Made by a program: the position numbers and the translations under genes. This document shows, one piece after another, positions 1-33,447 of a stretch of 33,447 nucleotides of DNA. Each line of letters opens with the position of its first letter. The first letter of the stretch is position 1. The stretch lies in assembly GCA_016191165.1 (NCBI GenBank), contig JACPPF010000103.1, positions 1 through 33,447 of the forward strand. Direction: 5' to 3'. The notes beneath the pieces are model-generated. The model worked only from the letters and a program-made list of their open reading frames with translations, was not told where the DNA came from and made no database searches. The stretch is from Planctomycetota bacterium. GTDB taxonomy: Bacteria > Planctomycetota > Planctomycetia > Gemmatales > Gemmataceae.

Positions 1-1
1 G

Positions 2-46
2 ATCCCCTGGCTCGGCAAAAAACGCCTGCGCCTGGTCTTCGGCTGA
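2..46 (+). other. Possible 3' end of a truncated coding region
   Basis: An open frame enters from the left edge and ends in TGA after 14 codons (ending KKRLRLVFG). It is too short to identify. It is listed only because the palindrome starts four bases after its stop, as a terminator or an inserted repeat would. Confidence 0.2.
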
Positions 47-49
47 GGC

Positions 50-220
50 TCCGTGGGGTTAAGTCTTGTGCTAACATTTGACCCGCCAACCGGGTCGAAA
101 TGTTAACACGACGAACACGCGTGGGAATCCAGGCTAGCCTGGATTCCCACGGGCTTCAGTCGTGTTAACATTTTTCCGCCAAAACGGTCGCGATGTTAGC
201 ACAACACTTAACCCCACGGA
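50..220. repeat. 171-bp nested palindrome (giant inverted repeat)
   Basis: The arms 50-135 and 136-220 are near-perfect reverse complements. Both begin or end in TCCGTGGGGTTAAGT and meet at a perfect 30-bp core (121-150, GTGGGAATCCAGG then CTAG then CCTGGATTCCCAC). Each arm also folds on itself: GTGCTAACATTT pairs with AATGTTAACAC around a GC-rich loop, so the DNA could form a cruciform with side hairpins. It holds no credible gene. The core half-site recurs at 5918-5935 and 6241-6257, so this is a dispersed repeat family, perhaps a MITE or a bidirectional terminator. Its origin is not known to me. Confidence 0.9.
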
Positions 221-394
221 GCGCTTAGTGAAGTGGACCCCATTCATTGGGCGCAAAAACCGCCAAAGTAAGTTAGACCTCGCCCGCAAACGAAGCTCCA
301 CGCCGGGTTGTGTGGGCGGGAGCCTCAGCCTCAGCCGTCGGGGGCCTTGCGCAGCGAAGGCGAACGGACGCACGCCAGCGATTAATGCCGCTCA
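221..394. other. Non-coding or remnant stretch between palindrome and gene fragment
   Basis: I see no convincing gene here. The stretch starting near 232 (TGAAGTGGACCCCATTCATT) looks like the end of a transposon of the IS3 kind, which often starts with TG and a TGGACC-like motif, but no matching opposite end or transposase is visible. It could equally be decayed intergenic DNA. Low confidence. Confidence 0.2.
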
Positions 395-664
395 GCGTGC
401 CGGTATCTGGCGACCGTTCTCGCTGCTCTCATCCAGGGCGAAGATCGTGATGTGGTTCTCTCCCCGGAGTGGAAACCGGTGCAGCATCTCAACGCCATCA
501 AGCCGCTGAATCCCTGGATTCAGGACATCGCCAAGGGGAGTTTCCGCAAGAAGCAATCGCCCGTCATCAAAGGATCGGGATGGGTGGTCAAGAGCTTGGA
601 GGCCGCGCTGTGGGCGTTCCATGACGCCAGCACATTCGAGGAAGCCGTCTTGCGAGCGGTCAAC
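395..664 (+). pseudogene. ADP-ribosylglycohydrolase, C-terminal fragment
   Basis: The frame reads ACRYLATVLAAL, then LSPEW, then [20 protein letters not shown] and [10 protein letters not shown]. This is the typical C-terminal part of ADP-ribosylglycohydrolase (DraG/ARH-like) enzymes, which remove ADP-ribose from proteins. In intact family members the next residues are a metal-binding LGDDADTTGA-like motif. Here the match stops at AVN (about 664) and the sequence changes to an unrelated gene on the other strand. The N-terminal two thirds and the catalytic acidic cluster are missing, so it cannot be active. The left break lies near 385-398, just after an in-frame stop at 383-385. Confidence 0.75.
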
Positions 665-914
665 CACGGGCCAGCAGCGCCTCTTGAAATCGGCGGTACA
701 ACTCCTCGGTCAGTATCCAGCCCCGATAAATGATTTCACCGCCATCCCCAGGTGGAAGGCGATTGAAGGCGAGGTCGATTTCCCCAGCAGACAACGCCTC
801 TTCATCGAAGAGGAAGCAAGAAAAGCCCAGCGATTTCGCAGCGTCGAATTCGGGTTCAAAGATTGGCTCCGGCAGCTTGCGCATCATTGGGTTCTGAGGA
901 AAGAGGAGATTCAT
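660..914 (-). pseudogene. ATP-grasp family protein, N-terminal fragment
   Basis: On the minus strand an ATG at 914 opens a frame beginning [17 protein letters not shown], continuing through [12 protein letters not shown] and [15 protein letters not shown] recognise this as the N-terminus of a bacterial ATP-grasp-type protein that often starts with a 'FP.NPM..+.P...F..E..AA...G' pattern; the assignment is from memory of the family. It has a weak AGGGA motif upstream. It stops at 660-662 in codons that belong to the ADP-ribosylglycohydrolase fragment, so only about 84 residues remain and the ATP-binding part is lost. It follows the EF-Tu end on the same strand by 53 bp, so 664-1050 may be one transplanted piece. 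Confidence 0.55.
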
Positions 915-967
915 TTTAGATCCCTGGAAGATAAACGTGGGGGCAGATCGCTCCACCCCCACAAGGT

Positions 968-1050
968 TCAATCAACAACTTCGGTGATGACGCCAGAGCC
1001 CACCGTCTTGCCGCCTTCCCGAATGGCGAAGTGGCTCCCGATGTCGAGGG
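968..1050 (-). pseudogene. tuf: Elongation factor Tu, last ~27 codons only
   Basis: Reading the minus strand from about 1050 down to the TGA at 968-970 gives [20 protein letters not shown] followed by [21 protein letters not shown] is the near-universal C-terminus of translation factor EF-Tu. Upstream of it, at about 1050, the sequence switches to the phosphoketolase 3' end on the opposite strand. So it is a piece of a tuf gene cut off from its body, not a functional gene. Finding a housekeeping gene end here supports either transposed debris or an assembly join. Confidence 0.8.
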
Positions 1051-1331
1051 CCAACCACGACAACATCCACGTGCGCGGTTACAAGGAAGAGGGCACAATT
1101 ACTACGGCCTTCGATATGACGGTGCTGAACGACCTGGACCGGTTCCATCTCGTGATGGACACCATCGACCGCCTGCCGCAGACCGGCGCCAAGGGCATCT
1201 ATTTGAAGCAGCAGCTCAAGAACAAACTGATCGAGCACAAGCAATACATCGACTTCCACGGCGAAGATATGCCGGAGATTCGCAACTGGAAATGGAGCCG
1301 GGCGAATAGCGTTCGGAAGGATCAGCGATGA
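1050..1331 (+). pseudogene. xfp: Phosphoketolase (Xfp), C-terminal fragment
   Basis: The plus-strand frame from about 1050 reads [20 protein letters not shown], then [20 protein letters not shown] and a charged tail ending at TGA 1329-1331. [17 protein letters not shown] and [10 protein letters not shown] are hallmark C-terminal motifs of xylulose-5-phosphate/fructose-6-phosphate phosphoketolase, a thiamine-diphosphate enzyme that makes acetyl phosphate. Intact enzymes are about 800 residues; only about 90 remain. The stop overlaps the acetate kinase start (ATGA), the classic xfp-ackA arrangement in which acetyl phosphate is turned to acetate and ATP. Broken at 1050 by joining to the EF-Tu end. 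Confidence 0.87.
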
Positions 1332-1566
1332 ATTTCAATCAGACCGGCCAGCGGATTCTCACGATCAACACTGGCTCTTCCAGCCTCAAGATCGCCCTCT
1401 ATGAGGGGGGCCAGGAAGAGACGCGGATGCTCTCGGGCCACGTCGAGCGGATCGGCGTTCCTGGCGGGCGTTTACGTCTCACGGACGCCAACGGCGCGAG
1501 CTTGATCGATCAGGGAGGTGACCTTCGGGACCACGGTGCCGCGTTGGATGCGGTGTTGGTCTGGTT
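1328..1566 (+). pseudogene. ackA: Acetate kinase, N-terminal fragment
   Basis: The start ATG overlaps the xfp stop. The protein begins [28 protein letters not shown] is the N-terminal signature of acetate kinase (AckA), which transfers phosphate from acetyl phosphate to ADP. Similarity continues through a DHGAALDAVLVWL segment, about residue 79, and then breaks near 1566, where the sequence becomes the reverse strand of a copper ATPase. The frame closes at TGA 1574-1576. The catalytic middle of about 170 residues is absent. The C-terminal third lies at 2031-2458 on the opposite strand. Confidence 0.85.
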
Positions 1567-1571
1567 GCCGG

Positions 1572-1977
1572 GCTGATCGCGCACGATCTGCGGGTGCATG
1601 GGGCAGGAGTATTCCACATTGGTGGCCGCCGGAGCACTGCCGACGGGTTCCAGGGTCATGCCGCACTTGGGGCACGTCCCTGGATGATCCTGCCGGACTT
1701 CCGGGTGCATCGGGCAGGTATAGATTGTCCCGCCTGTCGATGCTGACATGCCGCTTGTTTCCGTTGCATGCGGCTTGAGGTATCGCTTCGGGTCCGCTTG
1801 AAACTTCTGCCGACAAGAGTTCGAGCAGAAGTAATAAGTTCGTCCATCGTGTACGACCGAGCCTGCCGCGTGTGACGGATCCACCGACATCGCGCAGACC
1901 GGATCAGTAACAGCGAGCAACTCCGCTGGTGAAGTGGAATGTTGCTCAGGGGGAATTTTGTCAACGGTTTGCATCAT
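1572..1977 (-). pseudogene. copA: Copper-transporting P-type ATPase, N-terminal metal-binding fragment
   Basis: Start chosen at ATG 1977 (or the adjacent ATG 1974) because a strong GAGGAGAAGG lies directly upstream. Domains in order: a YHS/TRASH metal-binding domain (DPVCAMSVDP, then YYFCSNSCRQKF), a heavy-metal-binding domain (YTCPMHPEVRQDHPGTCPKC) and the beginning of a second (YSCPMHPQIVRDQPGN). These are the usual N-terminal domains of long copper/silver P1B ATPases. The second domain stops abruptly after PGN at about 1572, and the reading then enters the antisense of ackA. The membrane and catalytic parts are at 2455-3987 on the other strand. Confidence 0.82.
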
Positions 1978-2030
1978 CCTTCTCCTCTTTTTGGTCTTCA
2001 CTCGGCCACCAATGGGTTACGTGAACAGGA

Positions 2031-2458
2031 CTAACCGCTCTTCTCCATTACCGCCCTGGTGTGTCGAGCAATCATCAAGTCCTCATCGGTCTGCATGACT
2101 CGCACAATTGTCGAACTGCCTTCCCGCGAAATGACGGGGGCGTGCGCTTCGTTGCGACGCGGGTCCAACCGGATGCCGAGAAACTCCAGGCCCTCACAGA
2201 TGCGCAACCGGACGGACGCGGCGTGTTCCCCGATCCCTCCGGTAAAGACCAGGGTATCCAGTCCGCCCAGGGTGACGGCCAAGGCCCCGAGGTACTTTTT
2301 CGCCTGATAACAGAACAGCGCGACTGCCTCCGCGGCATGCTCGTCCGCAGATTCTCTTTCGAGCAAATCGCGCATGTCCGCACTGGTCCCCGAGACCCCG
2401 AGGAGCCCGGCCTCCCGGTTGACCAGCTCATTCAGCGCGGCCGGCGTCATCCCCGTTC
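2031..2458 (-). pseudogene. ackA: Acetate kinase, C-terminal fragment
   Basis: Minus-strand frame ending at TAG 2031-2033. It reads [20 protein letters not shown], then DMRDLLE, LVFTGGIGEHAASVR and a C-terminus with VMQTDEDLMIARHT. FTGGIGE is the acetate kinase ATP-binding signature. It begins without a start codon of its own near 2458, where the sequence becomes the copper ATPase on the plus strand. It matches roughly the last third of AckA and pairs with the N-terminal piece at 1328-1566; about 170 central residues are lost. In its own direction it lies 53 bp upstream of the copA N-terminal fragment, so the original order was ackA then copA. Confidence 0.87.
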
Positions 2459-3987
2459 GGCGTGTCAAGGCCGACGGGACCGAGGAAGACGCGCCGCTTG
2501 ACCAAGTGCGGGTCGGCAACCTGTTGCGCGTTCGGCCCGGCGAAAAGGTTCCGGCCGACGGTGTCGTCACGGAGGGCCGTAGTGCAGTGGACGAGTCGAT
2601 GATCTCCGGCGAGCCGATCCCAGCCGAAAAGGAGCCGGGCAGCAAAGTCGTCGCCGCCACGGTCAACGGCACGGGTGGGTTGCTGATCAAAGCCGAGAAG
2701 GTCGGCTCCGACACACTCCTCGCCCAGATCGTGCGCATGGTCGGGGAGGCCCAGCGCAGCCGCGCCCCGATTGAGCGAATGGTCGATCAAGTTGCGAGCT
2801 ACTTCGTCCCTGCTGTCGTTCTCGTCAGCCTCCTGACTTTCGCGGTCTGGAGCCTTTGGGGGCCGGAGCCAAAGCTGGCCCATGCTCTTGTTAACGCAGT
2901 GGCAGTGCTGATCATTGCGTGCCCATGCGCACTCGGGCTGGCCACGCCGATGGCGATTATGGTCGGCGTCGGCCGCGGGGCTGAAAATGGCATCCTCATC
3001 AAGAACGCAGAGGCGCTCGAAATTTTGCAGCGGGCCGACACACTCGTTGTAGATAAGACCGGCACGCTCACTGAGGGCAAGCCCCATCTCGTCGCGGTCG
3101 AACCCGCCAATGGCTTCACGGCGGACGATATTTTGCGGCTCGCGGCCGGGCTGGAGCGTGGCAGCGAACATCCGCTGGCAGCTGCAATTATCAAAGGCGC
3201 GGAAGAAAAACACCTGACCATTCCCACCTCGCAGGACTTTCAGTCCGTCACCGGAAAGGGAGTAACCGGAACCATTGGAGGCCGCAAGGCCGCCTTCGGC
3301 AACACGGCTCTGATGGCCGATCAAGCGGGTATCGCGGCGATGCAAGCCCGGATCGAGGAGCTGCGCGGCGAAGGGCAAACGGTGATGCTCTTGGAAATCG
3401 ACGGCCGCTTTGCCGGGCTGATTGGCGTCGCCGACCGAATCAAGGACACGACCCTGGAAGCCATTCGCTTGCTTCACGAGGATGGGCTGCGGATAATTAT
3501 GTTGACCGGCGACAGCCAGCGCACGGCCGAGGCGGTGGCGCGAAAGCTGGGTATCGATGAAGTGATCGCCGGCGTCCTGCCGGGCCAGAAGAGCGAGACA
3601 ATCAAGAAGCTCCAGGCCGAAGGTCGGGTCGTCGCGATGGCGGGGGACGGGATCAACGACGCCCCGGCCCTGGCCCAGGCCCCGATCGGCATTGCGATGG
3701 GCTCGGGCACGGACGTGGCGATGGAGAGTGCCGGCGTCACGCTGGTGAAGGGGGACCTGCGAGCCATCGCCCGCGCCCGCCGGCTGAGCCGGGCAACGAT
3801 GAGCAACATCCGGAAGAACCTGTTTCTAGCGTTCGTCTACAACCTGGCCAGTGTGCCGGTTGCCGCCGGCGTGTTGTATCCCTTCTTGGGCATTCTGATC
3901 GACCCGATATGGGCCAGCGCTGCTATGGGCCTGAGTTCTCTATCGGTGGTAGGAAACGCCCTGCGGCTGCGGCGGGCAGAACTCTAA
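2455..3987 (+). pseudogene. copA: Copper-transporting P-type ATPase, catalytic part
   Basis: About 510 residues of a P1B-type copper ATPase: actuator domain with [15 protein letters not shown], membrane helices, the ion-binding [11 protein letters not shown] motif, the phosphorylation motif [17 protein letters not shown] of the nucleotide-binding domain, and [11 protein letters not shown] of the hinge, ending with two more helices. In an intact enzyme it would export Cu(I) from the cytoplasm. It lacks the metal-binding N-terminus and the first four helices; the in-frame methionine upstream (2374) falls in antisense ackA. The start of the match is about 2455-2463. Its N-terminal domains sit inverted at 1572-1977. 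It could only be expressed as a truncated protein, probably inactive. Confidence 0.9.
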
Positions 3988-4732
3988 AAGCCACGCGGCA
4001 CGCAATATCATAGCGCACCATTCCGTTGAACTTGCCGTGACGCAAACCTTCCCTCTTTTCTGGCGGGCTGGAGTCCAAAGCCATTATCGAAAAAAATCTG
4101 TCCGACTTGCTCGCTGAAACGGATCGTGAAAAAATCCCTCTTGCCTTTGCCGCCCCAGGCCGTAGATTAAAAATGATAGGTTGCAACGATGTCGTCGGAC
4201 GACTAGATGAAGAGCATACCAGCATAGCTGGAAGGCTCGTCGAAGGGTAAGCCGACGTGGTCGAATGCCTCAGGGTATTCTGCCACGTCGGCTTTTTTCG
4301 TTTGCGGTGGAGTGGAACGGTCGCAACTACAAGGACGAACTCCAAGGGCCAACTCGCCTTAACCATGGCGTGCCAGATCGCCCAATGCGGCGGGCGAAAC
4401 TTTAGTACCAGCAGAAACATGGCAACTTCGCACACCTTTGGAGGAAATCGCCCATGTGACGCTGGTTCGGCGGCGACGGGTGCGAGCGGGCGTTAGGTGG
4501 CGTTAGGTGAATATGGCTGCCTGATCCCGGGAAAGCTTTTTGAGCGCTCGGGAACGAGAAGATTACGGCACCGAAATTGCAGTGCGAATAGACATCGGCG
4601 TCTTTCACTTGTGAACAGCCGTCGTCTGACACGGACACAGGGACCCAAAGTTGCGTGCTGCGGCTGGGTCATCTGTGGCTTCCCGAGTTGCGGACGAAAC
4701 TTTAATAGGAAGCGCGATCCTTGTGGGATCGT
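3988..4732. other. Gene-poor intergenic stretch
   Basis: About 745 bp in which I find no convincing gene. On the minus strand near 4168-4200 a very short frame ends VATYHF-stop, the kind of C-terminus seen in outer-membrane barrels, but a stop lies 11 codons earlier, so at most it is debris. A terminator sits at 4249-4298. Two short similar sequences, CGAAACTTTAGTA near 4395 and CGAAACTTTAATA near 4692, may be related promoter-like elements. A 34-bp segment (4657-4690) resembles one upstream of the gene at 6806. Confidence 0.5.
4249..4298 (+). terminator. Rho-independent terminator
   Basis: A perfect 12-bp stem, AAGCCGACGTGG (4249-4260) with CCACGTCGGCTT (4283-4294), closes a 22-base loop and runs into a T6 tract on the plus strand. 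It would end transcripts coming from the copA side. Confidence 0.8.
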
Positions 4733-4807
4733 GTGACCGGATCCAGGCCCCAACCCTTTATTTCAAAGGGTCAGTGGGTAGTAGGGTTCCAGATAAGGAG
4801 TTTGATC
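4733..4807 (+). promoter_or_regulatory. Leader/promoter region, copy 1 of a duplicated upstream element
   Basis: GTGACCGGATCCAGGCCCCA and ACCCTTTATTTC, then AGGGTTCC and an AAGGAG ribosome site (4795-4800), match in order the region at 5680-5750 ahead of the small lipoprotein. Similarity continues into the first codons (ATGATG...CTCACGAAAT). The conserved order suggests a shared promoter and leader, so both genes may respond to the same signal. No sigma factor or regulator can be named from the sequence. Confidence 0.55.
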
Positions 4808-5560
4808 ATGATGTGTCTCACGAAATTCACTCCCGCCATGTTGGCGATCGTGGCCGGCGCGTTCCTGGCGATGGGCACGGCCACGGCGCAACGCACGGGC
4901 GGCGGCCACGGCGGCTACTTGGGCGGCCGCGCGCCCGCCTACCACGGCGTCTACTACGGCCAGCCTAACTGGAACTACGTCGTACCGCATCGTTCCACTT
5001 ATGCGGGGGGCTACTACTCGGTCGGCCGGACCCACTATTACACCCCGACCCCCATCGTCTCGGTGTTTGCGGCGCCACCCGTCGGCACCACCGCACTGCC
5101 GGTGCAAAAGCCCGTCGAGTTGACCTTCGGGGGGTTTGCCCGGTATCAGGACCTGGCCGGCCGACTGGTGACGGACGCCAACGCCCTGTGCCTGGACATG
5201 CACCACAACTACCAGGGCAACAAGAACTTTGCCGAAGCGTACGGCGAGGCCTACGGTGTCCTCCAGGCGGCCAAGTACCTGCAGGGCAACGAGCACAAGG
5301 GCCACAAGGAGACTATCGGCAAGCGCGTAGCCGAGATGCATGGCCTGATGCACCACGTCATGGACGAGACGCGCGGCTGGACTCGGACGGCCAAAAGGCA
5401 AGTGGGCGCGGGCACGCTGGAGGAGAATATGGCCGGGGTGGAGGCTGTCATGCACCACCTCGCGTATGACGCCGGCATCAAACAGAATGAACCAGCCCCT
5501 GGAGCGGCCCTGCCCGTGGTAGACCCGAAGGAAGAAGCTCCCGCGCCGGCTCGCAAATAA
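4808..5560 (+). CDS. Secreted protein of unknown function with Gly/His/Tyr-rich N-terminus
   Basis: A 250-residue protein. The start is the first of two tandem ATGs, seven bases after AAGGAG. An N-terminal signal peptide (LTKFTPAMLAIVAGAFLAMG, cut near ATAQ) suggests export. Next comes a flexible Gly/His/Tyr-rich part (about residues 28-85). From about residue 105 there is a mostly helical domain with many His residues, including CLDMHHNYQGNK, MHGLMHHVMDETRGW and MHHLAYDAG, ending in a Pro/Ala/Glu/Lys tail. The repeated MHH pairs could bind metal, which fits the copper genes nearby, but this is inference. I do not recognise a named family. It appears to be a monocistronic gene sharing its leader with the 5751 gene. 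Confidence 0.8.
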   Translation: MMCLTKFTPAMLAIVAGAFLAMGTATAQRTGGGHGGYLGGRAPAYHGVYYGQPNWNYVVPHRSTYAGGYYSVGRTHYYTPTPIVSVFAAPPVGTTALPVQKPVELTFGGFARYQDLAGRLVTDANALCLDMHHNYQGNKNFAEAYGEAYGVLQAAKYLQGNEHKGHKETIGKRVAEMHGLMHHVMDETRGWTRTAKRQVGAGTLEENMAGVEAVMHHLAYDAGIKQNEPAPGAALPVVDPKEEAPAPARK

Positions 5561-5582
5561 CGTTGAATCGTTCCCACACATA

Positions 5583-5611
5583 CGGCCGTCCTGCGCGGAC
5601 TGCAGGGCGGC
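5583..5611 (+). terminator. Hairpin after the secreted-protein gene
   Basis: GGCCGTCCTG pairs with CAGGGCGGCC with one G-U type mismatch around a 9-base loop, 22 bp after the stop codon. There is no T tract, so it may be a weak terminator or a transcript-end stabiliser. Confidence 0.35.
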
Positions 5612-5679
5612 CTGACGCAATGCCTATAAGTGCAGGATCGTGCAACCTGATGAGTTAAGCTCGACCGCTGTGCGACCGA

Positions 5680-5750
5680 GTGACCGGATGCAGGCCCCAA
5701 CCCTTCATTTCGAAGGTGCGGCCGGCGCCAGGGTTCCGACAAGGAGTTTC
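5680..5750 (+). promoter_or_regulatory. Leader/promoter region, copy 2 of the duplicated upstream element
   Basis: GTGACCGGATGCAGGCCCCA followed by ACCCTTCATTTC, CAGGGTTCC and AAGGAG (5741-5746) repeats the order of elements at 4733-4807. The start region after it also resembles copy 1, including the encoded signal sequence (LTK....LAIV). The duplication seems to have carried promoter, ribosome site and signal peptide, after which the mature parts differ. Confidence 0.55.
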
Positions 5751-5849
5751 ATGATGATGTATCTTACGAAATGGTTCAGCGCCGCCACGTTGGCGATCGT
5801 TCTTTTGGCATTGCTAACGCTCGCGGGCTGCAACCCTCACCCTCATTAG
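5751..5849 (+). CDS. Very small lipoprotein (32 residues)
   Basis: Begins with three tandem ATGs after AAGGAG; 5754 gives the better spacing, 5751 is also possible. The sequence MMMYLTKWFSAATLAIVLLA is a signal peptide followed by LTLAGC, a lipobox with the lipidated Cys at 27, then only NPHPH. After processing a six-residue lipidated peptide ending in two histidines would remain. It may be a truncated relative of the neighbouring gene, since leader and signal match, or a true small entericidin-like peptide. Function unknown. Confidence 0.55.
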   Translation: MMMYLTKWFSAATLAIVLLALLTLAGCNPHPH

Positions 5850-5917
5850 TGGGACGTGATCTGTCAGGACTATTAGTTAGTTCGGCCGCTGAGATGCCGG
5901 TGTCCGGCAAGAAAGCG

Positions 5918-6257
5918 GCTAGCCTGGATTCCCACGGGGCCCTATTGAGCTAACGAAAATAGCATCGCGACCGCGTTTTTTTCGTGTGTCAGCTGCACGA
6001 CGCGTTACAGACGATTTTACCGAAAATCGAGAGAAACCGATTGCTAGCTGATGATGGCCGTTTCGGGTATCCCAGAAACCCTGTGTTTTTCGCGTTTTCC
6101 ATGACACGCATTTTGATGAGGGCCGTCATGATCTATTGGTTATCGGTTTACCAGTAACGCCAACAAGTAACACGCCGCCCGCAGATTCCTTGGTTTTTTT
6201 GGGGTTTTGCATCTGAAATTGATAGCTCCAGTACCTTCCATGGGAATCCAGGCTAGC
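5918..6257. mobile_element. Possible non-coding element bounded by inverted repeats
   Basis: The left end GCTAGCCTGGATTCCCAC (5918-5935) and the right end TGGGAATCCAGGCTAGC (6241-6257) are perfect inverted copies, enclosing about 305 bp that is poorer in GC than its surroundings and holds no gene. The same 18-bp half-site forms the centre of the palindrome at 121-150, where the two ends abut tail to tail. This pattern fits a small non-autonomous mobile element or a structured repeat. I see no clear target-site duplication, so the type is uncertain. It fills the 460-bp gap before the copper-storage gene. Confidence 0.4.
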
Positions 6258-6310
6258 GGTCTCAGACGTTCTGGGACCGGCGACGCTGGCATCTTTTTGA
6301 GGATCGACGA

Positions 6311-6667
6311 ATGCACGAACATGCCGAGCACTTTACGAAGTGCGCCAAAGCCTGCGCTGACTGTCAGCTCCAGTGCGACTCTTGTTTCACGCATTGCGTG
6401 GCGCTGCTGGCCGACGGCAAGAAGGAACATGCCAAGACGGCGCAGCTCTGCGCCGACTGTGCCGAGTGTTGCAAAAGCTGTGCAACCCTGTGTGCCAGGG
6501 AGAGCCCCCTCGCTCGCCTCATGCTGGAGTGTTGCGCAAAGTGCTGCGACGAATGCGCCGCGGCGTGCGAGAAAATCACCGGCGACAAGAACATGGCGGC
6601 CTGCGCGAAGTCGTGCCGCGATTGCGCCAAGGAGTGCCGGGCAATGATCAAGCACCTGTCGCACTAA
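6311..6667 (+). CDS. Cysteine-rich four-helix-bundle copper-storage-type protein (Csp/DUF326)
   Basis: A 118-residue protein with 22 cysteines arranged as CxxxC, CxxC and CC patterns along predicted helices (KCAKACADCQLQCDSC, CADCAECCKSC, ECCAKCCDECAAAC, CAKSCRDCAKEC). This matches the DUF326/Csp family, in which Cys side chains pointing into a four-helix bundle hold many Cu(I) ions. There is no signal peptide, so it should be cytosolic, like Csp3. The start follows a GAGG motif. The family is well described; the 22-Cys count is higher than the 18 I recall for Csp3. It fits a copper-handling context, with the copper ATPase remnant upstream and a multicopper oxidase downstream. Confidence 0.85.
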   Translation: MHEHAEHFTKCAKACADCQLQCDSCFTHCVALLADGKKEHAKTAQLCADCAECCKSCATLCARESPLARLMLECCAKCCDECAAACEKITGDKNMAACAKSCRDCAKECRAMIKHLSH

Positions 6668-6744
6668 ACTTGGCCCTTGCCGATAGGCCGGGCGCGGGCG
6701 TCAAGGGGCGTCAAGCCTGTGCCCAGTTTGCTTGTTCGACATGT

Positions 6745-6778
6745 GCCGCGGCTGTGTCAGCTGTGGCTTCACGAGTTC
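6745..6778 (+). promoter_or_regulatory. Upstream element shared with 4657-4690
   Basis: The segment containing GGCTGTGTCAGCTGTGGCTT matches 4657-4690 at about 29 of 34 positions. Here it ends 27 bp before the gene at 6806; the other copy lies about 120 bp before the gene at 4808. It could be a regulator site or promoter. The function is unproven. Confidence 0.3.
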
Positions 6779-6805
6779 TTCAACATTTTTTCTGGGGAGT
6801 TAGCC

Positions 6806-6961
6806 ATGGTTGAAACGATGACCAGTTACAAATGTGTCGCCTGTGGGACGATCAAGACGATTCCGTCAGACCAGAAGGTTCCCACCTGCTGCGGCAAGGC
6901 GATGCAAAAAACCGAACTGCAGAAGCCGGGGGAAAGCAAAGAAGGTTCCTGTTGTTCGTGA
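6806..6961 (+). CDS. Small rubredoxin-like metal-binding protein
   Basis: A 51-residue protein, starting at ATG after a GGGGAG motif. It reads YKCVACGTIKTIPSDQKVP then TCCGKAMQ, giving a CxxC knuckle, a CC pair and a final CC near the C-terminus. The layout resembles rubredoxin-like or zinc-ribbon desulforedoxin-type proteins that bind one metal ion with four cysteines. Its place between the copper-storage gene and the Met-rich genes suggests a metal or redox role, but I cannot assign a partner. Confidence 0.65.
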   Translation: MVETMTSYKCVACGTIKTIPSDQKVPTCCGKAMQKTELQKPGESKEGSCCS

Positions 6962-7063
6962 GCCCGCCGAATACCAGACCCTCTCGTTCGAGCAATGAAT
7001 CAGGCAAATGACAGTCAGTCAATGTTCTTAACCAGAGTCGAACTCCAATTACGAAGGAATACC

Positions 7064-8005
7064 ATGGAAAAGTTCAAAACCGTGGCTACGTCACGCCTGG
7101 CCGTGTTTATCGGGGGCGCAGTGCTGGCCCTCCTTGTGACTTTGCCCTTTGTGAGTAGCGCCCAGGACAAAACGGACAAGGCAAAAGATCCCGACCCGCA
7201 TGCCAAGCACAAGGACACGCAGCCTTCTGGCGACAAGAACTTGGCGAGCCAGATCGCGGACTTGCAAGCCAAGGTCGCGAGGCTGGAAGCCGCGTTGGCG
7301 AAAAGCTCGGGGAGCATGAGTGGCGGCATGGGAAAAATGAAAGACGACAAGATGATTAGCGGCATGGGTGACAAGAAGAAGGGCATGGCTGGCATGGGCA
7401 TGGAAGACGACAAGATGATGGGCGGCATGGGAGCCAAGAAGAAGGGCATGGGCATGGGCATGGGCATGATGGAAATGAAAGGCATGGGCATGGGCATGAT
7501 GGACATGGACATGATGGAAATGATGGGCATGATGGGTATGGCGCCCAAGACTGCCGGCGGCATGACGGGCATGAAAAGCATGGGCAAGATGCAGATGAAA
7601 GCCGCTCTGCCGGGCTTCCCCGGTGCTTCGCATATCTACCACATCGGGGCCACTGACTTCTTCCTCAACCATCCCGAACACATCGACCTGACGGCCAAGC
7701 AAAAGGGCGCCTTGGGCCGCCTGAAGGAGAAGGCCATCCTTGCCAAGACCTCCGCTCAGCGCAAGATCGATGAGGCCGAGCAGGAGCTTTGGATCTTGAC
7801 CGCAGCCGACGAACCGGACGCGACGAAGATCGAGGCCAAGATCCAGGAAACCGAGAAGTTGCGCGGCGCCCAGCGGATGGCGCTCATTCGAGCCGTCGGC
7901 GACGCCGCCAAAATGCTGACCGACGATCAGCGCGCGGCGCTGTTGGGGACCGGGGCGGATAAGACTGCCAAGCCCGACCCGAAAGCCGGCCACAAGATGC
8001 CTTGA
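7064..8005 (+). CDS. Periplasmic Met-rich LTxxQ-type (CpxP/Spy-like) protein
   Basis: 313 residues. The start at 7064 is preferred over an upstream in-frame ATG because GAAGGA precedes it and a signal peptide follows (LAVFIGGAVLALLVTLPFVS). A charged His/Lys segment and a short coiled coil (about residues 58-80) come next, then a stretch from about 85 to 180 with roughly 34 methionines in MGM/KMM-type repeats, able to bind Cu(I). The C-terminal part is helical with IDLTAKQKGALGRLKEK and LTDDQRAALL, the LTxxQ motifs of CpxP/Spy and CnrX/ZraP-like metal-responsive periplasmic proteins. I infer periplasmic copper binding or sensing. First of the series of metal and redox genes. Confidence 0.75.
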   Translation: MEKFKTVATSRLAVFIGGAVLALLVTLPFVSSAQDKTDKAKDPDPHAKHKDTQPSGDKNLASQIADLQAKVARLEAALAKSSGSMSGGMGKMKDDKMISGMGDKKKGMAGMGMEDDKMMGGMGAKKKGMGMGMGMMEMKGMGMGMMDMDMMEMMGMMGMAPKTAGGMTGMKSMGKMQMKAALPGFPGASHIYHIGATDFFLNHPEHIDLTAKQKGALGRLKEKAILAKTSAQRKIDEAEQELWILTAADEPDATKIEAKIQETEKLRGAQRMALIRAVGDAAKMLTDDQRAALLGTGADKTAKPDPKAGHKMP

Positions 8006-8072
8006 ACGAGTCTAACGGTTGAAAACGCCCTCGCCCAAGGGCGGCCTTCACTTGAAAGAAAGGATCTAAACA

Positions 8073-8372
8073 ATGGCAAAAACGCTGAAACGGCCGGCGG
8101 CAACAAACTTTGCGTGCCTTGTCCCGGCAGCTCGCGAGGTTTTCCTCGCGGGAACGTTCAATGGTTGGGATCCAAAGGCGACGCGAATGATCAAGGACGC
8201 CGAAGGTAACTGGCGCGTGGCCGTGGCCCTCCCTCCGGGTCGTCATGAATTCAAGTTCGTGGTCGATGGCGTCTGGTGTTGCGAGCCCGGCTGTGAAGGT
8301 CCGTTCCATGGATGTCCCAAGTGCGTACCCAATTCGTTGGGCACCATGAACCGATTAATCGAGGTGAAGTGA
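8073..8372 (+). CDS. Free-standing AMPK-type glycogen-binding (CBM48) domain protein
   Basis: 99 residues forming one immunoglobulin-like early-set domain: EVFLAGTFNGWDPKATRMIK, then NWRVAVALPPGRHEFKFVVD. This is the AMPK1_CBM/CBM48 pattern that binds alpha-glucans such as glycogen. The end is unusual, with six cysteines around WCCEPGCEGPFHGCPKC. No signal peptide is present, so it should be cytosolic. It sits inside the metal/redox cluster rather than next to a glycogen enzyme, but the GH15 gene 6 kb downstream gives a possible carbohydrate link. RBS-like AAAGAAAGG precedes the ATG. Confidence 0.8.
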   Translation: MAKTLKRPAATNFACLVPAAREVFLAGTFNGWDPKATRMIKDAEGNWRVAVALPPGRHEFKFVVDGVWCCEPGCEGPFHGCPKCVPNSLGTMNRLIEVK

Positions 8373-8374
8373 AC

Positions 8375-9319
8375 ATGAGACATCTGTCTTCCTCAAAAAC
8401 TCCGAGCCGGCTTTTCGGTCTCGGCATGTTCGCAATCCTGATCGGACTGGCCGTTGCGCTTCCGGGTCACGGCCAGGTGTCGCCGGAGGAGCACAAGAAG
8501 CATCACCCCGGGGACAAGGAGCAGGACAAAGCCGGAATGCCGGGAATGGCCTCCGGCGGCAAGGAGCCGGCGAAGGGGATGGGCGGCGGCATGGATATGG
8601 GCAAGATGATGGAGGGGATGGGGAAGCCTCCGCCCAAGGAGTTGTATCCATCGCTCATGAGCCTGCCGGAGCTAACGTCCGAACAGCGAGATCAGGTCCG
8701 GAGGCAGGCGGATGAGCGAATGCGCTCGGGCGTGGTACTTCTGGGCAAGGGACTGGACCGCCTCGGCGAGGCGGCGGAGAAAGAGGATTACGAGGCCATG
8801 CAGGAAGCCACTGCCCAGGTGCGCGAGGCCCTCGCGCGTTTCGAGAGCGGCCTGGCCGCCCGTCGCGCCTTGGCCGACGGCAAGCCGCCGCGCCAAGTAG
8901 CCCTGCAATGGTTCAAGGGCGAAATGAACCTTCAACCGCCACAGGGTGTAGAACGTCGAGGCGGTAACTCCGGGACATCGCTATTTCACCTTTTCACGAT
9001 GGCTCTTCTTATCGCGTTCGCGCTGGCGATGGTCGCGATGTACTTCTTCAAGATGCGCCGGGCAGCGGCCCTCTTTGAGCGTATCGAGTCCGACTCGGGC
9101 TCGCCTCCCCCCGGTTCCGCACCGCCGCTTGCCGGGTCGCCCGCGCCAGGCGCTAAAGTCGCACCACCTGCAAAAGATGCCAAAGCAGTTCCGCCTGCGG
9201 TGGACCCCAAAGTCGCGGCTACGGCAAACGGCAAACAGGCAGCACCACCGGCTGATGCGAAAGCTGCACCGCCCGCGGCAGAGGCCAAAGCCGATCCCCC
9301 TGAGGTGACGAAAACATGA
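8375..9319 (+). CDS. Membrane-anchored Met-rich periplasmic protein
   Basis: 314 residues; start chosen at 8375, 2 bp after the previous stop, with GAGGTGAAG upstream. A signal sequence (FGLGMFAILIGLAVALPGHG) is followed by a His/Lys/Met-rich part (residues about 35-90, with GGGMDMGKMMEGMGK), then a helical domain starting LPELTSEQRDQVRRQADERM, an LTxxQ motif like CpxP-type proteins. A transmembrane helix (LFTMALLIAFALAMVAMYFF, about residues 208-228) is followed by a Pro/Ala/Lys tail that would lie in the cytoplasm. Its stop overlaps the start of the flavin/iron-sulfur reductase (ATGA), which suggests translational coupling and a joint role. Confidence 0.75.
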   Translation: MRHLSSSKTPSRLFGLGMFAILIGLAVALPGHGQVSPEEHKKHHPGDKEQDKAGMPGMASGGKEPAKGMGGGMDMGKMMEGMGKPPPKELYPSLMSLPELTSEQRDQVRRQADERMRSGVVLLGKGLDRLGEAAEKEDYEAMQEATAQVREALARFESGLAARRALADGKPPRQVALQWFKGEMNLQPPQGVERRGGNSGTSLFHLFTMALLIAFALAMVAMYFFKMRRAAALFERIESDSGSPPPGSAPPLAGSPAPGAKVAPPAKDAKAVPPAVDPKVAATANGKQAAPPADAKAAPPAAEAKADPPEVTKT

Positions 9320-10458
9320 GCCAGCTGTCATTCCAAAAAGCCGCTACGCCTGTGGCAGACACTCAAGCCGGACCGGCAGCCGTTTCGGAGCCGACCTCCG
9401 CGTCGCCTATGACTGCGAATTGGCGAGGGTACCTGCGTGTCGGAAACATCGTCGCGGAAACCCCAGGCGTGAAAACGTTCCGCCTGCTTCCGTCGTCGGG
9501 CGACCGCTTCCTCCCTTTCACCTTTGTGCCAGGCCAATTCCTCAACGTCGCGTTCTGGATTGGCGGCGCGCGGATGAACCGCTCGTACTCCATCTCGTCC
9601 TCCCCGACGCAACGCGAATACGTAGAGGTGACCGTGAAGCGTGAGCCGCGGGGCGCGGTTTCTCGTCACATCGTTGACCTGCTCAAGGTGGGCGACCTGA
9701 TCGAAGCCGCAGGCCCGGTCGGGAAGTTCACGTTCGACGGGACGGAAGCGGACAGCGTCGTTCTCATCTCGGCCGGCGTCGGGATCACGCCCATGGTGAG
9801 CGTCACCCGGTATCTCACCGAGCGGGCGTGGGCCGGAGACATTTTCTTCATCTTTACGTGCCGCACTCCAGCCGACTTCATCCTGGGGAACGAGGTTGCC
9901 GCGCTTCAGCGTGCCAATCCGAAGTTGCACGTCGCGGTCACGATGACCCGATCGGAAGGGACGGACTGGAAGGGGCCGCGCGGACGCATCACCAAGGAAC
10001 TCCTCACGCAGACGGTCCCCGATCTGGCGTCGCGGCGAATCCACCTGTGTGGGCCGCTGCCGATGATGGAGACGACTAAAGCCATCCTCGCCGAACTCGG
10101 CGTTCCTCCGGATAACCTGAAGACCGAACAATTCGGCGCGGTCAAGCCCGCCCCGGCCGCCGCCGCGACCTCATTGAAACCGACTGCCACGGCCACGGGC
10201 CCGCTGGTCACGTTTTCAACGAACAACAAGTCGGCCAAGATCCACGTCGATCAGACCGTTCTCGAACTCTCCGAGGAGCTTTCCATCGGAATCGCATTCT
10301 CTTGTCGCATCGGCACCTGCGGCGTGTGCAAGGTGAAGATGACCTCCGGCGAGGTCGAGATGGAGGTGCAGGATGCACTCGATGACGACGACAAAGCCAA
10401 CGGCATCATCCTCGCCTGCCAGGCGAAGCCGAAGAGCGACATCGCGGTGGAGGCATAG
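9316..10458 (+). CDS. NAD(P)H flavin reductase with C-terminal 2Fe-2S ferredoxin domain
   Basis: 380 residues. A ferredoxin-reductase-type FAD domain (about 35-145) contains RSYSISSSP, and the NAD(P)-binding domain (about 150-275) contains SAGVGITPMVS and LCGPLPMMETT. The C-terminal plant-type ferredoxin domain (about 295-380) has FSCRIGTCGVCK and a distal LACQ, supplying the four cluster cysteines. This matches the Hcr/benzoate-reductase/phenol-reductase family, which passes two electrons from NAD(P)H through flavin to one-electron carriers. There is no signal peptide, so it is cytosolic. It is coupled upstream by an ATGA overlap and downstream by a 2-bp gap to a cytochrome b, its likely electron acceptor. 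Confidence 0.88.
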   Translation: MSQLSFQKAATPVADTQAGPAAVSEPTSASPMTANWRGYLRVGNIVAETPGVKTFRLLPSSGDRFLPFTFVPGQFLNVAFWIGGARMNRSYSISSSPTQREYVEVTVKREPRGAVSRHIVDLLKVGDLIEAAGPVGKFTFDGTEADSVVLISAGVGITPMVSVTRYLTERAWAGDIFFIFTCRTPADFILGNEVAALQRANPKLHVAVTMTRSEGTDWKGPRGRITKELLTQTVPDLASRRIHLCGPLPMMETTKAILAELGVPPDNLKTEQFGAVKPAPAAAATSLKPTATATGPLVTFSTNNKSAKIHVDQTVLELSEELSIGIAFSCRIGTCGVCKVKMTSGEVEMEVQDALDDDDKANGIILACQAKPKSDIAVEA

Positions 10459-10460
10459 CC

Positions 10461-11204
10461 ATGAAAGAACGTGAGCGCATCATCGTCGCCGGCGTCCTCT
10501 GCGTCTTGCTGTTCGCCTGGCTCGGCTTCCTCGTCCACCGTTCGCCGCGCTTTGCGGGCAGCGGAGTTGGGGCGGTGTTCGGGATCGCGGGGGCCGTGCT
10601 CATGCTGGTCCCGCTCGCGTATCCGACCGTCAAGCGCATTCCCTTCCTCAATGCTCGGATCACGCCGCACGTTTCGTTGCAGTCATTGATGACGCTACAC
10701 GTCTACGCGGGCATCCTTGGCCCGCTGCTGGGTATCATTCATACCGGCCACAAGTACGACAGCTGGTTGGGAATCACGCTGACGGCAGTAATGCTGCTCG
10801 TCGTCGTGAGCGGGTTCATCGGTCGCTACCTGCTCAGCTACGTCAATCAGGAGATTAAGGACAAGTTGCTTCTCTTGCAGACTGCCAGGGGGGATCTGGA
10901 TAGCGCGTGGGGGGCGCTCAAGAACGCGCCCCCGGGGATGAATACCCTTCCGAAGTCGCCCCTTCTGGCGGCAGGCTTGGCGTCCTTGGGGATCGACCTT
11001 CAAGTCGGCGGGCCGGCTGGTGAGGTCACCAGGCTTGCCGAATCCGTGGCGGATCTGGAGTACGCGATCCGTACCCACGAGCTTTTCAAGCGCTGGTGCA
11101 GCCGATGGCTGACACTGCACCTCGTTCTTTCCGTGCTCCTTTACGTGCTGCTCGCGCTGCACATCTGGGCCGGGATTCATTTCGGACTGAGGTGGTTCTC
11201 ATGA
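10461..11204 (+). CDS. Di-heme membrane cytochrome b-type protein
   Basis: 247 residues with about five transmembrane helices (7-25, 36-55, 73-95, 101-124, 214-240). The helix at 73-95 has His80 and His94, and the last helix has His220 and His234. Two His pairs, each 14 residues apart on two helices, are the classic pattern for two b-type hemes stacked across the membrane. Other His residues (70, 97, 240) are near the ends. A soluble stretch of about 90 residues lies between helices 4 and 5. I do not recognise a named family, but a membrane electron carrier is well supported. It lies 2 bp after the reductase and overlaps the multiheme cytochrome (ATGA). Confidence 0.75.
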   Translation: MKERERIIVAGVLCVLLFAWLGFLVHRSPRFAGSGVGAVFGIAGAVLMLVPLAYPTVKRIPFLNARITPHVSLQSLMTLHVYAGILGPLLGIIHTGHKYDSWLGITLTAVMLLVVVSGFIGRYLLSYVNQEIKDKLLLLQTARGDLDSAWGALKNAPPGMNTLPKSPLLAAGLASLGIDLQVGGPAGEVTRLAESVADLEYAIRTHELFKRWCSRWLTLHLVLSVLLYVLLALHIWAGIHFGLRWFS

Positions 11205-12019
11205 AACTCTGGCACATCGCAGCCGCGGCGGCGATCATCGTGACGCTGTTTGGCGCGTACTACTTCTTCGGGAATCATGGCGGTAGCGAGGGCTCGGGAG
11301 TGTTGAGCAAAACAGCCTGGCAGCGCATGGCCCTACCCGGGGAGCTGTCCAAGGCGCATGCGTTTCTGGAACACAACTGCGCGGCCTGTCACACGGCCAG
11401 CAAGGGTGTCGAAGCCAGCAACTGCATCGCCTGCCACGCCAACAACGAGTCGTTGTTGCAACGCCAGCCGACCGCGTTCCATGCCGACGTGGGTAGCTGC
11501 GTCGAGTGCCACGCTGAGCATCGAGGAACCGATCAGCGCCCGACCAAGATGAACCATCTGGCGCTAGCGGAGATCGGCTTCCGCCAACTGAAGGCCGACC
11601 ATGCGCCAAACGGTGAAAACGAACGGGTGCGGAAAGACCTCCTCGCCTGGATTGGCCAACACCAACCCACGGGCCACGGGTCGGCAGGCCATTCGAGCCT
11701 CACCCCGCAGGAGGCGGTGTTGAATTGCGCGTCCTGCCATTCCACCAAGGATCGGCATTTCAAGCTCTTCGGCCAAGACTGCGCCCAGTGCCACACGACG
11801 ACGAAGTGGACGATCCCCGAGTTTCGGCACCCGTCGTCGCGATCGATGGACTGCGCTCAGTGCCATCAGGGACCGCCGAGCCATTACATGATGCATTTTG
11901 AAATGATGTCAGCCAAGTTCGCTGGAAAGCCGCACGCCAAAGTCAACCAGTGTTACGAGTGCCACCAGACGACGGCATGGAACGACATCAAAGGCATTGG
12001 CTTTTTCAAACACCACTAG
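11201..12019 (+). CDS. Membrane-anchored heptaheme c-type cytochrome
   Basis: 272 residues; the start ATG overlaps the previous stop, which decides against longer in-frame options. An N-terminal helix (about 5-23) serves as signal anchor and the rest is periplasmic. Seven CxxCH heme-binding motifs are visible at about residues 60, 75, 100, 176, 194, 218 and 251 (CAACH, CIACH, CVECH, CASCH, CAQCH twice, CYECH), with many extra His residues as possible distal ligands. The spacing resembles the cytochrome c3/c7-type multiheme families. It probably receives electrons from the cytochrome b encoded before it and passes them to a periplasmic or surface acceptor. Confidence 0.9.
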   Translation: MKLWHIAAAAAIIVTLFGAYYFFGNHGGSEGSGVLSKTAWQRMALPGELSKAHAFLEHNCAACHTASKGVEASNCIACHANNESLLQRQPTAFHADVGSCVECHAEHRGTDQRPTKMNHLALAEIGFRQLKADHAPNGENERVRKDLLAWIGQHQPTGHGSAGHSSLTPQEAVLNCASCHSTKDRHFKLFGQDCAQCHTTTKWTIPEFRHPSSRSMDCAQCHQGPPSHYMMHFEMMSAKFAGKPHAKVNQCYECHQTTAWNDIKGIGFFKHH

Positions 12020-12039
12020 GTCAACACCGGGAGAACACC

Positions 12040-12261
12040 GTGAGCACCGAAGCAATGACCGAACCTTCCGCGGAACACCTGGAAGCACTCGTGCAGCAAC
12101 GATCGCATGGCCGGGTCCGTAACTTACGCGTGTTCGTCCAGGACCAAGGCCTGATCCTGCAAGGGCAGACTTCGGCTTACTACGCCAAGCAACTGGCCCA
12201 ACATGCGGCAATGGAATTCAGTGGACTTCCGATCTTGACTAACGATATCAAAGTGCGCTGA
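12040..12261 (+). CDS. Small BON-domain-like protein
   Basis: 73 residues from a GTG at 12040 that follows CGGGAGAA; the ATG at 12055 is an alternative. The sequence GRVRNLRVFVQDQGLILQGQ then an AQHAAMEFSG helix and ILTNDIKVR fits a single BON domain (beta-alpha-beta-beta fold), usually linked to membrane or lipid contact, here with no signal peptide. It follows the cytochrome gene by 20 bp and probably belongs to the same transcript. Its role is not known. Confidence 0.6.
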   Translation: MSTEAMTEPSAEHLEALVQQRSHGRVRNLRVFVQDQGLILQGQTSAYYAKQLAQHAAMEFSGLPILTNDIKVR

Positions 12262-12271
12262 GTCGCACTTT
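12250..12271 (+). terminator. Hairpin overlapping the BON-gene stop
   Basis: AAAGTGCG (12250-12257) pairs with CGCACTTT (12264-12271) around CTGAGT, which contains the stop codon. There is no following T tract, so it may be a transcript-end stabiliser rather than a strong terminator. Confidence 0.4.
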
Positions 12272-12306
12272 GACAAATGGAGCAACAGAAAGCGGAAGAT
12301 GTGTCA

Positions 12307-12333
12307 CCAAGGAAACCGTGTGTGCTTCCTTGG
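12307..12333 (+). promoter_or_regulatory. Hairpin ahead of the next small gene
   Basis: CCAAGGAA (12307-12314) pairs perfectly with TTCCTTGG (12326-12333) over an 11-base loop, 30 bp before the start codon at 12364 and just ahead of the GAGGAGAAA ribosome site. It could limit read-through from the upstream operon or affect translation. Its function is unproven. Confidence 0.35.
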
Positions 12334-12363
12334 CATCTTCCAATCCAGACGAGGAGAAACCTG

Positions 12364-12672
12364 ATGATGTATCGCATTTCGTTCCTGACGATTGTGGCCG
12401 CGGCGCTGGTCGTTCTGACCGGGCTGTCCCAAGGCGGCGCGGGCGGCAAGGCCCAAGAGGCGACGGTCGTCAAAGTCGGTGACAGCAAGATCACCCTCAC
12501 CTTCAAGGGCAGTGACCAGAAGCACACGCACGATGTCGCCAAGGACGCCAAGATCACCTTGGACGACAAGAAAGCCAAGCTCGAAGAGCTGAAGGAAGGC
12601 TTCCACGCCAACGTGACTATCGACGACAAGTTTGTCGTCACCAAGATCGATGCCCATTCGAAAAAGAAATGA
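12364..12672 (+). CDS. Small secreted protein of unknown function
   Basis: 102 residues from the first of two ATGs behind GAGGAGAAAC. A signal peptide (ISFLTIVAAALVVLTGLSQG) precedes a Lys/Asp-rich beta-rich part with short repeats: ATVVKVGDSKITLTFKG, HTHDVAKDAKITLDDKKAK and FHANVTIDDKFVVTKIDAH. The alternation resembles small secreted beta-barrel proteins that bind metals or ions (CusF- or DUF5666-like), but I cannot confirm the family. A GC-rich hairpin follows the stop. Confidence 0.65.
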   Translation: MMYRISFLTIVAAALVVLTGLSQGGAGGKAQEATVVKVGDSKITLTFKGSDQKHTHDVAKDAKITLDDKKAKLEELKEGFHANVTIDDKFVVTKIDAHSKKK

Positions 12673-12686
12673 GGCATGTGTCGGAA

Positions 12687-12717
12687 GCCGGCCCGTGAGG
12701 TTTCTCACGGCCCCGGC
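12687..12717 (+). terminator. GC-rich hairpin after the small secreted gene
   Basis: GCCGGCCCGTGAG pairs with CTCACGGCCCCGGC with a small mismatch around a 4-base loop, 15 bp after the stop at 12672. There is no T tract, so it is a possible intrinsic or stabilising stem. Confidence 0.45.
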
Positions 12718-12775
12718 GTCCGGCAAGTGAGGATGCTGGAGAACGGCCCTATGGGCATGGCGAGGTATCCCTCTT

Positions 12776-14098
12776 ATGAAGTACGCAGTCGCGCGCATCG
12801 CACTCTATATCTTCCTGCTCCTTGCGCCCCTGTCCATGGCGGCCGTATTCGGCCCGGGCGGCCACGGGTTTCTCGGCGAATTGGGCAGGTCGTTTGCACT
12901 GTTAGCCTTCACGATCGTAACCATGCAGTTTGTGTTGAGCGCACGGCTGAGCTGGATCGAGCGGCCGTTCGGGCTGGACATGCTGTTCCGCTTTCACAAG
13001 GCCATGGCCGTGTTCGCGACTGTGCTGCTGCTTCTCCACCCCGTGCTGTTGGCGGCGGGCGGGGCAGGCTGGGCTTTGCTGATCGGCTTCGATGTTCCCT
13101 GGCATATCTGGCTGGGCCGGTTGGTCCTGCTCGTTCTGCTCACCCTCGTGGGCATCAGTTGGTTTCGGCTGGCTCTGTGCCTGGAGTACGAGCGCTGGCG
13201 GCGCTGGCACAACGCGTTGGCAGTGCTCCTACTCGCCCTGGGCTTCGTGCATAGCTGGAACGCCGGGCGCGACCCGACCGCCGGTCCGCTACGGTTCCTC
13301 TGGCCGGGGTTGGTGGGTGCGGCGGCCCTCGCCTACTTATATCACCGCGTCGTGCGGCCCTTTTGGCTTTGGCGACACCCTTACCGAGTGGTCGAGGTCA
13401 TTCAGGAGACGCCGGAGGTGTGGACCATCAAGCTCCGCCCGCCGGAGGGCCGACGATTGGGCGACTATCTGCCAGGTCAGTTTTGCTTCCTGACTCTGAA
13501 GCGGGGGCGGGGTCTGCCGACCGAGGAACACCACTGGACGATCTCGTCCAGCCCGACCGAGCAGGGGTTCATCACCTTCACGATCAAGGAGTCCGGCGAC
13601 TTTACCGCCACGATCGGCCAGACGCGGCCCGGCGACACCGCCGCCGTGCTCGGCCCTTATGGGCGCTTCTCGTACGTGTTGCACCCCGAGGAGGGTGACC
13701 TGATCTTTATTGCGGGCGGCATCGGCATTACCCCGCTGATGAGCATGCTGCGGCACATGCGCGACACGCGGGCCGACCGGTGTGTGCTGCTGATTTATGC
13801 AAATACGACCCAAAGCGATATCGCGTTCCGCGACGAGTTGGCGGCGATTGAGGCGGGCGCGAGCCCCCGCCTGCAAGTCATCCACATACTGAGCCGACCC
13901 GAGGCCGGCTGGGCCGGCGAGACCGGCCGCCTCGATCGCGCGAAGGTCGAGCGACTGTGCGGCAAAGATGTGGCGGACAAGGCGTACTATGTCTGCGGCC
14001 CGCCGGCGATGATGACGGCGGTGCTCGCGATCCTTCAGGAGCTTGGTGCAGCCCAGTCCGCCGTACAGGTCGAACGGTTCTCGCTTTTCGAAAATTAA
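12776..14098 (+). CDS. Ferric-reductase-like transmembrane flavocytochrome b
   Basis: 440 residues. The N-terminal 200 residues are a six-helix ferric-reductase transmembrane domain with His74 and His88 on one helix (FRFHKAMAVFATVLLLLHP) and His145 and His158 on another (RRWHNALAVLLLALGFVHSW), the bis-heme pattern of FRE/NOX enzymes. The C-terminal half is an oxidoreductase: FAD-binding HHWTISSSP, GPYGRFSY, and NAD(P)-binding AGGIGITPLMSML and YVCGPPAMM. It should move electrons from cytosolic NAD(P)H through FAD and two b hemes to the outside, reducing Fe(III), Cu(II) or oxygen. Acceptor unknown. It starts 103 bp after the small secreted gene. Confidence 0.85.
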   Translation: MKYAVARIALYIFLLLAPLSMAAVFGPGGHGFLGELGRSFALLAFTIVTMQFVLSARLSWIERPFGLDMLFRFHKAMAVFATVLLLLHPVLLAAGGAGWALLIGFDVPWHIWLGRLVLLVLLTLVGISWFRLALCLEYERWRRWHNALAVLLLALGFVHSWNAGRDPTAGPLRFLWPGLVGAAALAYLYHRVVRPFWLWRHPYRVVEVIQETPEVWTIKLRPPEGRRLGDYLPGQFCFLTLKRGRGLPTEEHHWTISSSPTEQGFITFTIKESGDFTATIGQTRPGDTAAVLGPYGRFSYVLHPEEGDLIFIAGGIGITPLMSMLRHMRDTRADRCVLLIYANTTQSDIAFRDELAAIEAGASPRLQVIHILSRPEAGWAGETGRLDRAKVERLCGKDVADKAYYVCGPPAMMTAVLAILQELGAAQSAVQVERFSLFEN

Positions 14099-14129
14099 CG
14101 ATTAACGGTTGTCCAGCGGGAGAACGGTC

Positions 14130-14318
14130 ATGGAGCGGATATGGAATTTGAAGTGGGTTATTGCGGTGGTGATCGTCTTGACGACTTTCGTGGCTATCGG
14201 CGTGGCGGCGTGGCGGTCCTCCGGCGGTTCGCAACGCAGCGGAGCAACGCATCCGAACCAAAGCCAAGAGACCGGAAAGGAAGCGGGCCCGGATCACCAT
14301 CGCCAAGAACACAAATGA
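14130..14318 (+). CDS. Small single-helix membrane protein
   Basis: 62 residues from ATG 14130, behind GCGGGAGAA. One transmembrane helix (LKWVIAVVIVLTTFVAIGVA) is followed by a polar Ser/Gln/His-rich tail ending DHHRQEHK. It lies 31 bp after the flavocytochrome and its stop overlaps the next start (ATGA), so it is probably co-translated with the GH15 gene. The tail, rich in His, may face the periplasm. No family recognised. Confidence 0.55.
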   Translation: MERIWNLKWVIAVVIVLTTFVAIGVAAWRSSGGSQRSGATHPNQSQETGKEAGPDHHRQEHK

Positions 14319-16738
14319 ACCATTCGCATAACCCTCCAGGCGATAGCAGTACCATGAATACTATAAATAAGAACTCCACCGCCTTTGGTGCACCGGGGAT
14401 TGAGCCACGCTGGACGTCCAGCGCCAAGGACGGAATTGGCACCGCGTATCACAGCAGCTCCTGCATCTGGTTCACGCTCAGCCACGGCATCGTCAACGAG
14501 ATCTATTTTCCCCACGTCGATTCGCCCAATACACGCGACCTACAGTTCCTCATCACCGACGGCGAATCGTTCTGCCACGAGGAACGGCGCGACCTGCTTC
14601 ACAAAACCGAATACCCGGAGCAAAACGCGTTGTTTTACCGCCTCACGAACTCCGACCGTGAAGGCCGCTATCGCCTTGTCAAAGAAATCGTCGTGGATCC
14701 GCACTCGTCGGTTTTATTGATGCAAACGCGGCTGGAAATCTTGGACCCGAAACTGCGAGGCAAACTGCGTCTTTACGCTCTGCTCGCCCCACACATGAAA
14801 GGCACTGGCAAGAACAACTCGGCCATGTGGTGTGGATTGGATGGCCGCAAGCTCTTTGACGTACAACGGGAGGACATCAATATGTCCTTCGGTTGCACGC
14901 CCGATTTCACGAGGCGATCCGTCGGTTACGTCGGATTCAGCGATGGCTGGCAAGACTTGATGGACAACTTCAAGATGGATTGGGAATTCGAACAAGCCAA
15001 GGAAGGCAACATCGCTTTGATTGGAGAGATAGATTTATCGCGCGGAATGGAGTTCACGCTGGGCGTCGCCTTCGGGAACACTCCGCACAGCGCTTCGGCC
15101 CACCTCCTGCAAGCGTTCGCTACCCCTTTCGCCGACCAACGCGCGAAGTATGTGAGCCAATGGCAGCGCAGTATTGCCGAGGTCGATCTCAGCGCGCACA
15201 CCAAAGACGGCGGTTCACTGATGCGCTTGAGCCAGTGCGTGCTGCTCGCGCATGAAGACAAGATTTTCCAGGGCGCCTTCGTGGCGTCGCTGAGCATTCC
15301 CTGGGGCGAAACAAAGGATGATCGCGATCGCGGCGGGTATCACCTGGTCTGGACGCGCGACATGGTGCAAACCGCCACGGCGCTGCTGGCCTGCGGGCAA
15401 ACGGAGTCGCCGTTGCGCGCGCTGATCTGGCTGGCGTGTGTCCAGCACGCCGATGGCAGCTTGCCGCAAAACAGTTTGATCACGGGCGGGGCTTTCTGGA
15501 AAGGAATGCAACTGGATGAAGTGGCGGTGCCGATTCTGCTCGCCTGGCGATTGCAGCAAGCGGACGCGCTTAGGCAATTCGATCCTTGGACGCTGGTCTC
15601 GCGTGCCGCGCGTTTTTTGGTCCTGCACGGGCCAGTGACCGCCCAGGAACGTTGGGAGGAGAATTCCGGCTACTCGCCTTCGACGCTGGCGACCATTATC
15701 GCGAGCGTGGTGTGTGCGGCGGAATTTGCGCGTGGCAGAAAAGACATACTCGCGGCAGACTTCTTGCTCGATTACGCGGACTGGCTTTCGGCGCATGTGG
15801 AAGAATGGATGGTCACCAATCGCGGCGAGCTCGTGAAGGACAAACCGCGGCACTATGTTCGCATCACGCCCGCCGATCCGAAACAAGCCGTCGCTTCGCC
15901 TAACCCGGATGAGGCTGAGATTGTTGTAGCTAACGGAGGCGGCAAATATCCGGCTCGCAACGTCGTCGGCGGCGATTTTCTCCACCTTGTCCGGCTGGGG
16001 GTTCGTGCCGCGGATGACCCGCTCATCGTCGATTCCGTCGCAGTGATCGATCGAGTGCTCAAGCGCGATCTGCCTCAAGGGCCATGCTGGCGGCGCTACA
16101 ATCACGACGGCTATGGGCAGAAGGCTGATGGGAGCGCCTACGACGGGACGGGCGAAGGTCGCTCTTGGCCGATCCTGACGGGCGAACGCGCCCATTACGA
16201 GTTGGCGGCCGGACGCGATCCGTTGCCGTTCATCGAGACGATGGAAAAATTCGCCAACGAAGGCGGCATGTTGGCGGAACAGCTTTGGGACGCCGACGAT
16301 TTGCCGGCGGGAAAGATGAATCACGGCGCCCCGACCGGCTCGGCCATGCCGCTGTGTTGGTCGCACGCGGAGTATCTGACCCTGGTGCGCAGTCACAAGG
16401 ATGGGGTTTGTTTTGACCGCATCGAGCCGGTTTATCAGCGCTACGTTAAGGGCGGGGCAGGCAGCAAATTTGAAATGTGGACGCTCGCTCACCAGCCCCA
16501 GCGGATCGCCGAGGGGAAAACGCTACGCATCATCACCGAAAAAGCGGCGACAATTCATTGGAGCTTTGACGGATGGGCAACGGCGAATGACCTGGAGACG
16601 CAGGATGCGGGATTCGGTTGCTGGTTCGGAGATTTGCCATCGGGCCAGCTCCTGGCCGGTGCCCGCATCGTCTTCACATTTCTTTGGCGAGAGGGATGGG
16701 AGGGAAAGGATTTCCAAGTCGCCATTCAGGCGAGCTGA
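14315..16738 (+). CDS. GH15 glucoamylase/glucodextranase-type glycosidase
   Basis: 807 residues from the ATG that overlaps the preceding stop; an ATG at 14354 is an alternative start. An N-terminal beta-sandwich domain (about 20-270, with YHSSSCIWFTLSHGIVNEIY) is followed by an (alpha/alpha)6-barrel catalytic domain (about 275-690). Landmarks include GGYHLVWTRDMVQTATALL near residue 340, HADGSLPQNSLITGG, and GEGRSWPILTGERAHYELAA near 612, which match bacterial GH15 glucoamylase and glucodextranase. These invert glucose from the non-reducing ends of alpha-glucans. No clear signal peptide is seen, so it may act inside the cell. Together with the downstream gnd it suggests glucan breakdown into pentose-phosphate metabolism. 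Confidence 0.9.
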   Translation: MNHSHNPPGDSSTMNTINKNSTAFGAPGIEPRWTSSAKDGIGTAYHSSSCIWFTLSHGIVNEIYFPHVDSPNTRDLQFLITDGESFCHEERRDLLHKTEYPEQNALFYRLTNSDREGRYRLVKEIVVDPHSSVLLMQTRLEILDPKLRGKLRLYALLAPHMKGTGKNNSAMWCGLDGRKLFDVQREDINMSFGCTPDFTRRSVGYVGFSDGWQDLMDNFKMDWEFEQAKEGNIALIGEIDLSRGMEFTLGVAFGNTPHSASAHLLQAFATPFADQRAKYVSQWQRSIAEVDLSAHTKDGGSLMRLSQCVLLAHEDKIFQGAFVASLSIPWGETKDDRDRGGYHLVWTRDMVQTATALLACGQTESPLRALIWLACVQHADGSLPQNSLITGGAFWKGMQLDEVAVPILLAWRLQQADALRQFDPWTLVSRAARFLVLHGPVTAQERWEENSGYSPSTLATIIASVVCAAEFARGRKDILAADFLLDYADWLSAHVEEWMVTNRGELVKDKPRHYVRITPADPKQAVASPNPDEAEIVVANGGGKYPARNVVGGDFLHLVRLGVRAADDPLIVDSVAVIDRVLKRDLPQGPCWRRYNHDGYGQKADGSAYDGTGEGRSWPILTGERAHYELAAGRDPLPFIETMEKFANEGGMLAEQLWDADDLPAGKMNHGAPTGSAMPLCWSHAEYLTLVRSHKDGVCFDRIEPVYQRYVKGGAGSKFEMWTLAHQPQRIAEGKTLRIITEKAATIHWSFDGWATANDLETQDAGFGCWFGDLPSGQLLAGARIVFTFLWREGWEGKDFQVAIQAS

Positions 16739-16794
16739 CGACGGCCTGGGATCTCGTGACACCGATCCTGGAGTAGTTTTGGAGACGGCAACAC

Positions 16795-18159
16795 ATGACT
16801 CAGCCCTTATACGACGACATGCTCGACCGACTTCAGCGCGACGCGTTCTCTTACTTCGTGAAAGAGGTGAACCCCGCGAATGGATTGGTCAAGGATTGCA
16901 CGCGCCCGGGTTTCCCCGCCAGCATCGCCGCCGTCGGTCTGGCGCTGGCGGCTTATCCCGTAGGCGTCGAGCGGGGGTTGCTTACGCGTGCCGAGGCGGT
17001 CGCGCGGGCGTTGACGACCTTGCGATTCTTCTGGACCAGCCACCAGGGGCCCGAGCCGGACGCCACCGGCTTCAAGGGCTTCTACTATCACTTCCTTGAC
17101 ATGGACACCGGACGGCGCGCTTGGGACTGTGAACTGTCCACCATTGACACGACGCTCCTGCTCGCAGGAGCGCTGACCGCCGGCTTGTACTTCGATGGGG
17201 ATGTGGCCGAGGAGCGCGAAGTGCGTGAACTGGCGGACGCGCTCTACCGCCGCGCGGACTGGCAGTGGGCCCAGAACGGGGAGGCCACGCTCACGCACGG
17301 ATGGAAGCCGGAGAGCGGCTTCCTGCCCTACCGCTGGCGGGGCTACGACGAGGCCACGATCCTTTATCTCCTGGGCCTCGGCTCGCCGACGCACCCACTG
17401 CCACCGCAAAGTCACGCGGCCTACACCTCAACGTATAGTTGGAAGAACATCTACGGCTACGAGTTCCTGTACGCGGGACCGCTCTTCATCCACCAATACT
17501 CGCACGTCTGGATCGACTTTCGCGGGATCCAGGATGAGTACATGCGTGCCAGGGGCATCGACTACTTCGAGAACAGCCGCCGCGCGATCCACGTGCAGCA
17601 GCAATACGCCATCCGCAACCCGCTTGAGTTCCGGCGCACCTGCGGGTGCCACCAATGTGAATGCTGCTGGGGTATCACCGCAAGCGACGGTCCGGGCCAC
17701 GCAACGCTAATCATTGACGGTATCGAACGCCACTTTTTTGATTACCTGGCCCGCGGCGCGCCCTACGGCCCCGACGATGGCACCATCGCTCCATGGGCCT
17801 CGGCCGCGTCCTTGCCTTTTGCCCCTGAGATTGTTCTTCCGACGATTGAACACATGATCCACCTCGGCGCCGGGCCAACGTCATGCCCCTACGGCCTGGT
17901 AGCCAGCTTCAATCCGACGTTTCCCGGTCCGACGCCTCTTGGCTGGGTATCTCCCTGGAATTACGGGCTCAACCAAGGGCCACTCGTGTTGATGGTGGAG
18001 AATTATCGGTCCGGCCTGATCTGGAGTTTGATGCGCCGCTGCCCTTACCTGGTCGCGGGACTGGGCCGGGCAGGTTTTTCCGGCGGCTGGTTGGGGAGTG
18101 GTCGTGCCAAGTCAACTGCTGGACCGCGGCTAACTCGAAAGGAACCTTTTCATGTCTGA
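16795..18159 (+). CDS. GH144-type glucanase (glucoamylase-like, COG5368)
   Basis: 454 residues, starting 56 bp after GH15. Motifs such as GFYYHFLDMDTGRRAW, CELSTIDTTLLLAG, GWKPESGFLPYRWRGYDEA and YAGPLFIHQYSHVWIDFRG are those of the glucoamylase-like family that includes GH144 endo-beta-1,2-glucanases. The protein has no evident signal peptide. Known relatives cleave beta-1,2-glucans and are often neighbours of GH94 phosphorylases, and a GH94-type protein lies at 27560-33286. The C-terminus (RSGLIWSLMRRCPYLVAGLG) is repeated in a remnant at 20369-20500. The last codons overlap the gnd start by 8 bp, so the two are likely coupled. Confidence 0.85.
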   Translation: MTQPLYDDMLDRLQRDAFSYFVKEVNPANGLVKDCTRPGFPASIAAVGLALAAYPVGVERGLLTRAEAVARALTTLRFFWTSHQGPEPDATGFKGFYYHFLDMDTGRRAWDCELSTIDTTLLLAGALTAGLYFDGDVAEEREVRELADALYRRADWQWAQNGEATLTHGWKPESGFLPYRWRGYDEATILYLLGLGSPTHPLPPQSHAAYTSTYSWKNIYGYEFLYAGPLFIHQYSHVWIDFRGIQDEYMRARGIDYFENSRRAIHVQQQYAIRNPLEFRRTCGCHQCECCWGITASDGPGHATLIIDGIERHFFDYLARGAPYGPDDGTIAPWASAASLPFAPEIVLPTIEHMIHLGAGPTSCPYGLVASFNPTFPGPTPLGWVSPWNYGLNQGPLVLMVENYRSGLIWSLMRRCPYLVAGLGRAGFSGGWLGSGRAKSTAGPRLTRKEPFHV

Positions 18160-19621
18160 ACAAATCGGCATCATTGGTCTGGCTGTGATGGGGGAGAACT
18201 TGGTCCTGAATTTGACGGACCATGGAGCCTCAGTGGGCGTGTACAACCGCACCGCCGAGCGGACCCGAAAGTTTATCGAGGGGCCAGCCGCCGGGCGGCC
18301 CGTTCGTGCGGCGTCGTCGGTGGCGGAACTCGTCGGGCGGCTTGAACGGCCGCGGCGGGTGCTCCTGATGGTCAAGGCTGGCCCGCCAGTCGATGCGGTT
18401 CTGGATGAACTCGTGCCTCACCTGGAGCCGGGAGACATCATCATCGACGGCGGCAACTCCCACTTCCGCGACACGGAACGCCGGGCCGAACGGCTCGCAC
18501 AGAAGGGTTTGCTCTACGTGGGCATGGGCGTCAGCGGGGGCGAAGAGGGAGCCCGTCACGGCCCGAGCCTCATGCCGGGTGGCCCTCGCCCGGCCTACGA
18601 ACAGCTCGAACCGCTCCTGAAAAAGATCGCGGCTCAGACCGACAGCGGGCCGTGCGTAACTTTTGTCGGAACCGGCGGCGCGGGCCACTTCGTCAAGATT
18701 GTGCATAACGGCATCGAGTACGGCGACATGCAACTCATCGCCGAGGCGTATGATTTGTTACGCCGTGGGGCGGGGCTCTCTTCGGCGCAGCTCGCCGAGG
18801 TCTTCGACACCTGGAACCAGGGCGAACTCCGGTCCTACCTCATCGAGACCACCGCCCGCGTCGTCGCGTTTCCCGACGACCAGGGCACCGGCGACATGCT
18901 GATCGACCGGATCGACGATCGCGCCGGCCAGAAGGGGACGGGCAAGTGGACTACTCAGGCCGCCTTGGACCTGGGCGTGCCGGTCCCGACGATCACCGCG
19001 GCTGTGGATGCTCGGCTCCTCTCTGCCCTGAAAATCGAAAGGCAGAAGGCGGCCGAGGTCTATCCGAGCCGGGCCGGGACCAATTCAAACGGCGCCGCTG
19101 ACCGGGGTATCTCGGTGGATCCCGCCGGCCTTTCCGTTGCGGCGAAAGAGGTCATCGACGAGGTGCGGCAAGGGCTGTACGTGGCCAAGGTCTGCTCCTA
19201 CGCCCAGGGCTTCGCGCTGCTGGCGGCCGGCTCCCGCGAGTACGGCTATGGCCTGGATCTGAGCGAGATCGCGCGGATTTGGAAGGGAGGCTGCATCATC
19301 CGGGCGGCTCTCTTGGACCCAATCCACGCCGCTTTCCGGGGTGACCCTGGGCTGTCCAACTTGCTGCTCGATACGGGCTTCGCCCGCGAAATCGCCGGCC
19401 GCCTCGGCGCTTGGCGGCGAGTAGTCGGGCGCGCACAGCAGTGGGGGATCCCGGTGCCGGCGTTCTCGGCCTCGCTCGCGTACTTCGACAGCTACCGTAG
19501 CGCTCGCCTGCCGGCCAACCTCGTGCAGGCCCAACGGGACTACTTCGGCGCTCACACCTACGAACGGATCGACCGTCCGGGAATCTTCCACACTGACTGG
19601 ACGAAGACGGTGAGGAAGTAG
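18152..19621 (+). CDS. gnd: 6-phosphogluconate dehydrogenase, decarboxylating
   Basis: 489 residues, the usual length. It begins with the nucleotide-binding IGIIGLAVMGENLVLNL, followed by NRTAERTRKF (cofactor contact), DGGNSHFRDTERRAE, GVSGGEEGARHGPSLMPGG and the substrate-binding GTGGAGHFVKIVHNGIEYGD with catalytic Lys. AGQKGTGKWT in the helical domain completes the signature. It converts 6-phosphogluconate to ribulose 5-phosphate, CO2 and NAD(P)H, providing both pentose phosphates for phosphoketolase and reductant for the neighbouring NAD(P)H reductases. Start behind GAAAGGAACC, overlapping the GH144 gene. Confidence 0.95.
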   Translation: MSEQIGIIGLAVMGENLVLNLTDHGASVGVYNRTAERTRKFIEGPAAGRPVRAASSVAELVGRLERPRRVLLMVKAGPPVDAVLDELVPHLEPGDIIIDGGNSHFRDTERRAERLAQKGLLYVGMGVSGGEEGARHGPSLMPGGPRPAYEQLEPLLKKIAAQTDSGPCVTFVGTGGAGHFVKIVHNGIEYGDMQLIAEAYDLLRRGAGLSSAQLAEVFDTWNQGELRSYLIETTARVVAFPDDQGTGDMLIDRIDDRAGQKGTGKWTTQAALDLGVPVPTITAAVDARLLSALKIERQKAAEVYPSRAGTNSNGAADRGISVDPAGLSVAAKEVIDEVRQGLYVAKVCSYAQGFALLAAGSREYGYGLDLSEIARIWKGGCIIRAALLDPIHAAFRGDPGLSNLLLDTGFAREIAGRLGAWRRVVGRAQQWGIPVPAFSASLAYFDSYRSARLPANLVQAQRDYFGAHTYERIDRPGIFHTDWTKTVRK

Positions 19622-19692
19622 TCGCGGCGAACAGCAAGCTTCCTCCGCAAATGGATGCTTGAAAGAACGCATCAACCAAGGGAGTTCCTGCC

Positions 19693-20271
19693 ATGTTAAG
19701 AAGCTATGTTGTGGCCTTACCGGCCGTGTTGACCATCCTTCTTGCCGTCACAGCGATGGGGCCAGGCCAAGCGGGCGGGCCGGCGCCAGTGGCGTTGCCG
19801 GACTCCGGCAAGGAGAAGCTACTAGCCCTCAAGATCCCGGAATCCCTGCGGGCACGCCACGAGTCCTTTCACGCGGAATTCGTCAAGGCGACGAAGGAGC
19901 CCGGCAAAGTCGGGGACGCGGCCCGAACGATCGAGAAATTGGGTACAGCCCATTTTGCGAAGGCGAAGGATGCGTTCGCTCCCCTCGGACTCTTACCCGA
20001 GCTTGCAAAGGGAAAGGTGACGCCGGAAATGGGTGAGGCCATCAAGAACGCCGAACGGCTGAGGGCCGGGCTGCCGCAAATCCACGGCGAGCACCGCGAA
20101 CTCTTGGCGGGGCTCAAGAAGCTTGCGGAAGTCGCCAAGGAGGAAGGGAAGGCGGACTATGTGCGCTTTGCCGAGAGGCTGACCTTGCACATTCAGGAAG
20201 AGGAGGAAGTCTTGTATCCGACAGTCCTCCTGATCAGCGAGTACCTGAAACGAGGGCTCAACAAGAAGTGA
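19693..20271 (+). CDS. Secreted hemerythrin-like (HHE) protein
   Basis: 192 residues after GGGAGTT. A signal peptide (VVALPAVLTILLAVTAMG) is followed by a four-helix bundle. His and acidic residues are spaced as in HHE/hemerythrin cation-binding domains: RARHESFHAEF at about 55, HFAKAKD at about 90, HGEHRELL at about 135, and LTLHIQEEEEVLYPTVLL at about 165, where HIxxEEExLYP is a hallmark. Such domains bind a di-iron centre and may carry or sense oxygen, nitric oxide or metal. It starts 71 bp after gnd and could be the operon end; periplasmic location is likely. Confidence 0.8.
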   Translation: MLRSYVVALPAVLTILLAVTAMGPGQAGGPAPVALPDSGKEKLLALKIPESLRARHESFHAEFVKATKEPGKVGDAARTIEKLGTAHFAKAKDAFAPLGLLPELAKGKVTPEMGEAIKNAERLRAGLPQIHGEHRELLAGLKKLAEVAKEEGKADYVRFAERLTLHIQEEEEVLYPTVLLISEYLKRGLNKK

Positions 20272-20368
20272 CGTCTCTCCGCTTTTTCGTTCCGGTCGCG
20301 GAGCGCAGGCGCGGGATGAAATGATAAGTCACGCGAAATCCTCTGCTGCCTGGCAATATACTACCTTA

Positions 20369-20500
20369 TCAGGACTCACCTGGAGCTTGATGCGTCGTTG
20401 CCCTTATCTGGTCGCGGGACTGGGACGGGCAGGTTTTTCCGGCGGCTGGTTGAGGAGTGGTCGTGCCCCGTCGGCTGCGGCGTCGTGCAGAACTGTCTAA
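20369..20500 (+). pseudogene. 3' remnant of a second GH144-type gene
   Basis: In frame from about 20369 to the TAA at 20498-20500 the sequence reads SGLTWSLMRRCPYLVAGLGR then AGFSGGWLRSGRA, matching residues near the C-terminus of the gene at 16795-18159. DNA differences are mainly at third positions (CGC/CGT, TAC/TAT, GGC/GGA), so the copy diverged while still coding. It is therefore an old paralogue end rather than a fresh duplication. No 5' part is present. The surrounding 20272-20577 gap otherwise holds only a short hairpin after the stop (CTCCGC/GCGGAG near 20277-20303). Confidence 0.75.
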
Positions 20501-20577
20501 CGCATGGCGGCGTGGCGCGCCTTTTGCTTTCTTCCACAGGCTGGCGGGCCTTTTGCCTTAAATAAGGAAGGTGCACT

Positions 20578-23070
20578 GTGCGCACGTCATGCAGAATTGT
20601 CTTCGGGCTGATGTCCATCGCCTTTCTTGGTGCGATTCTGACTGCCCTCACCGCCGACCAGCCCAAACACCAGCACGACAAGGGAAAAAGTCCGAACGAG
20701 CCCGGGCAGGGGAGAGCCGCCGAGGAATTGCCACGGATCCCCCCGCCGGATGCCCAGGCGGCCCAGGTGCCGGCGGGCTACCGGGTCGAGGTCGTGCTTG
20801 CCAACCTCACCTACCCAACCAGCGTTGAGTTCGACGACGCGGGCGCGATGTACATCACCGAAGGCGGATCCATCTACGGCGACGATGTGGCGCCCGCACG
20901 CATCTTGGGTGTTCGGCCCAAAGGCGAGCCGGAAACGGTGGCCGAGCACCTCAATGGCCCGATTACCGACTTGCTATGGCATGACAAGCGCCTTTACATT
21001 TCGCACCGCGGCAAGATCTCGGTGCTGGAGGTTGGTAAAGTGCGCGATTTGGTGACCGGCCTGCCTAGCCTGGGGGACCACCACAACAACCAGTTGACGG
21101 TGGGGCCGGACGGCAAGATCTACTTCGGCCAGGGTAGCGCCACCAACTCCGGCGTCGTCGGCCTGGACAACTTCAAGATGGGCTGGCTGGCCAAGTACGC
21201 CGAAGTTCGCGATGTGCCCGCGAAAGACATTCGCCTCAATAATCAAGCCTTCGAGACTCCCGACATCCTGACTCTTCTGGCTGACAAACCCCCAGGGGAC
21301 GGAATGCAGGGCAAGGATCAAATGAAGGGCATGAAGAATATGAAGGACATGAAGGACATGAAACACGGCGGGAACGGGACGAAGGCCAAGGATGAAATGA
21401 AGGACATGAAACACGGCGGGAACGGGACGAAGGCCAAGGATGAAATGAAGGACATGAAACACGGCGGGAACGGGACGAAGGCCAAGGACGAAATGAAGGA
21501 CATGAAACACGGCGGGAACGGGACGAAGGCCAAGGACGAAATGAAGGACATGAAACACGGCGGGGACGCGGAGAAGGGCAAGGATGAAGGCCGCCGCGCG
21601 TGGTTCTCACCTATGGAGCTTCACCCGATGCTCACCCACTTCCCGATCGCGTTCCTGCTCGGCTTTGTCGCTCTTGACCTGTTCGCCTGGTGGCGCCGTC
21701 GGCTGGATTTGGCACAAGTGGCGACCGGTCTCCTCATCGCCGGGGTCCTGTCAGGTGTGCTTGCAGCCTTTGCCGGCGTTCTGGCATTTTTCACCGTGCA
21801 GGCACACACCGACGAGGCTCACGTCCTGATGTATTGGCATCTTGGCGTGCAGACGGTCGCCCTCGTCTTGTTCGGCTTGGCCGCCCTCTTGCGCTGGGAA
21901 GGCTGGACCTTGCCGCCGACCTTCGGAGCACGCCTTACCGGTTTCATCGGCGCGTTGGCCCTTTCCGTTGGGTCCGGTCTGGGCGGGTATATTGTCTACC
22001 ACGGAGGCGCCGGCATCGACCCCAATCTTTTGGCTGCCGACTTACGCAAGGGTCATGGACATGGAGGACAAGCCGGCAAAGAAAAGGATCCCATGAAGAG
22101 CATGAAACACGGCGCGGATGGGGACAAGAGCAAGGATCCAGTGAAGGACATGAAACACGGCGCGGACCCGGACAAGAGCAAGGATCCAATGAAGGACATG
22201 AAACACGGCGCGGACCCGGACAAGAGCAAGGATCCAATGAAGGACATGAAACACGGCGCGCCGCAAATGGTGAACACGTTCGCCTTCCAGCCGTTCGGAA
22301 AAACTCCGCCCGACGACGGAGCCGTGCGCGGCATGGTGAAAGCCAATGGGACGATCTTGCGCATGAACCCAGACGGCTCCAACCTGGAGGTGTACGCCTG
22401 GGGCCTGCGGAATCCCTTCGGGGTGATGTGGGGACCGGACGGCAAATTGTACGCCGCGGACAACGGTTATGACGAACGCGGTAGTCGCCCGATCGCCAAC
22501 GCTCCGGACTGCCTCTGGGAGATCAAGAAAGACGCTTGGTATGGGTTCCCCGACTATGCCGGCGGCATCCCCGTGACGGACGCGCAGTTCCAGCCAGAGC
22601 AAGGCCCAGCACCCAAGATGCTGATGCGGGATGTGCCGATGGCGGAAAAGCCGCTCCTGACGCTTGGACCCCACGCCGGAGCCGCCAAGATGGACTTCAG
22701 CCGGAACGCCACCTTTGGGTTCAAGGGACAGTTGTTCCTGGCGATGGTCGGCGACATGAAACCGATCACTGGCAGGAACGAGGAACGATCTGGCTTCGAG
22801 GTGGTACGCATCGATCCGGAAACACTTAAGGTGGAAACGTTCTTCAAGGCGAAGAAGAGCGCCCTCGGCCCGAAGGGCCTGGAGTACGTCACGACCGCAG
22901 GGCCGCGGCGACCCGTCGGTGTCCGCTTTTCACCTGACGGGAAGGCGCTCTACGTGGTTGACTTGGGAGCGCTGGCCATTACGACTACGGCCATCGGTCC
23001 GACCCCGCGCCCGTTCCCCCGCACGGGCGTAGTCTGGCGCATCACGCGGATCGAAAGCGCCGCGCCTTGA
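20578..23070 (+). CDS. Sugar-dehydrogenase-like propeller split by Met/His repeats and a DUF2231 membrane domain
   Basis: 830 residues from GTG 20578, behind AAGGAAGG. A signal peptide (about 1-28) precedes the first half of a sorbosone/glucose-dehydrogenase-like beta-propeller (about 60-240: GYRVEVVLANLTYPTSVEFD, GPDGKIYFGQG). A 16-residue repeat array follows (about 245-335, DEMKDMKHGGNGTKAK), then a DUF2231 domain (about 342-490) with four helices and HPMLTHFPIAFLLG, then a second array (about 500-560, KDPMKDMKHGAD), then the rest of the propeller (about 562-830: VYAWGLRNPFGVMWGPDGKL). Four helices would leave both propeller halves in the periplasm. Likely PQQ-type oxidation linked to the membrane, but the catalytic cofactor is inferred. 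Confidence 0.82.
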   Translation: MRTSCRIVFGLMSIAFLGAILTALTADQPKHQHDKGKSPNEPGQGRAAEELPRIPPPDAQAAQVPAGYRVEVVLANLTYPTSVEFDDAGAMYITEGGSIYGDDVAPARILGVRPKGEPETVAEHLNGPITDLLWHDKRLYISHRGKISVLEVGKVRDLVTGLPSLGDHHNNQLTVGPDGKIYFGQGSATNSGVVGLDNFKMGWLAKYAEVRDVPAKDIRLNNQAFETPDILTLLADKPPGDGMQGKDQMKGMKNMKDMKDMKHGGNGTKAKDEMKDMKHGGNGTKAKDEMKDMKHGGNGTKAKDEMKDMKHGGNGTKAKDEMKDMKHGGDAEKGKDEGRRAWFSPMELHPMLTHFPIAFLLGFVALDLFAWWRRRLDLAQVATGLLIAGVLSGVLAAFAGVLAFFTVQAHTDEAHVLMYWHLGVQTVALVLFGLAALLRWEGWTLPPTFGARLTGFIGALALSVGSGLGGYIVYHGGAGIDPNLLAADLRKGHGHGGQAGKEKDPMKSMKHGADGDKSKDPVKDMKHGADPDKSKDPMKDMKHGADPDKSKDPMKDMKHGAPQMVNTFAFQPFGKTPPDDGAVRGMVKANGTILRMNPDGSNLEVYAWGLRNPFGVMWGPDGKLYAADNGYDERGSRPIANAPDCLWEIKKDAWYGFPDYAGGIPVTDAQFQPEQGPAPKMLMRDVPMAEKPLLTLGPHAGAAKMDFSRNATFGFKGQLFLAMVGDMKPITGRNEERSGFEVVRIDPETLKVETFFKAKKSALGPKGLEYVTTAGPRRPVGVRFSPDGKALYVVDLGALAITTTAIGPTPRPFPRTGVVWRITRIESAAP
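21361..21566 (+). repeat. 48-bp tandem repeat inside the propeller gene, array 1
   Basis: About four tandem copies with a strict 48-bp period (starts at 21361, 21409, 21457, 21505, 21553), each beginning AAACACGGCGGGAACGGGAC and coding 16 residues with KHG, two Met and several Lys/Asp. Copies differ at only a few bases, which indicates recent amplification. The coding frame is kept, so it is a protein repeat and not CRISPR. Confidence 0.92.
22105..22260 (+). repeat. 48-bp tandem repeat inside the propeller gene, array 2
   Basis: Three tandem 48-bp copies (starts at 22105, 22153, 22201, with a partial at 22249), each beginning AAACACGGCGCGGA and coding KHGADPDKSKDPMKDM-type units. It has the same period and core as array 1 but a distinct unit, so each array expanded separately on either side of the DUF2231 domain. 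Confidence 0.92.
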
Positions 23071-23339
23071 AGCCGATCGGAGGCTGAAGTTCGATTCCGC
23101 CCTCTCCAAATAAAAGGGAGCGACTCGAAAGGCCCCTCATAATCGTCATCCCGTTCCGTCGGCACGATCCTGACGTGGCAAAGAAACCTGCCTTCTGTTT
23201 CGCTGGGTCCTGCTGTGTGGTAAAATTCGGTTGGGCGAGCTGGCGGTCTTGCGACATCTACATTTCCGTTGGCGTTGGTTAAGGGGCAGTGTGATTGCCG
23301 AAAATCGAACAACGATTTACTTTTTGGAGGTTCTAGACA

Positions 23340-24962
23340 ATGCATCCTGAAACAAGTCGCACCAGGTTCTTTCTCGGCATCGTCCTGGGGGGAGTCCTGG
23401 CCACGGCCGGATTTTCGCTCCTCGGCAGCGGCCAGCCTCACAGCGAGGGCCAGGCAGTCAACAAAAAGGAAGAGGCCCAGCCCAAGCACGACCAACACGC
23501 GGCGGCCAACGTCGATGTGGGCAGCGCCAGGGACCGGGGCAAGCTCATGCCGGGTTTCCGCAAGTCCGGACTGGCGCCGGTCCCGGTCGAGACTCCTGAC
23601 TGCCCCAAGCTCTTCTGGGAGATGAAGAACGGAGTCAAGGAGTTCCACTTGACCGCCGAGCACCTCAAGCGCGAGATGCTGCCTGACGTTTGGATCGACG
23701 TGTGGGGTTATAACGGCAGCATGCCCGGCCCGATGATCGAAGCCGTCGAGGGGGACAAGGTTCGCATCATTGTCCACAACAAGCTGCCGGAGCCGACCAT
23801 CATGCACTGGCACGGCATCGACGTCCCCAACCTTATGGACGGCGTGGAGGGCCTGATCCAGGATCCGATCCCGCCGGGCGGCACCTACACCTACGAGTTC
23901 ACCCTCAAACAGAACGGCACGTTCTTCTACCATACGCACGTGGCCATGCAGCAAGGCATGGGGATGGTGGGCCTGTTCATCATCCACCCCAAGGTGGCTC
24001 ACTACCCGCCGGTGGACCGCGACATCGCCCTCATCATCCAGGAATGGGCCATCCTGCCTGGTTCATCGGTCCATAACACCATGTCGATGGAGTTCAATCT
24101 CTTCACGCTTAACGGCCAGGCAGCCCCTTACATCACGCCCCTGGTCATCAAGCAGGGCGAGCGGGTGCGCATTCGCCTGGTCAATTTCAGCGCCATCGAC
24201 CATCACCCGATGCACTTGCACGGGATGCAGTTTTGGATCACCGGGACCGAAGGAGGCCGGATTCCGGACACTGCCTGGTATCCAAGCAACAACGTCCTGG
24301 TGGGGGTTGCGCAGGCCCGGGATGTCGAGTTCATCGCCGACAACCCCGGCGACTGGGTGTTCCACTGCCATATGTTCCACCACATGATGAACTTCATGTC
24401 CTCTCAGGTGGGTATGCCGGGCGGCCATTCGATGAAAGGCATGCCGACGGGAGGCAATATGGGCACTGGCATGGGCATGATTACGCGAGGTCCGGCGTTA
24501 TCCTCCGAATTCGGCCCTTACCTGGGACGGGGCACCGGAGAGCAAACGGGTTCTGAACGGACGGTGGGTAATGGCCCGAAAATGGATCCCAAGATGAAAA
24601 TGGACGGCAAGGGTGATGACAAGATGAAGATGGATCCCAAGATGAAAATGGACAACGGGAAAGATCCCCACGCCGGACACGGCACGGCAGCCAAAAAAGT
24701 GCCGGGCTTCCCGCAGAGCATGGCCGGGATGTCCATGTATTCCGAGAAAGAGATCGCGAAGCTCAACAGTAAATGGCAAACCCGGGGCATGCGCAAGGAA
24801 TGGCACGAGGGAGTCGAAGGGCTGATGACCGTGGTTCGCGTACTGCCGCCGGAGTTGTATGAACGCGTGGTTTCCGGGAAGGGAGAAGTGCGGCCCGGGG
24901 AAAGCGTGCCGGGGTACAAGGGTGGGAAGGGGCCGCATGATTTGCACAAAATGAAAAAATAG
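23340..24962 (+). CDS. Two-domain multicopper oxidase with Met/Lys-rich tail
   Basis: 540 residues, starting behind TGGAGG. An N-terminal helix or signal (FFLGIVLGGVLATAGFSLLG) is followed by a His-rich linker. The first cupredoxin domain has MHWHGID (about 155) and FFYHTHV (about 195); the second has HPMHLHG (about 289) and HCHMFHHMM (about 341). HCHxxxHxxxxM supplies the type 1 copper only in domain 2, as in small two-domain laccases. These four His motifs build the trinuclear centre. A long tail (about 360-540) carries MKGM, KMDPKMKMD and similar repeats, likely for extra copper. Probable role: oxidation of Cu(I) or phenols in the periplasm. The preceding 270 bp holds no gene I can see. 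Confidence 0.9.
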   Translation: MHPETSRTRFFLGIVLGGVLATAGFSLLGSGQPHSEGQAVNKKEEAQPKHDQHAAANVDVGSARDRGKLMPGFRKSGLAPVPVETPDCPKLFWEMKNGVKEFHLTAEHLKREMLPDVWIDVWGYNGSMPGPMIEAVEGDKVRIIVHNKLPEPTIMHWHGIDVPNLMDGVEGLIQDPIPPGGTYTYEFTLKQNGTFFYHTHVAMQQGMGMVGLFIIHPKVAHYPPVDRDIALIIQEWAILPGSSVHNTMSMEFNLFTLNGQAAPYITPLVIKQGERVRIRLVNFSAIDHHPMHLHGMQFWITGTEGGRIPDTAWYPSNNVLVGVAQARDVEFIADNPGDWVFHCHMFHHMMNFMSSQVGMPGGHSMKGMPTGGNMGTGMGMITRGPALSSEFGPYLGRGTGEQTGSERTVGNGPKMDPKMKMDGKGDDKMKMDPKMKMDNGKDPHAGHGTAAKKVPGFPQSMAGMSMYSEKEIAKLNSKWQTRGMRKEWHEGVEGLMTVVRVLPPELYERVVSGKGEVRPGESVPGYKGGKGPHDLHKMKK

Positions 24963-24983
24963 AGCAGGGAAGGCATCAACCCA

Positions 24984-25022
24984 GTCGGCTCCGGGACACG
25001 GGAGAAGTGCGCCGGGGCCGAC
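24984..25022 (+). terminator. Hairpin after the multicopper oxidase
   Basis: GTCGGCTCCGGGACAC and GTGCGCCGGGGCCGAC form an imperfect 16-bp stem around GGGAGAA, 21 bp after the stop. Nearly the same hairpin occurs at 25673-25709, so it is a repeated terminator or REP-like element. There is no T tract. Confidence 0.6.
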
Positions 25023-25223
25023 GGTCCAAATCAATTCTTCCGGGACGCCGGATAAATCGGCGTGGACGGGATCGAGCAAGAAGTGAGCCCGCGAAGAAGC
25101 TCGCTCCATACGGCCCGTTACGACAGCGCAAGTTCGCCCGCAGCTGGCGTTCCTTTGACGAGAATACGGCGCCGTGCCTGCGTGGCGCGTCCCGCCTTTC
25201 ACTTTCGTCCCAAGGAGTTCACC

Positions 25224-25625
25224 ATGAAGAATGTCATCACAGCAATCGCAGCGGCCGCGATCCTGGTCGCCGTCACCGGCTCGGCCTCGGCCCAGCATGG
25301 CGGCGGTCATCACGGCGGCGGCCACTACCCGTACACGCCCTCCTATGGCCACGGCGGGCACTACTCCTACGCAGCGCCAAACTCCTACTACGGCCAGGGC
25401 AGCAGTAACTATTCCTACTCGCCCAGCTATTACAGCCAGGGCAGTGGTTCCTATGCCTACCCCGGAAGGTCGTACGGCGGAGGCTACTATGCCGATCCGG
25501 GATATAGCTCTGCCTACTACGCTCCCAGCAGTGGCTACTATTCTGCCCCGAGCTACGGAGGCGGCTACTACTCACGGGGCTATAGCTATGGCCACGGTCA
25601 ATCCCATCATCGCGGCCATCATTGA
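25224..25625 (+). CDS. Small secreted Gly/Ser/Tyr-rich protein
   Basis: 133 residues from ATG 25224, behind CAAGGAG. A signal peptide ending near SASAQ is followed by His/Gly and then long Tyr/Ser/Gly-rich repeats (GGHYSYAAPNSYYGQ, SYSPSYYSQGSGSYAYPG, GYYSAPSYGGGYYSRGYSY), ending in HGQSHHRGHH. It is low complexity and probably unfolded or part of an extracellular matrix or coat; its His ends could bind metal. It resembles the N-terminal part of the protein at 4808 in style. No named family. The 260 bp before it holds only the repeated hairpin. Confidence 0.75.
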   Translation: MKNVITAIAAAAILVAVTGSASAQHGGGHHGGGHYPYTPSYGHGGHYSYAAPNSYYGQGSSNYSYSPSYYSQGSGSYAYPGRSYGGGYYADPGYSSAYYAPSSGYYSAPSYGGGYYSRGYSYGHGQSHHRGHH

Positions 25626-25672
25626 GCCGCCGGCCCGGCAACTTTCACCATCAGGAAGTGTGATCAAAGCAG

Positions 25673-25709
25673 TCGGCCCCGGCACACGGGAGACGTGTGC
25701 CGGGGCCGA
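25673..25709. terminator. Perfect 15-bp hairpin between convergent genes
   Basis: TCGGCCCCGGCACAC pairs perfectly with GTGTGCCGGGGCCGA around GGGAGAC. It lies between the plus-strand gene ending at 25625 and the minus-strand gene ending at 25746, so it can serve as a bidirectional terminator. It is near-identical to 24984-25022. Confidence 0.75.
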
Positions 25710-25745
25710 TATCACGAATACGTTTCTCTCCGGACGCCCGCTGCA

Positions 25746-27098
25746 TCAGCGCGGGCGAGGCGTGGCTTCGATGTGTCCCCCGGGCGTAGGTGCGGGCGGT
25801 TGGTCAAGGCCGTTCGATAAGAGCATGCCGTTGATCTCCACTTCCGCGCGCCGGAGATCGATCAGAGCGTTGATGTATTCCTCGGTGTACCCAAAATAGT
25901 TGCGTTCGGCGACAAGCACCTGCGGCCAAGTGGCCCGACGCTTCTTGAAATATTCTTGATAGAGTTCGTAAGCCTGCCGCGCCTTCGGCAACGTGTTTTT
26001 CTGGTAGTCATCCACGGATTGATAAGCATTCTGATACTGCGTGAAGGTGTCGGCCAACCGGCGCCTGAGCACGAGTTCCGTGCGCGTAACCTCGGCGCGG
26101 GCACGGGCCAGTTCAGCCTCGGCTTGCCGTTTCGTCCCCTGGTTCCGGTCGAAAATCGGCAGACGGATGCCGACCTGGACGTTACCGACGGTGCTTTTTT
26201 CTCCAGGAATGTAGTTATATCCCAAGCCCGCCCGCACGGTGATGTTGGGGATCGCCTCGACCTGTTCGCGCTTGAGGGAAATTTGGTCCCGCACCACTTC
26301 GGCCTGGACGAATTGCATCTCGGGACTCTCCTGCAAGAGTTTCGCCAGGGATTTCTCCCACTGTAAAGGGGGGCCTACCAACTCCAGCTTCCCGGCAAGC
26401 GGCGTGGGCGCCATTTCCGGCGTGCCAATCATGGTGACAAGATGCTCCCAAGCCCGCTTGTAGCGATTTTCAGCCGTTTTCATGGCCACGCGCGATCGCT
26501 GGGCTTCGATCTGGGCTTGGAGCAAATCAGGCTGATTGGCCTGGCCGAGGTTAACCAGTTCCTCCGTGGTCTTAATGGCGTTGTCGGCGTTCTTCAGCAA
26601 AGTGCGATGGTTTTCGATGGAACTCTGGACCGCGAGGATCTCGTAGTAGGCGATGCGGATGCCGTTGACGACGCGGAGTTGCTGGGCCATTGCTTGAATC
26701 TCGGCCTGGTACGCCTCTTGCTTATATTTGGCCCGGCTGAGGCGTAGTTTGCCTGCCGTGACGATCTCCTGCTGGATAAATCCGCCTTGAAACTCGCCCG
26801 CGCTCCTCTGCGAGCCGATTTGCTCGCCCGCGTAGCCGATGGTTGGGTTGGGGTAGAGGCCGGCTTGAAGGGCCTTGCCCCGGGACACGTCAACTCGGGC
26901 CGCAGCCTGGACCAACGTCGGGTTATGCTGGAGAGCAATCTGCTCCAGGTCCGCAAGGCTTAACGGGCCTGCCGCTTGCGTCAGCATCTTGGGCATCGGG
27001 GCAGTTGTCTGAGCAGTCAGATAGGCCGGAGCGCAAACGGCAAGGCCGACAAGAAGACAGGCACGCCAAACGGCGATGCGGGTGTGACAAAAATGCAT
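25746..27098 (-). CDS. TolC/CusC-type outer-membrane efflux channel
   Basis: 450 residues; start taken at ATG 27098 because GAGAGGG lies seven bases upstream, in preference to a TTG at 27125. Signal peptide (about 8-30, LLVGLAVCAPAYLTAQ) is followed by the outer-membrane-efflux pattern: LSLADLEQIALQHNPTLVQA, LYPNPTIGY, GQANQPDLLQAQIEAQRSR, then a second repeat with RLPIFDRNQGTKRQAEAELA and long helices. TolC-like proteins form trimeric channels for RND or metal efflux pumps (CusC/CzcC type). Neither membrane-fusion protein nor RND pump is present, so the partner must lie outside the window. Given the copper genes around it, copper efflux is likely but unproven. Confidence 0.88.
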   Translation of the reverse strand: MHFCHTRIAVWRACLLVGLAVCAPAYLTAQTTAPMPKMLTQAAGPLSLADLEQIALQHNPTLVQAAARVDVSRGKALQAGLYPNPTIGYAGEQIGSQRSAGEFQGGFIQQEIVTAGKLRLSRAKYKQEAYQAEIQAMAQQLRVVNGIRIAYYEILAVQSSIENHRTLLKNADNAIKTTEELVNLGQANQPDLLQAQIEAQRSRVAMKTAENRYKRAWEHLVTMIGTPEMAPTPLAGKLELVGPPLQWEKSLAKLLQESPEMQFVQAEVVRDQISLKREQVEAIPNITVRAGLGYNYIPGEKSTVGNVQVGIRLPIFDRNQGTKRQAEAELARARAEVTRTELVLRRRLADTFTQYQNAYQSVDDYQKNTLPKARQAYELYQEYFKKRRATWPQVLVAERNYFGYTEEYINALIDLRRAEVEINGMLLSNGLDQPPAPTPGGHIEATPRPR

Positions 27099-27559
27099 CG
27101 AGTATCCCTCTCGTTGTTTATTCAATGTGCGTGCCCTTGCAGCACGTCCAGTCTGTCGAAGTTATCGGCTCGACTGGCGGTCCCTCGTTTACCGAAACTA
27201 ACGACCTGCCCATGAAAACCGTTTAAGGCAGCGAAGGTCTAGCGGATATGCGGAAAGTTCGGGGCGGTCCAATCGCTATTTGGCATCGAGCCCTGTTTTG
27301 GCTTTCCTTTCGCTTGCCAGACCTCATCAATATCGCCCTGGAACGGAACCCGGAACTGAAAGCCGCCGGATTTGAGATTTAGAATTGGTTCCCAATAGGA
27401 TTTGTAGTGGACCCAATTGTTTGGAGCAAGCGTCCCTTCGCCCTTCGCACCTTTGTCTTTGCGAAGGAGGCGACTGGGAGGGAAAAAAAAGAGGGCAGCA
27501 TTGGCCCTTCACCTTCTTCCGAGGCATTTCTCCTGGTTGTAGGGAATGGAAATGCAAGC
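27099..27559. other. Intergenic region with a TolC-like remnant
   Basis: About 460 bp without an intact gene. On the plus strand, 27311-27382 reads RLPDLINIALERNPELKAAG then FEI-stop; LxxLxxxALxxNPxLxAA is the first-helix pattern of TolC-type proteins, so this may be a remnant of another efflux gene. A minus-strand ATG at about 27524, behind CAGGAGA, opens a 65-codon frame starting MPRKKVKGQCC that I cannot recognise. The tract G3A8 near 27480-27490 could be slippery. The rest shows nothing clear. Confidence 0.35.
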
Positions 27560-30500
27560 TTATCCTACCTCAACCTCCGCATGATGATCGTTTCGGTCGT
27601 CGATGAGCGGAACCCATTCCTCGGGCCGTTCGTTGCCGTCGAGCACAATCCGCTTCACCACGTTTCCGGTGCCCGTGTTCCGCAGAGTGATGTGATAGAC
27701 GGTCTCACGAAAGCGATAGTGGATCTTGAAGGATATCCACCCCGCGGGAAAGCACGGCGCGAAGCGAAGTTTGTCCGCGTCCAACCGCAAACCGAGCAGC
27801 GATTCCGTGATGAGCCGATACATCCAGCCGGCCGAGCCGGTGTACCAGGTCCATCCGCCACGGCCGGTGTGCGGCGGGACGGCGTAGACATCGGCGGCCA
27901 CGACGTAGGGCTCGACCCGGTATACTGCGACGGCCCCCGGGGTATCGGCGTGGGTGACGGGGTTGATCAGCGCGAAAAGTTCCCATGCACGCTCTGCATC
28001 GCCCATGGCGGCGAAAGCCATGGCGGTCCAGATAGCGCCGTGGGTGTACTGGCCGGCGTTCTCGCGTACGCCGGGGACGTAGCCTTTGATGTAACCCGGA
28101 TTGAGTTCCGACTTGTCAAATGGCGGATCGAGAAGCTGGATGAGTCGAGCGTCGCGCCGAACGAGGCGGCGGTCGACGTTTTCCATGGCCTGCACCATGC
28201 GCCCCTGCGTGTCGGCTCCGGAGAGAATCGACCAGCTTTGCGAAAGGGAGTCGATCTGGCACTCTGGATTGGTCGCGGATCCGAGCGGCGTACCATCATC
28301 GAAGTACGCGCGGCGGTACCATTCACCGTCCCAACCGTGTCCTTCGATGTTGCCGCGGAGCCGACCCGCCTCGATGGTGTATTTTTCAACGATCGCGGTG
28401 TCGCCACGTTGACCGGCAAGGCTGATAAACTGCGTCAGCACGTCGTAGAGGAAAAAGGCGAGCCAGACGCTTTCGCCTTTGCCGTGCTGGCCAACCAGAT
28501 TCATGCCGTCGTTCCAGTCGCCGCAGCCCATCAAGGGTAAGCCGTGAGCGCCGAAGCGCAACCCGTTGTCGATGGCGCGAACGCAATGCTCGTAGAGCGT
28601 GCCAACGTCGTCGGAAACTTGCGGGAGGTCGTAATTTGCTTCCTCGTCCGGACGCAGCGGTCTCGCCTTCAAAAACGGTACGCTCTCGTCAAGCACACCG
28701 GAGTCGCCTGTAGTCGAGACATAGCGGCATGTCGCATACGGGAGCCAGAGGAAGTCGTCAGAAAAGTGCGTGCGCACGCCGCGGCCGATGGGCGGATGCC
28801 ACCAGTGCTGCACGTCACCATCGCGGAACTGGCGTCCGGCGGCACGAAGAAGATGTTCGCGCAACAGGCCGGGTTCGGCATGTACGAGGGCCATCGCATC
28901 CTGTAACTGATCGCGGAACCCGAATGCACCACCGGATTGGTAAAAGCCCGTTCGCGCCCACATGCGGCAGGCGAGCGTCTGGTAAAGCAGCCAACCGTTG
29001 GCCAAGAAATTTACGGCGTGGTCAGGCGTTTCGACATGAACCGCGCCAAGGGTCCGACTCCAGTGATGCCATACCCCTTCAAGGGCTCGGTATGCGTTGG
29101 CGGCGCCGCGGAAGCGCTGAACGAGTTGTCGCGCCTCTTCTTCACTTCCCGCAGCGCCAAGGATAAAGACGATTTCCTTCGTCTGTCCCTCTTCAAGCGA
29201 CGTGGGAACCAACATGGCAGCGCACGGGTCGAGCCCCGCGCCAACGCGGCCGGAAAGTCGAACGCGGCGCATTGCGGCGGGATTCGCCGTCGTGCCGTTG
29301 CGACCGAGAAACTCGGTGCGGTCTCCAGTGATCGTTCGAATCGTTTCGCTGGCGTCAACGAAGACGACACGCTCGGCAAATTCGTTGCTGTACGGATTGC
29401 GCGCGAAAAGTGCGCCGCACACGGGGTCCAACTCCGTCACTACGTGCATGAGCGACTTGTCGCGCAGTTCGCCCAGCACGAATTCCCAGTAGCCAGTCAC
29501 CGATAGTTCACGTTGCCGACCCGAGCGGTTAGTTATTTTGAGCCGGGCGAACTTGACTGGCGCGTCCGTGGCGACGTAAATGCTTAGCTCCGTGATGATG
29601 CCGTCCTCGGCGTATTCGAACATGCTGTAGCCGAATCCGTGGCGCGCGACGTAGGGGTTCTGACCGCGCGCCGGCAGAGGCGACGGCGACCAGAAGTGGC
29701 CGGTTTCCTCATCGCGGATATAGAGCGCCTCGCCGCTCGGGTCGGTAACCGGATCGTTGTGCCAGGGAGTGAGCCGAAACTCGTGGCTATTCTCCGCCCA
29801 GGTATAAGCGCAACCGCTCTCGGAGAGGACGGTGCCGAACTGCGGATTGGCGATCACGTTGACCCAGGGCGCGGGAGTGGTCTGGCCGGACCCTAGCAGC
29901 ATGACGTATTCGCGTCCGTCGCGGCTGAATCCGCCTAGACCATTGAAGAATGTCAGGTCGCGCTTGGGCAACTCGGCCTCGGAAACTTCGAGCCGGCGCC
30001 GCAGTGGTTTTAGAAGAGGAATGGATAGTTCGGTGCGCCCGCGACGTTCAGACTGCTCCTGCAACGTCCCGGCGTCGTCGAAGAGGATAACGCGGGCCAC
30101 GGTTTGCATGAGCACGCGATCTTCTTCCGACATCTGCTCGCCGCGGCGCACGAAGACACCGCCCGGTTTGTCCACCAGTGCTGCTTCCGGACTGGCGGCG
30201 ACAAGGTCCATGATCGTGTCTTGCAGCGTCTGACGGTAAATCGAATCGTCTTCGTTCCAGACGACCAAATCGACGAACACGCCTTTCATGCGCCAATAGG
30301 CGTGAGCCTGCACGGCTTGGCGCACCAACTCAACGCGCGTGTGGTCCCTGATGCGGACTAACACGATCGGCAGGTCCCCGGAAATGCCATAGCCCCAAAG
30401 TCCCGATTGTCCGCGGCGGTTGCGAATGAGCACACTGGCCTTCGCGCGGCGCAGGGCGGAAGCATAGATGATCGAGCCAGCCAATCGGCCGTACCCTTGA

Positions 30501-33286
30501 GCATCTGCTTCGCTGGCGTTCAGTTGTCGCAACAAGATTTGGCTGTGCGTCCAGGCCAGTTCGAACACGCGGTCTGCCAGACGAGGGTCGGAGTATTTTT
30601 CCATCATCGCCATGGCCGACTCACGCGTTTCGGCGATCCCAGTGACGAGGTCGATCCGCATTGATTCGCGAGGTTGCAAGACGACAACACGTCGGATGCA
30701 CATCACCGGATCAAGCACTGGACCGTCGCTGCCCGACAGCGGTGCCTTGCCGTCCATGGCCACGGGATCGGCCAAGGTTCGCCCGCGGCCAATGAACTTC
30801 ATCCGATCGGTTTCGAATGACGCGTCGCCGACCGTCGTACCCTGGGCGGTCATCAGGTGTATCATCCACGGCGGTTTTTCTTCCGCCGACCGCGGTCTGC
30901 GCGTGCCCAGAATTGCCTGCCGATCACGAATGAGTTCCGTCTGCACGAACAGGTTGCTGAACGCGGGGTGAGACAGGTCATGGGCTGGCAGAGCCAGGAC
31001 AACCTCGGCATAGCTGGTCATCTCGATGGTGCGCGCGACTTTGGATCGGTTCGTGATCGTGATCCGCCGCAGCTCAATGTCATCCTCGGGCGACACACTG
31101 ATTTCGGTATGTGTGTCGATCCGGTCATCGCTGCGGCGAAACTCGGCGCGGGACTGCGTGAATATCGCCTGGTAGCGTTTGCCCGCCTTGAGCGTCGGCT
31201 GCCACGCGGTGGACCAAAGGGCGCCGCTGTCCAGATCGCGCAGATAGCAGAAGGTGCCGAAGCAATCGCGCGTGGCGTCTTCCCGCCAGCGCGTCACTGC
31301 CAGATCACGCCAGCGGCTGTAACCACCGCCCGCACTGGTAATCACGACATGGTATTGGCCGTTGGAAAGCAAATGGACCTCAGGGGCGGGCGTGCTCGGG
31401 TCGGTGAAGACGCGCATCGCGCCTTCCTCTTCGGCCGAGGTGCTCCTCGTCGTGCTGGCTTCCGCAACATGGGGGAAGATCGGCGCGACAGCCTTGGGTA
31501 CACGCTCCTGAAGCAGTAGGTCGGCAGCACGCAGCTCCGGGTCGGCTTCGAAGCGGCGTTGCATCGGTTTGTCCAGGAGCAAGTACGCCAAGGCTAAGAG
31601 GCTCATCCCTTCGTGATGGGCCATGAACTGCCGGACATTGACGCTAGTCGTTCCACTCGGCAGCCGCGACGGGGTGTAATCGACCGCCTCGTACAATCCA
31701 TAGGCGCCGTCGTGGCCCTCAGCCGCCAAGCGTTCGAGGTTGGCGCACGCTGCTTCCGGGGCCACCATCAGGGCCAGAACGCTGGCATACGGCGCGATGA
31801 CCAGGTCCTCGGCGAGCCCACGCTTCAATCCCAACCCCGGCACTCCGAACGCGCGGTACTGATAGTTCATGTGCGCATCAATCGTGTTGTACCCCGACTC
31901 CGAGATGCCCCACGGCACGCCGCGCTGTTTGCCATAGGCGATCTGCCTGCGCACGGCCGCACGGCATGTCTGGTCAAGCAAGGTCGCCTCATAGGTGGGC
32001 ATGACCAGGAGCGGCATCAGATACTCGAACATCGAGCCGCTCCAGCTCAACAACGTCGTCGCGCCCCCCGTTGAGGTGAGCATTCGACCCAGCGCGAACC
32101 AATGTTCCTGGCTTACCTGGCCCTGAGCAATCAGCACATAACTCGCAAGGCGAGATTCCGAGGCCAACAGATCATAAAAGCTGTTGTCTAGACGCTGATC
32201 GCCGACGTTGTAGCCGATCGCGAACAGATCGCGGGTCGCATCAAACAGGAACGAGAAATCCATGTCGGCGAATTCCTGGCACTGGCGCGCTAGCTGCGTC
32301 AAGGTTTTAATTCGGTCGACGGCATGCTGTGAGGAATCGATGATCGCTTGCTGCAACTGTCCGAGCCAAGTCGCGTCCGCATGCGCGACAACAGTTTTCA
32401 GCAATCCATCAATCAACGGGAGCATCGATTGTTGCGAGGCCGCAACTTCGCGCAAACTCGGCGCGGTCTCCATGCGGGACCAGTGCGCGCTAAATCCATC
32501 GAGTCGTTTGAGCTGCTCTGATGGCGGAGAAAGCGCCACCCATGCCGCGATATTATGAAGATCGTCGCGATGGTCAGTACAAGAACGCTGCAATGCGTTG
32601 GCCCACCATTGAAGCTCCTCGTTTGTTCCCGCGCAGGACGCGATCTCCGTAGCCGCGGTCACGAACCGTTGCAAAAACGCCGCTGCTGCGCTCAGCGTAT
32701 CGGGCCGATTCTCCAACTCGGTCATGAGTCGCTCTAGTTTCGTCAGCACCTCAACGCCGACCAGCGGCGTGCGGTCCGCCGATTCTGTTCGGTGAAGTCC
32801 GCGCGCCACGTCCAGCAGAACACAAGCTGTATCGCGCAGACCGCCAAATATGCCAGGCTGCAAGAGTTTCGTGTCGATCAATTCGAGCATGCCGCTCCGA
32901 AGCACGAGCAGGTGACCGACCAGATTGCCGCTGTCTACCGTTGACACGTAGAGCGGCAAGAGCGGCTTGAGCGAATGAGTGTTGTACCAGTTGTAGAAGT
33001 GTCCACGGTGACGTTCCATCCGGCCTAAAGTGCCGAACGTCTTGCGAATTGGATCGAGCAGCAGACCGGGGCTGCAATAGCCAAAGTCACAGGCAGCCAG
33101 TTCTGCCAGAAGCGCTACACCGATGTTTGTCGGGCTGGTGCGCGATGCGATACCATCGGCCGGTTTCTCCTGAAAATTGTCCGGCGGGAGCCAATTCTCT
33201 TCCGCAGAGACGAACACTTCGAAATACCGCCAGGTCCGCCGCGACAGCTTGCGCAGGAAAAGCTTTTGCGAATCCGACAGGTGCAC
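27560..33286 (-). CDS. Cyclic beta-1,2-glucan synthetase-like protein lacking the glycosyltransferase part
   Basis: 1908 residues if read from GTG 33286. It covers the middle and C-terminal parts of NdvB-type cyclic beta-1,2-glucan synthetases: RRTWRYFEVFVSAEENWLPP, then a glucoamylase-like domain with SESGYNTIDAHMNYQYRAFG (about residue 460) and HHEGMSLLALAYLL, then a GH94 phosphorylase domain with GCGDWNDGMNLVG (about 1590; the Asp is the general acid in GH94) and GGWTWYTGSAGWMYRL. Intact synthetases are about 2800 residues with an N-terminal membrane GT84 domain. Here the family match continues a few codons upstream of GTG 33286 to a TGA at 33323-33325, suggesting truncation. It might still act as a beta-glucan phosphorylase or hydrolase. 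Confidence 0.85.
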   Translation of the reverse strand: MHLSDSQKLFLRKLSRRTWRYFEVFVSAEENWLPPDNFQEKPADGIASRTSPTNIGVALLAELAACDFGYCSPGLLLDPIRKTFGTLGRMERHRGHFYNWYNTHSLKPLLPLYVSTVDSGNLVGHLLVLRSGMLELIDTKLLQPGIFGGLRDTACVLLDVARGLHRTESADRTPLVGVEVLTKLERLMTELENRPDTLSAAAAFLQRFVTAATEIASCAGTNEELQWWANALQRSCTDHRDDLHNIAAWVALSPPSEQLKRLDGFSAHWSRMETAPSLREVAASQQSMLPLIDGLLKTVVAHADATWLGQLQQAIIDSSQHAVDRIKTLTQLARQCQEFADMDFSFLFDATRDLFAIGYNVGDQRLDNSFYDLLASESRLASYVLIAQGQVSQEHWFALGRMLTSTGGATTLLSWSGSMFEYLMPLLVMPTYEATLLDQTCRAAVRRQIAYGKQRGVPWGISESGYNTIDAHMNYQYRAFGVPGLGLKRGLAEDLVIAPYASVLALMVAPEAACANLERLAAEGHDGAYGLYEAVDYTPSRLPSGTTSVNVRQFMAHHEGMSLLALAYLLLDKPMQRRFEADPELRAADLLLQERVPKAVAPIFPHVAEASTTRSTSAEEEGAMRVFTDPSTPAPEVHLLSNGQYHVVITSAGGGYSRWRDLAVTRWREDATRDCFGTFCYLRDLDSGALWSTAWQPTLKAGKRYQAIFTQSRAEFRRSDDRIDTHTEISVSPEDDIELRRITITNRSKVARTIEMTSYAEVVLALPAHDLSHPAFSNLFVQTELIRDRQAILGTRRPRSAEEKPPWMIHLMTAQGTTVGDASFETDRMKFIGRGRTLADPVAMDGKAPLSGSDGPVLDPVMCIRRVVVLQPRESMRIDLVTGIAETRESAMAMMEKYSDPRLADRVFELAWTHSQILLRQLNASEADAQGYGRLAGSIIYASALRRAKASVLIRNRRGQSGLWGYGISGDLPIVLVRIRDHTRVELVRQAVQAHAYWRMKGVFVDLVVWNEDDSIYRQTLQDTIMDLVAASPEAALVDKPGGVFVRRGEQMSEEDRVLMQTVARVILFDDAGTLQEQSERRGRTELSIPLLKPLRRRLEVSEAELPKRDLTFFNGLGGFSRDGREYVMLLGSGQTTPAPWVNVIANPQFGTVLSESGCAYTWAENSHEFRLTPWHNDPVTDPSGEALYIRDEETGHFWSPSPLPARGQNPYVARHGFGYSMFEYAEDGIITELSIYVATDAPVKFARLKITNRSGRQRELSVTGYWEFVLGELRDKSLMHVVTELDPVCGALFARNPYSNEFAERVVFVDASETIRTITGDRTEFLGRNGTTANPAAMRRVRLSGRVGAGLDPCAAMLVPTSLEEGQTKEIVFILGAAGSEEEARQLVQRFRGAANAYRALEGVWHHWSRTLGAVHVETPDHAVNFLANGWLLYQTLACRMWARTGFYQSGGAFGFRDQLQDAMALVHAEPGLLREHLLRAAGRQFRDGDVQHWWHPPIGRGVRTHFSDDFLWLPYATCRYVSTTGDSGVLDESVPFLKARPLRPDEEANYDLPQVSDDVGTLYEHCVRAIDNGLRFGAHGLPLMGCGDWNDGMNLVGQHGKGESVWLAFFLYDVLTQFISLAGQRGDTAIVEKYTIEAGRLRGNIEGHGWDGEWYRRAYFDDGTPLGSATNPECQIDSLSQSWSILSGADTQGRMVQAMENVDRRLVRRDARLIQLLDPPFDKSELNPGYIKGYVPGVRENAGQYTHGAIWTAMAFAAMGDAERAWELFALINPVTHADTPGAVAVYRVEPYVVAADVYAVPPHTGRGGWTWYTGSAGWMYRLITESLLGLRLDADKLRFAPCFPAGWISFKIHYRFRETVYHITLRNTGTGNVVKRIVLDGNERPEEWVPLIDDRNDHHAEVEVG

Positions 33287-33408
33287 CGGCGTTGCGGGCA
33301 GCGTCCTGCTTAGTGGTCCGTTTCACAAATAACGTCGTGGTTAGTTTAGACTTTTGGTATAAGGAGGTGAACCCCCAGAAAAAAACCCGGCAAGGAAAGG
33401 AAGCCGCT

Positions 33409-33447
33409 ATGCCAGGTCCACTGCCGACTCCTTGTACCTTCCCCGAC
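33409..33447 (+). CDS. 5' end of a possible transposase (incomplete)
   Basis: An ATG at 33409, behind AAGGAAAGGAAG, opens a frame MPGPLPTPCTFPD that runs off the window. The first residues resemble starts I recall from IS630-type transposases of Gemmata, but 13 codons cannot confirm this. Its location next to the truncated NdvB-like gene makes a mobile element plausible. A second purine-rich motif, AAGGAGGTGA (33361-33370), lies upstream. Confidence 0.35.
   Translation, partial: MPGPLPTPCTFPD

Follow-up and report, generated by a model that had tools for sequence, protein, structure and literature searches.

Background

Among the nearest described systems, MsrQ-Fre(-MsrP), which repairs methionine sulfoxide in E. 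coli, combines a separate cytosolic flavin reductase with a heme-b membrane protein and a periplasmic acceptor, and is linked to copper stress (PMC5676040, PMC9302797). Enzymes of the NOX/FRE/STEAP type, together with bacterial SpNOX, pass electrons from NAD(P)H via FAD and a stack of two hemes b across the membrane to its outer face; they possess a six-TM fold, in which each of two helices carries a pair of His spaced by about 13 residues. CbcL of Geobacter, described as a quinone oxidoreductase, leads from a diheme b membrane part to a periplasmic multiheme c with nine hemes c, all within one chain (PMC9129911). The bacterial cupric reductase CcoG converts Cu(II) to Cu(I) by means of two 4Fe-4S clusters and has no heme conduit (PMC7558416). 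The cupric reductases of eukaryotes are heme-containing membrane proteins that receive their electrons from NADPH or ascorbate; dedicated enzymes for this reaction are almost unknown in bacteria (PMC7558416).

The 33,447-nucleotide stretch of DNA analysed here (the window) harbours a gene cluster for a predicted transmembrane electron conduit that resembles each of these systems in part. In contrast to Fre, the conduit reductase contains a 2Fe-2S cluster, is TM-anchored and bears a His/Met-rich domain on the outside; a heptaheme cytochrome c takes the place of the molybdoenzyme as acceptor, and the b protein, unlike MsrQ, stays below the curated cut-off of PF01794 (ferric reductase / NOX / YedZ; best 0.012–0.015, bits below 28). 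Compared to NOX/FRE/STEAP, the conduit is split over several chains and has an additional 2Fe-2S cluster, five predicted TM helices with a long cytosolic TM4-TM5 hairpin, and a dedicated heptaheme c. Differing from CbcL, b and c are encoded by separate genes in the loci examined, and seven hemes c are combined with an NAD(P)H reductase. The likeness to CcoG, namely reduction of Cu(II) to Cu(I), is only proposed for the conduit. By analogy, the conduit is a putative NOX/FRE/MsrQ-like split enzyme, the new feature of which is its dedicated heptaheme c end.

Organization of the gene cluster

The following genes were identified between positions 6,995 and 12,019:

6995..8005, + strand: periplasmic Met-rich LTxxQ/Metal_resist protein, upstream partner (Pfam Metal_resist, 3.1e-8)
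8073..8372, + strand: single-domain AMPK1_CBM/CBM48 (glycogen-binding) protein (Pfam AMPK1_CBM, 7e-14)
8375..9319, + strand: His/Met-rich periplasmic domain protein, the split N-terminal half of the reductase (hydropathy; fusion in relatives)
9316..10458, + strand: cytosolic NAD(P)H:FAD / plant-type 2Fe-2S reductase (Pfam FAD_binding_6, NAD_binding_1, Fer2)
10461..11204, + strand: predicted cytochrome b with two hemes and 5 TM helices, TM4 and TM5 being connected by a long helical hairpin on the cytosolic side (invariant His; hydropathy; structure model)
11201..12019, + strand: membrane-anchored periplasmic heptaheme cytochrome c (7 CXXCH; Cytochrom_CIII, 3.6e-9)

The last four ORFs had been described in a previous sequence-only reading as a four-gene electron conduit, and all of them are present, as are the ATGA overlaps coupling the Met-rich to the reductase gene and the b to the cytochrome c gene, and the 2-bp gap between the reductase and b genes. 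The operon is longer than was then recognized, the AMPK1_CBM gene (8073–8372), which ends 2 bp before the start of the Met-rich gene, having been missed.

Reductase and Met-rich domain

Hydropathy analysis predicts for the Met-rich protein (8375–9319) a signal peptide and one TM helix (203–221), followed by KMRR, placed on the cytosolic side, and a Pro/Ala tail. The Met-rich domain and the reductase form one fused chain in 12 of the 13 plasmid copies and in 20 of the 31 genome loci; the N-terminal half of this chain displays the same build of signal peptide, His/Met-rich domain, TM helix and Pro/Ala linker. EEHxxHHP and Met repeats characterize the His/Met-rich domain. The Met-rich protein of the window is, therefore, the split-off N-terminal half of a membrane-anchored FAD/2Fe-2S reductase, and the fusion would fix the reductase at the membrane. 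Since the Met-rich part is fused to the reductase in most relatives, the predicted functional core consists of three parts: reductase, diheme b and heptaheme c.

The reductase carries the FNR-type FAD/2Fe-2S signature (Hcr, PaaE, BenC-like), with FAD_binding_6, NAD_binding_1 and Fer2 all above cut-off, and resembles 1krh, a benzoate dioxygenase reductase (9.9e-27). The earlier designation of its neighbour as a Met-rich LTxxQ partner did not hold: the protein contains an LTSEQR motif, profile searches with LTXXQ and Metal_resist yielded no match in it, and profile-profile comparison (hhalign) of the domain with true LTxxQ neighbours gave a probability of 8.5 %. LTxxQ homology was consequently dropped; the true LTxxQ gene is located at 6995–8005, and in most relatives the Met-rich part is not a separate protein.

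Cytochromes b and c

Hydropathy places His80/94 of the b protein inside TM3 or at its end, and His220/234 inside TM5 or at its end. None of these four histidines, already singled out in the sequence-only reading, varies among the 31 relatives, and the same is true of H26 and H97. The arrangement of the four (two helices, each with two His 13–14 residues apart) corresponds to the pattern of the PF01794 superfamily. Heme ligation is best read as cross-helix pairs, H80-H220 and H94-H234, rather than as pairs inside one helix; this assignment remains inferential, since the structure model (pLDDT 77, pTM 0.63) is moderate and too weak as proof. When the b protein was compared with PDB structures by Foldseek, no hit fell below E 0.19, and the structural match of the model to SpNOX, csNOX5 and STEAP1 is weak (VIA Z 8–9, inside the noise level for helical proteins). 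Family profiles of b and c retrieved no match among PDB sequences. With DUF4405 (PF14358), 13 of 29 b-family members give a match when E values of up to 1 are admitted (6.4e-7 for the best one); plasmid members score below cut-off.

The cytochrome c harbours seven CXXCH motifs (residues 60, 75, 100, 176, 194, 218 and 251), in agreement with its initial description as a heptaheme protein. All 13 plasmid copies and 30 of the 31 genome loci retain this number of hemes. Nine invariant His outside these motifs suffice for seven bis-His hemes, and the protein, therefore, looks like a wire more than an enzyme. Its AlphaFold2 model was unusable (pLDDT 54).

Distribution of the gene order

About 45 loci share the conduit gene order; they represent at least eight phyla and are often situated on conjugative plasmids. 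In genomes the order was encountered again at 30 loci, and the unit is also present in 52 plasmid records, half of which (26) are typed as conjugative. Such recurrence lies far beyond chance; conservation of gene order had been the check proposed in the sequence-only reading. Environmental carriers of the operon include Variovorax sp. WDL1 and Caulobacter sp. FWC26. The open-access full-text literature, to which the search was confined (subscription papers lay outside it), yielded no paper describing the operon, in line with the earlier remark that no named system with this set was known. The protein chain is, thus, widely shared yet unnamed.

Genomic context

Further genes related to copper or to reductant supply are located elsewhere in the window:

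1510..2001, - strand: YHS plus heavy-metal-binding-domain protein (Pfam HMBD, 6.8e-19; YHS, 1.8e-13)
6311..6667, + strand: Csp1-like four-helix Cys-rich copper-storage-type protein (TIGR04401, 1.2e-8, below its cut-off)
18152..19621, + strand: 6-phosphogluconate dehydrogenase, pentose-phosphate pathway, reductant supply (Pfam 6PGD, 3.2e-121)
23340..24962, + strand: Met-rich multicopper oxidase, one of only two multicopper oxidases in the genome (Pfam Cu-oxidase_3, 5.6e-41)

Across loci, the surroundings of the conduit are strongly copper-linked. Of 44 loci, 30 have a member of the true LTxxQ/Metal_resist family next to the conduit and 10 contain the Csp1-like cluster. The AMPK1_CBM gene occurs in 13 of 30 loci (L017–L046). 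Within 15 kb, a multicopper oxidase accompanies 13 of 20 conduit copies (0.17 expected) and G6PD 7 of 20 (0.14 expected). Plasmid neighbours comprise copper multicopper oxidase, CopB, Cu-ATPases, DUF411, DUF305 and Csp-type proteins, as well as RND pumps and metal-responsive MerR regulators. Copper genes are absent nearby in some copies (L098 and several marine planctomycetes). As counterpoints, the copper islands also encode Cu(I) oxidases, which catalyse the reaction opposite to cupric reduction, and island genes may travel together without sharing a function.

Proposed electron conduit

With a probability of roughly 0.5, the cluster is explained as an NAD(P)H-to-periplasm conduit serving copper, possibly other metal, homeostasis on mobile copper islands. 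NAD(P)H would reduce FAD and subsequently the plant-type 2Fe-2S cluster of the reductase, which a single TM helix would anchor to the inner membrane, with the His/Met-rich domain displayed outside by the reductase chain or, in the window, by the separate chain equivalent to its N-terminal half. TM3 and TM5 would hold two hemes b between them, an inner one at H80/H220 and an outer one at H94/H234, by way of which electrons would cross the membrane to the membrane-anchored heptaheme c in the periplasm; the leading candidate for the next recipient is periplasmic copper (Cu(II) to Cu(I)). The Cu(I) formed would then be manageable by Cu(I)-selective Met-rich chaperones, storage proteins and efflux pumps, and NADPH would be supplied by island-encoded glycogen breakdown and pentose-phosphate enzymes.

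The domains, heme motifs and invariant ligands are evident from sequence, and so are the gene order, the fusion, the carriage on plasmids, and the copper and pentose-phosphate context. Electron flow from cytosol to periplasm, as envisaged in the sequence-only reading, is very probable in view of conservation, topology and context. The same lines of evidence make a role in copper or metal handling probable; the copper link of that reading, thus, stands, apart from the LTxxQ identity through which it was drawn. The conduit is most likely a transmembrane metalloreductase with a putative terminal acceptor, Cu(II) as direct acceptor being a tentative proposal. Equally to be treated with reserve is the narrower reading, by analogy with eukaryotic FRE/STEAP enzymes, as a dedicated, plasmid-borne bacterial transmembrane cupric reductase, i.e., a split heme-b metalloreductase with its own periplasmic copper-binding domain and a heptaheme wire end. 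Because it travels on plasmids with copper-resistance genes, the conduit may represent a bacterial counterpart of eukaryotic membrane metal reductases.

An unlikely alternative is MsrPQ-Fre-like periplasmic repair, keeping the methionines of Met-rich copper proteins reduced under copper stress with an acceptor other than MsrP. MsrPQ is copper-induced through CusSR and repairs CusF methionines (PMC9302797), Fre-MsrQ represents a split NOX-like flavin/heme pair (PMC5676040), and the conduit is surrounded by a Met-rich LTxxQ protein, reductase domain and multicopper oxidase; however, inspection of the operon and its annotated neighbours turned up neither a molybdopterin MsrP nor another Msr domain, and Met-sulfoxide chemistry is not known for a bare heptaheme c. 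Respiratory or assimilatory reduction of ferric or extracellular metal, suggested by the resemblance of b plus multiheme c to inner-membrane exits such as CbcL (PMC9129911) and by the automatic label "iron reductase" on some plasmid copies, appears improbable: the operon has its own NAD(P)H reductase and does not rely on quinol, porin-cytochrome or outer-membrane multiheme genes were not seen beside it, the neighbourhood relates to copper rather than iron, and many hosts are aerobes. Rather improbable is electron supply to the neighbouring multicopper oxidase, in which NAD(P)H oxidation would drive the reduction of O2 to water on the periplasmic side; its purpose could be to remove O2 or peroxide that make Cu(I) toxic, or to re-set the oxidase. 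Multicopper oxidases are among the commonest neighbours, and the presence of two unlike kinds, Met-rich and CopA/PcoA, beside the conduit suggests a functional need, but two conduit genomes (G245, G106) lack any such oxidase, in others it is located elsewhere in the genome, and CopA/PcoA-type oxidases are not known to require such donors. Quinol-fed domestic respiration was put aside, because every complete locus encodes its own NAD(P)H reductase.

Implications for copper handling

Descriptions of how bacteria handle copper centre on efflux, storage and the oxidation of Cu(I). If the proposal is true, a mobile conduit that leads from NAD(P)H to the periplasm and accompanies copper genes in at least eight phyla would equip copper islands with an active reducing arm. 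Furthermore, the clean family definition (invariant ligands, seven hemes, fusion) renders proteins nameable and testable that are at present labelled "hypothetical", "iron reductase" (some plasmid copies) or "cytochrome c3 family". A reducing arm would also explain the presence of glycogen and pentose-phosphate genes on copper islands; from these neighbour genes only, NADPH rather than NADH is inferred as the donor. Some of the plasmid 6PGD genes carry an NAD-dependent annotation.

Gene organization of the proposed conduit

The gene set of the proposed electron conduit is real, conserved and mobile, and consists of known parts in a new arrangement. It lies within a tight gene run:

6995-8005 (+), Met-rich LTxxQ/Metal_resist protein
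8073-8372 (+), AMPK1_CBM protein, 99 aa
8375-9319 (+), Met-rich membrane protein
9316-10458 (+), FAD/2Fe-2S reductase
10461-11204 (+), cytochrome b
11201-12019 (+), heptaheme cytochrome c

Re-reading of the ORFs reproduced exactly the coordinates, ATGA overlaps and 2-bp gap of the sequence-only reading. The operon exceeds the four genes then proposed, since the CBM gene stops only 2 bp 5' of the Met-rich gene. Located ~0.75 kb downstream of the conduit is a gene for a one-chain Ferric_reduct + FAD + NAD protein (NOX/FRE-like; 12776-14098, +), a relative of which (56 % identical) is found near the conduit in locus L023. The island flanks harbour genes for an outer-membrane efflux (TolC-like) protein (25746-27125, -) and a GH94 + glycoamylase-domain protein of 1908 aa (27560-33286, -). 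In a 236-aa ORF at 621-1331 (+) only the phosphoketolase C-terminal domain (XFP_C) was detected, hence this gene may be broken or cut.

Conservation and mobility

A search with the window's cytochrome b across the genomes of bacteria and archaea revealed 30 loci whose homologue is 49-91 % identical, in Planctomycetota, Verrucomicrobiota, Myxococcota, Acidobacteriota, Chloroflexota, Elusimicrobiota and Pseudomonadota; plasmid copies contributed Bacteroidota as a further phylum. The order first noted in the window (Met-domain, reductase, b, c) recurs in essentially all complete loci. The conduit is present in 27 of 297 genomes of the window's class and absent from all six congeners searched, and a Spartobacteria copy (83-84 % identical to that of the window) clusters with planctomycete copies. 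This patchy occurrence, together with 52 plasmid records carrying the conduit (26 typed conjugative), points to horizontal spread, the tree alone giving no proof of each transfer.

Several loci display variations. Plasmid pBBta01 of Bradyrhizobium BTAi1 (L091) carries the operon twice, one copy lacking the N-terminal part of the reductase and adjoining an IS3 transposase. A gene for a DUF1622 membrane protein is located immediately 3' of that for cytochrome c in many plasmid copies (L086, L088, L096, L097 and others). In L065 (10864-11310) and L066, a short gene matching outer-membrane efflux proteins (OEP) is sited between those for cytochromes b and c.

Architecture of the components

The Met-rich gene had been regarded as an LTxxQ partner; its domain, however, was not recognisable as a member of this family by profile and profile-profile comparison. 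The true LTxxQ protein is encoded by a separate upstream gene, whose family occurs next to the conduit at 30 of the 44 loci. Nor is the Met-rich protein a separate partner in most copies: it shares one ORF of about 520-740 aa with the reductase at 20 of the 31 genome loci as well as in 12 of the 13 plasmid copies read. Split genes are mainly limited to the window's own subclade, and fusion therefore looks ancestral. By hydropathy, the chain begins with a signal peptide, followed by a His/Met-rich domain in the periplasm, in which EEHxxHHP and Met repeats are conserved; a single TM helix leads to KMRR (cytosolic by the positive-inside rule) and then to a Pro/Ala linker. The reductase is thus anchored to the membrane by a chain exposing a likely metal-binding domain outside.

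No family match in Pfam or NCBIfam was obtained for the window's cytochrome b. Its relatives weakly match DUF4405, Ferric_reduct, prokaryotic b561 and DUF4079, chiefly across TM5; several of these belong to Pfam's two-heme cytochrome clan. Six histidines are invariant (H26, H80, H94, H97, H220, H234), among them all four proposed earlier as heme ligands (His80/94 and His220/234). Hydropathy predicts five TM helices with the N-terminus inside, so that H80 and H220 face the cytosol and H94 and H234 the periplasm; two stacked hemes shared by TM3 and TM5 should show this layout. The reductase may plausibly dock at the long cytosolic hairpin between TM4 and TM5. An AlphaFold2 model showed correct helices at moderate confidence; likeness to SpNOX, csNOX5, STEAP1 and cytochrome b561 (Z 8-9, within helical-protein expectation) is suggestive. 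In some marine planctomycetes cytochrome b bears a C-terminal DUF547 domain, identified by Pfam in L044 (7992-9614); the ORF of L068 is about as long.

All 13 plasmid copies and 30 of the 31 genome loci encode a cytochrome c with seven CXXCH motifs; the exception is L019 (8741-9559), in which the seventh motif reads CYQCN. Nine further histidines are invariant, a number sufficient to give every one of the seven hemes bis-His coordination; this would suit an electron wire that lacks an open catalytic site.

Genomic context and candidate acceptors

Components, order, fusion, ligands, mobility and context are established from the sequences. Electrons would pass from NAD(P)H via FAD to the 2Fe-2S cluster, then through two hemes b to the seven hemes c, and finally to a periplasmic acceptor. 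The identity of the latter is the key claim and is open to direct test.

Periplasmic copper is tentatively ranked first (probability about 0.35). On plasmids, the three-gene operon neighbours genes for copper multicopper oxidase, CopB, Cu-ATPase, DUF411, DUF305, Csp-type and Cus-like RND proteins, is frequently located directly 3' of a heavy-metal MerR regulator, and 11 of 14 plasmid stretches read contain annotated explicit copper or copper-island genes. For 13 of 20 copies, a multicopper oxidase gene is located no more than 15 kb away, against an expectation of 0.17 derived from the same genomes (loci not fully independent). Methionine-sulfoxide repair, the next reading, is unlikely, and iron or extracellular reduction ranks only just behind it; the oxidase itself as acceptor is the least probable of these readings.

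A G6PD gene, often the second copy in its genome, is found within 15 kb of 7 of 20 copies (0.14 expected; loci not fully independent). Recurring glycogen and pentose-phosphate genes (glucoamylase, GlgP, isoamylase, G6PD, 6PGD, phosphoketolase) are consistent with a source of reductant, a theme which the CBM gene fits.

Relation to known systems

By analogy, the nearest working counterparts are MsrQ-Fre, copper-induced in E. coli (PMC9302797, PMC5676040), and the eukaryotic cupric reductases FRE/STEAP (PMC7558416). Membership in MsrPQ, CbcL or CcoG was rejected on the features compared. The open literature searched holds no published description of the conduit, and within it the initial claim that no named system has this set stands. 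Congeners and more distant relatives (L078-L084) possess a cytochrome b of about 25-30 % identity, paired with cytochromes c of 10 or 15 hemes and with different genes for flavoproteins or regulators; these loci appear to represent a wider family of b/multiheme-c modules.
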